A stretch of 64,000 bases of DNA from Anaerolineaceae bacterium. GTDB taxonomy: Bacteria > Chloroflexota > Anaerolineae > Anaerolineales > UBA11657. The translations under genes were made by a program, and so were the position numbers. The notes beneath the pieces are model-generated. The model was given only the letters and a program-made list of their open reading frames with translations. It ran no database searches and was not told where the DNA came from. The DNA lies in contig BGOS01000024.1 in the NCBI GenBank assembly GCA_003569365.1, positions 42,964-106,963 of the forward strand. Direction: 5' to 3'. Within the stretch, counting starts at the first letter, position 1. Every line of letters starts with the position of its first letter. Positions 1-64,000 of this stretch are shown here, one piece after another.

Positions 1-2
1 TC

Positions 3-245
3 GCAGCATCGATCACACCAGCGGTTACATCGGCCGTTGCGCCAGCGGACACGCCCGCCGTTGCGCCAGCCGGCATTGAACTTGTGCCGCCGGTCTCGCC
101 TTACTTATTGGCGCTGGGCCGCGGCGCACTGACAGCGATTGCGGGCTTCCTTTCCCTGGGCGCATATGCGCTGCTGCGCCCGGTTGTGCGGCCGGCGTGG
201 CGCCGCTTCAAGCGCAGCGTCAGCGCAGACCTGCGCCGCCCTTAA
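3..245 (+). CDS. C-terminal end of an unknown membrane-anchored protein (5' end outside window)
   Basis: An open frame runs in from the left edge and stops with TAA at 243-245, leaving 80 residues. The first half is Ala/Pro/Val/Thr-rich, like a low-complexity linker. Then comes one hydrophobic segment (around LLALGRGALTAIAGFLSLGA) and a short basic tail (RRFKRS) ending in DLRRP. This fits a surface or secreted protein with a C-terminal membrane anchor whose basic end lies in the cytoplasm. The function cannot be read from this part. The compositional bias matches coding sequence in this GC-rich genome. Confidence 0.55.
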   Translation, partial: AASITPAVTSAVAPADTPAVAPAGIELVPPVSPYLLALGRGALTAIAGFLSLGAYALLRPVVRPAWRRFKRSVSADLRRP

Positions 246-396
246 GCCGCCGCGCTGGCAGGGAGTCTTGCAGGCGGCCGGCATTTACGCCGCGCCACCC
301 GCCACCCGCTCCGCCGTTTGATACACTTTGCCTAATATCTAGCGCGAACCGGGCTGGCCGTGGGGCGAGCCCCTTTTGCGTTTCGAGGCAAACCTG

Positions 397-972
397 TTGG
401 AACGCTTTTTGATTGTGGGATTGGGGAACCCGGGGCGCGATTACGCGCAGCACCGGCACAATGCCGGCTTCATGGCCGTCAGCATGCTGGCTGCGCGCCA
501 TAAGGCCAGCTTCACGCGCAAGCAGGGACCGGCGCTGATCACGGACTTCCGCCTTGGGGCGGTGCAAGTGGTGCTGGCCAAGCCGCAGACCTTTATGAAC
601 GAAAGCGGTGTGGCCGTGGGCCAACTGCTGCGTTTTTACCAGCTGCCGCTGGAGCGCCTGCTGGTGGCGGCGGATGATTTGGATTTGCCGCTGGGCACCA
701 TCCGGCTGCGCGCCGAGGGCGGAGCGGGCGGCCAGCGCGGCCTGCAATCAATTCTGGATCACGCTGCATCGCAGCAAGTGGCGCGCCTGCGCATTGGCAT
801 TGACCGCCCGCCCGGTGCGATGGATGCCGCCGACTATGTGCTGCGGCCCTTCACTGCCGAGCAAGCCGCGCTGCTGCCAGTGGTGCTGGACGAGGCTGCC
901 GCCGCGATGGAATGTTTTGTGCGCGAGGGCATCACTGTGGCAATGAACCGCCACAACCGGGAAGTGGGCTGA
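397..972 (+). CDS. pth: Peptidyl-tRNA hydrolase
   Basis: Releases tRNA from prematurely dropped peptidyl-tRNA in the cytoplasm. The family signature LIVGLGNPG lies near the N-terminus and the catalytic His is in HRHNAGF; the conserved Asp is in the AADDLDLPLG stretch. With about 191 residues it has the normal size. No ATG lies close to the conserved start. The frame opens at a TTG at 376, but a GAGG at 385-388 sits 8 nt before a second TTG at 397, which also gives the usual short N-terminus, so I chose TTG 397. mfd follows 19 nt downstream on the same strand, a common bacterial order, suggesting co-transcription. Confidence 0.93.
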   Translation: MERFLIVGLGNPGRDYAQHRHNAGFMAVSMLAARHKASFTRKQGPALITDFRLGAVQVVLAKPQTFMNESGVAVGQLLRFYQLPLERLLVAADDLDLPLGTIRLRAEGGAGGQRGLQSILDHAASQQVARLRIGIDRPPGAMDAADYVLRPFTAEQAALLPVVLDEAAAAMECFVREGITVAMNRHNREVG

Positions 973-991
973 GCCCGCGCCGTACCAAGCT

Positions 992-3900
992 ATGAACCTG
1001 AATGGGCTGCTGGCTGCGGTGCGCGAGCACGCTGCCTACGCGCAGCTGCTGAACACGGCGGCAGCTGCGGGCACACCGCTGCAGCTTTCACGGGCAGCAC
1101 GGGTGCCGGTGCTGGCCACGCTGGCGCAAGACCTGGCGCGCCCGCTGCTGGTGCTGGTGGCGCGCAGCGACCGTGCGTTGGTGCTGCAGGAAGAACTGGA
1201 ATGCTGGACGGGCAGCGCGCCGCTGCTCTTCTCCGAGCCCAACTCGCTGTTTTACGACCGCACGCCGCGCGGCGCACGCGCACTGCGCCAGCGCATGGGC
1301 TGCCTGGCAGCTTGCAGCGCGCCAGCCCCGGGCGCCCCTGCCAGCCGCATCATCATTGCATCTGCGCGGGCGCTGCTGACGCGCACGCTGCCACCGGCAG
1401 ACTTTGCCGCGCACCTGCATGTCTTGCAAGCCGGCGGCAATCTGCCGCTGAACCAAATGCTTGCCAGCTGGCTGGCTGCCGGATACTCGCAAGAGACGGT
1501 GGTGGTGGAGCCCGGCCAGTTTTGCCGGCGCGGCGGCATCATCGACATCTGGCCCATCACCAGTTTGCAGCCCGTGCGCATCGAATTGTTTGGCGATGAA
1601 ATTGAACGGATGCGCGAATTTGAACCGGGCACGCAGCGCTCCACGGATTTGGTGGAGCGCGTGAGCATTGTGCCCGCACGCGAGGCACTGCCCGCCAGCG
1701 GGCCGGAGCTGGCAGCCCGGCTGCAGGCCACGTGGCCGGGTGCGCAAGCCGTCGCAGAGACCGGCTCCAGCTCGTCCATCGCAGAAGACTTGATGCGCCT
1801 GGCAGCGGGTGTGCCCTTTCCAGAGCTGGAGTTTTATTTGCCGTGGCTGCATCCGGAGTCTGCGACGCTGCTGGATTACATGCCGGCAGACTGCCTCGTG
1901 GTTGCCGATGACTGGGAGGCGTTTGAAGACACGGTGCAGGAGTTTGAAGAGCAGGCGCTGGAACTACGCGCCGAACAAATTGCCGCGCGCCAGCTGCCGG
2001 CCGATGCGCCAGCGCCACATGTATCGTGGTCAGATCTGCAGGACCAGCTCTCCACAATGCCGCTGGTGATTTTAGGCGGCCAACAACGCGAAGAAGCTGA
2101 CAGCGGGCTGGCAGCGGACTTTGCACCAGGCCCGCGCCTGGGCGGCCAGATCCCGCCGCTGGTTGACCTGCTGCACAAGCTGCGCGCAGATGGCGACCAC
2201 GTGGTTATCGTGAGCCGGCAGGCAGCGCGCCTCGCGGAATTGTGGGGCGAGCATGCGCCCTACCATGCGCCGGTAGAGCTTGTGGACTTTGTGCCACAGG
2301 CTGGCTCAGCGCTGTTTGTGCAGGGGGCATTGGCCGAGGGTTGGGTGCTGCGCTTGGAACCGCACACCAAAGGCGCTGCTGAAAAGCGCATGCACCTGCT
2401 GACGGACGCAGAAATATTTGGCTGGAGCCGGCCGGAGCCGCGCCAGCGCACGCTGCGCCGCGCAGCGGCCGCTGCGCCCGAAACTGCGTTTGAAGAATTT
2501 CAGCCCGGCGATTTGGTGGTGCACTTGGAGCATGGCATCGGCCAGTTCACTGAGCTGGTGACGCGCACGCTGCACGAGACCGAGCGCGAATACCTGCTTG
2601 TGATTTATGAGAACGGCGACCACCTGTATGTGCCCATCACGCAAGCCGACCAGCTTAGCCGCTACATTGGGCCGGACGAGCGCACGCCGGAGCTCTCGCG
2701 CCTGGGCTCTGCCGAGTGGCCGCGCGCACGCGACCAGGCGCGCCACGCAGCCGAGGTGCTGGCCCAGGAGCTGCTGGACTTATACGCGCGGCGCGCCGCT
2801 GCGCCCGGCTACGCATTTTCTGCAGATGCCCGCTGGCAGCAGGAATTGGCCGCATCCTTCCCTTACACTGAAACTGAGGATCAGCAGCGCGCAATTGCAG
2901 CGGTCACCGAAGACATGGAGCGCCCGCGCCCGATGGACCGCCTGATCTGCGGGGATGTGGGCTACGGCAAAACCGAGGTGGCACTGCGCGCGGCCTTCAA
3001 GGCGATTGCAGACAGCAAACAAGTTGCGATACTCGTGCCCACCACAGTGCTGGCGCAGCAGCACTTTCAAACATTTCAGCGCCGGCTGCAGGCATTTCCA
3101 GTGCGCGTTGAGATGCTCTCGCGCTTTCGCAACGCCGCGCAGCAGCGCCAGATCATCAAAGAGCTGGCGGCCGGCACCATTGATATCATCATCGGCACGC
3201 ACCGCCTGGTGCAGGCAGATGTGCAGTTCAAAGATCTCGGGCTGCTGATCATTGATGAAGAACAGCGCTTTGGGGTGACGCACAAAGAGCATCTCAAGTC
3301 CATGCGCACCACGCTGGACATTCTGACGCTTACAGCAACGCCCATTCCGCGCACGCTGTACTTGAGCCTGACGGGCGTGCGCGACATCAGCACCATCAAC
3401 ACGCCGCCCAACGAGCGCCTGCCCGTCATCACGCATGTGGGCCCGTTCAAAGAGCATGTGCTGCGGCAGGCCATTCTGCGCGAGCTGGACCGGCAGGGGC
3501 AGGTGTTCTTTGTGCACAACCGCGTGCAAACAATTGAGACGGTGCGCGCCAAGCTGGCTGCGCTGCTGCCCGAGGCGCGCCTGACAGTGGCGCACGGGCA
3601 AATGCCGGAGAAGCAGCTGGAGCAGGTGATGGCCGAATTCATCCGCGGCGAGCATGATGTACTGCTGTGCACGTCCATCATCGAAAGCGGACTGGACATC
3701 CCGAACGCCAACACGCTGATTGTGGATCGCGCTGACACGTTTGGCCTGGCGCAGCTGTACCAGCTGCGCGGGCGCGTGGGCCGCGGTGCCAACCGCGCCT
3801 ACGCCTACTTCCTGCATTCCACGCAAGGGCGCAAGCGCATCACCGAAGATGCGCGCGAACGGCTGCAGACGATTGCCGAGCAAACTGAACTGGGCGCGGG

Positions 3901-4522
3901 CTACAGCATTGCAATGCGGGATCTGGAGATGCGCGGTGCGGGCGACATCCTTGGCAAGCGCCAGAGCGGATATATTGCCGCGGTTGGATTTCACCTGTAC
4001 ACGCGCCTGCTGCGCAAAGCCGTCAATCAGCTGCGGGCTAGCAGTAACGGCGACGGCCGGGAGCTGCCCAGCTGGGACCTTTCGCTGATATCGGTTGACC
4101 TGCCATTGGAGGTGGGCATTCCGCCCGGCTACATTCCGGATCAGGCGCTGCGCGTACGCTTGTACCGGCGGCTGGCAGAGCTAAGCACCGAGCAAAGCAT
4201 TGCCGAGATGCGTTCGGAGCTGGAAGACCGCTTTGGCGCGCTGCCCGCAGCCCTGCGCAACCTTCTGTACCAATTGCGCGTAAAGCTGCGCGCCTACAGC
4301 GCCGGCGTGGAAGCCGTGGGCACGCAAGGCGGGTTGATCTCGCTGCGCAGCCGCTTTTGGGAGAGCGACGCTGCACGCACCACACTGACCGATGTATTGC
4401 CCGCCGGCAGCCGCATCTCCAAGGGAAAAATCTGGCTGCCGCGCGAGCCCGACCCGGCGCAGTGGAAGCCGCTGCTGTTTACTACTCTGGATAAACTGGC
4501 GGCCGCCTTCAACCGCGCATAG
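992..4522 (+). CDS. mfd: Transcription-repair coupling factor Mfd
   Basis: DNA translocase that removes stalled RNA polymerase from lesions and recruits UvrA for nucleotide excision repair. The 1176 residues match the family length. The N-terminal third is the UvrB-homology/UvrA-binding module. A CarD-like RNA polymerase interaction domain follows at about residue 500 (GDLVVHLEHGIGQF). The RecG-like motor has Walker A GDVGYGKTE near 653, a DEEQRFG box near 755 and RGRVGR near 926. The C-terminal TRCF domain is present. The ATG at 992 gives a natural start 19 nt after pth. It runs convergently into lon with an 18-nt gap. A partner repair gene, uvrC, lies at 40.6-42.4 kb. Confidence 0.97.
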   Translation: MNLNGLLAAVREHAAYAQLLNTAAAAGTPLQLSRAARVPVLATLAQDLARPLLVLVARSDRALVLQEELECWTGSAPLLFSEPNSLFYDRTPRGARALRQRMGCLAACSAPAPGAPASRIIIASARALLTRTLPPADFAAHLHVLQAGGNLPLNQMLASWLAAGYSQETVVVEPGQFCRRGGIIDIWPITSLQPVRIELFGDEIERMREFEPGTQRSTDLVERVSIVPAREALPASGPELAARLQATWPGAQAVAETGSSSSIAEDLMRLAAGVPFPELEFYLPWLHPESATLLDYMPADCLVVADDWEAFEDTVQEFEEQALELRAEQIAARQLPADAPAPHVSWSDLQDQLSTMPLVILGGQQREEADSGLAADFAPGPRLGGQIPPLVDLLHKLRADGDHVVIVSRQAARLAELWGEHAPYHAPVELVDFVPQAGSALFVQGALAEGWVLRLEPHTKGAAEKRMHLLTDAEIFGWSRPEPRQRTLRRAAAAAPETAFEEFQPGDLVVHLEHGIGQFTELVTRTLHETEREYLLVIYENGDHLYVPITQADQLSRYIGPDERTPELSRLGSAEWPRARDQARHAAEVLAQELLDLYARRAAAPGYAFSADARWQQELAASFPYTETEDQQRAIAAVTEDMERPRPMDRLICGDVGYGKTEVALRAAFKAIADSKQVAILVPTTVLAQQHFQTFQRRLQAFPVRVEMLSRFRNAAQQRQIIKELAAGTIDIIIGTHRLVQADVQFKDLGLLIIDEEQRFGVTHKEHLKSMRTTLDILTLTATPIPRTLYLSLTGVRDISTINTPPNERLPVITHVGPFKEHVLRQAILRELDRQGQVFFVHNRVQTIETVRAKLAALLPEARLTVAHGQMPEKQLEQVMAEFIRGEHDVLLCTSIIESGLDIPNANTLIVDRADTFGLAQLYQLRGRVGRGANRAYAYFLHSTQGRKRITEDARERLQTIAEQTELGAGYSIAMRDLEMRGAGDILGKRQSGYIAAVGFHLYTRLLRKAVNQLRASSNGDGRELPSWDLSLISVDLPLEVGIPPGYIPDQALRVRLYRRLAELSTEQSIAEMRSELEDRFGALPAALRNLLYQLRVKLRAYSAGVEAVGTQGGLISLRSRFWESDAARTTLTDVLPAGSRISKGKIWLPREPDPAQWKPLLFTTLDKLAAAFNRA

Positions 4523-4540
4523 CGCGGGCTTGGCCGGGCG

Positions 4541-7090
4541 TTAGCGCTTTGCGCTGCGCGCTGCCGGGCGGGCAGCCGGGCGCGCTCCGGGCTTGGGCAA
4601 AATCTTTTTGGCGGGGCTGGCTTTAATTTTCGCCAGTCTCGATTTCGGCTTCACGGGTTTTGCTTTCGCCTTAGCTGGCGGCGCCACCGCTTTCAGCGGC
4701 GCGTTCAACGCCACCTTTAGCACATCATCCAAATGATCAACCAGCACCAGCCGCAAATCTTTGCGGGCCTGGCGCGGCAGATCTGCCAGATCCTTCTCGT
4801 TGCGGCGCGGGATGATGACCGTCTTCAATCCGGCGCGGCGCGCGGTGAGAATCTTTTCCTTCAAGCCGCCCACGGGCAGCACGCGCCCGCGCAGCGTAAT
4901 CTCGCCCGTCATGCCCACGCTAAAGCGCACCTTGCGCTTTGTAAATGCGGAGATGAGCGCAGTGGCAATGGTGATGCCGGCTGACGGGCCGTCTTTTGCA
5001 ATGCCGCCTTCCGGCACATGCAAGTGCACATCGGTCTTCTCGAACAAGCCCGGCTTGACGCCAAAGTGCGCGCTGCGCGAACGCAGATAAGCCAGCGCAG
5101 CCTGTGCGGACTCTTGCATCACTTCGCCCACCTGCCCGGTGATTTGCAGCCCGCCCTTGCCTTGCAACAGCGCCACTTCAATTAATGTGAGGTCGCCGCC
5201 CGCGGGAGTCCATGCCAGGCCGGTGGCCACACCCACTTCATCCTTGCGCTCCGCCTGCATGTCTTGGAACTGCGGCGGCCCCAACAAGCGCGCCAGCTGG
5301 CCCGCTTGCACCACGCGCGCAGCCGGCTTCTTCTCCGCCATGCGCCGCGCAATTTTGCGGCACACACTCGCCAGCTCACGCTCCAGATTGCGCACGCCAG
5401 ACTCGTAGGTGTACTCGCGCACCAGCGCGGTAAGCGTAGCATCCGGAAAGCTGGCTTTCTGGGCAGTGAGCCCGTTCAGCTCCAGCTGCCGCGGCACAAG
5501 GTAGCGCCGCGCAATCTCCAGCTTCTCCTCTTCCGTGTAGCTGTTGAACTCAATCACCTCCAGCCGGTCTTCCAACGCCGGCAGCAGCGGCCCCAGATAG
5601 TTGGCGGTGGTGATGAACATCACCTGCGATAAATCGTAGGGCAGCTCAAGAAAGTGATCGGAGAAGGTACTGTTCTGCTCGGGATCCAGCACCTCCAGCA
5701 GCGCGCTGGATGGATCGCCGCGGAAGTCGTTGCCCAGCTTGTCAATCTCGTCCAGCATGAACAACGGGTTGACGGACCCGGCTTTGCGCATGGTTTGCAA
5801 AATGCGGCCGGGCATCGCACCGATGTAGGTGCGGCGGTGGCCGCGGATCTCAGCTTCATCCCGCACGCCGCCCAATGACACGCGCACGAACTTGCGCCCC
5901 AGCGCCTCCGCAATAGATTTGCCAAGTGAAGTCTTGCCGGTGCCGGGCGGCCCCACAAAACACAAAATCGGCTGGCGCAGTTTCTTCTTTCCTTTTGCCA
6001 GCATGCGCACAGCAATGTGCTCGAGGATGCGGTCCTTGGCCTTGGGCAGGCCGTAGTGGTTGGCGTCCAGAATCTTGTGCGCGCGCTTGATGTCCAGCAG
6101 ATCCGCGGTGGCGGTGCGCCATGGCAGGTCCAGCAGCACATCAATGTAGTTGCGGATAATGCCAACCTCAGGGGTCATGGGCTGCATCTGCGCCATGCGC
6201 TCCAGCTCTTTGAGGGCGCGCTGCTCCACTTCTTCCGGCATGCCGGCGGCCGCAATGCGCGTGCGCAGCTCGCCCTGCTCTTGCTGCCAGGGGTCGCCCT
6301 CGCCCAGCTCGCCCTGAATGGTCTTGAGCTGCTCGCGCAAATACATCTCGCGCTGCCCGCGATCCATGGTGTGCTGCACTTGCGAGTGGATCTGTTCTTC
6401 CAGCTCGAGCATTGCGAATTCTTTGCCAAGCAACCCGTGCACTTCCTGCAAGCGCGCCATTGGATCGCGCATCTCCAGCACGCGCTGCCGCTCTGCAATC
6501 GAAAGACTGAGGGTCGAAACCACCAGGTCCGCAAGCCAGCCGGGTTCGTCAACATTAAGTGCAAAGGCATAGGCTTCTTCGGGCAGGCCATGGTTCAGCC
6601 GCACGCACTTTTCAAACAGTGCCAGCACTGCGCGCATAAATGAAGGCACGATGGACAAGTCCGGCACTGGATCATCAATCGGGCGCGCGCGCACCACCAG
6701 ATACGGTTCTTCCTGCACCACCTCCACCAGCTCCACGCGCCGGCGGCCCTGCGCCAGCACCGCCGTGTTGCCGTCCGGCATGCGCAGCACCCTCCCCACA
6801 GCCATCTCCACACCCACGGTGTACAGGTCGTCCACGCCCGGATCTTCGGTGTCGCTATCCAGTTGCGCCACTGCAATCAGCGTTTCGCCGCGCTGGTTGG
6901 CTGCCGTCACTGTTGCCAGCGTGCGCTCGCGCCCGATCTGCAACGGCGTGGACATATGCGGAAACAAAACCATATCGCGCAGCGGCACCAGTGCGCACTC
7001 AATCAGCCCCTTGCCATCCACCTCCGCGTCATCAATTTCATAGAGCGCGTTGGCATGATTGCCGGTTGCTTCAGCCAGATTGGCGAGCAT
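4541..7090 (-). CDS. lon: ATP-dependent protease Lon with a long basic C-terminal tail
   Basis: Cytosolic AAA+ serine protease that degrades misfolded and regulatory proteins. The N-terminal substrate domain begins at [10 protein letters not shown]. Walker [13 protein letters not shown] lies near residue 380, with Walker B LFMLDEID. The Ser-Lys dyad is in KDGPSAG (about 702) and GGLKEKI (about 743). The frame is open upstream to 7210, but the ATG at 7090 gives the usual short leader ([10 protein letters not shown]). I see no clear Shine-Dalgarno there. The last ~50 residues are unusual for Lon: a Lys/Ala/Pro-rich tail ([13 protein letters not shown] and similar) resembling histone H1, ending in ARSAKR. 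Divergently transcribed from the next gene. Confidence 0.96.
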
Positions 7091-7303
7091 GGCTTGGTCT
7101 TGTTGTTGGAATGAGCGCAATCGGCACCTCGATCGGGATTGGGTTAGCGCGGCTTCGTTTGCTGCCCGCCGGCACATTGCTGGCTGCAGTCGCGCGCGGC
7201 ATCCGGCCACCCGGACGCAATTAGTATTCTATACTGCGCGGCGCCCTCGCGCCAAAGCAGCGGGCGCATCCGGGCCGGTTGATAGCGCCTATCTGCGTGA
7301 AAA

Positions 7304-7332
7304 TTGACGTGATTTACAGCGTGCGGTAAACT
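7304..7332 (+). promoter_or_regulatory. Sigma-70-like promoter for the Ig-like secreted protein
   Basis: TTGACG (7304-7309), a 17-nt spacer and TAAACT (7327-7332) form a near-consensus promoter in the lon divergent region. The start codon at 7364 lies about 25 nt after the expected transcription start, and no Shine-Dalgarno is visible before it. The rest of the 7091-7363 gap shows no other feature. Confidence 0.5.
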
Positions 7333-7363
7333 GCGCCCTAGCTCCGGCTGGCATGAAAATTTA

Positions 7364-8620
7364 ATGCGTGCATCAATATTCGCATCGGTGCTGGCAGCCG
7401 CTGCCGTGTGTGGCGGGTTGCTGCTGGCGGTCTGGCTGGTGTTGCGGCCGGCTGGCGCTGCCCTGCGCACTGCCGAATTCAGCAGCGCCACGCTCACGCC
7501 CGATGCGGATGGACTTGATGATGTTTTGCGCATTCGCTACGAACTGGCACGGCCCGCGCTTGTGTCAATTTTTTTGCTTGACGCGGCTGGCACCCGCTAC
7601 ACTTTTCGCAGCGCCAGCCAGCGCAGCTCGGGCAGCCATGCCGTGCTCTTCTCCGGCATTGTGGATGGCTTTGCACTGGCAGGAGAAACCGTCAGTGCGG
7701 AGATTCTTGCGCGCGTACTGCCCGCTGGCGATTACACCTGGGTGGTGGCAGCTGCCGCACCGGGTGGCGACTCCGAGCGCCGCGGCACCCTCAGCATTCT
7801 CAGCCAACCCGCGCCCTTGCCAGACGTGCGTGGCTTCTCCGTATCGCCACTAGTGTTCACTCCCAACCGCGACGGCATTTCTGACCGGGTGTGGATCAAC
7901 GCGTATCTGGCGGCACCCGCAAAACTGGATGTGAGTTTAATTGACGACGCAGGCGCGGCGCGCCCGATCCCGGAGCGCGAAGGCACAATTGCCCCGGGCG
8001 CTGCCGGCCTGCACACTTTTGAGTATGAGGGCGGTGTTGATTTGGGTGTGAACCCGCCGCCAGATGGAACCTATAGTGTTGTGGCACTGGCGCAGGATGC
8101 ACTGGGGCAGCGGGTGCGCGCGCAAGGCAAGCTGGCAATTGAGCTGGGCGGCGTGCCGCGCGCAGAAATTGTAAACGCTGCAGTAAGTTTTGAGCCCGCC
8201 ACAATTGTGCAAGGCGAAGCGCTGAACTTTTCGCTGACGGTGGAAAACTACGGCACGGCACCACTGCGCACAACGGGCCCTGCCCCCGGCTACGCGTACA
8301 AACAAAACGAAAATGCGAACACACTCGGCTGGTTTGAAGAGTCCGGCGCGTGGCGCGTGGGCTTGGACTGCGACACGTGCATTCGTGACTACCCTTGGCG
8401 CTGGGCGCTGGGCACTCCGGAAGAGCTAACAAAAATTGGCGACTACTATTACCTGATGCCCGGCCAGCGCGTCACCATTTCCAGCAGTGTGCTGATTACC
8501 GATGTACCCGAACGCAACCCGCTCTACTTTTGGGCCGGTTTAATTCACGAGGATGTTGAAATTTCGAATGTCAACAATCGCGTTGACCCGTTCTTTGTAA
8601 CGATTGTGCCGCGCAACTGA
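7364..8620 (+). CDS. Secreted or membrane-anchored Ig-like/CARDB-like domain protein
   Basis: The 418-residue protein starts with an uncleaved or cleavable signal segment (hydrophobic stretch SVLAAAAVCGGLLLAVWLVL). Two beta-rich modules of the FlgD/Ig-like type follow: each opens with the hallmark 'F(s)P..DG..D..(r/w)I' (TPDADGLDD near 45 and TPNRDGISD near 165) and ends in a (D/G)GTY-like strand. The last third resembles a CARDB adhesion module (SLTVENYGTAPLR, then SNVNNRVDPFFVTIV). A WY/CDTC-containing insertion with two close Cys (DCDTC) lies near residue 340. Probably an extracytoplasmic structural or adhesion protein. No enzymatic motif is visible. A strong hairpin follows at 8671. Confidence 0.7.
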   Translation: MRASIFASVLAAAAVCGGLLLAVWLVLRPAGAALRTAEFSSATLTPDADGLDDVLRIRYELARPALVSIFLLDAAGTRYTFRSASQRSSGSHAVLFSGIVDGFALAGETVSAEILARVLPAGDYTWVVAAAAPGGDSERRGTLSILSQPAPLPDVRGFSVSPLVFTPNRDGISDRVWINAYLAAPAKLDVSLIDDAGAARPIPEREGTIAPGAAGLHTFEYEGGVDLGVNPPPDGTYSVVALAQDALGQRVRAQGKLAIELGGVPRAEIVNAAVSFEPATIVQGEALNFSLTVENYGTAPLRTTGPAPGYAYKQNENANTLGWFEESGAWRVGLDCDTCIRDYPWRWALGTPEELTKIGDYYYLMPGQRVTISSSVLITDVPERNPLYFWAGLIHEDVEISNVNNRVDPFFVTIVPRN

Positions 8621-8670
8621 CAGCGGCCGGTGCCCAACCGCAAACTGCCCAGCGCTGTGCAACTGCTGCC

Positions 8671-8690
8671 CCGGACTGCGCACAGTCCGG
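8671..8690 (+). terminator. Perfect 8-bp stem-loop after the Ig-like protein gene
   Basis: CCGGACTG (8671-8678), loop CGCA, CAGTCCGG (8683-8690). It lies 51 nt after the stop codon and is followed by TATATCC, not a T-run. It may be a weak intrinsic terminator or an mRNA 3'-end stabiliser. Confidence 0.4.
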
Positions 8691-8808
8691 TATATCCGGT
8701 AACCAGCAACTCCGTACCGCCGCTGCAATCCGGCGCATGCCGCCCGCCCCACCCGCGCAGCTGAACACACTTAAGCGCTGGCTGCTGCGACCAACTGCTG
8801 CAAATAAA

Positions 8809-9546
8809 ATGCCCTTGCTCACGGCCATAGTTCTAACGCTAAACGAAGCGGCACACCTGCCGGATTGCCTGGCATCGCTCGCCTTTGCGGATGCGGTGCT
8901 GGTGTTTGATTCGTTCAGCAGTGACCGCACAACTGAAATTGCGGGCGCTGCCGGCGCGCGCGTGGTGCAGCATGCGTTCACAGATTACGCCGCACAGCGC
9001 AACGCCGCACTGGACGCAGTGCAGAGTGATTGGGTGTTCTTTGTGGATGCCGACGAGCGCGTGCCGGCGCAGCTGGCGCAGGAAGTGCGCAGTGCAACAA
9101 TGCAACCGGATGTGGCGGCGTGGTGGGTGCCGCGCCACAATTACATTCTTGGCCGGCTCACGCTGCATGCCGGCTGGTTTCCGGATTACCAGCTGCGCCT
9201 GCTGCGCCCGGACTGCGTGCGCTACGACAGCAGCCGCCCGGTACATGAGCTGGCGCTGGTCACCGGCGCAAGTGCGCAGCTGGCGCAGCCGCTGATTCAT
9301 CTTAACTACGCAACCATCCGGGAGTTTGTGTCCAAGCAGCGCGTCTACGCCGAGCTTGCAGCAGCTGGCATGTGGCAGGCGGGAAAGCGCGCGCGTGCGC
9401 ATCAACCGCTGACCATGGCACTGCGCCAGTTTTATTGGCGGTTTGTAACGCTTGCGGGCTGGCGCATGGGCTGGCACGGGGCGCTGCTCGCATTGCTAAT
9501 GGCCCACAGCGAATGGCTCAGCTACCGCAGTTTGCGCCGCCGCTAA
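8809..9546 (+). CDS. Family 2 glycosyltransferase (WaaE/KdtX-like)
   Basis: GT-A fold transferase that adds a sugar from a nucleotide donor to a surface glycan or lipid. The N-terminal strand TAIVLTLNEA and the DXD-type motif FFVDADERV near residue 80 mark the donor and metal site. The C-terminal part has the amphipathic/hydrophobic helices of WaaE-like enzymes (YWRFVTLAGW, HGALLALLMAHSEW). The frame is open from an ATG at 8737, but the ATG at 8809 places the conserved first strand a few residues from the start, as usual. Neither start has a clear Shine-Dalgarno. It stands alone between a secreted protein and an HNH nuclease, so the acceptor cannot be inferred. Confidence 0.82.
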   Translation: MPLLTAIVLTLNEAAHLPDCLASLAFADAVLVFDSFSSDRTTEIAGAAGARVVQHAFTDYAAQRNAALDAVQSDWVFFVDADERVPAQLAQEVRSATMQPDVAAWWVPRHNYILGRLTLHAGWFPDYQLRLLRPDCVRYDSSRPVHELALVTGASAQLAQPLIHLNYATIREFVSKQRVYAELAAAGMWQAGKRARAHQPLTMALRQFYWRFVTLAGWRMGWHGALLALLMAHSEWLSYRSLRRR

Positions 9547-9599
9547 GGGTTGCCAGCCGACCCCGCCAACTTTTCATAATGATAAAATAAATTAGAAAC

Positions 9600-10118
9600 A
9601 TGCCCGGCAACATCATGCAGCTTCCGGTACTGGTGCTAAATGCCAACTTTGCGCCCTTGAACGTCTGCCACTTGCGACGGGCGCTTGGCTTGGTGCTGGA
9701 AGGGCGCGCCGAGCTGGTGGCCAACGGGCGCGGCTATGTGAGCACAGCGCGCCAGCAAATTGCCTGCCCCTCCATCATCCGCCTGGAAAAAATGATCCGC
9801 CGGCCGCGGCCCACTGTAAAGTTCAGCCGCTGGGAAATTTTCCGGCGCGACAACAACACCTGCCAGTATTGCGGGCGCCGCTCCGGCAACCTGACGCTGG
9901 ATCATGTGCTGCCGCGCCATCGCGGCGGTGCGCATACATGGGAGAACGTGGTGGCAGCCTGCCCGCCATGCAATCGCCTCAAAGGCGGCCGCACCCCGCG
10001 CGAGGCGCACATGAATTTAAGGCGCGTTGCCAACGAACCGCATCCATCAGCAATGTATTTGTACGGGCGCTATCTGGAAGAGTTTGAAGACTGGCGGCCG
10101 TTTCTTGAAGGCTGGTAA
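9600..10118 (+). CDS. HNH endonuclease family protein
   Basis: The 172-residue protein has a zinc-binding CQYCG near residue 87, the HNH core LDHVLPRHRGG, WENVVAACPPCN and a following KGGRTP. The N-terminal half (LNANFAPLNVCHLRRAL) matches a widespread stand-alone HNH family of cyanobacteria, Deinococcus and Chloroflexota with no assigned physiological role. A second in-frame ATG at 9615 is also possible. The AT-rich stretch just upstream (TAAAATAAATTAG) probably carries its promoter. No toxin, phage or restriction partner is adjacent. Confidence 0.85.
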   Translation: MPGNIMQLPVLVLNANFAPLNVCHLRRALGLVLEGRAELVANGRGYVSTARQQIACPSIIRLEKMIRRPRPTVKFSRWEIFRRDNNTCQYCGRRSGNLTLDHVLPRHRGGAHTWENVVAACPPCNRLKGGRTPREAHMNLRRVANEPHPSAMYLYGRYLEEFEDWRPFLEGW

Positions 10119-10146
10119 TGCCCGCGCCAGCAAACCATAGCGCGCC

Positions 10147-11310
10147 TTAACTTTGCGCCGTTGATAATGCCGGCGATTGCGGCAGCCCTTCCAACATCGC
10201 ATACAGTCCGCCGCTCACAACGCCGTAGCCGCCCATGATCACCGGCGCGCGGCATGCCTGCGCTGCCGCGGCCAGCTCGCGCAAGCGCACATCCTGCACG
10301 GCAGCCACCCAACCCAAGTCCGCAGCGAAGCGGTCCGCAGCCGGCGGCCACGATTTATGGTGCGCCAGATACACGCGGTTATCAAACAGCACTGCATTCA
10401 CCCACTCGCCCAGCTGCATAAAGAATCCATCCGCGCCGGCGCGCTCTATGTGATCCGCAATCACGGACCGTACCCGCCCGTCGGCCGCCCGGCCGCTGGC
10501 CGTCATGCCGCGTTCCTCCGCAAACACGCGCGCCCATACTTGCGTGCGGCTTTCAAGCAGCTGCCATACTGCCGCAGACACCCGCCCAATGAGCGCGATG
10601 TGGCTGGCACCGCGCGCCAGCACTTGCTGCACTTCAAGCCAGCGCGCAGCCAGCGCCGGCGGCAGTGCCGCTGCTAAATATGCGCGCAGCGCAGCTGGTG
10701 TATCCGTGTGCCAGCGCAGCGCCAGCAAGTCCGCTGGCGTGTCAATGTCCAGCCGCGTGGCTGCGCTGGCTGCGTCCGCACGCACATCAAAGCCCGCCTC
10801 CTGCTGCAGCACCCAGCCAAGCATGTTGTCGCGCGGCAGGCGGCTGCTGAGTCCGGCCAGCGCGCGCGCATCGCTCAAGCCCAGCCAGTCACTGGAATAC
10901 AAATTGTTGGTGAGCGCAAGCTGGCTGCGGGTGCTGCGCAGCTGCGCCGCCAGCTCTGCCAGGCGTGGCGCCCCCAGCAGCGGCATGCTGCCGCCGCCGG
11001 CATAGAGCACGCGCGTGTACTGCTGTTGGGCAACAAGCGCAGCCAGCCGCTCCCCAAAATGAAACGGCGCAGCAGCCGGGTCGCTATCCCATGTCACACG
11101 CTGCAGCAGGCCAAGCGCCGGCGCATCCGCATGCCACAGCGCCTGCAGCTCCGCCGGCGCTGCCAGCACAATGCGCCCCACATCCGCACAGCCCGCCAGC
11201 TGCTGCAGCGTGTGCAGCGTGGCCAGCCAGCGCGCGCGCTGCAGCAGCTGCTCGGCTGTACTTGCGCCCAGCGCGCCCAGCATTACAACCGCATCAACTG
11301 GTTCGGTCAT
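10147..11310 (-). CDS. Nucleotidyltransferase-like (MobA/CofC-type) protein of unknown role
   Basis: The N-terminal ~190 residues look like a degenerate NTP-transferase fold: a first strand DAVVMLGALG, a later LYAGGGSMPLL in place of the usual DxPL donor loop, and RLDIDTPADLLAL, which is typical of CofC/MobA-like C-terminal ends. The remaining ~190 residues form a second, unrecognised domain with VALIGRVSA, a Trp/Asn-rich patch (GEWVNAVLFDNRVYLAHH) and MGGYGVVSGGLY. The start at 11310 gives MTEPVDAVVM and is preferred over the longer frame to 11367. Possibly an NTP-dependent cofactor or molybdopterin-related enzyme, but the substrate is unknown. Confidence 0.65.
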   Translation of the reverse strand: MTEPVDAVVMLGALGASTAEQLLQRARWLATLHTLQQLAGCADVGRIVLAAPAELQALWHADAPALGLLQRVTWDSDPAAAPFHFGERLAALVAQQQYTRVLYAGGGSMPLLGAPRLAELAAQLRSTRSQLALTNNLYSSDWLGLSDARALAGLSSRLPRDNMLGWVLQQEAGFDVRADAASAATRLDIDTPADLLALRWHTDTPAALRAYLAAALPPALAARWLEVQQVLARGASHIALIGRVSAAVWQLLESRTQVWARVFAEERGMTASGRAADGRVRSVIADHIERAGADGFFMQLGEWVNAVLFDNRVYLAHHKSWPPAADRFAADLGWVAAVQDVRLRELAAAAQACRAPVIMGGYGVVSGGLYAMLEGLPQSPALSTAQS

Positions 11311-11376
11311 GGATAAAAGAAGCGGGAAACGTCCTCCGGCTGAAACTGCGCAGCCGGAGGAAACCAAGTTTACGGC

Positions 11377-11952
11377 TTACGCAAGTTCGGGCAAGAGCAA
11401 ACCGTAGCCCCCACCCTTGCGCCGGTACACCACGTTGACGTGGCTGGTGTCAGCATGCAGAAAAACAAAAAAGGTGTGCCCGAGCAGCAGCATTTGATCC
11501 ACCGCTTCAAATTCGCTCATTAGCGAGATCTTAAAACTCTTGCGGCGCATAATCTCGTCCACTGCAGCTTCATCATCAATCTCAATCTCCGGCGCCTCGG
11601 CCAGCATTGCGGAAATGCGCGGCAGGCCACCGCGCACACTGCGGCGCGCCGTATGCTTGCCCTTGAAGTGCTCCACCTGCCGGTGAATCTTTTCGATCGC
11701 GCGGTCCACCGCTGTGCGCAGGTCATCTGAGGTCTCCTCTGCGCGCAAGAGCTTGCCGCGCGCATGAACCGTAACCTGCGCCACTTTGCGCTCAGACAAA
11801 CTGCGCACGCCGGCTCGCAGCGAAAGTTCCACTGCGGCACTCTCGATGTCCGGCAGGAAGTGATCCAGCTTGGAAAGCTTGCGCTCAATGTACTCAAGCA
11901 GGCGCTTGGCAACTTTTACATGCTGCAGTTCGATGCTAACTGGAATGGTCAT
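11377..11952 (-). CDS. hpf: Long-form ribosome hibernation promoting factor
   Basis: Binds the 30S decoding region and dimerises 70S ribosomes into inactive 100S particles in stationary phase. Residues 1-100 form the S30AE beta-alpha domain (ELQHVKVAKRLLEYIERK, then VTVHARGKLLRAEE). A linker leads to the C-terminal dimerisation domain (RRKSFKISLMSEFEAVDQM, LLGHTFFVFLHAD). About 191 residues is the long form. The ATG at 11952 is supported by a GGAGG 6 nt upstream on the minus strand. comF lies 38 nt upstream in the same direction, the common comF-hpf order. Confidence 0.93.
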   Translation of the reverse strand: MTIPVSIELQHVKVAKRLLEYIERKLSKLDHFLPDIESAAVELSLRAGVRSLSERKVAQVTVHARGKLLRAEETSDDLRTAVDRAIEKIHRQVEHFKGKHTARRSVRGGLPRISAMLAEAPEIEIDDEAAVDEIMRRKSFKISLMSEFEAVDQMLLLGHTFFVFLHADTSHVNVVYRRKGGGYGLLLPELA

Positions 11953-11990
11953 GGGTGCCTCCGCACTGTGAAAAAGATTTGGGGAACAAG

Positions 11991-12782
11991 CTAAGTGCGC
12001 GCTGCACGCGCCAAGGTAAAAGCCCACACCAGTGGCGCGCCGGCCGCGCGCAGCGCAATTGCACACTCAGACAGCGTGGCACCCGTGGTGCACACATCGT
12101 CAATCAGCACCGCGCGACGCCCGCGCAGCCGGCGTGCGCTGGCAGTGAACGCACCGGAAACATTTTCGCCGCGCGCCACTGCGCCCAGGCCCACTTGTGA
12201 GCGCGTCTCGCGCGTGCGCTGCAAAACCGCGCCATCCACGCGCAGGCCCAGGCGCCAGCCAAGCTGGCGCGCCAGCACTTCCGCCTGATTGAAGCCGCGC
12301 GCACTGCGCCGCTGGCGCGCCAGCGGCACCGGCACCAGCAGCGCATTGGCAGGCGCATCTGCCGGCCACGCCGCAGCCATCAAGCTTCCCAGTTGGGCAG
12401 CCAGCGCGCGGTTGCGGCGGTACTTGAGCGCGTGAATTGCCAACTGCAGCGGGCCACGATGCATGCCGGCAGCAATCAGCCGGTCAACTTTCAAACTATG
12501 CCGGCTGCAAAAATCACAGGCTGCACCCGCAGAGCCGGCAAGCGGGAAGCCGCACTTGGCGCACAGTGGCGCCACGCATAGCTGCACCGCAGCCGCACAG
12601 CTGGCGCAAAACGTATGGCCCGCCATCCCGCATGCCACGCAGCGCGGGGGAATAAGAAAGTCCACACTCTTCCAAAAGATTTCATCGAGGTTGATGGCAA
12701 AGCGCGCAGCGAACAGGCGCGCCGAATGGGGGGAAGAAAGCAGCGGGTTCACGGCTGTATTATTTGCTACCCTGCCTGCCAC
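11991..12782 (-). CDS. comF: ComF family phosphoribosyltransferase-like protein
   Basis: ComF proteins take part in DNA uptake for transformation, but many relatives have no tested role. The N-terminal zinc-finger region has CVACG, CASC, CAKCG and CDFC pairs. The PRTase domain has VPVPLARQRRSARGFNQAE and the PRPP-binding loop VLIDDVCTTGATL near the C-terminus. At 263 residues it is of normal length. It is likely co-transcribed with hpf. No other competence gene is in the window. Confidence 0.88.
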   Translation of the reverse strand: MAGRVANNTAVNPLLSSPHSARLFAARFAINLDEIFWKSVDFLIPPRCVACGMAGHTFCASCAAAVQLCVAPLCAKCGFPLAGSAGAACDFCSRHSLKVDRLIAAGMHRGPLQLAIHALKYRRNRALAAQLGSLMAAAWPADAPANALLVPVPLARQRRSARGFNQAEVLARQLGWRLGLRVDGAVLQRTRETRSQVGLGAVARGENVSGAFTASARRLRGRRAVLIDDVCTTGATLSECAIALRAAGAPLVWAFTLARAART

Positions 12783-12868
12783 CGAAACTTACGCAGGCCA
12801 CGCATGGGCCCGCCCGGAGCTCAACTCGTCTGCCGTCGCCGCCTTCCAGGCCGCGCCAGCACCACAGC

Positions 12869-13027
12869 TTATCCGTCGCCGCGAATAGTGGCCATGATAC
12901 TTGAGACCATATCGCCGATTGCCGGCCCAAGCAGCGCCAAAATCACGATTACAACCACCGCCACCAAAACCAAAATCAGCGCATATTCAACAAGGCCTTG
13001 GCCTTGCTCGTTAGATGGTTTCTGCAT
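12869..13027 (-). CDS. Flp/Fap-type pilin subunit (52 residues)
   Basis: A very small gene: MQKPSNEQG, then QGLVEYALILVLVAVVVIVI and an end GDMVSSIMATIRGDG. The class III prepilin signature is clear: a short polar leader ending in Gly9, Glu at mature position +5 followed by Tyr, and a ~20-residue hydrophobic helix. It should be cleaved by a TadV-type prepilin peptidase and assemble into a Flp/Tad pilus. The ATG at 13027 has a GGGAG about 9 nt upstream and a good promoter (13075-13103). No tad/cpa secretion genes are in the window, so the machinery must lie elsewhere. Such orphan Flp pilins are frequent in Chloroflexota. Confidence 0.85.
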   Translation of the reverse strand: MQKPSNEQGQGLVEYALILVLVAVVVIVILALLGPAIGDMVSSIMATIRGDG

Positions 13028-13074
13028 CAATCGCGATCTCCCAACCACAGCAGCGTGTATTTATGCACATAAGC

Positions 13075-13103
13075 AGTATAACCAAACAATGTGGCGCGCG
13101 CAA
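13075..13103 (-). promoter_or_regulatory. Promoter of the Flp pilin gene
   Basis: On the minus strand TTGCGC (13098-13103), a 17-nt spacer and TATACT (13075-13080). The predicted leader is about 40 nt, ending in the GGGAG ribosome-binding site before ATG 13027. Confidence 0.55.
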
Positions 13104-13170
13104 GTGGAGCAGCGTTCCAGACGCGCAGCCTGCCGCGGCATGCGCCTGATTTCCAGCCGGAAAACTGGCT

Positions 13171-13184
13171 GCCCGCTTGCGGGC
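13171..13184 (-). terminator. Short GC hairpin downstream of wecB
   Basis: GCCCGC-AA-GCGGGC on the minus strand, 11 nt after the wecB stop, followed by AGCCAGTTTT. The weak T-run makes this a modest intrinsic terminator candidate. Confidence 0.4.
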
Positions 13185-13194
13185 GGAATGAGGG

Positions 13195-14325
13195 TCAGGC
13201 ACTGGCTGTGCCCGCAGCGCTTGCGCCCGCTGCCAGCAGCAGAGCCACAATGCGCTCACCCGCGTGCCCGTCCCCGAACGGGTTGGTGGCGGTAGCCATC
13301 TTGTTGTAGGCCGCGCTGTCATCCAGCAGGCGGTTTGCTGCAGAAACTATGGCGGATGTTTCCGTGCCAACCAGCAGCGCCACGCCAGCCTGCACGGCTT
13401 CCGGGCGCTCGGTAACGCTGCGCAGCACAAGCACCGGCACACCCAAGCCCGGCGCTTCTTCTTGCACACCGCCGGAGTCCGTCAGGATCAACGCCGCACG
13501 CCGCATCAGGTGCCCGAACGTTAAATAATCCAGCGCCGGCGCCAGCGTGATGCCGGGCACTGCGCCCAGCGCAGCCTGCACCGGGCCGGACACACTCGGG
13601 TTGGGATGCACCGCATACACAATCTGCACATCACCGCGCTGCGCCAGCGCCCGCAACGCGCCGATGATGCCTTGCAGCGGCGCGCCAAAATTCTCGCGGC
13701 GGTGGGCGGTCACCAGAATCAGCCGGCGGCCGGCTGGCAGTGCATCCAGCATTGCCTGCGTGGTGGCCGAAGGCGGCCGCGCAGTTATAAACCGCAGCGC
13801 ATCGATCACCGTGTTGCCCGTAACATGCACCCGCGCCGGCGCAATGCCTTCGCGCAGCAGCGCGCTGCGTGCCAGCTCTGTTGGCGCAAAGTGCAGCGCG
13901 GAAAGATGGTCGGCCAGAACGCGATTTAATTCTTCCGGAAAGGGATTGGCGCGGTCATAAGTACGCAGCCCGGCTTCCACGTGCCCGACGGCAATGCCGG
14001 CATAAGCGGCTGCCAATCCGGCGCCCAACACAGTAGTGGTATCGCCCTGCACCAGCACCCAATCCGGCTGAAAGTCCCGCAGCGGCACCTGCATATTAAC
14101 TAAAACTTGCGCCAGCACATCGCTGGGCGATTGGTCGGGCTGCATCAGGTTCAAGTCATAGTCCGGCTTGATGCCAAACAACTGCAGAACCTGGTCGAGC
14201 AGCTCACGATGCTGCGCAGTGACCAGCACACGCGATTGAACGCCCGCGGCGCGCTGCAGCGCCGCAACCACCGGCGCCATCTTCACCGCCTCCGGGCGCG
14301 TGCCAATCACGCTCAACACGCGCAT
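13195..14325 (-). CDS. wecB: UDP-N-acetylglucosamine 2-epimerase (non-hydrolysing)
   Basis: Interconverts UDP-GlcNAc and UDP-ManNAc for cell-surface polysaccharide synthesis. The N-terminal VLSVIGTRPEAVKMAPVV, the central GHVEAGLRTYDRANPFPEE and the late LILTDSGGVQEEAPGLGVP are family hallmarks. At 376 residues from the ATG at 14325 the length is standard; the frame stays open further upstream but would overlap rlmN. It begins 5 nt after the rlmN stop, so the two are probably co-transcribed. Its product could feed the glycan genes at 43-50 kb, which is inference. Confidence 0.95.
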   Translation of the reverse strand: MRVLSVIGTRPEAVKMAPVVAALQRAAGVQSRVLVTAQHRELLDQVLQLFGIKPDYDLNLMQPDQSPSDVLAQVLVNMQVPLRDFQPDWVLVQGDTTTVLGAGLAAAYAGIAVGHVEAGLRTYDRANPFPEELNRVLADHLSALHFAPTELARSALLREGIAPARVHVTGNTVIDALRFITARPPSATTQAMLDALPAGRRLILVTAHRRENFGAPLQGIIGALRALAQRGDVQIVYAVHPNPSVSGPVQAALGAVPGITLAPALDYLTFGHLMRRAALILTDSGGVQEEAPGLGVPVLVLRSVTERPEAVQAGVALLVGTETSAIVSAANRLLDDSAAYNKMATATNPFGDGHAGERIVALLLAAGASAAGTASA

Positions 14326-14330
14326 GCGGT

Positions 14331-15398
14331 TCAGATCGAGGCCAGCTGCGGCTGCGCCTTGCCGCCGGCAGCTTTCGTGCGCAACTGGCCGCAGCCCGCG
14401 CCAATATCTATGCCGCGCCGCACACGAATGGTGCAAGCCACGCCGCCCGTGTCCAGCACAGACTTGAAACGGTCAGCTGCCTCGCGCCCGGTGCGCAATC
14501 CGGCATAGCCGCCCGTGGGGTTGAGCGGAATCAAGTTCACGTGGCAGCCCAGCCCCTGCACAAGTTCCACCAGCAGCTGCGCCTGCTCAGCCGAATCGTT
14601 TTTTCCGTCAATCAGCGCCCACTCCATGCTCAGCCGGCGGTTGCCGCCGCGCACATACTCGCGGCAAGCATCAATCAGTTCAGCCAGCGGGTAGCGTTTA
14701 TTGATCGGCACAAGCCGGTTGCGCAGTTCATCGGTCGCAGCATGCAGCGACACCGCCAGCTTCTCGTGCCGGCCTTCCTGCGCAAAGCGCCGGATCATAT
14801 GCGGCAGCCCCACGGTTGAGACCGTGATGCGCCGCACGCCAATCCCAAAACCGGCGGGGTCTTGCAGCCGGTCAAGCGCTGCCAGCGTCGCTTCATAATT
14901 ATGAAACGGCTCGCCCATGCCCATCACCACAACATTGGTGAGCCGCCCCCCAACTGCCTTCAAGCTGCGTGCCGCCCAAAGCACCTGCGCCACAATCTCG
15001 CCGGCAGTCAGGTTGCGCAGCAGACCCATCTGCCCGGTCGCACAAAACACACAGCCCATCGCGCAGCCCGCCTGCGTGGAAATGCACACCGTCATGCGCT
15101 CGTCATAACCCATTAACACTGTCTCCACTTCGCCGCCGCCCGCCAGCCCAAACAGCCACTTGCGCGTGTGACCATCTTTGGACTCACGCTCAACCTTCAT
15201 CTGCAGGCAGTCAATGTCGTAAGTGGCCGCAAGCTGCGTGCGCAAGCCGCGCGGCAAGACGGAGAATTCCTCGAAGTTGGTACGCAAATCTGAGTACAGG
15301 CCGGACCACAGCTGCGCTGCGCGGTAAGCCGGCTGCTGCCATGCAGCAAGCTGCTGCCGCAATTCAGCCAGGCTCAGTTCAAATATTTTCTGGGACAT
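14331..15398 (-). CDS. rlmN: Dual-specificity 23S rRNA/tRNA adenine-C2 methyltransferase RlmN
   Basis: Radical SAM enzyme that methylates C2 of A2503 in 23S rRNA and A37 in tRNAs. The 4Fe-4S motif is C112-x3-C116-x2-C119 (GCAMGCVFCATG). The methyl-carrying Cys lies near the C-terminus in GGVACTIRVRRG. GMGEPFHNY marks the SAM-binding region. The 355 residues are normal. The ATG start gives MSQKIFELSL. It is the upstream gene of the rlmN-wecB pair. Confidence 0.96.
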   Translation of the reverse strand: MSQKIFELSLAELRQQLAAWQQPAYRAAQLWSGLYSDLRTNFEEFSVLPRGLRTQLAATYDIDCLQMKVERESKDGHTRKWLFGLAGGGEVETVLMGYDERMTVCISTQAGCAMGCVFCATGQMGLLRNLTAGEIVAQVLWAARSLKAVGGRLTNVVVMGMGEPFHNYEATLAALDRLQDPAGFGIGVRRITVSTVGLPHMIRRFAQEGRHEKLAVSLHAATDELRNRLVPINKRYPLAELIDACREYVRGGNRRLSMEWALIDGKNDSAEQAQLLVELVQGLGCHVNLIPLNPTGGYAGLRTGREAADRFKSVLDTGGVACTIRVRRGIDIGAGCGQLRTKAAGGKAQPQLASI

Positions 15399-15526
15399 GA
15401 ATAGTTGCGATTGAAATTTCGGCGCGCAAGGCAGCGCGCATCCTGATGAATATTACCCGAAGTTATTGGCAAACGGGCTGGCACACGGCGTGCATACTAC
15501 GCCACCAAATGCCCAACCGCGCAGGC

Positions 15527-16318
15527 TCAGCCGGGCGCAGCCAGCAACGCTGCCGTTAGTGCCGGCAGCCCGGGCAGCACCGCGTCGGGCTGCAGGTCGC
15601 TGGCCGCCAGTTGTGCTGCAGTTGCGATGCCAGTCAGCAGCAGCACACTCGCGATGCCAGCGCGTTGCGCGCCCAGAATATCGGTATCCAGCCGGTCGCC
15701 AACCGCCAGCGTGCTTGCCGCCGTGCATTGCATGCGCGCCAGCGCTTGTTGATACATAATCGGCTCCGGCTTCCCGATGATGATCGGAGAGACTCCGGTG
15801 GCCGCAGTCAGCGCCGCCAGAATCGCGCCATTGCCTATGCCGAGCCCGTTCTCAATCGGGTACGTCACATCCGGATTGGTGCCCACCAGTTGCGCGCCAG
15901 TGCCAATTGCCAATACGGCCGCATCAAGTTTTTGCCAAGTGAGGCCGTAGTCTTTGCCCACCACAACAAAATCAACACCGCTATCCACAATGTGAAAGCC
16001 GCGGCGCGTGAGCGCATCCAGCAGGCCCGGCCCGCCAATCACGTTCAAGCGCGCGCTGGGCGCGCGCGCCATCAGCCAGTCTGCCGTGGCCTCGGCGGAG
16101 TTCATTACTTCCGCACTGCTCACTTCCACTCCATGCTTGCCAAGCCGCGCCACGTACTGGTCAATCGTCAAGCCGGCATTATTAGTGGCCAGCACAAACG
16201 CGCGCCGGGTTGAGCGGAGCGCAGCAAAGAACGGCAGCAAGCCCGGCAGCGGCGTCTGGCCTTCCCACAGCACGCCATCCATGTCGATTATTAAATTTCG
16301 CCAGCGGGAAAAATCCAT
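15527..16318 (-). CDS. HAD-superfamily phosphatase, NagD/AraL type
   Basis: Class IIA HAD hydrolase. Motif I is IIDMDGVLWEG at the N-terminus, motif II LATNNAG, and motif IV VGDRLDTDI near the C-terminus, with GKPEP before it. The C2 cap between motifs II and III is intact. At 263 residues it is typical of NagD, AraL and phosphoglycolate-phosphatase-like enzymes that dephosphorylate small metabolites. The substrate cannot be assigned. A hairpin terminator separates it from clpP upstream. The 128-nt gap to rlmN holds no recognisable feature. Confidence 0.88.
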   Translation of the reverse strand: MDFSRWRNLIIDMDGVLWEGQTPLPGLLPFFAALRSTRRAFVLATNNAGLTIDQYVARLGKHGVEVSSAEVMNSAEATADWLMARAPSARLNVIGGPGLLDALTRRGFHIVDSGVDFVVVGKDYGLTWQKLDAAVLAIGTGAQLVGTNPDVTYPIENGLGIGNGAILAALTAATGVSPIIIGKPEPIMYQQALARMQCTAASTLAVGDRLDTDILGAQRAGIASVLLLTGIATAAQLAASDLQPDAVLPGLPALTAALLAAPG

Positions 16319-16342
16319 TATCTGCCTGCCTCTCTAAATCAA

Positions 16343-16369
16343 ATGGGGCCGCTCACAGAGCCGCCCCAT
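16343..16369 (-). terminator. Hairpin between clpP and the NagD-like gene
   Basis: On the minus strand ATGGGGC and GCCCCAT bracket an inner GCTC-TGT-GAGC stem, 31 nt after the clpP stop. It probably ends the tig-clpP transcript. The sequence after it (TTTGATTT) is only moderately T-rich. Confidence 0.5.
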
Positions 16370-16400
16370 TATTCCAAAACCGTTGCCGGCCGCCCCGCGC

Positions 16401-17036
16401 TTACTTCTCAGGCGTGCTCCCGTTCTTCTTTGCATCCTCGCCCCCCACAGTGGAGTGGGTGAGCATCTGGTCAATCAATCCGTACTTTATCGCCATGTCC
16501 GCGTCCATCCACATATCGCGGTCGGTGTCGCGCTCAATCACTTCCAATGACTGCCCGGTGTGATGGCCCAGGATGCCGTTGAGCTTCGAGCGCAATCGCA
16601 AAATTTCGCGCGCCTGAATTTCAATATCAGAAGCTTGCCCCTGCGCGCCGCCCAGAGGCTGGTGCAGATGGATGGTTGCATTGGGCAGTGCGTAGCGCAA
16701 TCCTTTGCGGCCAGCGGTAAGCAGCACAGTGCCGAAGGAGGCTGTTACGCCGACTGCATAAGTGGCAATCGGTGCGCGCACCATTTGCATTGTGTCGTAC
16801 ACGGCCAGTCCGGCGTAAATTCCGCCGCCGGGGCTGTTGATGTACATATTGATCTGCTTTTCCGGATCCTGCTGATCCAGGAACAAGAGCTGCGCCACAA
16901 TCAGATTTGCAACCTGATCATTAATGCCGGAGCCCACAAACAAGATCCGCTCCTTCAGCAGCAGCGAATAAATATCGTATGCGCGCTCGCCACGACCGGT
17001 TGTCTCAATCACCATCGGTATCAAATAGTCATTCAT
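16401..17036 (-). CDS. clpP: ATP-dependent Clp protease proteolytic subunit
   Basis: Forms the 14-subunit serine protease chamber that works with ClpX/ClpA/ClpC. The triad is present: Ser100 in GVTASFGT, His125 in HLHQP and Asp174 in TDRDMWMD. The serine context VTASFGT differs from the common AASMGA, and the N-terminus ([21 protein letters not shown]) has the usual ClpP start. At 211 residues it is slightly longer because of a charged C-terminal tail. A GGAG lies before the ATG. It follows tig by 35 nt, the classic tig-clpP order; clpX, often third, is not next. Confidence 0.95.
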
Positions 17037-17071
17037 TGGTTCTTCTCCTGCAATGCGTTGCTCCGCGGAGT

Positions 17072-18445
17072 TTACCCAGCACCAGGCTCGGCGCCCACGG
17101 GCGCCGCTGCGCCGGCTTCGTCCACAATTTCCCCCACAGCCAGCTGGTGCCCGCCCTTGGCAAGCGCAACCAACAGCTCGAGCGCCTGCTCCCCCAGCAG
17201 GTCGCGCTCGATGCGCGCCCGGCCCCGTTCGCTGCCCAAAATCGGACGCACGCGCGCCGCAGATTCGCCATAGCCAGTCGCCATGCGGTCAATGCGCGCA
17301 TCAATTGCGGCACCATCCACAGCAAGTTTTTCTGTCTTCACCACCTGCCCAAGTAGCAGCGAACGCCGCAGCCGTTCGTTTGCTTCCGGCTCGAGCTCCC
17401 TCATAAACTCCGCCGGCTCCTTTTTGAGGGTCTTGAGATAGTCCGGCAGCGTGATGCCCATCGAGCGCAGGTAGCTGTCGCGCGATTTCGCAAGATCTTC
17501 CACCTCTTCGCGCAGCATTGCGGGCGGGAACTGCACGCTGGCACCGGCCAGCACCGCATCCAACACCTGCCGTTGATAGGCGGTGGCGCCTTCCACTTCT
17601 GCCTGGCGTTGCAACTCTGTGCGCAGCGCCACGCGCAAATCCAACAGCGTCTCATACTTGGCATCCACCAGCGCCGCAAAGTCATTGTCCAGAGCGGGCA
17701 GCGTGCGGCTCTTGATGCCGCGGCATGTCACTTCGCATTTCACGCTTTTGCCGCGCAAGCCTTCATCCGAGTAATCAGCAGGGAACGCAAGCTCAAAAGT
17801 GCGCGTAGCGCCGGCAGTAATGCCCGCCACTTCGTTTGTAAAACCCGGCATCGGGTAATTCCCGGTTGTCTCCAACAGCACTTGTTGATCCTTGGCGTTG
17901 AAGAGCTGCGCCTCGCCTTCAAGCGGAGCATCCGCCAGCACGCCGGTGAAATCAAGTGTCACCACATCGTCCAGTTCAGCAGCCCGCTCCACTGGCTCCA
18001 GCAAAGCATGGCCCGCGCGCAGGCGTTCCAGCGCGGCATTCAGTGCCTCGTCTTGCACTTGCGCCGGCTCAAACTGCACGCGTACCGCCCGGTAAGCGCC
18101 AAGCTCCACCTGCGGCAGCAGCGGCACCACAAAGGTGAACTTCAGCGGATCATGTGCAATCTCCACCAGCTCGCCTGTGGCCGAGGGCTCCACATGTGTG
18201 AACTCAAGGGCTTCTTTGTAGATCTCACTGCCCAAGCTATCAACTGCTTGCTCGGTAACGGCTGCATCGCCCACTTGATTTACAACAACCGCGTAGGGCG
18301 CCTTGCCTTTGCGGAAGCCGGGAATATTCAGGCGGCCGGACAGCTTGCGGGCGGCTGCCTGCTTGGCGCGCTGCAGGCGCTCCGCATCAACCTCCACTGT
18401 CAGCTTCAGCTGGCAAGGCTCAATTGCTTGGGTGTCAATATTCAT
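17072..18445 (-). CDS. tig: Trigger factor, ribosome-associated chaperone
   Basis: Binds ribosomal protein uL23 at the tunnel exit and shields nascent chains. The N-terminal ribosome-binding signature is present ([14 protein letters not shown]). A PPIase (FKBP-like) domain lies around residues 150-240 ([10 protein letters not shown]), followed by the helical C-terminal arms. At 457 residues it has the family length. The C-terminus ([17 protein letters not shown]) is Ala/Gly-rich. It is the upstream gene of the tig-clpP unit; its promoter must lie in the 145-nt gap to the tRNA, where I see no strong match. Confidence 0.93.
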
Positions 18446-18590
18446 TCAGCAGGTTCTCTGGCAGCTGCGCGGGCACTTGGATGCACACACGCAAGCCTGC
18501 ATTCTGGGGGTTAATTTAGGGCGGAGAAATGGCGCTGTTGCACCGCAATGGCGCGGCAACAGCAGGCGAAACTTTTTTGACCCTGGGTAA

Positions 18591-18673
18591 TGGGGAAGAC
18601 GGGATTTGAACCCGTACGGGTATTACCCACGTGATCCTAAGTCACGCTCGTCTGCCAATTCCGACACTCCCCC
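18591..18673 (-). tRNA. tRNA-Leu (anticodon TAG)
   Basis: An 83-nt class II tRNA. The acceptor stem GGGGGAG (plus-strand 18667-18673) pairs with CTTCCCC (18592-18598), the discriminator is A, and no CCA is encoded. The anticodon loop is CTTAGGA, giving TAG for CTA codons. The T-arm is CCCGTACGGGTTCAAATCCCG-like and a long variable arm (TGGGTAATACCCG region) fits leucine. Its 5' 51 nt are also the end of the HAD-DinB reading frame on the same strand. Confidence 0.96.
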
Positions 18674-19888
18674 ATGCCGTTCAAGTATAGCATTCACGGT
18701 TGCGCGGGCCTGCGCCACATGGGCCCGATCGTGCTCGACGGCAATGGCGGCCAGCTCGCACAAGCGTGTAGGCCCGAAGACGGTGTGGCGCGCGGGGCGC
18801 TGCCAATCGGCAGCCGGCAGTGCCTGCAGACGCGCAACCATAGCCTGCCGCGCCGTCATGTAAACACGCATTGTTTCAGCCGGGTCTGAGGCATTGTAAG
18901 CGCGGTCCACCACCCACTGCGTAGTGTCGCCGCGCACGATAAACGGATTTTGCTCGGCCAGCACCTGCGCTTGCTGCGGCAGCACCACCTCAATTTCGGT
19001 ATCGCGCAAGTGGCACAAAATTTCCAGCGGTGACCACTCGTGCGGGTCGCCGCGTTCGGACCATCGCGCAACGGGCAGGACGCAGAGCGCGGCTTGCAGC
19101 GCAGCGGGGGTTGCGCGCAAGCAGGGCAGCAGCGCAGGCGGATCAAGTTTTTCCGGCACAACGGTATCCAGCCGGCCCGCTTCGCGAACCCACACTAAAA
19201 AGTCCGCAAGACTGCCTTGGCCAGCCGGCGCCAGCCCGCCATGCGGCAGCAGCTGGCCGGGCGGCGCTATCCAGTACGCACTGGCACCCAGCTGCAGCGC
19301 CGGCGCAATGTCCAGCGCATAGTCATTGCCAATCACCAACACCTCTGCCGGGCGCCGCCCAAGTACCGCGAGCACTTCCGCCCAATACTCAGCGGTTGGC
19401 TTGGCAAAGTGGGCGCACTCGTAAGAGGTGACAAGGCGGTAGGCGAACTCAGCCTCGGCCACACCAGCCCATTCGAGGCGCTGTGAAACCGCGGTGTGCG
19501 GAAAGAGCGGGTTGGTGGCGATGGCCACTTCCAAGCCGGCGGCCTGTGCCCACTGCATCACAGTGCGCGCCACCGGCAGCGGGCGGCTGTGCGTGCGCAA
19601 TGCGGGGAAGCACTGGCTGTAGAAGCGGCGCAGCTCAGAATCCTGCTCTGACTCAGTGGTGCCAAGCTCGGCGTAGAAGCGCTCGCCGAAAACCGATTTC
19701 AGGCTGCGTGCCGCATCCAGGTTTTGCGTCATCGCGTGCACCCCGGACATTAACGCGCGGCCAAAGCGCTCCGGCGCAAAACGCGGCTCCATATGCAGCG
19801 CAAGCTGCTGCGTGTATGCCCGCACGAACTCATTTTCATCAAGGTCCAGCAGCGTGCCGTCCAGGTCAAACAAAAGCGTCTTAATCAT
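18623..19888 (-). CDS. HAD hydrolase fused to a DinB-like domain, C-terminus encoded inside tRNA-Leu
   Basis: Residues 1-225 are a HAD phosphatase: motif I LLFDLDGTLLDLD, motif II AIATNPLFP, lysine in CAHFAKPTAEYW and motif IV VIGNDYALDI. Residues ~255-400 form a DinB-like four-helix domain (EWSPLEILCHLRDTE; later TRLCELAAIAVEHDRAHV, with spaced His residues of the DinB metal site). DinB domains are often thiol-dependent metalloenzymes, so a two-step or detoxification role is possible. The frame does not stop before the tRNA but continues 17 codons into it, ending with DERDLGSRG. No shorter in-frame stop exists. The start ATG gives MIKTLLFDLDG. Confidence 0.85.
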   Translation of the reverse strand: MIKTLLFDLDGTLLDLDENEFVRAYTQQLALHMEPRFAPERFGRALMSGVHAMTQNLDAARSLKSVFGERFYAELGTTESEQDSELRRFYSQCFPALRTHSRPLPVARTVMQWAQAAGLEVAIATNPLFPHTAVSQRLEWAGVAEAEFAYRLVTSYECAHFAKPTAEYWAEVLAVLGRRPAEVLVIGNDYALDIAPALQLGASAYWIAPPGQLLPHGGLAPAGQGSLADFLVWVREAGRLDTVVPEKLDPPALLPCLRATPAALQAALCVLPVARWSERGDPHEWSPLEILCHLRDTEIEVVLPQQAQVLAEQNPFIVRGDTTQWVVDRAYNASDPAETMRVYMTARQAMVARLQALPAADWQRPARHTVFGPTRLCELAAIAVEHDRAHVAQARATVNAILERHGGVSELADERDLGSRG

Positions 19889-20027
19889 TTGGCAAACTTC
19901 GCAGCGTTACTCCAATGCGCATCGACTGGGGTTGTTAGGCACTTGATTTTTGTTTTGCGCAAACCAGCGCCGCCCGCCAAGCGCCTGCCGGGCGCAGAAT
20001 TGTGGCGGGAGAAATCGGGAATGCGGA

Positions 20028-20585
20028 TTACACGCGCGTCAGGTAATCGCCTGTGCGCGTGTCAACCCTGATGGTATCGCCAGAATTCACAAATGCCGGC
20101 ACCTGCACTTGCAGGCCGGTTGCGGTTTTGACCGCTTTGGTTACACCTGTGGCTGTGTCGCCGCGCACCGCCATTTCTGCCTCCACCACCAGCATATCCA
20201 CGGTAACCGGCAGCTCAACCCCGAGCGCTTCGCCTTCAAACTCGGTCAGATCCACCAGCAGGTTTTCCAGAAGATACGGCAGCGCGTCCCCCAATACCTT
20301 TCCGTTTAAAACAGGCTGTTCGAAGGTGTCGACATCCATAAAGTAATACAGATCACCCTCGCGATAGAGATACTGCACCTTGCGGTTGTCAAGGCGTACA
20401 TTCTGCACACGGTCACCGGAGGTGAAAGTGCGCTCCAGGGTGCTGCCCGTGCGCAGATTGCGGATTTTCACGCGAATGGTGGCATTGCCACGCCCGGGTT
20501 TGTTATGGGCGTATTCAAGCACACGGTACAAACCACCGTCAAAGATGAAGGTAACACCCTTGCGCAAATCATTTACGTCTATCAT
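20028..20585 (-). CDS. efp: Elongation factor P with Arg32 at the loop tip
   Basis: Relieves ribosome stalling at polyproline stretches. The 185-residue protein has the KOW-like N-domain, two OB domains and the C-terminal signature (GDTIRVDTRTGDYLTRV). The residue that enters the peptidyl-transferase centre is Arg32 (NKPGRGNA), not the lysine of the EpmA-modified or five-residue-loop types. No EarP, EpmA or YmfI-like modifying gene is adjacent. The ATG at 20585 has an AAGGA upstream. Single-gene unit with its own promoter. Confidence 0.95.
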   Translation of the reverse strand: MIDVNDLRKGVTFIFDGGLYRVLEYAHNKPGRGNATIRVKIRNLRTGSTLERTFTSGDRVQNVRLDNRKVQYLYREGDLYYFMDVDTFEQPVLNGKVLGDALPYLLENLLVDLTEFEGEALGVELPVTVDMLVVEAEMAVRGDTATGVTKAVKTATGLQVQVPAFVNSGDTIRVDTRTGDYLTRV

Positions 20586-20611
20586 GTGAAGGCTATCCTT
20601 TGCTTGGCGGA

Positions 20612-20639
20612 ATTATATCCGCGTGAGCAGACGGCAAAA
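20612..20639 (-). promoter_or_regulatory. Promoter of efp
   Basis: On the minus strand TTTTGC (20634-20639), a 16-nt spacer and a perfect TATAAT (20612-20617), 26 nt before the efp start codon. The AAGGA ribosome-binding site follows the -10 element. Confidence 0.5.
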
Positions 20640-20649
20640 CTAGAATGCG

Positions 20650-22602
20650 TCAGGGAACTTTGATCACGTATCGGTCATCTGCGAGCGCCAACCCGGCCGC
20701 ATCCGCAGCGGGCAGCCGCGCACCACTCGCCGGATCAAACAGGCCAACCGCAATTTGGGTGCACCCATCGGCCGGCGCATTTGCCAGCTGAATTTGCCGC
20801 ACATCGCGCACCGCCTCGCCCGCCCGCCACAACCACAATGGAAACATGCGCGCCAGCGGCGCACCATCAGCCTGCCCCAGCATATTTCCGGTGCAATCCA
20901 AACCATGCACAAATATTTCTGCGGTTGATGACGCTTGCGCCTGCCACACCAGCTCCAGATTGAGCGTGCTGTTTGTGCGCGCAGCCTGCGCAGCCATCAG
21001 GCGCAACTTGCCGCCGCCGAAGTTGGCTAGCGGCACAGTGGCTGGCGCGGCCTTTAGCACCTGCCCGGCCTCAATCACTTGCAGCGGGCCGTCGCCATAC
21101 AGCATCAGCCACACGCCGTCATACTGGCGCAAGCGCTCCGCCATCGGCCCCCAAATCAGCACGTCACCCCAGACGTCGTAGTAGTGGTGCGGCGGCACCG
21201 TTGCCACCAGCGGAAAGTGGACGCCATCAAGCTGCACTGCCAGACCGCTATTGAGCGCAATCAAATCAGCAGGCGAGTGATACTCCGGCAGCACCACGAC
21301 GCCGTCGTGCACAATCGGGTAGACCTGCTTGTCCAGCGCCAGCCACCGCACGGGATTCACCAGCAGCTGGCGCGCATGCGGCGCTGCGCGCACTACTTGC
21401 ACCAGTTGCGCTATCGGCGCGAGGGCGCGCACATGCAGCTGCACCCGCGACCAAATGTAGCGCACCGGCGTGAGCAGCAGCAGCGCAAGCAATGCCAGCG
21501 CCGCGCTGCGCGGCCACGGCATGCGCTGCGCCAATGCCCAGAGTGCCAGCGCCCACAACAACACAGCGCCCACCGCCGGAAACACCAGCAAGCGCGGGCT
21601 CACCACCACGTACAACTCCGGCAGCGTAAGGATGGAGGGCAGCGCAGCCACAGCCGAAAACCCGGCAGCTGCCAGCGCAGCGCGCAGCGTGCCCGCGCGC
21701 GCGCACAGCCAGCCCGCCAGCAGCAGCGCCAAGCCGCCAACAAGGCTCACCAGCAGCTTCTCGTCCCAGCCGCTCCACGCTTTCAAGGGCAGTACCACGG
21801 GCTGCAACGGATAAGTGAGCCCCTGCAAAAAGAAAATTGAATTGCGCAGCAGCTCGCCCGCAGGGCGCAGCGGAAGCGTGTTTTCGGCGCGCATCTTGGG
21901 CACCGCCAACCACAGCAATGGGAAAAAGGCGTTGGCAGTGATACCCGCGAACAAGGCCGGGTCTGCACGCTGCAGCCAGCGCAAGCCGCTGCGCGCCGCA
22001 GCAGCGCGCGGCAGCTGCCAACCCAGCAGACACAGCAGTGCCAGCCCCACGGCCACGCCAGACTCGTGCGCAAACGGCGCGAGCCCAATCCACATTGCAG
22101 CCGCAACTCCCCATCGGCTCCGCCCAGTCCGACGGTACTCCAGCAACGCAAGCGCGCCCAGCAGCGCCAGCAGCGTAACGAGTAAATGGAAAAGCGATGC
22201 CACTAGCGGCACCACCAACGCTGCAAATGGAGAAGCCGTGAGCAAGGCCGCCGCCACCAACGCAACCCAGCCACCGTGACCGCCCGCAGGCGCGGCCGCA
22301 CCCGGCCAGCGCATTGCCAGCGCGCCCACCAGCCAGCCGCAGCCGGCCAGCGCAAAAATATTTAGCGCATGCAGCGCCACTGCGTGCGGCGCGCCGCTGA
22401 TGCGCTGCGCCAGCCACCAAACGCTGAACCCAAGCGGGCGGTAGTACGCAAAGCCGGCAGCACTGGCCCAGATTTCGCCCAAGCCCTTGCCGGCAAGAAA
22501 ATTAAAGTTTCCTACATCATCCCAAAAGAACGGCAGTTGCAGCGCGGGCCAGTACAGCGCAATGGCCAACAGCGGCGGCGTGGCAAGGCGCACCCAGCGC
22601 AT
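20650..22602 (-). CDS. Large polytopic membrane protein, glycosyltransferase-like
   Basis: The 650-residue protein has about ten to twelve hydrophobic helices in the first 420 residues and an extracytoplasmic beta-rich C-terminal domain. The early loop WPALQLPFFWDDVGNFNFL contains the acidic pair (DD) typical of GT-C enzymes that use lipid-linked sugars, and YYRPLGFSVWWLAQR follows. This resembles the O-mannosyltransferase/TMTC-like membrane family. The C-terminal region is not recognised. The role is inferred as transfer of a sugar at the outer face of the membrane. It lies 14 nt after the start of the helicase gene's upstream neighbour unit and shares its direction, so co-transcription with the helicase gene is possible. 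Confidence 0.65.
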   Translation of the reverse strand: MRWVRLATPPLLAIALYWPALQLPFFWDDVGNFNFLAGKGLGEIWASAAGFAYYRPLGFSVWWLAQRISGAPHAVALHALNIFALAGCGWLVGALAMRWPGAAAPAGGHGGWVALVAAALLTASPFAALVVPLVASLFHLLVTLLALLGALALLEYRRTGRSRWGVAAAMWIGLAPFAHESGVAVGLALLCLLGWQLPRAAAARSGLRWLQRADPALFAGITANAFFPLLWLAVPKMRAENTLPLRPAGELLRNSIFFLQGLTYPLQPVVLPLKAWSGWDEKLLVSLVGGLALLLAGWLCARAGTLRAALAAAGFSAVAALPSILTLPELYVVVSPRLLVFPAVGAVLLWALALWALAQRMPWPRSAALALLALLLLTPVRYIWSRVQLHVRALAPIAQLVQVVRAAPHARQLLVNPVRWLALDKQVYPIVHDGVVVLPEYHSPADLIALNSGLAVQLDGVHFPLVATVPPHHYYDVWGDVLIWGPMAERLRQYDGVWLMLYGDGPLQVIEAGQVLKAAPATVPLANFGGGKLRLMAAQAARTNSTLNLELVWQAQASSTAEIFVHGLDCTGNMLGQADGAPLARMFPLWLWRAGEAVRDVRQIQLANAPADGCTQIAVGLFDPASGARLPAADAAGLALADDRYVIKVP

Positions 22603-22616
22603 CTGGCAGCCGCCGG

Positions 22617-25427
22617 CTAATTGTTGTCCGCCAGCCAGAGCGCTGCCGTTTCCGGCAGCAGGGCCAGCGGCGTGTCGCGCACTTCACACTGCGGCAGCGC
22701 ATCCAGAAAGTGCACGCCGTACGCCTTGCTGCGCACGCGCCGGTCAAAGATCACCACCACACCGCGATCACTCTTGCTGCGAATCAGGCGCCCAAAGCCC
22801 TGCCGCAAGCGCAGCGCTGCCTCGGGCACAGTGTATTCGCCAAATGTGTCTTCGAAGGTGGCGCCGCGCGCCTCGATAATTGGATCACTGGGCACATCAA
22901 ACGGCAGCTTCGTAATTACCAGCACTGAAAGGGCTTCGCCGACCACATCCACGCCCTCCCAAAAGCTGCGCGCGCCAAGCAGCACCGCATGCTCCGCAGC
23001 GCGAAAGCTTTGCAGCAGCTGGTGGCGCGAAGTACTGCTGGCAATCTGGTCAAACACGCGAATACCCGCGCGCTCCAACGGCCCGCGCAAATAACTAGCT
23101 GTCTGGCGCAGCTGCGCATGCGAAGTAAAGAGCACAAGTGCGCGCCCTTTGGTTGCAAGGCACAAAGCAGCCAGCCCCTGCTCCAGCTTGCGCTGGAATA
23201 GCGCGCCCTGTGCCGGCTCGGGCATATCTTCTGCCACGCAAATTAGTGTGTTCTCGCGATAATTAAACGGCGAGCCAACAATCAACTCGTCTGCATCATA
23301 GGCGTGCAAGCGCTTCTTAATGTAGGCGAAGCCCTCGTCTGTGGCCAGCGTGGCTGAGGTGAGCACCACCGAGCGCTTGGCAAACCACAAATGCTTTTCC
23401 AGCAGCGGCCCCACGGCCAATGGCGCAGAGTGCAACGACGGGCTGCGCGCATTCGGCCCCAGCTCCACCCAGCAGATGCGCGCAGCGTCCGGCTGCTCCA
23501 CGATGCCCTGCACTTGCTCGCTGAAGTTTCCCAGCCAGCGCACCACCCCGGCCAGCGCTGTCAGCAAGTCGTCCAGCTCCGCAGCGCCGTCATCCTGCAC
23601 CTCAATCACGGCGCGCGCCAAGCGCTGCAGCCCCTGCACCACTGGCTGCAGTCCATTCTTAAGGTTGTCCCACGCCAGCAGCACCTCGGCCCACTCGCCG
23701 CTCTCACGCGCCTCATCGCGCAGCCGCACCTTGCGCGAATAAGCACCAACTTCACCGTCACCCGCTGCCAGCGCAAACCGGCCGGCTTGTTGGAAAAAGT
23801 TGGCGACATGCACAAGCACTGCCTGCTGTGCGGCTGCCACGCCTTCTGTCTGGTGGCGCAAGCCAGCTTGCTGCCCAACCGCCAGCTGGCTGCCAACCCG
23901 CGTGATAACCTGCGCCAGCAGCCCGCTTTGCGGGCCGGCCAGCGCGCGCAGCCGGAACTCAAGCTCGGGCTGCCGCGCCACAAACGAAAGCCCGTCGGTG
24001 GTGGCAGCCTCCAGATGGTGCGCCTCATCCACAATCAAGTATTGGTATTCCGGCAGCACGCGACTCTCAGACGCAGCATCCGCCAGCAGCAGCGCATGGT
24101 TCACCACCAGCACATGCGCCGACTCTGCTGCGCGCTTGGCCCGGTAGAACGGGCAGCTGCCGCCCTGCAGCGTTGCGCAGCGCTCCGTGGTGCAGCCCTC
24201 ATCTTCAGCCGAGAGGCGCAGCCACACCTCCAGCTCGCCCGGGCCCGTAAGCGTCAGTTCGCTGCGGTCGCCAGTTTCTGATTGCGGCAGCCACACCAGC
24301 AGCTTCGCCAGCACGCGCATCTCATCCAGCGTGCGCACCGGGCGCCGCCGCATCGCATCAAACAATCGCGGGCACACGTAATTGCCGCGCCCCTTGAGAA
24401 CCGCCGCCCGAAAATCCTGCGGCAGCGCTTGCTGCAGCGCGGGCAGATCCTTGCGCATCAACTGATCCTGCAGGTTGATGGTGTTGGTGGAGATAACTAC
24501 GCGCCAGTCGCTTTGCGCGGCCCAGCAGATTGCCGGCACCAAATACGCAAGGCTCTTGCCGGTGCCTGTGCCGGCTTCCACCAGCAGATGGCGCTGGCCG
24601 GAGAGGGCGCGCGCCACGGCCCGCATCATCTTCAGCTGCTGCGGCCGGCTCTCGTAGCTGGAAAATTGGCCGGCCAGCGCGCCGCCGGGCTTGAACATTT
24701 CCACAAGCGGCGCCTCATCCAGTGGCTCCGGCTCATCAGCCGGCTGCAGCGCGGGGCCGGCTGCGCCGCCACTGCCCGCAAACAGGCCGCGCTCGGGCGC
24801 GCCGGGTCTGCGGCGTTTGGGTGCGGCGCCTTGTTCCGTGCGGCGCCGCAGCGCCTCCTGAAACGTGTAGTCTGCGCCCCACTCCACATCTGCCGCCAGC
24901 CGCACCAGCTCCGAGAGTGTGTCGAGCGACAACTCTTCGGCGCGCTGCGCCAGCAGCATGTACACCGCCTGCGTGGCGCGCGCGTCATTTAGGGCGCGGT
25001 GCGCATCGCGCAGCGGCACGCCAAGCTCGGCGGCCAGCGCACCCAGTGCATAGCGGCTTGCACCCGGCAGCAGGGCACTCGCCAGATCATAGGTGTCGAT
25101 CGACACGTTGTTGCGCAGCGCACCATGCTTTTGCAAAAATCCCAGATCAAACTTTAGATTGTGGCCGATCACGGGCGCGTTGCCCACAAAGCGCAGCAGC
25201 TCCGGCAGCGCCGCCGCGAGCGCCGGCGCGCGCACCACCATTGCATCCGTAATGCCGGTCAGCTCGCTGATGAAAGCGGGGATCGGAACGCCCGGGTTGA
25301 CGAGCGTTTCATATTCGGCCTCAAGGCGCTCGCCGCGAAACTTTACCGCGCCAATCTGAATAATCGCGTCGCGAGTTGGATCCAGCCCCGTGGTTTCCAG
25401 ATCCAGCGCAACCAGCGTATCCGCCAT
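22617..25427 (-). CDS. dinG: DinG-family helicase with N-terminal DEDDh exonuclease
   Basis: Residues 1-165 are a DnaQ-like 3'-5' exonuclease: DLETTGLDP (Asp, Glu), GHNLKFDLGFL (Asp) and HRALNDARAT (His, Asp). A Pro-rich linker leads to an XPD/DinG superfamily 2 helicase: Walker A EAGTGTGKSLAY, DEAH box VDEAHHLEAA and a C-terminal Q-x2-GR-like GFGRLIR. Cysteines at NYVCPRLF and in GCTTERCATLQGGSCPF could bind an iron-sulfur cluster, as in DinG/XPD. The same exonuclease-helicase fusion is known from Bacillus-type DinG. At 936 residues the fusion is complete. It starts 2 nt after the stop of the aldolase gene, so the two are one transcription unit. Confidence 0.9.
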   Translation of the reverse strand: MADTLVALDLETTGLDPTRDAIIQIGAVKFRGERLEAEYETLVNPGVPIPAFISELTGITDAMVVRAPALAAALPELLRFVGNAPVIGHNLKFDLGFLQKHGALRNNVSIDTYDLASALLPGASRYALGALAAELGVPLRDAHRALNDARATQAVYMLLAQRAEELSLDTLSELVRLAADVEWGADYTFQEALRRRTEQGAAPKRRRPGAPERGLFAGSGGAAGPALQPADEPEPLDEAPLVEMFKPGGALAGQFSSYESRPQQLKMMRAVARALSGQRHLLVEAGTGTGKSLAYLVPAICWAAQSDWRVVISTNTINLQDQLMRKDLPALQQALPQDFRAAVLKGRGNYVCPRLFDAMRRRPVRTLDEMRVLAKLLVWLPQSETGDRSELTLTGPGELEVWLRLSAEDEGCTTERCATLQGGSCPFYRAKRAAESAHVLVVNHALLLADAASESRVLPEYQYLIVDEAHHLEAATTDGLSFVARQPELEFRLRALAGPQSGLLAQVITRVGSQLAVGQQAGLRHQTEGVAAAQQAVLVHVANFFQQAGRFALAAGDGEVGAYSRKVRLRDEARESGEWAEVLLAWDNLKNGLQPVVQGLQRLARAVIEVQDDGAAELDDLLTALAGVVRWLGNFSEQVQGIVEQPDAARICWVELGPNARSPSLHSAPLAVGPLLEKHLWFAKRSVVLTSATLATDEGFAYIKKRLHAYDADELIVGSPFNYRENTLICVAEDMPEPAQGALFQRKLEQGLAALCLATKGRALVLFTSHAQLRQTASYLRGPLERAGIRVFDQIASSTSRHQLLQSFRAAEHAVLLGARSFWEGVDVVGEALSVLVITKLPFDVPSDPIIEARGATFEDTFGEYTVPEAALRLRQGFGRLIRSKSDRGVVVIFDRRVRSKAYGVHFLDALPQCEVRDTPLALLPETAALWLADNN

Positions 25428-25429
25428 GC

Positions 25430-26491
25430 TTAGGTTGCGAGCACGTGCTGCAGAGCTTCGATCGCGCGGTCAACCATCGGCTCAGTAATCCAGCAGTGCG
25501 TCACTGCGCGGAAGCCGCGCGAAACTGGCGAGTACAGAAAGTCGACGAGCACGCCGTGCTCGCGCAAGCGCGCCATGATCTGCGCATCAGTCTGCGCCAC
25601 TTGCGCATCCAAATCAAAGTACACCATATTCGTGGCCACCACGCCGGGATCCAGCTTCACGCCCGCCACGCGTGCCAAGCCTTGCGCCAGTTGCTGCGCA
25701 TGTGCATGATCATCCGCCAGCCGCTCCACCATTGACCGCAGCGCCACCAAGCCGGCAGCGGCCAGTATGCCGGACTGGCGCATGGCACCGCCCAGCACTT
25801 TGCGGGCGCGCCGCGCACGCTTGATGAACTCAACATCGCCACAGAGCACGGAGCCAGCTGGCGCGGCCAAACCCTTGGACAGGCAAAATGTCACCGAGTC
25901 CGCATCTGCCACCAGCTGCGCCGCAGACACGTTCAATGCAACAGCAGCATTGAACAAACGCGCGCCATCCACATGCAGCTTGAGGCCGTGCGCGCGCGCG
26001 AGGCTTCCTGCTGCGCGCATATAGTCCACGCCCACCGGCAGGCCGCCGCACATGTTTTGTGTGTTCTCCAGTGCCAGCACACTTGTGATCGGATGGTGTT
26101 GGTCATCGCCCTGAATTGCACCCGCCACCAGATCCAGCGGCAGAGTCCCGTTGGCAAGCTCCGGCAGCGGATGCGCCTGCACGCCGCACAGCTGCGCCAG
26201 CTGGCCCTGCTCATTGCGAAACACATGCGATTGATAACCGCAGATCACCTCAGCGCCGCGCTGCGTGTGCGCCATCATCGCCGCCACATTGCCCATTGTT
26301 CCGGACGCAACAAACAAGGCAGCCGCCTTGCCCGTCATGTGCGCGGCCACCGCCTCCAGCTCGTTGACCGTGGGGTCCTCGCCATAAACATCATCGCCCA
26401 CTTCCGCAGCAGCCATGGCAGCGCGCATCTCAGGCGTGGGCTTGGTCACCGTGTCGGAACGCAGGTCAATAAATTCCATATTTGGTTGCAT
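25430..26491 (-). CDS. ltaE: Low-specificity L-threonine aldolase-like PLP enzyme
   Basis: Fold-type I PLP enzyme that cleaves L-threonine/allo-threonine to glycine and acetaldehyde. The start [16 protein letters not shown] and [15 protein letters not shown] are diagnostic. The cofactor Asp is in [10 protein letters not shown] and the PLP lysine in [12 protein letters not shown]. At 353 residues it has the normal length. Either the first ATG or Met5 could be the start. Positioned directly upstream of the helicase gene in the same direction. Confidence 0.9.
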
Positions 26492-26547
26492 CTACTAAAT
26501 GTTGAGCTTGCCAGCGCCACACATAGCGGCGCACTAAGGCGCCCGGC

Positions 26548-27483
26548 TTAGCCGCGCAAGGCTGCGAGGCAAGCCTCCAGCTCGGCCGGCAGCGGCGCGA
26601 CAAATGTCTGCGTCTTGCCGCTGGGTAATTTCAGCGTGAGGACGGCAGCATGCAAAAAGTGGCGCGCCAGTTTATAGCGCCCGCCGCTCACGCCGTACAG
26701 AAGGTCGCCCGCCAGCGGGCATCCCAGAAACGCCATGTGCACGCGCACCTGATGCGTGCGCCCGGTCTCTGGCTTTACATCCACCAATGTATAGCCGCGC
26801 AACGCCTCGCGCGTTCGATACTCGCTCACCGCCATGCGGCTGCGCAGCTCGCTGTTGGTCACCACCGCCATGCGCTGGCGGTGGCGCGGGTCGCGCCCTA
26901 TCGCCGCCTCCACACGCCCGCTTGGCGTGGGCGGCCGCCCAACCACCAGCGCCACATATTGTTTCTCTACTTTGCGCAACTTGAACTGCGCCTGCAGCGC
27001 GCGCTGCGCAGCGTCGTGTTTCGCCACCACAATCAGGCCAGACGTGTCTTTGTCCAGGCGGTGCACAATCCCCGGCCGCAAGCTGCCGCCAACGCCGCCA
27101 AAGTCCTTCACATGCGCCAGCAGCGCATTCACCAGCGTGCCGGACGCATGCCCGGCGGCCGGATGCACCACCAGCCCGGCGGGTTTGTCCAACACCAGCA
27201 TGTCCGCATCCTCATAAACCACTTGCAATGGAATGGCTTCTGCAATCAAGGTGGATGGCACGGGCGCAGGCACAGCGACGACCGCAGTCTCCCCGCCTTC
27301 AAGCCGCACTCCGGCCTTGGCAGGCAGCTGCCCGTTGATCAGCACCTGCCCACCCTCAATCAAGCGCTGAATTTGCGCCCGCGAAAGGTCCGGCAGAAAC
27401 TCCACCAACGCCTTGTCCAAGCGTTCACCGCGCTGCGCAAGTTGAAACGTGTGCACTGCGCCGGCCGGCGTAGCCACTGCCAT
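26548..27483 (-). CDS. rluD: RluA/RluD-family pseudouridine synthase
   Basis: Converts uridines to pseudouridine in rRNA. The N-terminal S4 domain (RLDKALVEFLPDLSRAQI) is followed by the catalytic motif HRLDKDTSGLIVVAK, whose Asp is the nucleophile, and by GRTHQVRVHMAFLG and GDLLYG. The ATG at 27483 overlaps the lspA stop as TAATG, so translation is probably coupled. The frame extends far upstream without being coding. With ~311 residues it is normal. The lspA-rluD order is widespread in bacteria. The exact target (RluD or another RluA relative) is not certain. Confidence 0.9.
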   Translation of the reverse strand: MAVATPAGAVHTFQLAQRGERLDKALVEFLPDLSRAQIQRLIEGGQVLINGQLPAKAGVRLEGGETAVVAVPAPVPSTLIAEAIPLQVVYEDADMLVLDKPAGLVVHPAAGHASGTLVNALLAHVKDFGGVGGSLRPGIVHRLDKDTSGLIVVAKHDAAQRALQAQFKLRKVEKQYVALVVGRPPTPSGRVEAAIGRDPRHRQRMAVVTNSELRSRMAVSEYRTREALRGYTLVDVKPETGRTHQVRVHMAFLGCPLAGDLLYGVSGGRYKLARHFLHAAVLTLKLPSGKTQTFVAPLPAELEACLAALRG

Positions 27484-28028
27484 TAGTCCGGTGTCGGGCC
27501 CGGCTCTGGGGCAGCCACGGCCGGGCGCGCAGGCGCCGGTTTGCTCTCGCTGCGCATCACCGTCACAAGAATTACCACGCCAATCGAGATGGCGGCGTCC
27601 GCAATGTTGAACACCGGCCAGTAATGCAGATGCAAAAAGTCCGTAACATACCCCTGCTGCAGGCGGTCCAGCATGTTGCCGATGGCGCCGCCCACCTGCA
27701 AGCCAAGCGCAGTGCGCATCCATACCTGCTCCGCAGCCAGCGTGCGGTTGTAGTACACAATCGCAGCCGACACCAAGATTGCCAGCACAGTCAGGATCGT
27801 GCTGCCGCTCTTGAACATTCCAAACGCCGCACCGGTGTTGGTGGTGTGCGCCAGGTCAAACACATCGTGCAGCCACGGATGGATCTCGACGGTTTCGCCG
27901 ATCTCCATGCGGCTGCGCACTGCCCACTTGGAAAGCTGGTCAACGGCAATCACAACCGCCGAGACCATCAATAAGCGCAGCTGCACGCGCAGCGGAACTC
28001 CAACATTACCCTGGGAAGTTATTTGCAT
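27483..28028 (-). CDS. lspA: Lipoprotein signal peptidase (signal peptidase II)
   Basis: Aspartyl protease in the cytoplasmic membrane that removes signal peptides from prolipoproteins. Four membrane segments are visible. The two catalytic aspartates lie in GNMLDRLQQGYVTDFL and FNIADAAIS. The early DQLSKW motif is present. 181 residues, with a Pro/Ala-rich cytoplasmic tail. The 193-nt gap upstream (28029-28221) contains the ileS terminator and, on the minus strand, a TATTAT about 15 nt from the start as a possible -10 element. Confidence 0.94.
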   Translation of the reverse strand: MQITSQGNVGVPLRVQLRLLMVSAVVIAVDQLSKWAVRSRMEIGETVEIHPWLHDVFDLAHTTNTGAAFGMFKSGSTILTVLAILVSAAIVYYNRTLAAEQVWMRTALGLQVGGAIGNMLDRLQQGYVTDFLHLHYWPVFNIADAAISIGVVILVTVMRSESKPAPARPAVAAPEPGPTPD

Positions 28029-28204
28029 TCAGTTTGCCGATGTCGATAATACCACCGCACATGGCCGCGCTGCAGCACAGGCTTGTGCGGCGCCAATCGC
28101 CCGCTACGCTGTTGTGAAAGTCCGCGGTTAGCGGGGCATCAAGCCGCTGCCGACCGAACCAGAACTATTGGCAAGCAACAAGGTAAATTAGCGGAGCGCC
28201 CAAC

Positions 28205-28234
28205 AAAAAAAATCGGTAGCCTTAGCCCGCCACC
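28205..28234 (-). terminator. Intrinsic terminator overlapping the end of ileS
   Basis: On the minus strand GGTGGC and GCTACC form a stem around the ileS stop codon, followed by GA and eight T residues (28205-28212). A good rho-independent terminator. Confidence 0.7.
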
Positions 28235-31200
28235 TCAACCTGCACAGCAAGGGACTCCCCGTCAATCAGCCACGGGTCGGCGGTAACCGCTCCGGCTTGC
28301 AACGCAACTGCCAAGGTCTCCCCGGCGATGTATTCGTGATGCTCGGCAATTGCCTGCGCAATTTGGGCACTGGCGTGGAAGCGCACGCGGATGCGGTCTG
28401 AGATTTGAAAACCGCTGCTCTTGCGCAGCTCCTGCACCCGCCGCACCACTTCGCGCGCCAGCCCCTCCCGCACCAGCTCCGGCGTCAGGTCTGTCACCAG
28501 CGCGGCCACCAAGCCGCCTTCCGCTGCCACCGCAAAACCAGTGCGCGCTTGCAGGCGCACCTCCACTTCGGCCGGCAGCAGCTCAAATTGCATGCCATCC
28601 ACCTGCAGCGCAAGCGCCTGCCCGGCGAGCAGCGTGCGCGCAGCCGTGGCTGCGTCCGTGGCAGCCAGCGCAGTGCGCAGAGCCGGCAGGCGGCTGCCGT
28701 ACTTCTGCCCCAGCTCGCGCGGCAGCGCGTGCAGCTCGTAGGCCACCGCCTCCAAATCAGAGTTGAGCAAGCGCACCTGCTTCACGTTCAGCTCATCTGC
28801 AATCAAGGCGCCGTGGCGCGCAATCACACCAGCCGCATCCGCGCCCGCCCAGAACGCAGCTTCCGGCAGCGGCTGGCGCACCTTCATTTTGCTGCGCTGG
28901 CGCGCGCTATGCCCCAGGGACACCAGCCGTTGCACAATCTGCATGTCGTGGTTTAGCGCCGGGTCGATGCTCGCTGCCACAGCCGCCGGCCAGTCCGCAA
29001 GGTGCACCGACTCGGGCTGCTGGGCACCGGCAAGGTTGCGGTAAATTGCATCCGCAACAAATGGCATCGAGGGTGCCAGCAGCTTGCTCACGGTAAGCAG
29101 GCATTCGTGCAGCGTGGCGTACGCTGCCTGCTTGTCCGGGCCGGCGCCGCTCTTCCAAAACCGGCGCCGCGAGCGCCGCACATACCAGTTGGAAAGGTCG
29201 TACACAAAGCGCTCAATCGGGCGCGTGGCACCCGTCACATCATAACTTTCAAAAGCCGCGGTAACACTGCCCACCAGCGTGTGCAGCTCGGACAGGATCC
29301 AGCGGTCCAAGTCTGTCAGCACCGCAGCTGCAACCGGGCTGCCGCCCGCTGCTGGCTGCCAGTTATCCAAGTTGGCATACGAAACAAAAAACGCGTACGT
29401 GTTCCACAGCGTCAGCGTAAAGTTGCGCACCACCTCGCCCACCAGATCCACAGAGAAGCGCCGCTCCTGGCCGGGCGGGCTGGCAGTGTACAAGTACCAG
29501 CGAAACGCATCGGCGCCATGCACCGCCAGCACATCCCACGGGTTCACAATGTTGCCCTTGGACTTGGACATCTTTTGCCCTTCGCCATCGAGGATCAACC
29601 CAAGGCAGGCCACATTTTTGTAGGCCACGCTGCCAAACAGCAGCGCACTGATCGCATGCAGCGAATAAAACCAGCCGCGCGTTTGATCAACCGCTTCGCA
29701 AATGTAATCGGCGGGAAACTGCTCTTCAAAAAGCTGCTTGTTCTCAAACGGATAGTGCCATTGCGCAACCGGCATCGCGCCACTGTCAAACCAGCAGTCA
29801 ATCACCTCGGGCACGCGCCGCATCAGCTTGCCGGTTTTGGGATTTGCAAATGTGATTGCGTCCACATGCGGACGGTGCAGATCCAGCGTGTCCAGCGGCT
29901 TGCCGGCCAGTTGGGAAAGTTCCGCCACCGAGCCCACCATCAGGCTGTCGCCATCATCATCCATCCAGATGGGCAGCGGCGTTCCCCAGTAACGCTCGCG
30001 GCCCAGCGCCCAGTCCACATTGTGCTCCAGCCAATTGCCAAAGCGCCCGTTCTTCACGTGGTCCGGATACCAGTTGATGGTTTGATTGAGGCTCACGAGC
30101 GCTTCTTTGGCGCGCGTGGTGCCCACATACCAGGTGTCGCGCGCGTAGTAAAGCAGCGCAGTGTTGCAGCGCCAGCAGAAAGGATAGGTGTGCAGAATGG
30201 TGCCCGCCCGGTGCAAGAGCTGCCGCGCCTGAAGATCCTGAATGATCAGCGGATCAGCATCCTTGACCCACATGCCCGCAAACGGCAGCACAGCATCAAT
30301 GAAGCAGCCGCGCGCATCCACAGTCTGCAGCACCGGCAGGTTGTGCGTGCGTGCCACCTGCATGTCCTCAGCGCCGTAAGCCGGCGCCAGATGCACAATG
30401 CCGGTGCCGTCGGTTGTGGTTACAAATTCGCCGGTCACCACAAAGTGGGCCTGCTCCGCAAACGGCAGGAAGCTGTAAAGCGGAAGGTATTGCAGGCCGG
30501 CCAGCTGCGCGCCGGTGTGCTCTGCCACAATCTTGTGCCCGCCCTCCCCCAACACCGCCGCCATTAGTTCCCGCGCCAAAATCAGGCGCTGCCCATCCGC
30601 TAGCTCCACCGTCACATACTGCACCGCAGCCCCCACCGCGCACGCCACATTTGCGGGCAGTGTCCACGGCGTAGTGGTCCACACCAGCAGCGCAGTGTCG
30701 GGATCATCTTTGAGGCGCATGCGCACATACACGGACGGGTCAGGCACATCGTCCTGATAGCCCAGCGCCACCTCGTGGTCAGACAGCGCCGTGCCGCAGC
30801 GCGGACAGTACGGCACAACTTTGAAGCCGCGGTAAACAAGCTGCTTGTCCCACAACTGGCGCAGAATCCACCACACCGATTCGATGTAGTTGTTCTCATA
30901 GGTAACGTAGGCGGTTTTTAGATCCACCCAAAATCCAATCCGGTCCGTGAGGCGCTCCCATTCCTGAATGTATTCAAACGCAGACTGGCGACAGCGCGCG
31001 TTGAATTCGGCGATGCCAAACTTTTCAATCTGCTCTTTGCCCGTCAAGCCCAGCTGCTTTTCAACCTCAATTTCAACCGGCAAGCCATGCGTGTCCCAAC
31101 CGCCGCGCCGCAGCACATACTTGCCGCGCATTGCGTGGTAGCGCGGGAAAATATCCTTGAACGCGCGCGCCAGCACATGATGGCTGCCGGGCTTGCCGTT

Positions 31201-31350
31201 GGCTGTGGGCGGTCCTTCATAAAAAACATAGCGCGGCCCGCCCGCGCGCATCTCAGTAGACTTGCGAAATATCCCGCCCCGCTGCCAGAACTCGAGGACT
31301 TCGAGTTCCATTTGCTGCAGGTCAAGCTTTGAGGAAACTGGTGCGAACAT
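28222..31350 (-). CDS. ileS: Isoleucyl-tRNA synthetase, IleRS2 type with GXHH signature
   Basis: Charges tRNA-Ile. The 1042 residues carry the eukaryote-like (IleRS2) architecture: start FYEGPPTANGKPG, editing domain (around 190-400 with TTPWTLPANV), KMSKSKGN and a long C-terminal tRNA-binding region. A YCPRCG stretch resembles a zinc site. The class I signature, normally HXGH, reads G55-S56-H57-H58 here (KPGSHHVLA): first and third positions are swapped. Such GXHH variants have been described in a subset of IleRS2 and linked to mupirocin hyper-resistance. The stop codon sits in the terminator stem. Confidence 0.96.
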   Translation of the reverse strand: MFAPVSSKLDLQQMELEVLEFWQRGGIFRKSTEMRAGGPRYVFYEGPPTANGKPGSHHVLARAFKDIFPRYHAMRGKYVLRRGGWDTHGLPVEIEVEKQLGLTGKEQIEKFGIAEFNARCRQSAFEYIQEWERLTDRIGFWVDLKTAYVTYENNYIESVWWILRQLWDKQLVYRGFKVVPYCPRCGTALSDHEVALGYQDDVPDPSVYVRMRLKDDPDTALLVWTTTPWTLPANVACAVGAAVQYVTVELADGQRLILARELMAAVLGEGGHKIVAEHTGAQLAGLQYLPLYSFLPFAEQAHFVVTGEFVTTTDGTGIVHLAPAYGAEDMQVARTHNLPVLQTVDARGCFIDAVLPFAGMWVKDADPLIIQDLQARQLLHRAGTILHTYPFCWRCNTALLYYARDTWYVGTTRAKEALVSLNQTINWYPDHVKNGRFGNWLEHNVDWALGRERYWGTPLPIWMDDDGDSLMVGSVAELSQLAGKPLDTLDLHRPHVDAITFANPKTGKLMRRVPEVIDCWFDSGAMPVAQWHYPFENKQLFEEQFPADYICEAVDQTRGWFYSLHAISALLFGSVAYKNVACLGLILDGEGQKMSKSKGNIVNPWDVLAVHGADAFRWYLYTASPPGQERRFSVDLVGEVVRNFTLTLWNTYAFFVSYANLDNWQPAAGGSPVAAAVLTDLDRWILSELHTLVGSVTAAFESYDVTGATRPIERFVYDLSNWYVRRSRRRFWKSGAGPDKQAAYATLHECLLTVSKLLAPSMPFVADAIYRNLAGAQQPESVHLADWPAAVAASIDPALNHDMQIVQRLVSLGHSARQRSKMKVRQPLPEAAFWAGADAAGVIARHGALIADELNVKQVRLLNSDLEAVAYELHALPRELGQKYGSRLPALRTALAATDAATAARTLLAGQALALQVDGMQFELLPAEVEVRLQARTGFAVAAEGGLVAALVTDLTPELVREGLAREVVRRVQELRKSSGFQISDRIRVRFHASAQIAQAIAEHHEYIAGETLAVALQAGAVTADPWLIDGESLAVQVEVAG

Positions 31351-31418
31351 AATTTGAATTCTATTCTGTTTTGCGCTGCCGGCCTGCTGGCTGCCGGCAA
31401 CGGGCAGCCCGCTGCCGA

Positions 31419-32528
<1,110 letters not shown>

Positions 32529-33239
32529 TCAACTTATGGTCAGTACAAGGCGCTTGTTGATGCGCCCCTTGCTCTTGTAATCTGAAATGCGCAGGTGCCC
32601 GACCGCAGCGGTGTTGTCTACATGCGTGCCACCGTCCGCCTGCAGGTCCAGCCCCACAATTTCCACTGTGCGCACCTGCTCGATGCCCGCGGGCAGCAGG
32701 TTGACCTTCGTCCGGATCAGATCCGGGATTGCGAACGCTTCATCCCGCGGCAGAATCTGCACCCGCACCGCCCGCGCCGCTGCCACTTCTGCATTTATCT
32801 TCGCCTCAATTTCATCGACCAGTTCGGCGCGCATTGTCTCAAATTCAAAATCCATGCGCCCCTGCAACAACTCCATATTGCCGCCCGTAACGCTTGCGCC
32901 ATAATCGCGCCAAACAACACCGCACAGGATGTGCATGGCCGTGTGCGTGCGCATCAGTGCGTAGCGCCGCTCCCAGTCCAGTTCCGCGCTCACCGCGCTG
33001 CCCGCCACCGGTACAGCCCCGCCGCGCAGCTCGTGCCACACCACACCGCTCTCTTTTGTAACCGCACCAACTTCCCACGCCAGCTCTCCGGCGCGCAGAG
33101 TTCCGGTGTCGTGCGGCTGCCCGCCACCACCGGGAAAGAATGCGCTGCAGTCCAGGGCCACGCGCGCACCTTCTGCCGCCGTCACAGTGGCTGCGAAGCT
33201 GCGCAGATACGCATCAGTTTGGTAGAGCAGGGTTGTCAT
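32529..33239 (-). CDS. alaX: Trans-acting alanyl-tRNA editing protein AlaX
   Basis: Free-standing homologue of the AlaRS editing domain that hydrolyses Ser- or Gly-tRNA-Ala. The N-terminal part has FFPGGGGQPHDTGTL. The zinc site has H99-x3-H103 (RTHTAMHIL) and a late DGGTHVDNT around 207-215. The usual Cys of CGGTHV is replaced by Asp, a variant seen in AlaX. 236 residues is the AlaX-M size. The plus strand immediately upstream carries a short candidate gene. Confidence 0.88.
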   Translation of the reverse strand: MTTLLYQTDAYLRSFAATVTAAEGARVALDCSAFFPGGGGQPHDTGTLRAGELAWEVGAVTKESGVVWHELRGGAVPVAGSAVSAELDWERRYALMRTHTAMHILCGVVWRDYGASVTGGNMELLQGRMDFEFETMRAELVDEIEAKINAEVAAARAVRVQILPRDEAFAIPDLIRTKVNLLPAGIEQVRTVEIVGLDLQADGGTHVDNTAAVGHLRISDYKSKGRINKRLVLTIS

Positions 33240-33270
33240 ACTGTCGTTACGGAAACATGGAGTTCAATCG

Positions 33271-33369
33271 ATGCCGGCCCAGATCGATCGATATATTGAG
33301 CATCTCAACTCCAATCCACATCCCCCGGGCTTTAGGGCGAAGCAGTTGCGCGCAGCATTGCTTGCGTGA
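33271..33369 (+). CDS. Possible 32-residue peptide gene
   Basis: In the 229-nt gap between alaX and the next gene, an ATG at 33271 is preceded at 8 nt by GGAG and opens a frame reading MPAQIDRYIEHLNSNPHPPG to a TGA at 33367. The composition is amphipathic and protein-like. There is no independent evidence such as a conserved family. Downstream are GC-rich palindromes including CGCACCGGTGCG (33432-33443). Confidence 0.25.
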   Translation: MPAQIDRYIEHLNSNPHPPGFRAKQLRAALLA

Positions 33370-33468
33370 AAACTGGTCGCTTTGTTTGGCAGCCAGCGCT
33401 CAGTTCTGCGCTGCGCACGGATGCGGACCGGCGCACCGGTGCGTTTCACAGTGCACCGCAGCGGTTCA

Positions 33469-34626
33469 CTATTTGGATTTCTTGGCCTTTGCAGCCTTGC
33501 GTGCAGATTTTTCCCGCTTGTGCGTTAACTTTTTTTCGGCCTTGCGAAGTTCTTTTTTGGATTTAACCGGTTTGCTCTTTGCCTTCGGCTGCACGAGCTT
33601 GCGTTTCGCCGTTCGAGCAGCGGGCTTCGGCGCAGGCCGCGCTGCTTTGCGCACGGGGCTGGACCGCTTTGCAGCCAGCGGCTTGCGCACTCGGGGTTTT
33701 GCCACTGCGGCCGGCCGCGTCCGCGGTGTGCTGGGATACGGACGCACACTGCGGCGCAGTTGGTCATACAACGCATTCACATTCGTCTGGTGCAGATTTT
33801 CCGCCAGGCCACCCATCTGAACTTTCACGAGATTAGTCGCCGCCAGCAAATAATTTGCCAGCGTCTCTTTGGACAGGCGGCGCTTTAGCGTGCGCCGCAC
33901 GTGCGCATCAATTGTTTGCAAATAGCGGATCTGGCCGCGCACGCTGTCCCGAATCTCGCCGCGCAAAATCACATCGCCATGCCCCTGCACCAGCATCTCC
34001 ACGTCCGTCAGCACCACATCCTGCAGCGACCCAAGCAAATTCTTCAAGCTGCCACCCGTGCCGGCAATCACTGGAATGGACATGACCGTATCCGAGGCAA
34101 ATAGAACCCGGTCTTCATTAACCAGCACAGTCACCAGATCGGGGCTGTGGCCCGGCGAGTGCGTCAGGATCAGCGTCTTGCCGCCGAGCGTAAGGCGGAA
34201 CTGGCTGGTGCGAAAGGTCACCTGTGGCAGCACAATATGCACCTTTGCCATATCGGGAGAATCTTGCTGGGCACGCTTCAATCCTTCGCGCGTGCGCGTA
34301 TGCAGCAGCTCCGCACACAGTGCATGCGCCACAACGTGTGCGCCGCCAAAAATCCAGGTGCCGAAAACATGGTCGGCATGATGATGCGTGTTTACAACGT
34401 AGCGCACCACACTGCCCAACTTGCGTTCAATGAACTCGCGCATGTCGCGTGTCTCATCTTCGTAAGGCAGCGTGTCAATCACAATCGCACCGTCCGGAGT
34501 AAGCACCACGCCCGCCGTCACCTGCGCATAGCGGTCGCTCGTAAAAACGTAGACGTTGTCCGAGAGCCGTTCGATTTTTGTCACAGCTGCGCCTGCTTCA
34601 TGCTGGCAGCCGGCACTGTGCCACAA
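33469..34626 (-). CDS. Metallo-beta-lactamase-fold hydrolase with a histone-H1-like tail
   Basis: Residues ~15-290 are an MBL-fold hydrolase. The zinc motif is H81-x-H83-x-D85-H86 (NTHHHADHVFG), followed by LTHSPGHSPD, FASDTVMS and VQGHGDV. This is a glyoxalase-II-like family that hydrolyses thioesters or lactones; the substrate is unknown. The last ~92 residues are very rich in Lys, Arg, Ala and Pro (KKAARPAPKP-like repeats, end KAAKAKKSK), unlike the usual family and resembling histone H1 or a nucleic-acid-binding tail. The start may be GTG 34584 (VTKIERL), with an AGG about 9 nt upstream, instead of ATG 34626. Confidence 0.8.
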   Translation of the reverse strand: MWHSAGCQHEAGAAVTKIERLSDNVYVFTSDRYAQVTAGVVLTPDGAIVIDTLPYEDETRDMREFIERKLGSVVRYVVNTHHHADHVFGTWIFGGAHVVAHALCAELLHTRTREGLKRAQQDSPDMAKVHIVLPQVTFRTSQFRLTLGGKTLILTHSPGHSPDLVTVLVNEDRVLFASDTVMSIPVIAGTGGSLKNLLGSLQDVVLTDVEMLVQGHGDVILRGEIRDSVRGQIRYLQTIDAHVRRTLKRRLSKETLANYLLAATNLVKVQMGGLAENLHQTNVNALYDQLRRSVRPYPSTPRTRPAAVAKPRVRKPLAAKRSSPVRKAARPAPKPAARTAKRKLVQPKAKSKPVKSKKELRKAEKKLTHKREKSARKAAKAKKSK

Positions 34627-35002
34627 CCTGAATTGCCCCGATAAAGATTCTGCATTATTCGACTATTAGTTGGCGGAAAGCTGGTAGGGGTGCAAAAATT
34701 TTCAGTTGTAACTTCACGCAGCAGCACAGCCCTAAAAAAGGCCCCACCATGCCGTGTAGCCGCTAAGTTTTGTGCCCGCTTTTGCAGGCCGGGCGCAGAT
34801 CGATTTGTTCCACCTTGGCTGCGCCCGCTTGGCGGGCTTGCCTATCGTGTTGCAAAAAGAATAAAACGTCCGTATCAATCATGTTGGCCCAAAACCACGG
34901 GACGGTATCACGTACACGGCAGGACCGCTCGAACAATAACACACGCGCCACGCCAAAGCAAGCCCGCCCTGCTTGCTCTGAAATGGCCTGTTTTAAAGGA
35001 GT
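34627..35002. other. 376-nt non-coding gap with several strong inverted repeats
   Basis: It separates prmC (end 35003) from the MBL gene (start 34626). It contains GGGCGCAG...CTGCGCCC (8-bp arms, ~20-nt spacing, about 34791-34830), directly followed by CCCGC-TTG-GCGGG, and the prmC terminator at 34957-34977. On the minus strand AATAAT about 30 nt before the MBL gene could be a -10 element. No reading frame with coding character is seen. A small structured RNA is possible but not demonstrated. Confidence 0.4.
34957..34977 (-). terminator. Hairpin downstream of prmC
   Basis: AGCAAGC and GCTTGCT form a perfect 7-bp stem with a 7-nt loop, 26 nt after the prmC stop on the minus strand. The following TTGG is a weak T-run. 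Confidence 0.5.
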
Positions 35003-35833
35003 TTACAGAGAGTGTTGAATGACCAGCAGCCGGTCGTGCCCGGCGAGGTCCGGCAGCACCTGCACGCGGGCTGCCGGAAAGGCAGCCGCTGCCAGCCCGC
35101 ACACCGCCGCCTTTTGCGCCGTCCCGATCTCAAGGCACATGGCACCGCCCGCAGCCAGATGCGCCGGCGCTGTTGCTAACAACTCCGCAATCAGCTGCAG
35201 GCCATCCGCGCCGCCATCCAGCGCCAGACGCGGTTCGTGACGACCCACCGCAAGTTCAGCCGCCTCTTGCGTTGTGAGGTACGGCAGGTTCGCGCAAATC
35301 AAGTCAAATTCACCAAGCGTGCGCAGCAAGTGCGTGTGCGAAAACTGAATCCGCGCGGCAACCGCATGGCGCTGCGCGTTTGCCCGCGCAATCTGCAGCG
35401 CAGCGGCCGCTGCATCGCTGGCTGCAAGCGTAATGCTATGGTTGTGCAGCGCAAGTGCCACCGCAATGCAGCCGCTGCCTGTGCCCACATCGGCCACGCG
35501 CGCACCCGGCTGCAGCAACTTCAGTGCCTGCTCCACCAGCAGCTCCGTCTCCGGGCGCGGAATTAATACCGCCGGGCTCACAGCAAAGCTCGCGCCAAAG
35601 AACTCCCACTCGCCAATCAGATACGGCAGCGGCTCGCCCGCCTGCAGGCGCAAGCGGGCGCTTTCAAAATTCTCCAGCAGCCCGGGATCAATCGGCGCTT
35701 GCGGGTGCGAGAGCAACTTGGTGCGCGTGACACCCATTGTGTGCGCCAGCAGCACTTGCAGGTCATTGCGATCCGCGCCGCCGCTCGCCAGCACACTGCC
35801 CACTGTTGCCGCCGGCGCCAAAGCTTCCATCAC
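35003..35833 (-). CDS. prmC: Release factor glutamine methyltransferase PrmC
   Basis: Methylates the Gln of the GGQ motif in RF1/RF2. The SAM-binding VADVGTGSGCIAVALA lies near residue 112 and the substrate motif reads CANLPYLT, an NLPY variant of NPPY found in several lineages. An N-terminal helical domain is present, total 276 residues. It overlaps prfA by 4 nt (ATGA), the classic prfA-prmC pair, so enzyme and substrate are co-produced. Confidence 0.94.
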   Translation of the reverse strand: MMEALAPAATVGSVLASGGADRNDLQVLLAHTMGVTRTKLLSHPQAPIDPGLLENFESARLRLQAGEPLPYLIGEWEFFGASFAVSPAVLIPRPETELLVEQALKLLQPGARVADVGTGSGCIAVALALHNHSITLAASDAAAAALQIARANAQRHAVAARIQFSHTHLLRTLGEFDLICANLPYLTTQEAAELAVGRHEPRLALDGGADGLQLIAELLATAPAHLAAGGAMCLEIGTAQKAAVCGLAAAAFPAARVQVLPDLAGHDRLLVIQHSL

Positions 35834-36891
35834 AGCCCGGCCTCGGCCAGCCGTTCCGCCTCGTTGCTGGTCACCAGTTCATCAATTAACACTTCGAGTG
35901 CGCCGTCGAGCACATCGGTCAGGTTATGCACCGTAAGGCCGATGCGATGGTCACTGATGCGATTCTGCGGATAGTTGTAGGTGCGGATTTTTTCGCTGCG
36001 ATCACCAGTGCCCACTTGCGAGCGCCGGTCGATCATTTCCGCGCTGCGGCGCTTCTCATCTTCCAAGTCAAACAGGCGCGCGCGCAAAATAGCCATGGCG
36101 CGCAGCCGGTTCTGCAATTGCGAGCGCTCGTCCTGGCACTGCACCACCAACCCACTGGGCTCATGAATGAGCCGCACGGCTGTCGAGTTCTTTTGCACGT
36201 GCTGCCCGCCCGCGCCCCCGGCCCGAAAGACTTCCATGCGCACGTCGGAGTCTGGAATAACAATCTCAACCTCATCCACCTCGGCCAGCACAGCCACCGT
36301 GGCAGTGGAAGTGTGAATGCGCCCTTGCGCCTCGGTGGTCGGCACCCGCTGCACCCGGTGCACGCCAGACTCATACTTGAGGCGCGAGTAAACACCCGGC
36401 CCGCGCACCTCAAACGAAACTTCTTTGTAGCCGCCCACGCCGCTGGAGTTGGATGACATGACTTCGGCGCGCCATTTTTGGCGCTCGGCATAGCGCGTGT
36501 ACATGCGGAACAAGTCAGCCGCAAACAAACCCGCCTCGTCACCACCGGCGCCAGCGCGAATCTCCACAATCACATTGCGGTCATCACGCGGATCCTTGGG
36601 CAGCAGCAAGCGCCGCACACGCTGCTCGAGCGCCAGCTGTTGCTGCTCTAGCTCCGGCAGCTCGGCAGCAGCCATATCGCGCAGTTCGGGGTCCGCCAGC
36701 AGCGCACGCGCATCAGCTACGCGCGACTGCAACGCGCGCAGCACCTGTGCTGAATCCACCAGCGGCTCCAGCTTGCTGCGTTCCTGTGCCAGCTCCACCA
36801 GCCGCACCGCATTGGTGGAAACCTGCGGGTCAGCCAGCAGCGCATCTATTTCATCAAAACGCGCTTCAATGCCAGCCAGCTTATCTAACAT
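35830..36891 (-). CDS. prfA: Peptide chain release factor 1
   Basis: Recognises UAA and UAG and triggers peptide release. The catalytic GGQ is in [11 protein letters not shown]. The codon-recognition motif is PTT ([12 protein letters not shown]), which fits the PxT rule of RF1. 353 residues is normal. The ATG at 36891 gives [15 protein letters not shown]. Upstream gene of the prfA-prmC operon. Confidence 0.95.
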
Positions 36892-36972
36892 GATGGAGTT
36901 GCAGCGCGGGTGCCCGCCCTCCCGTTGGCTTCTAAAATGCCAAACGGGCAGTGCGGCCGGCGCAGCGCGTTG

Positions 36973-37173
36973 CTAGTGGATAAAGCGGGAGAGCGCAACC
37001 ATCCCGGAAGTCAGCACAACAAACAATATGCCGATGCGCTTCAGATCCGCGCGGATATGCGTGTAGTCAGCGGTAATATCCTCGCGTTTGGCACCGCCGG
37101 GCGCACTGCCGCCAGATAGGGCAGCGCTGCCAGCTGCGGAAAGACTGCGTTTGCGACGGTCGCGTTTGGTCAT
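36973..37173 (-). CDS. Small conserved-looking membrane protein of unknown function
   Basis: About 66 residues from the ATG at 37173 (preceded by GGAA). A basic N-terminus (MTKRDRRKRS), an Ala/Gly/Ser-rich linker, then DYTHIRADLKRIG and one hydrophobic helix (ILFVVLTSGMVAL) ending SRFIH. The layout, cytoplasmic basic end and a single membrane helix, is typical of small Chloroflexota proteins near prfA, but no function is known. An upstream-extended start at 37209 exists and is less likely. Confidence 0.6.
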   Translation of the reverse strand: MTKRDRRKRSLSAAGSAALSGGSAPGGAKREDITADYTHIRADLKRIGILFVVLTSGMVALSRFIH

Positions 37174-37221
37174 TTCGATTTTTCCATTATCGAAGTAATG
37201 ATACCGCAAAGCGCCGGCACT

Positions 37222-38109
37222 TTAAGACCCGGGCACTAGCTCGGCGAACACCACGATGCGCTTGTTATCGACAAGATAAGGGTAGCATGAGATCAAAGTA
37301 AGCGTGGGCGCGGTGGTCGAAGATAGCACCCGCACGTCTGTCGGCTCCACTACCTGGCTGCCGGTGATGCGATAGTTAAACTTTTCCACCGTTGTCTGCA
37401 GCGTTACAGTGTCGCCGGGCTGCAGCTTATCCAAAGACCGAAAAATCTCGCCAAAAATATCGTTGTGTGCAGATAGCACCAGGTTGCCAGCCTGGCCGGG
37501 ATCGGTTGTGCCCAACTGCTGGCCCACGCCTTTCTTCAGCTGCTCCCAACTGTCTCCGCGCACCACGGCGGCGTCCACCCCGATTGAACTGATTTGAATA
37601 CGCACTGCCTGACGCGGACCAGGCGTCGGCGGGATGGAAATTGGCTGCGGAGCCTGCACCAAGGGCCGCAAGTGCTCCGGGATTTCAGCTTCATTGAACT
37701 GTGCCCCGCCAGCCGCATTGGGCGGTGTATGGCCGCCCGGCAAAACCACGGCGGTGATGCTGGGCGTGGGAGCCTGCGTAACAACGCCCGCTTGCATCAC
37801 TGCTTGCGCCTCACGGTTAAGTAGATTGCGGTCAGCCCATAACTGGTACCCAAAATAGATCAGGCCCACAACGGCCCCGATCTCAACGATTGCGAGCAGC
37901 GCATTGCCCACCCGCCCCAAGCGCAGCCACTGCCAGCCCGTGGGCTGGTGTTCGCCCTCCGCTGCTTCCAGCTCGGTGTTGCCGGGCAGCGCGCGCCCCG
38001 CGTCCCGGTAGCGCCGCAAGCGATCGGCCCGCACCGCAGCGCGCCGCACTGAAAGCACGCGCTCCAGCTCCTCAATCGAGAGGTCGCCGACCCGGCGCCG
38101 GTCTTTCAT
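37222..38109 (-). CDS. Class D/E-type sortase
   Basis: Membrane-bound cysteine transpeptidase that joins surface proteins to the wall or to pilin. A cytoplasmic N-terminal ~60 residues (MKDRRRVGDLSIEELERVL) precede a membrane helix (LLAIVEIGAVVGLIYFGY) and a Pro/Thr-rich spacer. In the sortase barrel His is in LSAHNDIFGE (about 213), Cys in TLISCYPY (about 273) and Arg in NKRIVVFAEL (about 283). I take the ATG at 38109; the longer frame to 38328 overlaps the next gene. No sortase substrate with an LPXTG-like motif is evident in the window. Confidence 0.88.
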   Translation of the reverse strand: MKDRRRVGDLSIEELERVLSVRRAAVRADRLRRYRDAGRALPGNTELEAAEGEHQPTGWQWLRLGRVGNALLAIVEIGAVVGLIYFGYQLWADRNLLNREAQAVMQAGVVTQAPTPSITAVVLPGGHTPPNAAGGAQFNEAEIPEHLRPLVQAPQPISIPPTPGPRQAVRIQISSIGVDAAVVRGDSWEQLKKGVGQQLGTTDPGQAGNLVLSAHNDIFGEIFRSLDKLQPGDTVTLQTTVEKFNYRITGSQVVEPTDVRVLSSTTAPTLTLISCYPYLVDNKRIVVFAELVPGS

Positions 38110-38143
38110 TGCCGGATCCCGGCAGCGTGCCGACTGTTGTGCA

Positions 38144-38935
38144 TCACAGCTTCCACGCCACAGCAAACACCTCGCGCTCAAAAAACCAGCGGAAGGGCGG
38201 CCAGCGAAATGAAACATGGCGCAGTGCAGCCAACGGCGCGCGCTCGGTGCGGTTTTGCGGCGGGCTCTCCAGCCACACGCGGCTGCCAAAGCCGGCCACG
38301 CGCAGCGCGCGCCACAAGCTGAACGCACTCTGCTCGTTTACATGCACCTCCACATTTGCGGGCGTGTTCAGCGCGCGCGGATTGGCGGGGTAGTGCGTGC
38401 CGCCCATGCGCCGCATGGCGCGCACCAGCGGATATGCAAAACGGTCGTACCATGCGTTGGGCGCGGTATGCAGCACAAACAAGCCATCGGCATGCAGCAC
38501 CCGCCGCACTTCATGGAACGCAGCCTGCAGCTCCCACGGATACAGATGCTCCACCACATCAAACATCAGCACGCGATCACAACTGCCGCTGGGAAACGGC
38601 AGGCGCTTGGCATCCGACTGCGCCACAGCTGCCGGCGCGGCAGCCTTGCCATCGAGCACTTGCCGGCTCAGCTCCACTGCCACCGGCGCATAATCCACTC
38701 CAAACGCGGCTGCGCCAAGCGCTGCACAGTGGCGCAAAATCTCGCCGCGGCCGCAGCCCACGTCCAGCACCCGCATGCCGCGCGTCACCTGCGCCACCGC
38801 AAATGCAGCCTGCAGCCGGCGTGAAAGGCGCGCGCCATTTGTTTCATTAAATTCGTCATAGCCTTCGCACGCTTCGCGGAAATATTCCTCCGTGTACAAG
38901 TGCGGCGAAAGCGCGGGGCGGTTTGATTCAGGCAT
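38144..38935 (-). CDS. Class I SAM-dependent methyltransferase
   Basis: Rossmann-fold methyltransferase with motif I VLDVGCGRGEILRHC near residue 58, motif II-like FGVDYAPVAVELS and a DVVEHLYPWE acidic patch. The C-terminal part carries a Trp/Arg-rich end (SFRWPPFRWFFEREV). 263 residues. The family includes methylases of small molecules, lipids and glycans; the substrate is unknown. It sits between the sortase and murJ in the same direction, which hints at a cell-envelope role without proving it. Confidence 0.82.
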   Translation of the reverse strand: MPESNRPALSPHLYTEEYFREACEGYDEFNETNGARLSRRLQAAFAVAQVTRGMRVLDVGCGRGEILRHCAALGAAAFGVDYAPVAVELSRQVLDGKAAAPAAVAQSDAKRLPFPSGSCDRVLMFDVVEHLYPWELQAAFHEVRRVLHADGLFVLHTAPNAWYDRFAYPLVRAMRRMGGTHYPANPRALNTPANVEVHVNEQSAFSLWRALRVAGFGSRVWLESPPQNRTERAPLAALRHVSFRWPPFRWFFEREVFAVAWKL

Positions 38936-38958
38936 CGAAAAATATTATAGCGACGAGC

Positions 38959-40560
38959 TTAGCGCGCTGCCGGCCGTGGCAGCAGCTGCGCGGCCTCCGG
39001 CACGCGCGCAAGCAGCAGCACGCCAAAATAAATTGCGGCGCCAAAAGCTGCTGGCAGCGCCACCAGCAGCAGCTCGCCGGCCAGTCCGCCAAATGCGTGC
39101 CAGCGCTGCAGCAGCTCCAGGCTCGCCAGTGTGCCGGCCGCCATCAAGGCGGCGGCTGCGCTTGCCTGCAGCGTAATGCGCAGCAAGCCGTTGCCGGCCA
39201 GCGTGCCCACGCGCGCGCGCAAAAACCACCACATGCAAAGCGCATGGGCCGTGAGCTGCACGGCGTTGGCCACAATCAAATCCTGCAGCTGCATGGGCCG
39301 GAAGAGCGCCGGGCCCAGCGCGGCCGCAAGGTACACGCCAACGCCGGCCAGCCCCACCATGGCCGGGGTCCACGCATCCTGGCGCGCATAAAAAGCATTC
39401 ACCAGCGGCAGGTCCACGGCAGCGGCCACCACTCCAAGCAAGTACAGGCGCAGCACAATCACGGTCATCACCGTATCGGCTGGCAAGAAACCACCATGCT
39501 CAAAGAGCAGGCGCACGATTGGGCCGGCCAGCACATACATGCCCGCCACCGCCGGAATGATGAGCAGGATCACAAGCCGCAGCCCATGCGCCAGAGTTTG
39601 CAAAAACTCGCGCTGCTCTACCGCTGCAGCCTGGCGCGCCAGCGTTGGCAGGATGGCAGCCGAGACGGCAATCGAAGTCAGCCCCAGCGGAAACTGCATC
39701 AGCGTTGTGGCATAGCCCATCCAGGCAATGCTTTGGTCGCCAGTGCTCGAGGCCAGACGGTAGGACACAGCGCGGCTCACCATGTCCACCAGCAGCCCCA
39801 GCACGATCGGCAGATACAAGCGCGCAATGCGCTGCAAGGCGGGCTGGCGCCAGTTGAGCACCGGCACCAGGCGCGCATCCAGCAGCCCGCTATATTGCAG
39901 CAGCAGCTGCAGCGCCGCACCGCACAACATTCCGCCCGCCATGGCATACACGCCATACTCGCGCGCAAACAGCAGCGTCGCTGCCACAATCCCCAGGTTG
40001 AACATTGCGGCATTGAATGCCGGGCGCGTAAAGCGCTGCAGCGCAAACAACAGTCCCGCCAGAATGCCGGCCAGATTCAAGAACAGCATCGTCGGCAATG
40101 TGAGGCGCAGCAAGCTTGTGGTGAGCTGCAGCAATTCGGGGCTGAGCCCGCCGCCCACCAGCCACGCCAGCTGCGGCGCAAACAACTCGCCCAGCAGCGT
40201 CAAAACAGCAAGCGCAATGGCACTGATGGTTAGCAGGAACGACGCCACCTGCCACAACTCCGCACGGCGCTCTGCGCGCGCGTACTCACTGAAGACCGGC
40301 ACCAGCGCAGCACTTAACATGCCCCCGGCCAGTAAATCGTAAATCCACATCGGCACCTTGGCTGCCATGTCGAAGGCGCTTACCGCACCGCTGGCGCCAA
40401 AGTAGTTGGACTTCACCGTGTCCCGCACCAGACCCAGCACGCGCGATGCCACATTGCCCGTGGCAATGATGCCGGCAGCGCGCGTAACCCCGGCCATTTC
40501 GGCCGGCGGGTTTGCTTCAGTTTTCTGCAAGATGAAGTGGCGGTACTCAGCGCCGCGCAA
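38959..40560 (-). CDS. murJ: Lipid II flippase MurJ
   Basis: Moves lipid-linked peptidoglycan precursors across the cytoplasmic membrane. About 14 hydrophobic segments, 533 residues. Family marks: ASRVLGLVRDTVKSNYFG, the Arg/Asp-bearing first helix, PMWIYDLLAGGMLSAALVP and LFFALQRFTRPAF. Ten nt separate it from the uvrC C-terminal fragment upstream in the same direction. The ATG at 40560 is the furthest start; Met22 (40497) is an alternative. Confidence 0.93.
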   Translation of the reverse strand: MRGAEYRHFILQKTEANPPAEMAGVTRAAGIIATGNVASRVLGLVRDTVKSNYFGASGAVSAFDMAAKVPMWIYDLLAGGMLSAALVPVFSEYARAERRAELWQVASFLLTISAIALAVLTLLGELFAPQLAWLVGGGLSPELLQLTTSLLRLTLPTMLFLNLAGILAGLLFALQRFTRPAFNAAMFNLGIVAATLLFAREYGVYAMAGGMLCGAALQLLLQYSGLLDARLVPVLNWRQPALQRIARLYLPIVLGLLVDMVSRAVSYRLASSTGDQSIAWMGYATTLMQFPLGLTSIAVSAAILPTLARQAAAVEQREFLQTLAHGLRLVILLIIPAVAGMYVLAGPIVRLLFEHGGFLPADTVMTVIVLRLYLLGVVAAAVDLPLVNAFYARQDAWTPAMVGLAGVGVYLAAALGPALFRPMQLQDLIVANAVQLTAHALCMWWFLRARVGTLAGNGLLRITLQASAAAALMAAGTLASLELLQRWHAFGGLAGELLLVALPAAFGAAIYFGVLLLARVPEAAQLLPRPAAR

Positions 40561-40570
40561 ACGCTGGGGC

Positions 40571-41122
40571 CTAGGCCAGCACGTCCTTCACGGCGCGCGC
40601 CACATCCCGGGACACGCCGCGCACCTGCGCCAGGTCTTCCAGCTCTGCCGAGCGAATACCGTCTAGCGAGCCAAAGTGCTTCAGCAGCGCCTTGCGCCGC
40701 GCCGGCCCGATGCCCGGAATCGCATCCAGCTGTGAAGCCAGCCCGGTGCGCGTGCGGCGCGCGCGATGCAGTGTCAAGGCAAAGCGGTGCGCCTCGTCGC
40801 GAATGCGCTGCACAAGGAACAGCCCCGGCGAACGCCGCGGCAGCAAGATCGGCGCCGTGCGCCCCGGCACAAAAAGTTCTTCGTTCTGCTTGGCCAGACT
40901 CGCGAGCGCCACCTGCGCGCTTAGGCCAAATGCCTGCAGCACCTCCACCGCCACGCCCAGCTGGCCCTTGCCGCCATCCACAATTAAGAGTTCCGGCAGG
41001 CGCAAGAAAGACTCGTCCGGTTTGTGGCCGGGCGCATGCTGCGCAGAGTGCAGGTCCTGCCAGCGCTGCAAGCGGCGCGTCAATACTTCGCGCATGCTGG
41101 CGTAATCATCCGGGCCGGCCAC
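40571..41122 (-). CDS. uvrC: UvrC C-terminal part, downstream of a frameshift
   Basis: This frame holds the end of the RNase H-like nuclease domain (LLIVDGGKGQLGVAVEVL) and the tandem helix-hairpin-helix (LDAIPGIGPARRKALLKHFG) that bind DNA for the 5' incision. Read back beyond its first possible start it continues the upstream fragment in homology, but one base out of register. A GTG at 41120 could serve as start only artificially. It would be functional only if the shift is an assembly or sequencing error or if frameshifting occurs. Confidence 0.85.
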   Translation of the reverse strand: MAGPDDYASMREVLTRRLQRWQDLHSAQHAPGHKPDESFLRLPELLIVDGGKGQLGVAVEVLQAFGLSAQVALASLAKQNEELFVPGRTAPILLPRRSPGLFLVQRIRDEAHRFALTLHRARRTRTGLASQLDAIPGIGPARRKALLKHFGSLDGIRSAELEDLAQVRGVSRDVARAVKDVLA

Positions 41123-42432
41123 GCTGCGAATAACAAAGCGCCGGTAGTGGCTCTTGGCGGGCGTGCCTGATGGAACACCACCATGCTGCCGGTGGCTGCG
41201 GTTCCCTGCGTGTTGGAAATGTCAAAACACTCAATGCGCGTGGGCGGCGCCTGCAGCTCCAGCCCGGCCTGCAGCTCCGCCAGTGCCGCCTCCTGCTTGT
41301 GCGTGTCCGCCTGCCATTGCGCGCGCAACCCGCCCAGCGTTTCGGTTGCATTTTCCAGCGCCATCTGCACCAGCTTGCGCTTGTCTCCGCGCTGTGGCAC
41401 CACCAGTGAAACCTTCTGACCGTTGCGCTTGTCGCGCAGCCAGCGCTCGATGATTGTGGCCTCGGCCACTTCTGAAGGCAGCAGCACCTCGGCAGGAATG
41501 TGCGTGGCCTTGTGATAGAACTGCTTCAGGAACGCACCCAGCACCTCGGTGTCGTTCTCCTCCGCCACGCCCTCCAGCAGAAAGTGGTCGCGCCCGATCA
41601 GCTTTCCACCGCGCACAAAAAACACCTGCGCACAAGCGTCGTTGTCCTGGCGCGCAAATGCAATCACATCTGAATCCAAATGCTGCTGCGAAATAACCTT
41701 TTGCTTTTCCACCACGCGTTCGATGGCCAGCAGCTGATCGCGCAGCGTGGCAGCGCGCTCGAATTGCAGGCGCTCGCTGGCAACACCCATCTCCACCCGC
41801 AAGCGCTCCACCACTTGCGCCGTCTCGCCCTGCAAAAAGCGGCTCAGATCCGCCGCCATGGCCCGGTACTGCTCTTGCGTGGCGGCCCCAATGCACGGCG
41901 CCATGCACAGGTGAATGTCCGCGTACAGGCAGGCGCGCGCATCCGTGCCGGTAATTTCGCGGTCGCACGTCAGGTACGGAAAAAGTTTGCGGAGCACATC
42001 GAGCGTCTGGTGCACCGCCCACGAACTGGTATACGGCCCAAAGTAACGCGCGCCATCAGTATCCACCCGGCGCGTCACCGTAACTTTTGGAAACGCATCC
42101 TGCCAATGCACCTTGATATACGGATAAGCTTTGCCGTCTTTCCAGCGCACGTTGTAGCGCGGCTGGTGGCGGCTGATGAGGTTGTACTCAAGCAGCAGCG
42201 CCTCGAGCTCCGAACTCTGAATGATCCACTCAATATCCACCACGCGCCGCACCAGTTCGCGCGTCTTGCCGGAGTGGTCGCCGGAAGCGTGAAAGTAAGA
42301 GCGCACCCGGTTGCGCAGATTGATGGCTTTGCCCACATAAATCACGCTGCCAGCAGCGTCTTTCATCAGGTAACAGCCGGGCTGCGCCGGCAAATTTGCC
42401 AGTTGTCCCTGCAGTTTTTCGCTCAAATCCAT
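41080..42432 (-). CDS. uvrC: UvrC N-terminal part, ending in a frameshift
   Basis: Excinuclease ABC subunit C, which makes both incisions in nucleotide excision repair. The start MDLSEKLQGQLANLPAQPG leads into the GIY-YIG nuclease (GCYLMKDAAGSVIYVGKAIN). The UvrB-binding UVR region and the start of the RNase H-like domain follow, ending at CFDISNTQGTAATGSM. After VVFHQ the frame leaves the family (ARPPRATTG...). One G appears missing in a GGG run at plus-strand 41166-41167; adding it gives HQGTPAKSHYRRF and joins the two parts into about 620 residues, the normal UvrC length. Confidence 0.9.
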   Translation of the reverse strand: MDLSEKLQGQLANLPAQPGCYLMKDAAGSVIYVGKAINLRNRVRSYFHASGDHSGKTRELVRRVVDIEWIIQSSELEALLLEYNLISRHQPRYNVRWKDGKAYPYIKVHWQDAFPKVTVTRRVDTDGARYFGPYTSSWAVHQTLDVLRKLFPYLTCDREITGTDARACLYADIHLCMAPCIGAATQEQYRAMAADLSRFLQGETAQVVERLRVEMGVASERLQFERAATLRDQLLAIERVVEKQKVISQQHLDSDVIAFARQDNDACAQVFFVRGGKLIGRDHFLLEGVAEENDTEVLGAFLKQFYHKATHIPAEVLLPSEVAEATIIERWLRDKRNGQKVSLVVPQRGDKRKLVQMALENATETLGGLRAQWQADTHKQEAALAELQAGLELQAPPTRIECFDISNTQGTAATGSMVVFHQARPPRATTGALLFAAWPARMITPACAKY

Positions 42433-42454
42433 TGATTTGATTTTAGCATGCGGA

Positions 42455-42482
42455 GTTTTCAAAGCGGCGGGGCTGCTATAAT
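42455..42482 (+). promoter_or_regulatory. Promoter of the LysM surface protein gene
   Basis: GTTTTC (42455-42460), a 16-nt spacer and a perfect TATAAT (42477-42482), 20 nt upstream of ATG 42503. The gap (42433-42502) is shared divergently with uvrC. Confidence 0.5.
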
Positions 42483-42502
42483 CGCCGACCGCCTTTGAAA
42501 TT

Positions 42503-43954
42503 ATGAAATCAAAATTTTTAGTTTTCCTCCGTGGAATAGCAGCTGCCGCGCTGGCGGGCGGGCTGCTGGCTGCCACGGTGGAGGCCGCTCCCGTGCGCGC
42601 CACCAATCTGCTGACCAACCCCGGCTTTGAAGATGCGTTTATAGACGGTGTCGCATCGGGCTGGACGAAGTGGGTGGTGTCCGGCAGCCCCACTTACAAG
42701 AGCGTCACCAGCAGCGTCGCTGCTGCACGCGTTGCCGAAGGGACCAAGGCGCAGCAGTTGGAAGTGGCGAATGCCACATACACCGCGGGAATTCAGCAAA
42801 CCGTCAGCGGGCTCACCGCCGGCACCACCTACCGCTTCACGCTCTCGGCGCATGCGTGGGCCACTTCCAATGATGACAGCACCGCTTCAACCGGAACCAT
42901 CACGCTCAAGGCCGGCATCGGCCAGGGCAGCACCTATGCCTCAGACTCCCGTAATGTGTGGTCTGCTGCGCAGTATGTGAACAACTATGGAAGCCTCAGC
43001 GTGGACGCCGTGGCAGTCGGCACCAGCCTGACGGTTTTTACATTTGCATCCACAACTGTTTCGCTGAAACACAACGACGCCTATTTTGATAACGCGACGC
43101 TGGTTGCAGTGAGTGCAACCACGGCTGTCGCCGGGGCGCAGGCGACCGGTGCGCCGCAAGTGAAATTTGCGCCCACTAATTTTGCGGTTCCCACCGGAGA
43201 TGCCAGCGGCCAGCAGTTGTGGATTGTGCAGCCGGGCGACACGCTAATTCATATTGCGGCCGTCACCTGCGGCGATACGATCGAATGCCTTAACAAAATC
43301 AAGGCGCTCAACCCCGACGCCGGCAGAATGCTATCGTTGGGCCAAAAAATAATTTTGGGGCAGGCTGAAACAGTGCCGGTGGCAGCAACACCTGCGGCCA
43401 CAGCAGCAGTGGCGGAGACGCCAACGCCCGACCCGGCTGCGGCAGCCGAACCCACGGTGGTGACCGAACCAACCGCCGTGCCAACCGTGGAACCAACCGC
43501 TGAAGCGCCCTCGGGCGCAATCTGTGTGCAGCTCTATGCTGACCTGAATGGAAACGGCGTTTTGGACGCTGGCGAAACTTCGGTGAACGGCGGCGTGTTT
43601 ACCATCTTGGATACGGGAAGCAGCAGCACTTTGGGCACTTACACCACCGGTGAAAAACCCGAGCCGTACTGCTTTGAAAAATTGCCGCCCGCAAACTACC
43701 GCATCAGCCTGCAGGCACCCGCCGGATATGTGGCTACCACCCGTGCGGAGTGGGAATTGGCGCTGGCAATGGGCAGCACCGCAAACTTGGAGTTCGGCGC
43801 GCAACAGGCAGAGACGACACCCTCACCAGCCAGTGCTGCAGCAGCATCCAGCCAGCCGGCCTGGCTTGGCTCACTGGTGGGTGCGCTGGGCGCGATGCTG
43901 CTACTCGGCGGTGCCGGCTTGGCCGGCTACTTGCTGCTTACCCGCCGCCGCTAG
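42503..43954 (+). CDS. Surface LysM protein with a C-terminal membrane anchor
   Basis: A signal peptide (KFLVFLRGIAAAALAGGLLA) is followed by a carbohydrate-binding-like jelly-roll (residues 34-210, starts NLLTNPGFED) and a LysM domain at about 237-288 (WIVQPGDTLIHIAAVTCGD) for peptidoglycan. A Thr/Pro/Glu-rich spacer (PTVVTEPTAVPTVEPT) leads to an SdrD-B/Cna-like module (YADLNGNGVLDAGET) and a C-terminal helix (LVGALGAMLLLGGAGLAGYLL) ending RRR. The protein should span the wall with the LysM in contact with peptidoglycan. No sortase motif is seen before the helix. 483 residues. A TATAAT promoter lies upstream. It heads the glycan cluster. Confidence 0.82.
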   Translation: MKSKFLVFLRGIAAAALAGGLLAATVEAAPVRATNLLTNPGFEDAFIDGVASGWTKWVVSGSPTYKSVTSSVAAARVAEGTKAQQLEVANATYTAGIQQTVSGLTAGTTYRFTLSAHAWATSNDDSTASTGTITLKAGIGQGSTYASDSRNVWSAAQYVNNYGSLSVDAVAVGTSLTVFTFASTTVSLKHNDAYFDNATLVAVSATTAVAGAQATGAPQVKFAPTNFAVPTGDASGQQLWIVQPGDTLIHIAAVTCGDTIECLNKIKALNPDAGRMLSLGQKIILGQAETVPVAATPAATAAVAETPTPDPAAAAEPTVVTEPTAVPTVEPTAEAPSGAICVQLYADLNGNGVLDAGETSVNGGVFTILDTGSSSTLGTYTTGEKPEPYCFEKLPPANYRISLQAPAGYVATTRAEWELALAMGSTANLEFGAQQAETTPSPASAAAASSQPAWLGSLVGALGAMLLLGGAGLAGYLLLTRRR

Positions 43955-44010
43955 CGCGCGGCCCGGCGCCGCCCGGCTTGCGCTGCGCGCCTGACACTGG
44001 CGCATTGCAA

Positions 44011-46320
44011 ATGCGCGCCACTCCCAGCTCTCCTTCCGTCCGCTACTGGCAAACCCATGCAGGCCTCATGCTGCTGCTGGCTGCCTGCGTTGGGCTGGGC
44101 AGCGTGTACGCTGCCACCACGCCGCTCTTCGACGCCTCTGACGAGCTTTGGCACTATCCGATGGCCAAGCACATTGCGGATACCGGCAACTTGCCAGTGC
44201 TTGACCCGGCCAACCCCGGCCCGTGGCGCCAGGAAGCGGGCCAACCACCGCTCTACTATTTCTTGATGGCGCAAGCCACGCGCTTGATTGATACAAGCGA
44301 CATGGCGCAGGTGCGCTGGCTGAATCCGCACGCGGATGTTGGGATTCTCACAACGGATGGCAATCGCAATCTGGTGGTGCACACCGCAGCAGAAAACTGG
44401 CCGTGGCACGGCACCGTGCTGGCAGTGCGCATCATTCGATTCTTGTCCGTGCTGCTGGCTGCTGGCACGGTTTGGTGCACCTACGAGATTGCACTCGCGG
44501 TGCTGGCGCGCGACCGCTGGCTGGCTGCCGGCGCTGCGGGCTTCGTGGCATTCACACCCATGTTCCTCTTCATCTCCGGTTCGGTGAACAACGACAACCT
44601 GGCAATGCTGCTGGCGAGCCTGATTGTGCTGCTGCTGGTGCGCATGGCTGGCACACCGGCAGCTGGCCCCGCGCGCCAGCCGGCAGCGCACGCGCTGCTG
44701 GGCTTGCTGCTGGGCTTGGGTGCGCTCACCAAGCTTTCGTTGCTTGCTTTGTTTCCGATTGCAGCGGCTGTGATTGGTGTGCTCGAGATGGCAGACTGGC
44801 GGGCCGATCCGCAGCGCAGCGCGCCAAACATCCTGCCGCATCACGCCCTGCGCCTGCTGCGCCAGGGACTGTTGGTGTTTGGCATTGCAGCGCTGGTTTG
44901 CGGCTGGTGGTTTGCGCGCAACCTGCAGCTGTACGGCACACCCACCGGCCTCAACCAGTTTGTGGCGGTGCTGGGCGTGCGCGCACATCCGGCTGGATTG
45001 CAGCAGCTTTGGAGCGAACGCGAAGGATTCATGCGCACGTTCTGGGGTTTGTTTGGCGGCGTGAATGTTCCATTTCCCGGCTGGGTGTACAGCACGTTAA
45101 ACATGTTTGCGCTGGTGGCCGGCAGCGGTGCAATTATTTTTGCGGGGCGCAGCGCGCGGCGCCTGAAGCAGCCGCCGCGCAACTGGCTGCCGGCAGCCAT
45201 CGTCATTGTTGTTCCGCTGGCCGTGTTCGGATCGCTGCTGCGCTGGTCCACTTTCACGTGGTCTTCGCAGGGGCGCCTCATATTTACCGCCATCCAATCG
45301 CTGGCAGTGCTGTTTGCTGCGGGCATCGATGCCTGGTTTCCCGCCCGCTGGCGCACAGTACGCAACGCGTGCCTAAGCGTGCCGGTTGTGGCACTGCTCG
45401 CGTTGAGTGCGGCTGCGCCCGCATGGGTGATTGCGCCCGCTTACGCAGCGCCCGCGCCGGCAGACCTGTCCCAAATGAAGCAAACCATTGGCACGGGCTT
45501 TGGCACGCCGGCTGCGCTGCGCTTGCGCGGGTATACCTTGGGCGCGAGCCAAGTGCAACCCGGTACTGAAGCAGAGATCACTTTGTACTGGGAAGTGCTG
45601 GCCCCGATGCAGCGCGACTGGAGCGTGTTTGTGCATCTGATTGACGAGGCGCAAACAATTGTTGCGCAGCGCGACACCTTCCCCGGCCTTGGCCGGCAAC
45701 CGACGCGCTTGCTGCAGCCCGGGCAGCTGCTGGCAGACCGCTACTTGCTGCGCATTCCGCAAACTGCATGCGCACCCGCGCGCCTGCAAGTGCAAGTGGG
45801 CTTGTATGATTTTGCCACCGGCGACCGCCTGTTAGCAGACACTGGTGCTGACCATGCGCTCTTGGCCGAGGTGGAGCTGCTGGCAACTGCAGGCGCGGTG
45901 CCCAACGCGCTCGCAATCAATCTCGAAAATCAGATTCAACTAACCGGCTACGAATTTGGCACGCGTACTCTGCAAGCCGGCGCCATGCTGCCGCTGACTT
46001 TGCACTGGCGGGCACTGCGCCAGCCCGCAGCCAACTACACTGTGTTTGTGCAGGTGCGCGGCGCGGGCGATCAAGTCTGGGGGCAGCATGACGGCTGGCC
46101 GGTAAACGGCGGCGCGCCAACCGCAGCCTGGCAGCCCGGGCAAGATTACGCCGACCCGCATACACTGCAGCTTGCAGCCAACACACCGCCCGGCACTTAT
46201 GCGGTGCAAGCAGGAATGTACCGCGACGGCGATGAACGCCTGAACGTGATCAGTGCCAGCGGCGAATGGGGCGACAATTTTGTGACGCTGTGCCGCATTC
46301 GCGTGACCGCTGCGGATTGA
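44011..46320 (+). CDS. GT39/DUF2142-like polytopic glycosyltransferase
   Basis: A large membrane protein of about 769 residues, with roughly 10 helices in the first ~480 and a beta-rich extracytoplasmic second half. The N-terminal loop DASDELWHYPMAKHIADTG carries the acidic cluster of GT-C transferases, followed by GPWRQEAGQPPLYYFLMA, a signature of Chloroflexota GT39/DUF2142-like proteins. The C-terminal part holds two repeats of the type (LTLHWRALRQP...VFVQV), jelly-roll-like. The start at 44011 (MRATPSSPS) avoids overlap with the LysM gene. Function: presumed transfer of a lipid-linked sugar at the membrane surface. Confidence 0.75.
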   Translation: MRATPSSPSVRYWQTHAGLMLLLAACVGLGSVYAATTPLFDASDELWHYPMAKHIADTGNLPVLDPANPGPWRQEAGQPPLYYFLMAQATRLIDTSDMAQVRWLNPHADVGILTTDGNRNLVVHTAAENWPWHGTVLAVRIIRFLSVLLAAGTVWCTYEIALAVLARDRWLAAGAAGFVAFTPMFLFISGSVNNDNLAMLLASLIVLLLVRMAGTPAAGPARQPAAHALLGLLLGLGALTKLSLLALFPIAAAVIGVLEMADWRADPQRSAPNILPHHALRLLRQGLLVFGIAALVCGWWFARNLQLYGTPTGLNQFVAVLGVRAHPAGLQQLWSEREGFMRTFWGLFGGVNVPFPGWVYSTLNMFALVAGSGAIIFAGRSARRLKQPPRNWLPAAIVIVVPLAVFGSLLRWSTFTWSSQGRLIFTAIQSLAVLFAAGIDAWFPARWRTVRNACLSVPVVALLALSAAAPAWVIAPAYAAPAPADLSQMKQTIGTGFGTPAALRLRGYTLGASQVQPGTEAEITLYWEVLAPMQRDWSVFVHLIDEAQTIVAQRDTFPGLGRQPTRLLQPGQLLADRYLLRIPQTACAPARLQVQVGLYDFATGDRLLADTGADHALLAEVELLATAGAVPNALAINLENQIQLTGYEFGTRTLQAGAMLPLTLHWRALRQPAANYTVFVQVRGAGDQVWGQHDGWPVNGGAPTAAWQPGQDYADPHTLQLAANTPPGTYAVQAGMYRDGDERLNVISASGEWGDNFVTLCRIRVTAAD

Positions 46321-46447
46321 TTCAAGATGCTAAACTTTGCGGCAGGGGTGGGGTCCGGCAGCGCCACATCAATTTTTTTTGGGGCTCTGCCGCGCATGCC
46401 CGGAAATTTCCATCATCCCTCACAGTGCTGGTCAAAGTCGTCCTGCA

Positions 46448-48688
46448 ATGTCAACTGAACTAAGCCGTTGGTTGCGCAATAGCGCTGCCGCACACTGCGC
46501 CATTCTGGCCGGGTTGTGGGCCCTGTTCTTCTGGCGCTACTTTGCAGCGCCGCCCAACCAAGTGGTTTTTCCGGATGGCGACTTCACGCAGCAGTTTTTT
46601 GTTTTTCGCTCACTGGCTTTTCGCGAGCTTGTGGCCGGACGCTTGCCGCTGTGGACCGACTGCTTCTTTGGCGGCTATCCATTCCATGCCGACCCGCAAG
46701 CGCAGCTGTTTTATCCGCCGGTTTGGCTGAGCTTTGGCGCGCTGCGGCTGTTGGGCTACGGCCATTTCCCGCTGCTGGCACTCACCGCCGAAACGGTTGC
46801 ACATTATTTAATTGCCGGCCTCGGCGCTTACGCATTTCTGCGCGCCGAAACTGGCCGCGGCTTGGCAGCACTTGCCGGTGCGCTTGTGTTCACCTTCGGC
46901 GGGTACCTCACTGGCTACCCGCCGCTGCAAACCGGCATCCTGGAAACGGCAGCGTGGCTGCCGTTGCTGCTACTTGCGATGCGGCGCCTGGCTGTGAATA
47001 CCGGTGCAGCCTCGCGCGCCATCGCATGCGGCCTGCTGGCATTGATGTTTTTCGCCGGCCACCCGCAAAGTTTTATGCTGTGCGCGTACCTGGCAATTGC
47101 ATACTTTTTATTTTGCGGGCGCGCTGCGGGCAGCCAATGGCGGGCGCTGCTGTGGCGGCTGGCACCGGTAGTGCTGCTGGGCGCGCTAATCAGCGCAGTG
47201 CAGCTGCTGCCGCAGGCCCAATACCTCACGCTGTCCACGCGCAGCAGCCTGCCGTATGCAGAGCTGGCGCATGGCTTTCCGCTGCAAGATCTGGCGCAGC
47301 TTGTAGTTACCGGCCTCGTCAGCCGCTGGCAGCCGTTGTTTATGGGCATTCTGGGGTTGACGCTGGCATTGCTGGCAGCGACTGCCGTGCCAACCGCTGC
47401 CGTGCGCTTTTGGGTGGCAACGGTGCTGGCCGGCGCGCTGCTTAGTTTTGGCAGCAGCCAAGGCGCGTACGGGCTGGCGTACTGGATATTGCCGGGCTAC
47501 AGCCTCTTCCGCGGGCAGGAGCGCGCAGCCCTGATTGTGGCAATGGGCAGCGCTGCGCTAGTGGCGCATGGCGCTGCGTTGCTGCTGGGCCCGCTGCCGC
47601 GCCACAGCCGGCGCGCGGCTGCAAAAGCAGCGCGGCTGCTGCGGGCGCTGACGCTGCCCGTGATTGTGCTGCTGATTGCGGTGGTGCTGCTGGCACGCGC
47701 GGATGCAATCAAATGGGGCGACCTGCCGCCGCGCTTCGGGCTGCTGCTGCTGGGCGTGGCGCTGGCAGCCATCACACTGGCAGCACGCCCGCTGCGCGCC
47801 TGGTTCCCGGGGGTGCTGCTAACGGTGCTGGCGCTCGAGCTGTTCGCCGCAAACAGCGCCACAAATGCTGCGGCCCCGTTTGAAACATATCCATACCGGC
47901 CGATGCTTGACGCACTGCAGAAAGATGCCGGTACTGGCCGCTGGTTCCGTGTGCAAGATGATGCGCGCATGAACGGGCACTGGGCGTGCATGTACGGCTT
48001 GCGCGAGTGGGGCGGCATTTCGCCGATCCGGCCGCGCATGTGGATGGAGTTTGACACGTACGCGGCCGAGGATGTGCGCTTCAAGCTGCTGGGCGTGGAC
48101 TATCTGGTGTCTTGGAAGATGGACCCGGGCACGCGCGAGGGACTGCCGCTGGCAGCGCAAACGCTGTATCACGGGCCAGCACCAGAGGGCGATGCCAAGG
48201 TGTACCGCCTGCCCTTCACAGCACAGCGCGCCTGGGTGGCCGGCAAGCTGCAGCGCACAGCCAGCCCGGAAGAACAATGGCAGCTTCTGCGCACGCCCGG
48301 CTTTGATGCGCTGGGCACCGCGCTGGTAGAAGCGGCAGCAGCGCCGGCACTGCTGCCAAGTACCGGGAGTGCCCAAGTAAACAGTGATCAGCCCGGTGCA
48401 CTGCAGCTCACGGTGCAGAGCGCTGCGCCGGGGCTGCTGGTTGTATCCGAAGCCTGGTACCCGGGCTGGATGGCAAGCGTCAACGGAGCTGCGTGGCAGC
48501 CGAGCATCCCGGTAAATGGTTTTGTGCAGGGCGTGGCGCTGCCCAGCGCCGGAACCCATACGGTGCAATTGCAGTACCGGCCGCCTGCGCTGCTGTGGGG
48601 CGCAGGGCTGTCGCTGCTGGGTATTGCGCTTGCAGTTCTGCCACTGCTGTGGCGCAAGCCCGGCCGCCGCGCTGCGGACCCAGCTTGA
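46448..48688 (+). CDS. YfhO-like membrane protein
   Basis: About 746 residues and roughly 12 membrane segments. The loop GDFTQQFFVFRSL and GGYPFHADPQAQLFYP near the N-terminus are the YfhO (GT-C-like) signature; YfhO relatives add sugars to lipoteichoic acid or other surface polymers. The C-terminal domain after residue 560 is extracytoplasmic and beta-rich (LLVVSEAWYPGWMASVNG, then a final TM and KPGRR). The ATG at 46448 gives MSTELSRWL. It lies 128 nt after the preceding gene. Confidence 0.78.
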   Translation: MSTELSRWLRNSAAAHCAILAGLWALFFWRYFAAPPNQVVFPDGDFTQQFFVFRSLAFRELVAGRLPLWTDCFFGGYPFHADPQAQLFYPPVWLSFGALRLLGYGHFPLLALTAETVAHYLIAGLGAYAFLRAETGRGLAALAGALVFTFGGYLTGYPPLQTGILETAAWLPLLLLAMRRLAVNTGAASRAIACGLLALMFFAGHPQSFMLCAYLAIAYFLFCGRAAGSQWRALLWRLAPVVLLGALISAVQLLPQAQYLTLSTRSSLPYAELAHGFPLQDLAQLVVTGLVSRWQPLFMGILGLTLALLAATAVPTAAVRFWVATVLAGALLSFGSSQGAYGLAYWILPGYSLFRGQERAALIVAMGSAALVAHGAALLLGPLPRHSRRAAAKAARLLRALTLPVIVLLIAVVLLARADAIKWGDLPPRFGLLLLGVALAAITLAARPLRAWFPGVLLTVLALELFAANSATNAAAPFETYPYRPMLDALQKDAGTGRWFRVQDDARMNGHWACMYGLREWGGISPIRPRMWMEFDTYAAEDVRFKLLGVDYLVSWKMDPGTREGLPLAAQTLYHGPAPEGDAKVYRLPFTAQRAWVAGKLQRTASPEEQWQLLRTPGFDALGTALVEAAAAPALLPSTGSAQVNSDQPGALQLTVQSAAPGLLVVSEAWYPGWMASVNGAAWQPSIPVNGFVQGVALPSAGTHTVQLQYRPPALLWGAGLSLLGIALAVLPLLWRKPGRRAADPA

Positions 48689-48761
48689 TGGCAGTCTGTC
48701 GCGCAGCGCGATGGCGCTTGCGCCGGGCCGCGCAGCCTTGCGCGCGCTGACTGCCGCAACC

Positions 48762-50216
48762 ATGCAGACAACCAGCAGCCCGCAATCAGACACCCGCTGG
48801 CAGCAAGCGCCGCTGTTGCTGGGCGCTGCCATCGCCGGGTTGGCCGTACTGGCGGGAGCCTTGCTTGGCTATGCCGGCCCGCTTGTAACGCTGGCTGTTT
48901 TTGGCACGCTGGTTCTAGTGCTGTGGGCGCTTGCCAGTTTGGAGGTTGCGCTCTGCGCAGTACTTGCCATCATCACGCTGCTGCCATTCGGCACTTTGCC
49001 GTTCAAGTTTGTGCTCACGCTTACGCTGCTGGATGTGGCGCTGGCGGGCGCGCTGTTCGTCTACTTGTGCCAGTGGATGGCGGGCTACCGCCGCCACCTG
49101 CTCGTGACGCCGGCGCACGCGCCACTGCTGGCGTTTGCGATGGTGTGCATAGTGGCTTTCATAAGCGCGCTGACGCACACTGCCTTCACGCCCAATCTGG
49201 CGCGCCGCTTTGTGGAGTTTCTGCTGAGCGTGTTCTTTGCCGTGCTGGTAGTAGAGCACACGCGCACGCTGCGCGAGCTGAACCGCCTGCTGCGCGTGCT
49301 GCTGCTGCTGGGCAGCGCCACTGCCGGCGTTGCGCTTGTGCTTTACTTGCTGCCGCCCGCAGTCAGCGAACGCGGCCTCAACTCCCTCGGCCGCCTCGGC
49401 TATCCCACCGGCAGCGTGCTGCGTTATGTGGAGGATGATTCTGAAAACGCACAGCGCGCCATCGGCACGGCGGTGGACCCCAACGCACTGGGCGGCATGC
49501 TGGCCGTATTGGGTGCGCTGGCTGCCGCCCAGCTGGCAGCTGCCCGCCCATTGGCCGGACGGCGCTGGCCGGCCTACTTGCTGCTGGCCCTGATTGCCAC
49601 AACGTTGCTGCTCACCTTCTCGCGCGCTGCAATGGCCAGCCTGCTGATTGCGTTTCTGGGAATAGCGCTGTTGCAGCAGCGCCGACTGCTGTGGCTGCTG
49701 GCGCTCTGCGCGGGGCTGGTGCTGCTACTGCCGCAGGCACAAGCTTATGTGCTGCACTTTGGTGCCGGCCTGCGCGGCGCGGACCTCGCCACGCAAATGC
49801 GCTTTGGGGAATACAAGGACGCGCTTGAACTTATCGGACGCTACCCATTTCTCGGGGTTGGCTTTGGCGGAGCGCCGGATGTTGATTTGTATCTGGGTGT
49901 GTCCAGTGCGTATCTTTTAATGGCGGAGCAGACGGGGCTGCTGGGCCTCGCAGCTTTTGCGCTGGTGCTGGCCACAACGCTGGGCTGGGGCGCCAGCCAC
50001 GCCCGTAACGCACTGCGCAGCGCAGCGCTTGCGCCAGCATGGCTTGGCGCACATGCCGCATTGGTAGCTGCACTTGTGATCAGCATCTTCGACCACTACT
50101 TTGTGCATCTGGAATTTCATCCGCTGCAAACATTGTTTTGGCTGGTGTTGGGCTTGGCACTCGCCGCCACCCGGCTGGCAAGCCTGCCGGAAGGTCACGC
50201 TGCGCTAAGCGCGTAA
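48762..50216 (+). CDS. O-antigen ligase/polymerase-like (Wzy_C) membrane protein
   Basis: About 12 hydrophobic helices in 484 residues. Marks of the WaaL/Wzy_C family are the central loop with VDPNALGGMLAVLGALAAAQ, the FSRAAMASLL helix and the late YPFLGVGFGGAPDV, followed by DHYFVHLEFHPLQTLFWL. It ligates or polymerises surface polysaccharide repeat units. The start is uncertain: ATG 48762 (MQTTSSPQSD) or 48711, as no Shine-Dalgarno is clear. It is the last gene of the core region, after which composition and gene density change. Confidence 0.75.
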   Translation: MQTTSSPQSDTRWQQAPLLLGAAIAGLAVLAGALLGYAGPLVTLAVFGTLVLVLWALASLEVALCAVLAIITLLPFGTLPFKFVLTLTLLDVALAGALFVYLCQWMAGYRRHLLVTPAHAPLLAFAMVCIVAFISALTHTAFTPNLARRFVEFLLSVFFAVLVVEHTRTLRELNRLLRVLLLLGSATAGVALVLYLLPPAVSERGLNSLGRLGYPTGSVLRYVEDDSENAQRAIGTAVDPNALGGMLAVLGALAAAQLAAARPLAGRRWPAYLLLALIATTLLLTFSRAAMASLLIAFLGIALLQQRRLLWLLALCAGLVLLLPQAQAYVLHFGAGLRGADLATQMRFGEYKDALELIGRYPFLGVGFGGAPDVDLYLGVSSAYLLMAEQTGLLGLAAFALVLATTLGWGASHARNALRSAALAPAWLGAHAALVAALVISIFDHYFVHLEFHPLQTLFWLVLGLALAATRLASLPEGHAALSA

Positions 50217-50487
50217 CTAAAGCTACAACTTGTTTTGGCAGGACAGCCACCTGCCCTGCTTTGCCAGCCCTTGCGACCGCCGAGCCCGCGCGCCGGCGCG
50301 CCAGCCATATCTCCAATTTTTGCTGCACCACTTGGTACGCCACACTCTGCTCTGGCCGCCGGCGTTGATACACCGCGGCTCGCAGTACTCTGCAACTACC
50401 AGCTGAGCGTGTCCCCGGCACTCCAGCAGCGCGGCACATACTCACGGCCCAAGTTGAAATTCCAGCAGCCGGGCGCGACCATCTGAC

Positions 50488-50540
50488 ACCACACCCGCGC
50501 CCGCTTCAACAGCAACGCGAATCTGCGTTAGCGGTGAGTA
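50488..50540. repeat. 53-bp direct repeat, copy 1 (left side of the cassette)
   Basis: Identical over 53 bases to 61502-61554, same orientation, beginning ACCACACCCGCGCCCG and ending GTTAGCGGTGAGTA. Read on the minus strand it codes for SPLTQIRVAVEAGAGVVS, continuing here to ...FQLGP and a stop. Weaker similarity extends to the left of both copies. It flanks an 11.0-kb block with the catabolic operon. It may be a duplicated scrap of a gene end or a recombination/attachment site. Confidence 0.85.
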
Positions 50541-50807
50541 CATTTAGTTATTAGTTTCAACACAAGGCCACTTCCAAGCATATATAACGGAAAGGAAATT
50601 CAAGCTCTCTTGCACCTCGAAGTAATACGCCCAGCTCCGCAAGAGTCAATGACACTTTGTGCCAGACTTCACCCCACCAATCTCTCATGGCCAGTGACCT
50701 CTTTTGTCACATTTGTTCGATTTTCTGGGGCGTTTGATACGCGTGACAAACGGAAAATGCCCAATGCCTACGATACGGCATTGGCAGCCCACAACACTCA
50801 CCGCAGC

Positions 50808-50907
50808 GCGCCAGCGCCTGATCCACACCTATCCACGCTCCGCCGCATGTGACACTCCTACAGCGCAGTGATACCAGCAAGGAGTCTCGTCAAACTCCCG
50901 ATCCGGT
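50808..50907 (-). mobile_element. Strongly decayed IS91-family element end
   Basis: Aligns by eye with the two better remnants at about 59.5 and 62.9 kb (shared CTGATCC-ACACCTATCCACGCTCC, then GTCAAACTC). On the minus strand the C-terminal motif LEFDQTLGW is reduced to REFDETPCW and the stop is lost. Too degraded for any function. Confidence 0.5.
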
Positions 50908-50990
50908 AGAGATGAGCTCGCAGGCTATTACCCACTTTCCGCAAAACCTTGATTGTTATCTTGTTGACATGCACAGCAGCGATATTACTG

Positions 50991-51788
50991 CTAATTCCAT
51001 GCAGGAAACTTACTAATCGGAAATATATCAACTTGGGCTGAGCGTTGCTGCGAAAGCAATCCACCATCAACAGTCAAAAAACTACCGCTGATGTAACTGG
51101 CGTCATCTGAAGCCAGAAACAACACTGGGCGTGAAATCTCGCTGACCTCGCCAACGCGCAGTATCGGTATCGTCTCACCGCGAGCAGCCTTCATGTCAGC
51201 ACTCATGCCCTTACTGTCGATTGAGCCGGGCACAATACCACATACCCGCACACCGTATGGGCCAAGGTCAAGCGCCAGCGCCCTTGTAAAGGCTTCAATT
51301 CCGCCTTTGGCTGCGTCGTAAGCAGCGTTGCCACGGTGGGCCCGGGTCGCGCCGCCGCTGGACATATTTATAATGACCCCGCGCCGCTTGCGTGCCATGA
51401 CTTGGGCTGCCCGCACGCTGAAATAGTAAACGCTGTGCAAATTGCTGGCCAAAATTTCATCCCACCAAGCCGCGTCGCTTTCCAGAATATGCCGTTCAGT
51501 ATTTGTAAGTCCGGCATTGTTTACCAGCACATCCACAGTGCCATAAGTCTCCAAAACACGGTCAAACAGTGCGTTCACTTGCACGCTATTGCCAGCATCA
51601 GCCGGCACTGCCAGTGCCAGCCCATTTGCCGTGCAGATCTCGGCAGCCACCAGCGCAGCATTTTCGGCATGTATGTCATTCACAATAACAGTTGCACCGG
51701 CAGCGCCAAAGTGATGCGCAATTGAACGGCCTATTCCAGCCCCCGCTCCTGTTACGATTACAATCTTTTGGTCAAACCGGTAGGTCAT
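50991..51788 (-). CDS. Short-chain dehydrogenase/reductase
   Basis: NAD(P)-dependent oxidoreductase with the classical SDR pattern: TGAGAGIG (13-20) cofactor loop, VNNAG (89-93), catalytic Ser143/144 (INMSSGG), Tyr157 and Lys161 (YDAAKGG). Asp38 after the second strand (IVNDIH) suggests NAD preference. 265 residues. Last gene of the operon; its start codon lies immediately next to the flavoprotein stop. It could interconvert an alcohol and an aldehyde or ketone produced by the upstream enzymes. The substrate is unknown. Confidence 0.88.
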   Translation of the reverse strand: MTYRFDQKIVIVTGAGAGIGRSIAHHFGAAGATVIVNDIHAENAALVAAEICTANGLALAVPADAGNSVQVNALFDRVLETYGTVDVLVNNAGLTNTERHILESDAAWWDEILASNLHSVYYFSVRAAQVMARKRRGVIINMSSGGATRAHRGNAAYDAAKGGIEAFTRALALDLGPYGVRVCGIVPGSIDSKGMSADMKAARGETIPILRVGEVSEISRPVLFLASDDASYISGSFLTVDGGLLSQQRSAQVDIFPISKFPAWN

Positions 51789-52958
51789 CTATTGCAGCTC
51801 CAAATTTTTTGTGGTGTGCTTGGCCATATGTAATGCTGATCTGGTGATTTGAAATCGACTGATGTCGTGCTGCGTCTTGCCGGAAAGGGCCAAGTCGGTC
51901 AAGATTTCACCGATAACACTCGCAAACTTAAATCCATGCCCCGAACACGGGGATGCAATCACAATCTGCGGGTACTCCGGATGCCGGTCAATAATAAAGT
52001 CCTCATCCGGGGTCATGCTGTACCGGCAACTTGTGGTTTCCACAATCTCCCCGCTCAGTCCGTTCATTAATTTCATAGCCCAGTCAATTGCAACCTGCAG
52101 TTGTGGCAGATCAACCGGTCGATCCGGGTCGTTAGCTGCCACTGGCGTGCCAATTCGGTCGACCATAAACTTGGGTGCGGTGTGGTTGTAAATCGGAAAG
52201 GCCGATCCCAAACTAGTGCTACCGGCATAGCGCTGCAAAGCCAATGGAAACCGCCCAATACTGTAATCCGCCGGATTTTTTGCGGCAAGGAACACCACCT
52301 GCTCGCGCGAAACCTGCAAATGAAGATTAATTCCAAGCGCATTTAACATTGGCAGGCTCCACGAGCCTGCGCATAGCACCACACTATCGGCCTCGTAATG
52401 ACCCGCCTGAGTGGTGACCCGCACGCCAGTCGGCTGCGGTGCAATCTCTGTCACCTGCTCGTTCTGATGCAAACTCGCCCCATGCACCACAGCGCGGTCG
52501 GCAAAGGTACGCACACATTTTTCGGCTGCCAACATACTGTAGTCGCCTTGATAAAACCCGATGCTATTTTCAGGGGGATTGAACTGTGGGTAGCGATAGC
52601 GAATTTCGGCGGCATCGAGCGCATCGTAGGCAATTCCGAGCGCAGCGTAGTTCGCGCCAATCTCTGCGAGGCCGTGCGCATCCGGCGCGCCAAAATCCAA
52701 GCCGCCCACGCGTACAAGCAACGATTGCCCGGCTTCGGATTCCAGCTCATGCCACCGCTCAAATGCGGTTTGGGCGAGCACTACGTAGTCGGTGGTCTCA
52801 TATGCCAGGCGAATAATGCGCGATGGCCCATGCGAGCTGCCCAGGGTATGCCCGATTTGAAATTGATCAATCAGGCGCACCTGCGCTCCGCGTTTGGCCA
52901 AATAGTACGCCGTCGATGTACCTATGACACCCGCTCCAATCACAATAACATTAGTCAT
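51789..52958 (-). CDS. Sarcosine-oxidase-type flavoprotein (MSOX/MTOX family)
   Basis: FAD-dependent amine oxidase of the monomeric sarcosine/N-methyltryptophan oxidase family. GAGVIGTSTAYYLAKRG is the Rossmann FAD loop, followed by the family signature SSHGPSRIIRLAYE. Cys311 (TTSCRYSMTPDEDF) matches the Cys that holds FAD covalently in MSOX. Arg50 and Lys344 (HGFKFAS) match the substrate-carboxylate ligands. The O2-activating Lys263 (APKFMVDRIG) is kept, but the active-site His four positions later is Asp267. So an N-alkyl amino acid is likely, perhaps not sarcosine itself. 389 residues. Confidence 0.88.
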   Translation of the reverse strand: MTNVIVIGAGVIGTSTAYYLAKRGAQVRLIDQFQIGHTLGSSHGPSRIIRLAYETTDYVVLAQTAFERWHELESEAGQSLLVRVGGLDFGAPDAHGLAEIGANYAALGIAYDALDAAEIRYRYPQFNPPENSIGFYQGDYSMLAAEKCVRTFADRAVVHGASLHQNEQVTEIAPQPTGVRVTTQAGHYEADSVVLCAGSWSLPMLNALGINLHLQVSREQVVFLAAKNPADYSIGRFPLALQRYAGSTSLGSAFPIYNHTAPKFMVDRIGTPVAANDPDRPVDLPQLQVAIDWAMKLMNGLSGEIVETTSCRYSMTPDEDFIIDRHPEYPQIVIASPCSGHGFKFASVIGEILTDLALSGKTQHDISRFQITRSALHMAKHTTKNLELQ

Positions 52959-52996
52959 GTTTTGTTTGTCGCTTGGTTCGCTCTTGCTTCCATCTC

Positions 52997-54649
52997 TTAA
53001 TTCTGATCTGGTGCCGTCAATTCAATCAACGCCGACCGATGCGCAGATTCCGCCAGTGCACGCTCAAATGCGGCGGCAACATCTGTGGTTCGCGTCACGC
53101 GTTCAGCATATGCCCCAAACGCCTGTGCGTACAAAACAAAATCCGGGTTCTGCAAGCCTGTGCCGATTGCACGATTGGGGAAGCGCCGCTCCTGATGCGT
53201 TCGGATGGTGCCATAGCAGGTGTTATTCCATACAATCACAAGGATCGGCGCACCATATTGCTGCGCAGTAGCGAGCTCTTGCGCGTGCATCAGGAAGCAG
53301 CCATCACCCGCAAACGACACCACCGTACGCTGCGGCCAGGCAAGTTTGCATGCAACTGCCGCCGGCACTCCATAGCCCATCGTGCCGTTAACCGGTGCCA
53401 CTTGTGAGCGAAATGTGCTAAACCGGCTGTAGCGATGCACCAGCGCAGTGTAGTTGCCCGCCCCATTTGTAATGATGGCATCACCCGGCAGGCGAGCCTG
53501 AATGTGCGCCACAGCCATACCCCAGTCAATTGCAGGTGCCCCGGTTGTAGATGCTTTATTCACGGGCGCAGCCTGGCGGTAGTGTTCGTACTCGGCGCGG
53601 CCTTCGCGCAGCCATGCCCCCCAGCGTGCGCCATTTACCGGTGCCATGTCGTATGCGGCTGCTGCAAACTCCGCCATGCCGCTGACCATGCTCAGTGTCG
53701 GCTGATACACCCGCCCCAACTGCGATGGCTCGGGCAATACGTGCACCAGCTTTTGTTGCGCCACGGGAACTTTTAGCAAGGTGTAATCCTGCGTAACCAT
53801 TTCGCTCAATCGGTCACCGACTGCCACAATCAGGTCGGCACGGGCCACGCGCTGGTTAAGCTGCGGGTTGCCACCCACCCCCAACGCGCCAATGTATTCC
53901 GGCGCATCGTTATCAAAGATGTCCTGAGCCCTGAACGAAGCGACGGCCGGCAACCCATTGCGCTCCACAAACACGCGCAGGTTATGCGTTGACTGAATTG
54001 ACCAGCCGCCGCCACCGGCAATCAGCAACGGGCGCTGTGCCTGCAAAAGGAGCTGCTGAAACACTGCGAATTGGGTGGCACTGGGCGCAGCGTGCGCGGG
54101 TTCATAGCGGAGCGCATCGGACACGGCCACTTGCTCTGCCTGCATATCTTCGGGCAACGCAATTACAACTGGCCCTGGGCGGCCAGAACATGCAATCATG
54201 AACGCCCGCGCAAGCAGCTCGGGAATTCGGCGCGGGTCGTCAATTTGCACCGCCCATTTACACACCGGCCCAAATAGTTGAACAAAGTCAACTTCCTGAA
54301 ATGCTTCGCGGCCCACAAATGGGCGCGCTACTTGCCCAATCAAAAGGATCAACGGGGTTTCATCGTGAAATGCAGTATGGATCCCGCACATTGCATTGCT
54401 TGCCCCAGGGCCGCGGGTCACCAGACAAATTCCAGGTGTACCGGTGACCTTGGCATAAGCCTCAGCCATAAACGCCGCACCGCCCTCATGCCGGGCGCTA
54501 ATTAGCTGAATGCAATCCCGTCGTTCATACAGCGCATCCAATATATCGAGATAGCTTTCACCTGGCACACAAAATGCCATCGTCGCGCCATGAATCACCA
54601 ATTGGTCCACGAGCACTTGCGCTGCACTGCGAACAGTTAAATTCATCAT
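52997..54649 (-). CDS. Thiamine diphosphate-dependent enzyme (acetolactate synthase-like)
   Basis: Large ThDP family with N-terminal Pyr domain (Glu55 in SARHEGGAAFMAEAYA), a middle domain and the C-terminal PP domain (GDGCFLMHAQELA...VWNN, the GDG-N motif). 550 residues. The family includes acetolactate synthase, benzoylformate decarboxylase, oxalyl-CoA decarboxylase and sugar-acid enzymes. The phenylalanine/alanine-rich active-site context does not allow assignment to one. It overlaps hyuB by 4 nt, so it is part of the same operon. Biosynthetic ilvB is unlikely because no small subunit gene is present. A decarboxylase or carboligase acting on a 2-oxo acid from the pathway is inferred. Confidence 0.88.
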   Translation of the reverse strand: MMNLTVRSAAQVLVDQLVIHGATMAFCVPGESYLDILDALYERRDCIQLISARHEGGAAFMAEAYAKVTGTPGICLVTRGPGASNAMCGIHTAFHDETPLILLIGQVARPFVGREAFQEVDFVQLFGPVCKWAVQIDDPRRIPELLARAFMIACSGRPGPVVIALPEDMQAEQVAVSDALRYEPAHAAPSATQFAVFQQLLLQAQRPLLIAGGGGWSIQSTHNLRVFVERNGLPAVASFRAQDIFDNDAPEYIGALGVGGNPQLNQRVARADLIVAVGDRLSEMVTQDYTLLKVPVAQQKLVHVLPEPSQLGRVYQPTLSMVSGMAEFAAAAYDMAPVNGARWGAWLREGRAEYEHYRQAAPVNKASTTGAPAIDWGMAVAHIQARLPGDAIITNGAGNYTALVHRYSRFSTFRSQVAPVNGTMGYGVPAAVACKLAWPQRTVVSFAGDGCFLMHAQELATAQQYGAPILVIVWNNTCYGTIRTHQERRFPNRAIGTGLQNPDFVLYAQAFGAYAERVTRTTDVAAAFERALAESAHRSALIELTAPDQN

Positions 54650-56382
54650 GCTGCCCTAAGTTTTTCTGTCGCCGCCCAATCTACGGCGTAGTCTTTTGGC
54701 AACCGCACCAATTGACTGGGCGCCCCAAGATACCGCACCACCACACCATAATGTCGAACGGCAGCCTCAAGCGACACGTAGCCATTCACCACATCAGCCA
54801 GCACGATCTCAACGGGGCGCTCGTGGGGTGAGCCATACCCGCCTCCGCCCGGCAAATTTAATTGAACGCGTGTCGTGGGCTCCAGCAACACGATTGATTT
54901 GGGCTGCGCCTGCCGTCCATCAGTCAATATAAATTCACCCGCGGCACCAAAGCCCCCCCCTGCCGTTCCAGACGCCGGGAATTTGGTGCGGTCAATCAGA
55001 GGCGACACTTGCCAATCAGCCGCGCTTCGGCTGCCAAATTCGGTCCACTGCCCAAGCCCACCGCGCTGCATGCCCGGCCCGCCGCTGTCCGTTCGCAATT
55101 CGCGGCGGTGCAGCACAATTGGTGTGAGCGATTCAATCACTTCTGCGGGAACGCCCGCAACCCCACTTGGGAAGCCGGTGGCATTCAACCCATCTTTGGT
55201 GGAGCGTGCGCCACTGCCGCCACATTGAAAAACGGTAAAGATATATGGTTCGCCGGTGAGGCGCTTCCCGCGCCAAACACTCATCCAAAGCGGGTCAGCG
55301 CCATTGGCAATCAGTCTGCCGGGCAACACCGGAGCCAAGGCGGAGAAAATAACGCACGGCAAAAAATGCCCGATGATATTACGGCTGGCCACCGGCGCGG
55401 GGTCTATGCAGTTGAGAATACATCCATGCGGCGCCGAGACATGCACTGGTGCAAATGCGCCATCGTTATGAGGCACATCGGGGCAAATCGCAGCTTTCAT
55501 TGCAAACGAGGCGTATGCGTGGGTGTAGTTCAGAACCACATTAATTCCCCAGCGGCTTTGCGGTGAGGACCCGCCAAAATCAATATCGATGTCCTCATCG
55601 CGAATAGTCACTGTGACTTTAATCAAGATGGGATCGTCAAAACCATCGGTCCAAGTTTCATGGGTATACGTGCCATTTGTCAACGACCGAATAGCCAGGC
55701 GCATTGCACGCTCAGAGCGGTCGATGATTGCATCGGACAGCGCCTCAATGTCGTTCAGGCTAAACTCTTCCAGCAAACGAAGCAGTGAACGCCCACCCAC
55801 AGCATTGCTAGACATCTGGGCATACAAGTCACCGATCGTCTCATCCGGCGTGCGCACATTGGATCGAATGATATTTATCAGAACATCATTGGGTACACCG
55901 GCCACAAACAATTTCATAATTGGTATGCGCAGGCCCTCTTCATATACTTCTTTCGCCTCGGCTGAAAACACCCGCCCGCCAATATCGGGTGCATGGCAGC
56001 AAGTTGCAAAGTAAGCGATGGGGCGCCCAAGTTTGAAAATAGGAGTGACAACGGTGAAATCGTTAATTTGACCAGCAGTTTGCCACGGGTCATTCGTGAT
56101 TAGCACATCGCCAGCGCTCAATGTCTCTGGTGGAAACGCCTTCATAAAGTGCTTCATGCCCGTCGCCATTGCATTTATGTGGCCCGGGGTGCCAGTCATC
56201 GACTGGGCCACCATGCGCGCCCTTTGATCAAATACACCGCAGGCTAAATCCTGAGAATCGCGCACCACAGTGCTAAAGGCGGTGCGAATGAGTGCCACTT
56301 GTTGTTCATTGACAACAGCCAAGATCCTATTCCAAAGCACTTCAAGCGTAATTGGGTTTAACCCGGGTACAAGCTTAGTCAT
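54646..56382 (-). CDS. hyuB: Hydantoinase B/oxoprolinase subunit
   Basis: Beta-like subunit of ATP-dependent N-methylhydantoinase/5-oxoprolinase/acetone-carboxylase-type enzymes. Family marks: NPITLEVLWNRILAVVNEQQ, DSQDLACGVFDQRARMVAQS, HINAMATGMKHF, LITNDPWQTAGQINDF and the Gly-rich GGSGARSTKDG. 578 residues. The stop overlaps the next start (ATGA) and its own start overlaps hyuA by 8 nt, so the pair is translated together. The cleaved ring substrate is unknown. Confidence 0.92.
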   Translation of the reverse strand: MTKLVPGLNPITLEVLWNRILAVVNEQQVALIRTAFSTVVRDSQDLACGVFDQRARMVAQSMTGTPGHINAMATGMKHFMKAFPPETLSAGDVLITNDPWQTAGQINDFTVVTPIFKLGRPIAYFATCCHAPDIGGRVFSAEAKEVYEEGLRIPIMKLFVAGVPNDVLINIIRSNVRTPDETIGDLYAQMSSNAVGGRSLLRLLEEFSLNDIEALSDAIIDRSERAMRLAIRSLTNGTYTHETWTDGFDDPILIKVTVTIRDEDIDIDFGGSSPQSRWGINVVLNYTHAYASFAMKAAICPDVPHNDGAFAPVHVSAPHGCILNCIDPAPVASRNIIGHFLPCVIFSALAPVLPGRLIANGADPLWMSVWRGKRLTGEPYIFTVFQCGGSGARSTKDGLNATGFPSGVAGVPAEVIESLTPIVLHRRELRTDSGGPGMQRGGLGQWTEFGSRSAADWQVSPLIDRTKFPASGTAGGGFGAAGEFILTDGRQAQPKSIVLLEPTTRVQLNLPGGGGYGSPHERPVEIVLADVVNGYVSLEAAVRHYGVVVRYLGAPSQLVRLPKDYAVDWAATEKLRAA

Positions 56383-58537
56383 GCGTTAATATAATATTCC
56401 AGAGTTCATCAACAGCGGCAGTTGCACCAGAGCCAATAATCAGGGTGGACTCGCGCTCTTCGATTATGGCTGGCCCACTGATGCACATTCCCTTTGCAAG
56501 CGCGTAGCGGTCATAGACAGGTGTCTCGGTCATGCCACCCACCTCGGGGAAATATGCCGGGCGCGTCCCTTTACGGGCATCATCCGGGTGGCTTGCAATG
56601 GATTGATTCAAGTGACTGCGCACCAGGCTCAATGCCGGTTTCGGCGATGACGACACGACGCGCCAAGTGATTGCCTCTAACGGCACTGGCGGACCAAGGC
56701 GGCTGTACAACCGCAAATACTCCGCCTCAAATGTGGCACGGATCGCCGGGAGGTGATCTGCCGAAAGTAAGTCATCCGGCAGCACCACGCCCACCTCATG
56801 GCCCTGTCCAGCGTAGCGCACCTCGACACTGCAGGTGTGTGAAATGTCTTGGGGCAATACTCCCGATGCTTGGAGCAGCGCTCGCCCCTCAGCCTGCATC
56901 TCGCCCAGAAGACCATTGATACGCGGCCAATCCAAAGATGATCCCTCTAGCTTTACCGGCAACGAACGGGCAAAGTCAAATGCCAATGGCGCGGTCAAAA
57001 AACCAATCGCACTCATCACGCCCGCCCCAAACGGAATGACGACACTGGGTGCGCCAAGTGCTGCTGCCACCCGAAAAGCATGCACAGGCCCAGCTCCGCC
57101 AAAAGCAAAAATTGGCAGCCCGGCCGGGTCTTTGCCGCGTTCGATTGCATGCACCCGGGCGGCGCTAGCCATGTTCTCGTTCACAATCTGATGAATGCCC
57201 CACGCCGCTTGTTCGATACTCAGGCCAAGGGGTTGGGCAATGTGCTCATCAACTGCCCTGCGCGCGCCCGAAACATCCAGCGCAATGCCGCCCCCCAAAA
57301 AGAAATCAGGATTAAGATAGCCCAAGATCAAGTCAGCATCCGTCACAGTGGGCAAGCTGCCGCCATGGCCATAACACGCCGGCCCTGGTTGCGCCCCGGC
57401 TGACTCTGGCCCAACCTTCAACAGCCCGAGCGAATTGACTCTGGCAATAGAGCCGCCGCCCGCGCCAATCTCAATCATTTCGATCACGGGCGTCTTGATA
57501 GGCAGCCCAGATCCCTTCCTAAATCGATAACGCCGGTCAACTTCAAAGTCATGGCTAATGAGTGGCTGGCCGCGATCAATGATGGCGAACTTGGCGGTCG
57601 TACCACCCATGTCAAACGAGAGCAGATTCGCAAGACCGTCCACTTGGCCCATGCCGGCGCCGACCTTGGCACCGAAGGCTGCAGCAGCCAACACCCCCGC
57701 GGCCGGACCGCTTTCCAGTAACCGCACCGGGAAGCGCACGGCAGTCTCCACCGTGGCCACCCCTCCGCTGGAGAGCATCAAAAGCAAACTGCCCCCAACC
57801 CCCAACGCACCCATCCGCGCTCCAAGCTCGCGCAAGTAATCCTCCACCCGGCCTTGCACGTATATATTTGCCACGGTTGTAGAAGTGCGGTCGTACTCGC
57901 GAATTTCAGGAGCAACCTCAGAAGAGATAGACACCCGTATAGTGGGCGCAACGCGCGCCACAGCATCACGCGCAGCGCATTCGTGCTGTGGGTTAATAAA
58001 GCTGTTTAGAAATGCAATCGCAACTGCTTCAAAGCCTGCAGCCTGCAGCTCATGCGCCAAGCGCTCCACGTGAGCAACATCCAGTTCTTGATGAATGCTG
58101 CCATCGGACAGAATACGCTCAGGAATATCAAAACGAAGGTGCCGCGGCACCAGCGGCTGCGGCATTTCCAGCATTAGGTCATAGAGCTCATAGCGCTGTT
58201 CGCGACCGATTTCTGTGGCATCGCGGAAACCATCGGTAGCCAGGAGTGCAGTTGGCGCTCCCTTGCGTTCAATTAGAGCGTTGGCCACCAAGGTGGTGCC
58301 ATGAATAATCTGACGAATAGATTGCGCCGGCACATTGGCCTGCGCCAAAATCTCACGCAACCCGGCTTCAATGGCTTCAGACGGGTCTTGCGGAGTAGTG
58401 AGTATCTTGCCTACTACGAACTCGTGGGTTGCGTCATTGAGCAAAAACAAATCGGTAAAGGTACCGCCAATGTCAACGCCCACCCGAAACTTACTCTCAG
58501 CTGCATTTTCAGCTGCGCCTGAGTTGTTGTGTGTCAT
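56375..58537 (-). CDS. hyuA: Hydantoinase A/oxoprolinase subunit
   Basis: ATP-binding subunit that phosphorylates or activates the amide/carbonyl for ring opening. VGVDIGGTFTDLFLL is the ATPase phosphate loop, with HGTTLVANALIERKGA, SFDMGGTTAKFAI and FAFGGAGPVHAFRVA further on. 720 residues, standard. First gene of the minus-strand operon. The upstream AT-rich region has a 13-bp palindrome (58668-58680). A regulator gene is not present in the window. N-methylhydantoinase would yield N-carbamoylsarcosine, which fits the sarcosine-oxidase-type gene in the operon, but the needed amidase is absent here. Confidence 0.93.
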   Translation of the reverse strand: MTHNNSGAAENAAESKFRVGVDIGGTFTDLFLLNDATHEFVVGKILTTPQDPSEAIEAGLREILAQANVPAQSIRQIIHGTTLVANALIERKGAPTALLATDGFRDATEIGREQRYELYDLMLEMPQPLVPRHLRFDIPERILSDGSIHQELDVAHVERLAHELQAAGFEAVAIAFLNSFINPQHECAARDAVARVAPTIRVSISSEVAPEIREYDRTSTTVANIYVQGRVEDYLRELGARMGALGVGGSLLLMLSSGGVATVETAVRFPVRLLESGPAAGVLAAAAFGAKVGAGMGQVDGLANLLSFDMGGTTAKFAIIDRGQPLISHDFEVDRRYRFRKGSGLPIKTPVIEMIEIGAGGGSIARVNSLGLLKVGPESAGAQPGPACYGHGGSLPTVTDADLILGYLNPDFFLGGGIALDVSGARRAVDEHIAQPLGLSIEQAAWGIHQIVNENMASAARVHAIERGKDPAGLPIFAFGGAGPVHAFRVAAALGAPSVVIPFGAGVMSAIGFLTAPLAFDFARSLPVKLEGSSLDWPRINGLLGEMQAEGRALLQASGVLPQDISHTCSVEVRYAGQGHEVGVVLPDDLLSADHLPAIRATFEAEYLRLYSRLGPPVPLEAITWRVVSSSPKPALSLVRSHLNQSIASHPDDARKGTRPAYFPEVGGMTETPVYDRYALAKGMCISGPAIIEERESTLIIGSGATAAVDELWNIILTHD

Positions 58538-58667
58538 TGCCCAGTTGCCAACCCACCCCGAATCAGTTTGCCGCGCGTTGGCATCACATGCGCCACAATC
58601 GTTCTAGCTGAATTCATCCCGGTATTTTGCGACCAGAGTGACGCATCAATCAATTATCCGAACACAG

Positions 58668-58680
58668 GTCTTTGAAAGAC
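58668..58680. promoter_or_regulatory. 13-bp palindrome upstream of hyuA
   Basis: GTCTTT-G-AAAGAC, with 6-bp arms, 131 nt before the hyuA start. A possible operator for a dimeric regulator. Based on symmetry alone. Confidence 0.25.
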
Positions 58681-59237
58681 AATATAAGCGTTTAGACATT
58701 CAGATTACCCTAAAAGCCAACGTCGCCGCACAGTAGGTGGTTAGTTTTGAATTGATAAAACACGTAACTCAACGCTTCACAAGTTACAGGATGCTTCAGT
58801 CGCACGAGTTCCCGCCAGATGAATCATCGTCCCTACTAGACGCCCGTATAGTCTGACGTATTGGTAATTGAAATTTGCCTCACGATTGGTACTGTAACTA
58901 TGTGGAAGGGGAAACCCAATCGTGCGCCACGGTATTTCCTGCCTGGTTGCCGTGCAAACTAAGACTGCATTCTATCCTAAACTCAATCGCAAACTCAGGG
59001 TAAAGAAATACAGTCGGTCAGACCCATATATATTTGAGATTCACAACAAAACCAAATTACCCCAAAAGGTTCTGCATCACGTCAAAAACTTAATGGCTTA
59101 TCCCCTACTGCTCTGCCATGCCGCAGACCAGCTCATGCCAAGCCATTCGCGTCATCTCTGGAGCGCGAGACTTCCAGCTTGGGGTCTGGTAAAGTCAGCG
59201 TTGCGGGTTAATCACCAGGGCACCGCCTAAACAGTCT

Positions 59238-59459
59238 TCATAAGTTGGACGTCGCGTTGCAACTTTCAATCCGCACTGTTTCGCCATCCGATGGCAGCCT
59301 CATAGGCTGCACAACGCCCGCACCTACTACGCGCGGCGCAGCACCACACTCCAGCTACATGCGCAGGTCACGCTCCAAGTATGCCGGCACAGGGTCTACC
59401 ACCCAATCTGCACCCGCATCCAGCCCATCCGCGCGCCGCCGCGCCACCACCTGATCCAT
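59238..59459 (-). pseudogene. Broken small reading frame beside the IS91 remnant
   Basis: From ATG 59459 (MDQVVARRRADG, then DAGADWVVDPVPAYLERDLR) the minus strand reads 34 codons to an in-frame TAG, and after it 38 more protein-like codons (LECGAAPRVVGAGVVQPM...) to TGA 59238. The start region is similar to that next to the remnant at 50.8 kb. I do not recognise the protein. It may have been a second gene of the element or a decayed neighbour. Confidence 0.35.
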
Positions 59460-59722
59460 ACCTATCCACGCTCCACCGCGTGTGCCACCTCTGCAGCGCA
59501 GGATCACCAACCCAACGTCTGGTCAAACTCTAGTTCAGGGATTGCCTCAAACACCGCTTTCGGAGCAGCTAGCTCCTGCAGTCTTCATCTCCAGGGGCGG
59601 TGAGCGCGCTGGGGCGATTGCCGGTGCACTTGTTGGCTCACCTAAATGTGCCAGTATCTGCCGCACAGTTGCCGGCTCTGTGATGAAGCCAATCAGGCGC
59701 ACCCGCCCGCCGCACCCGCCGC
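59460..59722 (-). mobile_element. IS91-family transposase C-terminal remnant with frameshift
   Basis: On the minus strand, Gly/Cys-rich CGGCGGRVRLIGF leads to ITEPATVRQILAHLGEP and APAIAPARSPPLEM, characteristic of the C-terminus of IS91-type (Y2, rolling-circle) transposases. A one-base shift then switches to the frame reading AVFEAIPELEFDQTLGW and a TGA at 59504-59506. The remainder upstream is unrecognisable. The downstream ~45 nt past the stop are shared with the copy at 50.8 kb and may be the element terminus. Confidence 0.75.
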
Positions 59723-60179
59723 ACCATGTCGTTATGCCCCAACCTTCACCCAGCCGTTAGCTGGAGGTCAGAGACCACTATTAATTGGTTGCCGGAGAGG
59801 TTTGAGCCTACAGCAAACGCAGATTGCACAACTTGAGTCTACCCGTGCATTTCGGCGAAAACATTCATTGCGCCCCGCCGCTGCGGACTGCTACCGCCGT
59901 GCTTGTGCTCGCTCCCGGGATCGAGAAGTGCACCACACTTATCGCGATTTCCGCCACTCGGATTACGCATCCTGTATCAAAGGTGGCTGCACAGACGCCT
60001 ATTGAGACTTTGGATTGGACCGCTTTGCTCCGGACTTATTCAATTTTGAAAGCGTTGCTTAAGAAGGATTTACCTTCTGGACACTTCTTGATGTATCGAA
60101 ATTTACTGACTGTATTTGTTGACTGCTTGTTGTCTGCGCAGAGGCTTACGTGCGGAAGAGGTCTTGTTTCAAAAGACTT

Positions 60180-61370
60180 TTAATCGAAAAACTGCGTGTC
60201 GCCTGCCTCGAGATATTTTTTTGCAGCCTTAATCCGGAAACTTATGCCCAACCCCGGCTTATCCCAAACATCCACAAAGCTCTCTTTGACAATTTGGTCA
60301 GGTAACCCATCAACAACGTCGTACCACCACGGGTGATTGGCTTTGGGGTATTCAAAGGCAATAAAGTTATCCGGAAGGGTGGCACAAACCTGCACGAGGG
60401 CAGCCAAGCCAAACAACCCGTTACCGGTGCCATGGGGAGCCATCATGATCCCGTGAAGGTCAGCATACTCGCAGATCCATTTGAGTTCGGCAATACCACC
60501 CACGTCGAGTGGATCAGGGCCAATTACGTCAACAGCGCGCTTTTCAATCAGTTCCATGAAGTTTTGGCGCAAATACATCTGTTCGCCTGTATGCAACGGG
60601 GTACTGGTTTTAGTTTTGACGTCGCGGTATTGATCGGCAGTAACAAACGGGGTATAGTCGCCGGACAGCATATCTTCAAGCCAAAGCAGATTGTATGGTT
60701 CACAGGCCTTGGCAAATCGCACGGCGTCTTGGGGCATAAACCCTGGACCACAGTCAAGAGCAAGCCCAATAGAATCTCCCAACACCTCCTTAATTGCAGC
60801 TACACAAGCGACAGTATGCTTAAGCCCCTGCTCGGTCATTACCCCGCGATTTGAATGGGCGCCCCAGGTATGAAGCTCGCCATAAAAATAGTTGCGCGTC
60901 GTTGTCGCCATCGGACTATGAAATGAAATTGGTTGCTTAAAAATTGAGAATTGTTCCGGCCATTCACAAATTTTGAGGATGTTCTCGGCATATTCGGAGG
61001 GCGTCTGCGTTGGCATCGGGTAGCGGTTTGTGGTGATATAGGTGCGGACTTTATCACGTACTTTGCCACCGAGCAGTTTGTAGATGGGAAGCCCAGCGGC
61101 TTTGCCAGCGATATCCCACAAGGCTACCTCAATGGCACTGACGGCGGCACCCCACGGTTTGAATGCTCCTAGGCGCCTAATGCGCTGCATGACTGCTTCG
61201 ACATTGGTAGGGTCTAAACCCACAATCATGTCACGGTAGAAGAGTACGTGTGGTTTTAGGTAGGGTTTGTAAAATTCGGCTTGACCATAACCATCAATGC
61301 CCGCATCAGTGGTGATACGGATAATCGGGCATCCACCCATGATGGCACATTTGAGATCAGTAATTTTCAT
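60180..61370 (-). CDS. Enolase-superfamily dehydratase (mandelate racemase subgroup)
   Basis: Acid-sugar dehydratase/racemase fold. Metal ligands are D206 (LALDCGPGF), E232 (WLEDM) and E263 (HTGEQM); the catalytic His is H313 (APHGTGNG). The capping domain (residues 1-125, GLPIYKLLGGKVRDKVRTY) is intact. 396 residues as in D-galactonate/mannonate-type dehydratases. The first metal motif DCG deviates from the usual DxN, and no KxK is seen in strand 2 (SIFKQPISFHSP), so the substrate may be unusual. It is separated from the hyu operon by 1.6 kb. On the minus strand TTGACA lies upstream of the start. Confidence 0.87.
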   Translation of the reverse strand: MKITDLKCAIMGGCPIIRITTDAGIDGYGQAEFYKPYLKPHVLFYRDMIVGLDPTNVEAVMQRIRRLGAFKPWGAAVSAIEVALWDIAGKAAGLPIYKLLGGKVRDKVRTYITTNRYPMPTQTPSEYAENILKICEWPEQFSIFKQPISFHSPMATTTRNYFYGELHTWGAHSNRGVMTEQGLKHTVACVAAIKEVLGDSIGLALDCGPGFMPQDAVRFAKACEPYNLLWLEDMLSGDYTPFVTADQYRDVKTKTSTPLHTGEQMYLRQNFMELIEKRAVDVIGPDPLDVGGIAELKWICEYADLHGIMMAPHGTGNGLFGLAALVQVCATLPDNFIAFEYPKANHPWWYDVVDGLPDQIVKESFVDVWDKPGLGISFRIKAAKKYLEAGDTQFFD

Positions 61371-61501
61371 AATAAGTCAAGTATATCCTCAAGAGAGTGC
61401 TGTGATCGCCACATGCTAACCTAAAAAGCCTTGTCAACAGCGGCGACGCTGGCAAAGAAGGCCCGAGCTGCAAATCCGGCATTCGGCTGTGATGCCCAGA
61501 A

Positions 61502-61554
61502 ACCACACCCGCGCCCGCTTCAACAGCAACGCGAATCTGCGTTAGCGGTGAGTA
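61502..61554. repeat. 53-bp direct repeat, copy 2 (right side of the cassette)
   Basis: Perfect copy of 50488-50540, same orientation. On the minus strand it again encodes SPLTQIRVAVEAGAGVVS, followed here by GHHSRMPDLQLGP. It ends 31 nt before the CBM9 gene start. See the first copy for interpretation. Confidence 0.85.
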
Positions 61555-61585
61555 AAGCTCAGCAGGTCTATGGGAAAATATTTTG

Positions 61586-62443
61586 ATGACAAACGCATGG
61601 CCATTTCCGTGGCCCCAACCTGCCATTGCCCAATACACAGCTCTCCGAGTGAACACCCCGCCCGAGATCAATGGGCTCTTGACCAAGGCTTGTTGGCAAG
61701 TGGCACCGCGTTCGCCCCGCTTTTCCGACCTAATCAACGGGCAACCGGGGATACATGACACCCGCGCTGCGGTCTTGTGGGACGATGATAACTTGTACGT
61801 TGGATATTGGATTGAAGAACCATTTGTCGAAGCAACTCTGACCGAGCGGGACGCGCTCATCTATGAAAACAACGATGTTGAGTTGTTTATAGCTGGGCAA
61901 GATGCCTATTACGAACTTGAGATCAATGCCTTGGGCACCATTTACGAAGTCTTATTTATTTGGGAAGAAGCCTTTGAGCGTGCCAGATATCATCTCCAGC
62001 CTGAGTTTGATCAAACTAAGCTTGGAGTGCGCCCGTTTGATGGCGTGGGCTTCCAACAACATCCCCGCGGCAAACGGATTGGCTATTGGAACTGGGATTT
62101 TCCCGGGCTGCGCAGTGCCGTACACATTGATGGCACGCTCAACGATCGCCGGGACCGGGACAGAGGCTGGAGCGTTGAGATCGCTCTGCCTTGGCAAGGC
62201 TTCAAAGCGTTAGCCGCACCGGATGGGCGGTCATTGCCTCCACGCGATGGCGATGTTTGGCGCATGGATTTTTCACGTTTTAATCAATATAAAGCCGCGC
62301 CACCGGCCCAAGATTCGGGAGGCTGGGCTTGGAGCCCGCACGGGGTGTGGGATTCGCACATCCCAGAACTCTTCACCTATGTAAAATTTTCGACGGCCCA
62401 GTGCGATACCCTTACGAGCCCTGCAGCACAGACTTCTCGCTAA
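61586..62443 (+). CDS. CBM9-like carbohydrate-binding domain protein
   Basis: The 285-residue protein fits the CBM9/DUF1083-like beta-sandwich used in sugar-binding and extracellular esterase/xylanase proteins: NTPPEINGLLTKACWQVA, DDDNLYVGYWIEEP, ENNDVELFIAGQD and the late WSVEIALPWQGF. No signal peptide is visible, so it may be cytosolic or its true start lies elsewhere. ATG 61586 (preceded by TTG 61583 in frame) is the likely start. No catalytic domain is attached. Often found near sugar-acid catabolic genes such as enolase-superfamily dehydratases, which agrees with the neighbour. Confidence 0.78.
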   Translation: MTNAWPFPWPQPAIAQYTALRVNTPPEINGLLTKACWQVAPRSPRFSDLINGQPGIHDTRAAVLWDDDNLYVGYWIEEPFVEATLTERDALIYENNDVELFIAGQDAYYELEINALGTIYEVLFIWEEAFERARYHLQPEFDQTKLGVRPFDGVGFQQHPRGKRIGYWNWDFPGLRSAVHIDGTLNDRRDRDRGWSVEIALPWQGFKALAAPDGRSLPPRDGDVWRMDFSRFNQYKAAPPAQDSGGWAWSPHGVWDSHIPELFTYVKFSTAQCDTLTSPAAQTSR

Positions 62444-63032
62444 ACGCAATGCAGCGGATAGGCTGATAGAACGCGACGAGCGTGCTGTTATCAGTACCCA
62501 GTAAACCGCAAGCTGCACCAGCTGCCGTTTAGATTGATACAAATCACGCATCGGGTTTAAGCCACCGTGCATATTAGTGAAAAGTGGTCTAGTGAGAAAT
62601 ATTCACTCTCGGACATGGTGACCTGTTACGGAGTTGAGGTTTTAGAGACTTCGACCACCCGCAACAACCAATACAACAAAAGAATTTTACGAAAAGAACG
62701 GTATCTACAAGCCTACTGGGCGCATCGATAATGATGTGAGCCACGCGCTCCAAAATACCAGCAGTTAAGGAAAATTTGCTTTAGCTAGCAAGGAGCTGGA
62801 GAAAAACATTGTTGCTGGGAAAGCGCCCCCGGTAGCCGCTCCGCCGCTTGTGCCACTCCTGCTGCGCAGGATCACCAACCCAACGTCTGGTCAAATTCCA
62901 GGTCCGGGATCGGGTCTGTATTCGCATCCGAGGGATGCAATATATGCGGCGGGATCGGCTTTCGTAGCCAAGTGTGGTGGCTGTTCAAATTCTTGATCTG
63001 GCTGTAAAGTTGGCCGCAGCGCAGATTACAAC
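62444..63032. other. 589-nt intergenic region between the CBM9 and MFS genes
   Basis: No intact gene. 62838-63008 holds the third IS91-type remnant (minus strand). The rest is AT-rich without recognisable features. Confidence 0.55.
62838..63008 (-). mobile_element. IS91-family transposase C-terminal remnant, copy 3
   Basis: On the minus strand the frame ...TDPIPDLEFDQTLGW ends with TGA at 62872-62874; the ~36 nt beyond match the 59.5-kb copy (TCCTGCGC-GCAG-GTGGCACA). The last 9 codons are identical or synonymous with that copy and D/E and L codons differ, indicating past protein-level selection. Upstream residues read best in another frame (FEQPPHLATKADP), so a frameshift is present. A hairpin CCTGC-GCA-GCAGG lies just after the stop. 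Confidence 0.65.
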
Positions 63033-64000
63033 ATGACTACCAACAAGGACGTGCGCATCCTATTCGCCACCCGCATCACGCGCCTGTTTGCCTATGGTTT
63101 TCTCTCTGTAGTGCTTGCGCTTTACTTAATTGAAGCTGGCCTCTCGGCGCGGCAAATTGGACTGGTGCTTGCGCTCACGCTTGCCGGCGATGCTGCCATC
63201 TCGCTCTGGCTCACCACCCGAGCGGATCGCATCGGACGCCGCCGCATGTTAACTGTGGGCGCCATCCTGATGCTGCTGGCCAGCGTTGCTTTCCTGCTCA
63301 CGCGCAATCCGATTTTGCTGACGGTGGCTGCCATCGTGGGCGTCATCAGCCCGAGTGGGAACGAGATCGGCCCGTTCCTGTCCATCGAGCAAGCATCCCT
63401 CACCCAACTGGTCGCCGAGGGGAACCGCACCCGGTTATTTGCCTGGTACAACCTTGCCGGTTCGTTTGCCACCGCCACCGGCGCGCTGGCCGGCGGCTGG
63501 CTCGCGCAAGTTCTGCAGTCCCACGGCTGGACCAAGCTCGCAGCATTCCAGTTCGTGCTGGCCGGCTACGCACTGGCCGGCGTGGCGCTCGCTGTGGGTT
63601 TTCTCACCCTCTCCGCCGCTGTGGAAGTGGCGCCCACACCCGCCGCCCAAAGGCGTATGCTAGGCCTGCATAAGTCCCGCGCCGTGGTGTTCAAACTCTC
63701 CGCCCTGTTTGCGCTTGATGCATTCGCCGGCGGGCTGATTGTGCAAAGCATGTTTGCACTATGGCTGCACGTGCGCTTTGGGGTGGAGACTGGTGTCATC
63801 GGCAGCATATTTTTTGGCGCCAACATTCTCGCGGGAATATCCGCGCTGCTGGCTGCCAACATTGCGGCGCGCTTTGGGCTCATCAACACAATGGTGTTTA
63901 CCCACATACCGTCGAATATTCTTCTAATACTGGTTCCGCTCATGCCCAGCTTGCCGCTGGCGATTGGCGTGATTTTGCTGCGCTTCAGCATTTCCCAAAT
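63033..64000 (+). CDS. Major facilitator superfamily transporter (3' end outside window)
   Basis: 322 codons from ATG 63033, open to the window end. About nine membrane segments are covered. The loop 2-3 motif is RADRIGRRRM, the MFS G-x3-D-R-x-G-R-R type, and ALAGGWLAQ follows helix 5. The early LFAYGFLSVVLALYLIEAG is typical of a drug- or metabolite-exporter-like subgroup. It could move the substrate of the catabolic cassette, but it lies outside the repeats and on the opposite strand, so this is only a possibility. Confidence 0.85.
   Translation, partial: MTTNKDVRILFATRITRLFAYGFLSVVLALYLIEAGLSARQIGLVLALTLAGDAAISLWLTTRADRIGRRRMLTVGAILMLLASVAFLLTRNPILLTVAAIVGVISPSGNEIGPFLSIEQASLTQLVAEGNRTRLFAWYNLAGSFATATGALAGGWLAQVLQSHGWTKLAAFQFVLAGYALAGVALAVGFLTLSAAVEVAPTPAAQRRMLGLHKSRAVVFKLSALFALDAFAGGLIVQSMFALWLHVRFGVETGVIGSIFFGANILAGISALLAANIAARFGLINTMVFTHIPSNILLILVPLMPSLPLAIGVILLRFSISQ

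Follow-up and report, generated by a model that had tools for sequence, protein, structure and literature searches.

Organization of the gene cluster

The locus raised the question of which pathway could bring a hydantoinase-type enzyme, a ThDP-dependent enzyme, a sarcosine-oxidase-type flavoprotein and an SDR oxidoreductase together in one gene cluster. Open reading frames (ORFs) were read over about 43.7-64 kb of the window, the whole stretch of 64,000 nucleotides that was analysed, and the cluster comprises five genes:

hyuA, 56375..58537, minus strand: 720 aa, ATP-binding subunit of the hydantoinase/oxoprolinase/lactamase type (PF05378, PF01968, PF19278)
hyuB, 54646..56382, minus strand: 578 aa, second subunit, overlapping hyuA (PF02538, 494.5 bits)
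ThDP-dependent enzyme of the PRK08199 subfamily, 52997..54649, minus strand: 550 aa, overlapping hyuB (NF006052)
MSOX/MTOX-type FAD amine oxidase, 51789..52958, minus strand: 389 aa, following the ThDP gene (NF008425)
SDR oxidoreductase, 50991..51788, minus strand: 265 aa, following the oxidase gene (PF13561/PF00106)

Rechecking of the coordinates confirmed the packing given in a preliminary description of this DNA, with all genes on one strand, overlaps of 8 nt (hyuA/hyuB) and 4 nt (hyuB/ThDP gene), and gaps of 38 nt (ThDP gene/oxidase gene) and 0 nt (oxidase gene/SDR gene); Pfam and NCBIfam upheld its family assignments of all five genes. The five co-directional, overlapping genes likely form one catabolic operon, in a bacterium that probably belongs to the Chloroflexota. 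An enolase-superfamily gene lies upstream and was rejected as a further member because no ORF reaches 120 aa in the intervening 1.64 kb and an enolase-like gene at a related locus (L132) is only 28% identical to it.

HyuAB resembles lactamases and hydantoinases

The HyuA and HyuB domains scored over the Pfam cut-offs across nearly the full profile lengths, which places the pair among the ATP-dependent hydantoinases/oxoprolinases/lactamases. The relatives of known structure were an N-methylhydantoinase (7hk5; 402 bits for HyuA, 187 bits for HyuB) and a caprolactamase (382 bits for HyuA with 6yra_A, 195 bits for HyuB with 6yra_B). HyuB was also about 70% identical to proteins named Ktedonobacteraceae. 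In NCBIfam, the curated models that fitted each subunit best were those of the caprolactamase CapAB of Pseudomonas jessenii (NF050156 and NF050157), although the scores of 529 bits for HyuA and 246 bits for HyuB were far under the equivalog cut-off of 1000 bits each. In the excerpts available on CapAB, the enzyme opens a lactam with ATP, the kind of reaction predicted for HyuAB, whereas its genes are clustered with an omega-aminotransferase and an SSADH-like gene, unlike those of the window.

HyuAB might instead be a ketone carboxylase, in which case the SDR would turn an alcohol into a ketone for ATP-dependent carboxylation by HyuAB, the type of reaction that acetophenone undergoes. The enzymes share a superfamily, SDR-hyuA-hyuB trios exist, and HyuA scored 291 bits with the acetophenone carboxylase gamma subunit. 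The caprolactamase models nevertheless scored higher for both HyuA (529 vs 291 bits) and HyuB (246 vs 56 bits with an acetophenone carboxylase-type model), and the solved structures likewise favoured a lactamase or hydantoinase (402 and 382 vs 290 bits for the carboxylase with HyuA; 195 and 187 vs 54 bits with HyuB). An acetophenone-type carboxylase was thus judged very unlikely.

The preliminary description had connected the cluster with the last steps of the creatinine/N-methylhydantoin route, and the joint presence of HyuAB and a sarcosine-oxidase-type protein agrees with this. That route offers no role for the ThDP enzyme or the SDR, and no N-carbamoylsarcosine amidase was found in the cluster. 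The suggestion that an amidase be sought elsewhere in the genome was followed with PF00857, the isochorismatase family, which we take to be that of this amidase; only two adjacent partial matches were found in the whole assembly, on contig C4. The creatinine route was rejected on these grounds as highly improbable.

The ThDP enzyme is distinct from acetolactate synthase

The ThDP enzyme scored 758.1 bits with NF006052 (PRK08199; cut-off 539) and only 353.3 bits with the acetolactate synthase model TIGR00118 (cut-off 538.35). Glu55 and the GDG...NN motif are present. His485 stands at the Trp position of AHAS, where a separate ALS-like protein of the same genome, encoded apart from the cluster, has Trp. 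A biosynthetic acetolactate synthase, the identity that by the preliminary description would have refuted its reading, was ruled out by the missed cut-off, the His for Trp and the separate ALS-like gene. The enzyme is predicted to be a 2-oxo acid decarboxylase.

A carboligase, which would join an aldehyde or 2-oxo acid from the other enzymes to a second molecule and leave the SDR to reduce the product, was also considered. Its Phe117-Gln118-Glu119 and Lys131 are shared with the genome's ALS-like protein, and AHAS and HKA synthase are among the nearest folds. Against this reading, His485 is found in 153 of the 155 ThDP sequences in our set, and amino acid oxidases, aminotransferases and aldehyde dehydrogenases neighbour the ThDP gene in part of the loci; we regard carboligation as unlikely.

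Some of the ThDP relatives sit amid pipecolate/2-aminoadipate genes. A piperideine-6-carboxylate dehydrogenase scoring over its cut-off shares three of their loci (L031, L051 and L101), L031 also carries a 2-aminoadipate transaminase and HglS, and an SSADH-like gene is present at a Pseudomonas locus (L055). The window clade groups with L051, L057 and L093 on the ThDP tree (94/92). DAO-family genes (p = 0.006) and aldehyde dehydrogenase genes (p = 0.007) were enriched near the ThDP gene, both values being uncorrected for the 11 families tested; six of the nine DAO-bearing ThDP loci form one clade, and 56 of the 80 ThDP loci have no DAO, aldehyde dehydrogenase, aminotransferase or HglS within three genes. 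Closer relatives, of 60-91% identity, are known here as proteins alone.

The oxidase carries an aspartate typical of its clade

The oxidase passed the MTOX-type model NF008425 (333.9 bits vs a cut-off of 257) and failed the monomeric sarcosine oxidase model TIGR01377 (292.8 bits vs 479.65). In a HMMER alignment to Bacillus MSOX, Arg47, Arg50, Lys263 and Cys311 paired with Arg49, Arg52, Lys265 and Cys315, and Asp267 paired with His269. Lys344 lies inside a conserved SGHGFKF stretch, and equivalents of the carboxylate ligands are kept, as had been claimed. The replacement of the active-site His by Asp267 was likewise read correctly, but it is no peculiarity of this gene: of 29 aligned sequences, counting that of the window, 28 have Asp at the position, and the sole exception is that of locus L136.

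In a fold search, the oxidase model was closest to the sarcosine oxidases of Thermomicrobium and Bacillus (TM 0.90-0.92 by query length), and the matches included MSOX crystal complexes with L-proline. Monomeric sarcosine oxidase and N-methyltryptophan oxidase, 30-37% identical to the window oxidase in that search, have the same fold, the flavin-Cys and the equivalents of Lys265 and the carboxylate ligands; they differ in having His269 where the window oxidase and its clade have Asp.

Related SDRs lie beside hyuA in Chloroflexota loci

The SDR is of the classical type, with a TGAGAGIG Gly motif, the Ser, and YDAAK as the Tyr-x-x-x-Lys motif. SDRs 61-63% identical to it lie directly before hyuA in 3 of 19 Chloroflexota loci (L133, L134 and L136). 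Locus L133 contains no DAO-family oxidase or ThDP gene within the 19.9 kb read, and this pairing of SDR and hyuA suggests a role for the SDR close to the lactam step. The contig of L134 ends at hyuB, so that locus is uninformative on the absence of an oxidase. At a Paracoccus locus (L157), a pipecolate-oxidase-like protein (487 bits, under the cut-off of 600) is encoded before hyuAB and an SDR after it. SDRs overall were not enriched (p = 0.19).

Related enzyme sets recur in Proteobacteria

Genes of the fetched loci were called with a home-made codon-score caller, which may miss or mis-start genes. The preliminary description had proposed a search for co-occurrence of the five families in the window order; the exact order was found in no other genome searched, whereas HyuAB, a DAO-family oxidase and a PRK08199-type ThDP enzyme do cluster again elsewhere. 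Two Pseudomonas loci (L055 and L056; strains BP8 and JUb42) and four plasmid loci (Rhizobium K102 and SL42, Shinella sumterensis and Pseudochrobactrum algeriensis) combine hyuA, hyuB, an aminotransferase (AT), an NAD oxidoreductase (NADox) and a FAD oxidase (FADox), in this order, with a PRK08199 ThDP gene, which comes last in plasmid loci L156 and L160 and first in L161 and L163.

The HyuA and HyuB proteins of this proteobacterial cluster are 41-46% identical, and its ThDP enzymes 45-52% identical, to those of the window. Both clusters have a DAO-family FAD oxidase, and SDRs are present in some of the proteobacterial loci. Unlike the window, the proteobacterial cluster encodes an aminotransferase and an Epimerase-family NAD oxidoreductase, and its FAD and NAD oxidoreductases show no close relationship to the oxidase and SDR of the window. 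No NCBIfam model matched the FAD oxidase at 1e-30 or 1e-40, and no function was found for the cluster.

Eight loci carry HyuAB, NADox and FADox. In six of them ThDP and AT are both present, and in the other two (L153 and L158) both are absent from the stretch read (p = 0.036, weaker than it appears because the loci are kin). Because AT and ThDP are present or absent together, they look like consecutive later steps, with FADox, NADox and HyuAB as an earlier block.

HyuAB-linked ThDP genes, the window's included, fall in three separate places on the ThDP tree. In a count by tree groups that left out unlabelled rows, a single change sufficed for the six HyuAB-linked ThDP genes, and these may have had one origin followed by losses. 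DAO genes were not significantly more frequent near hyuB than far from it in the same loci (9/275 vs 3/221, p = 0.14); the difference reached p = 0.0004 against a borrowed background, namely genes lying far from the ThDP gene in the ThDP loci (3/826). The ThDP profile used in the hyuB-neighbour test also caught genes at L148 and L158 that are not of the PRK08199 type.

The close ThDP clade was sought in further genomes. At E 1e-60, 34 of 61 genomes gave a match, with more than 34% identity only in the window's own genome; under stricter limits, 1 of 400 and 1 of 301 genomes in overlapping samples matched, both being the own genome. Overlapping samples of 47, 29 and 110 genomes gave none, a weak negative as they included no known positive.

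The five genes might be chance neighbours from unrelated pathways, a reading with which the absence of the exact set from the other genomes searched would agree. The genes overlap, however, and the same families cluster repeatedly in other bacteria, so that this explanation seems most improbable. Related enzyme sets occur both in Pseudomonas and on plasmids from rhizobia and allied bacteria, so that a recurring breakdown route is likely; no description of such a route was found in the literature searched.

A possible route through a lactam

On balance, HyuAB appears to open a lactam in a pathway that yields a 2-oxo acid as the substrate of the ThDP enzyme. In the tentative order of steps that we prefer, the route would start from a cyclic secondary amino acid that resembles proline or pipecolate and probably carries a ring substituent or an N-alkyl group. 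The MSOX-type oxidase would convert it to a cyclic imine, whose hydrate the SDR would oxidise to a lactam, and HyuAB would open this lactam using ATP. Transamination is predicted to follow, leaving a 2-oxo acid from which the ThDP enzyme would form a semialdehyde by decarboxylation. As there is no aminotransferase in the operon, this route needs one encoded elsewhere.

The preliminary suggestion of a cyclic amide pathway with a 2-oxo acid intermediate fits the comparative evidence, namely the renewed clustering of HyuAB, DAO oxidase and PRK08199 ThDP enzyme and the ThDP relatives beside 2-aminoadipate transaminase, piperideine-6-carboxylate dehydrogenase and HglS; its statement that the amide is N-methylated was not supported as a fact.

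The steps could possibly run in another order, to which we give only slightly less credence. An N-alkyl lactam would first be opened by HyuAB, and the oxidase would then deaminate the resulting open amino acid, giving either a semialdehyde or a 2-oxo acid. Decarboxylation of a 2-oxo acid would fall to the ThDP enzyme and reduction of the aldehyde to the SDR. The gene order hyuAB-ThDP-oxidase-SDR counts for this sequence, which requires no aminotransferase in the operon and has a precedent in nmpABCDEF, the N-methylpyrrolidone degradation genes of Alicycliphilus BQ1 and Paracoccus. In the portions available of the nmp descriptions, the cluster pairs a HyuAB-type hydrolase (nmpAB) with an amino acid oxidase (nmpC), as the window does, and has an SSADH (nmpF), the route leading to a semialdehyde; those portions name no ThDP enzyme, unlike the window (PMC6987047, PMC12866759). 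In this comparison by families rather than by nmp sequences, a scan of the window's five genes and the enolase-like gene yielded no SSADH. Opening of a simple lactam, however, leaves an omega-amine, and only a lactam of the 5-oxoproline type would then supply the ThDP enzyme with a 2-oxo acid. Two further observations argue against this order and for the preferred one: at L133 the SDR gene precedes hyuA in a stretch that, as far as it was read, contains neither a DAO oxidase gene nor a ThDP gene, and six of the eight clusters keep an aminotransferase gene next to that of the FAD oxidase.

More speculatively, and with considerable doubt, the preferred route could be one case of a lactam detour for cyclic imino acids, in which the imine hydrate would become a lactam that HyuAB opens with ATP, followed by ThDP-dependent decarboxylation, instead of opening directly to the semialdehyde. 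Chloroflexota and Proteobacteria would each have put such a detour together on their own, drawing on three ThDP branches.

Significance

Protein searches gave at least 7,990 matches for HyuAB genes and at least 7,998 for 'acetolactate synthase-like' ThDP genes, whose names seldom rest on a test. Their repeated clustering with an amine oxidase, an aminotransferase and dehydrogenases provides a class of substrates that the two families would share and that can be tested, and the PRK08199 subfamily would gain a function if the predicted decarboxylation is true.

Organization and genomic context of the operon

The preliminary description placed five genes in one operon, the first pairs overlapping by 8 and 4 nt and the others separated by 38 and 0 nt, and their positions and spacing were confirmed. 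All five were assigned by Pfam and NCBIfam:

56375-58537, minus strand, hyuA
54646-56382, minus strand, hyuB (8-nt overlap with hyuA)
52997-54649, minus strand, ThDP enzyme gene (4-nt overlap with hyuB)
51789-52958, minus strand, oxidase gene (38-nt gap to the ThDP gene)
50991-51788, minus strand, SDR gene (0-nt gap to the oxidase gene)

These 7.5 kb of tightly packed ORFs, each covering most of a family profile, are not a chance arrangement. The window is the terminal part of a 106,963-base contig in a 2.63-Mb assembly. The operon GC content was 0.558 compared to a mean of 0.610 (sd 0.024) in 107 overlapping 7.5-kb tiles sampled across 20 regions of this genome; two of the tiles were equally low. 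Searches for a ThDP match recovered the own genome alone among 400 from the phylum (E ≤1e-110) and among 301 from the order (E 1e-130), and no genome in three class samples overlapping the phylum sample (0/47, 0/29 and 0/110). At 1e-60, 34 of 61 relatives had a match, with identity above 34% in the own genome alone. The window HyuB was the sole HyuB match in its genome. The operon was likely acquired horizontally.

Three plus-strand copies of a dispersed repeat (about 74-131 bases; 13 matches genome-wide) lie at 50807-50897, 59430-59560 and 62837-62910, and the operon sits between the first two. Upstream of hyuA, across 1.64 kb without an ORF of at least 120 aa, lies an enolase-superfamily gene resembling galactonate/mannonate dehydratases (60180-61370, minus strand), which scored under every listed equivalog cut-off. 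Between two repeat copies lies a gene (61583-62443, plus strand) whose product has a weak CBM9-like carbohydrate-binding domain. Another contig of the genome (C29, locus L203) carries repeat copies and, by eye, a HyuA-like gene followed by a DUF917-like gene (2875-5528).

HyuAB, oxidase and SDR

Among solved structures, HyuA and HyuB were nearest to N-methylhydantoinase and caprolactamase, and both scored far under the caprolactamase equivalog cut-offs of NCBIfam. The oxidase exceeded the cut-off of the N-methyltryptophan oxidase model NF008425, and the closest folds to its predicted model (pLDDT 91) were the Thermomicrobium and Bacillus sarcosine oxidases. Aligned to Bacillus MSOX, it retained equivalents of Arg49, Arg52, Lys265 and Cys315, with Asp267 replacing His269. 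Because Asp occupied this position in 28 of 29 aligned sequences, Asp267 is a clade marker; the related NikD likewise has an active-site Asp. Standard catalytic residues are present in the SDR, which barely exceeded the cut-off of its best model (218 vs. 215).

A second MSOX-like oxidase, 35% identical, was located with its surroundings elsewhere in the genome (C22, locus L202, 10406-11611 and 15689-17209), near genes resembling dipeptide-type ABC transporters and an MttB-like gene, both by eye.

Identity and neighbors of the ThDP enzyme

The ThDP enzyme belongs to NF006052/PRK08199 (758 bits vs. a cut-off of 539) and retains Glu55 and the GDG...NN motif. It fell short of the acetolactate synthase model and was rejected as such an enzyme. 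The AHAS Trp position was His in 59 of 60 own-clade sequences (window included) and 94 of 95 others, and Trp in the own genome's ALS-like protein. A fold search yielded AHAS, HKA synthase and pyruvate oxidase as nearest. The enzyme may work by carboligation, since Phe117, Gln118, Glu119 and Lys131 are common to it and the ALS-like protein.

The ThDP-locus set, drawn from the matches listed in genome contigs, comprised 80 loci whose ThDP relatives had 48-55% identity. DAO-family oxidases lay no more than three genes from the ThDP gene in 9/80 loci (p 0.006; six of the nine from one clade) and aldehyde dehydrogenases in 11/80 (p 0.007), with p values uncorrected for 11 families tested, while 56/80 had no DAO, aldehyde dehydrogenase, aminotransferase or HglS match over this distance. 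One locus (L031) carried a 2-aminoadipate transaminase (745 vs. cut-off 650) and an HglS gene adjoining the ThDP gene (714 vs. 550), and piperideine-6-carboxylate dehydrogenase was encoded in L031, L051 and L101 (830, 817 and 801; cut-off 730). These genes point to 2-oxoadipate- or 2-oxoglutarate-like 2-oxo acids as ThDP substrates.

In 10/80 loci, including L025, L027, L033, L044, L045 and L095, a gene within three of the PRK08199-type gene encodes a small protein (about 104-117 aa) that looks NIPSNAP-like by eye (p = 0.0002, uncorrected).

Recurrence of the gene families

The expectation that the five families cluster in other genomes held for the families, which cluster again in Pseudomonas and plasmid loci, but not for the exact five-gene operon, of which no second copy was found in the genomes examined.

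In Pseudomonas BP8 (L055) and JUb42 (L056), two of the 80 ThDP loci, the order was SDR, SDR, hyuA, hyuB, aminotransferase, NAD oxidoreductase (Epimerase family), DAO oxidase and ThDP gene, with ABC transporter genes downstream. Next in BP8 was a succinate-semialdehyde dehydrogenase-like gene, above the TIGR01780 subfamily cut-off (688.6 bits vs. 646) and below the PRK11241 equivalog cut-off (806.6 vs. 828).

Of 258 hyuB-matching records, 18 plasmid loci were read. In four, hyuAB occurred together with an aminotransferase, both oxidoreductases (NAD and FAD) and a PRK08199-type gene, which was last in L156/L160 and first in L161/L163. Two (L153, L158) combined hyuAB and both oxidoreductases with two SDRs; the 19.6 kb read contained no corresponding aminotransferase and no PRK08199-type gene, and the ThDP gene of L158 was Xsc-type (27% identity). 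L157 carried hyuAB together with an SDR gene and a pipecolate-oxidase-like gene. In the remaining 11, the four genes to each side of hyuB included no DAO gene. One of these, on Ensifer plasmid pT173c (L166), carried another variant of the module: hyuAB and an aminotransferase, then genes annotated as 5-dehydro-4-deoxyglucarate dehydratase and aldehyde dehydrogenase. On a Ruegeria plasmid (L167, 18378-19398), an annotated sarcosine oxidase subunit delta and an FAD-dependent oxidoreductase lie about 8 kb from hyuB.

A hyuB match (E 1e-120) was present in 34 of 400 sampled Chloroflexota genomes, own included. Nineteen loci were read (20 chosen, one on too short a contig), several ending near hyuAB at contig ends. 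A window-type SDR (61-63% identical) immediately preceded hyuA in three: L133, with neither a DAO oxidase nor a ThDP gene within the 19.9 kb read; L134, whose contig stops at hyuB; and L136, the one locus with an NF008425-type oxidase (324 bits) after hyuB. A different DAO-family oxidase followed hyuB in one other locus (L135), and in L132 an amidohydrolase-family gene and then ABC transporter-like genes followed hyuAB. In L138 (8105-14094), hyuAB lies between an arginase-family and a zinc-dehydrogenase-type gene.

Enrichment tests around hyuB were mixed. Against a background borrowed from far genes of ThDP loci, DAO (9/275 vs. 3/826) and aminotransferase genes (7/275 vs. 0/826) were significantly enriched, whereas near versus far genes within hyuB loci did not differ significantly (DAO p = 0.14, aminotransferase p = 0.065). 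SDRs (p = 0.19) and aldehyde dehydrogenases (p = 0.56) were not significantly enriched.

In a tree of 35 ThDP sequences, HyuAB-linked genes took three separate placements: the window clade (100/100), which joins L051/L057/L093 (94/92); the L055/L056/L156/L160 group, which includes three genes not adjoining hyuAB; and L161/L163. A group count, unlabelled rows left out, needed one change for the six HyuAB-linked genes. Because these genes lie apart yet one change suffices, HyuAB and the PRK08199 subfamily may have been joined either repeatedly or once with later losses.

Proposed route

MSOX-family enzymes oxidize secondary amino acids, cyclic ones included, and MSOX crystal complexes with L-proline were among the structures listed in the oxidase fold search. 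We infer all chemical steps as follows. The oxidase would convert a cyclic secondary amino acid to a cyclic imine, which would add water to give a hemiaminal, and the SDR could oxidize this to a 5-oxoproline- or 6-oxopipecolate-type lactam. HyuAB with ATP would open the lactam to an alpha-amino dicarboxylate, a type of opening described for 5-oxoprolinase and caprolactamase. Transamination would then yield the 2-oxo acid substrate of the ThDP enzyme.

A close alternative is that the oxidase acts after HyuAB, as in N-methylpyrrolidone degradation, where HyuAB-type nmpAB is described together with oxidase nmpC and dehydrogenase nmpF (PMC6987047, PMC12866759). However, the aminotransferase and ThDP genes were both present in six loci and both absent from the stretch read in two (p = 0.036, kinship uncorrected), and L133 has the SDR and hyuAB with no oxidase or ThDP gene in its 19.9 kb; these patterns favor oxidase before HyuAB. 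Full-text searches of an open-access collection listed no paper on the gene combination or PRK08199. For the favored order, the Pseudomonas and plasmid clusters hold a candidate gene in cis for every step, and in the window the aminotransferase would act in trans.
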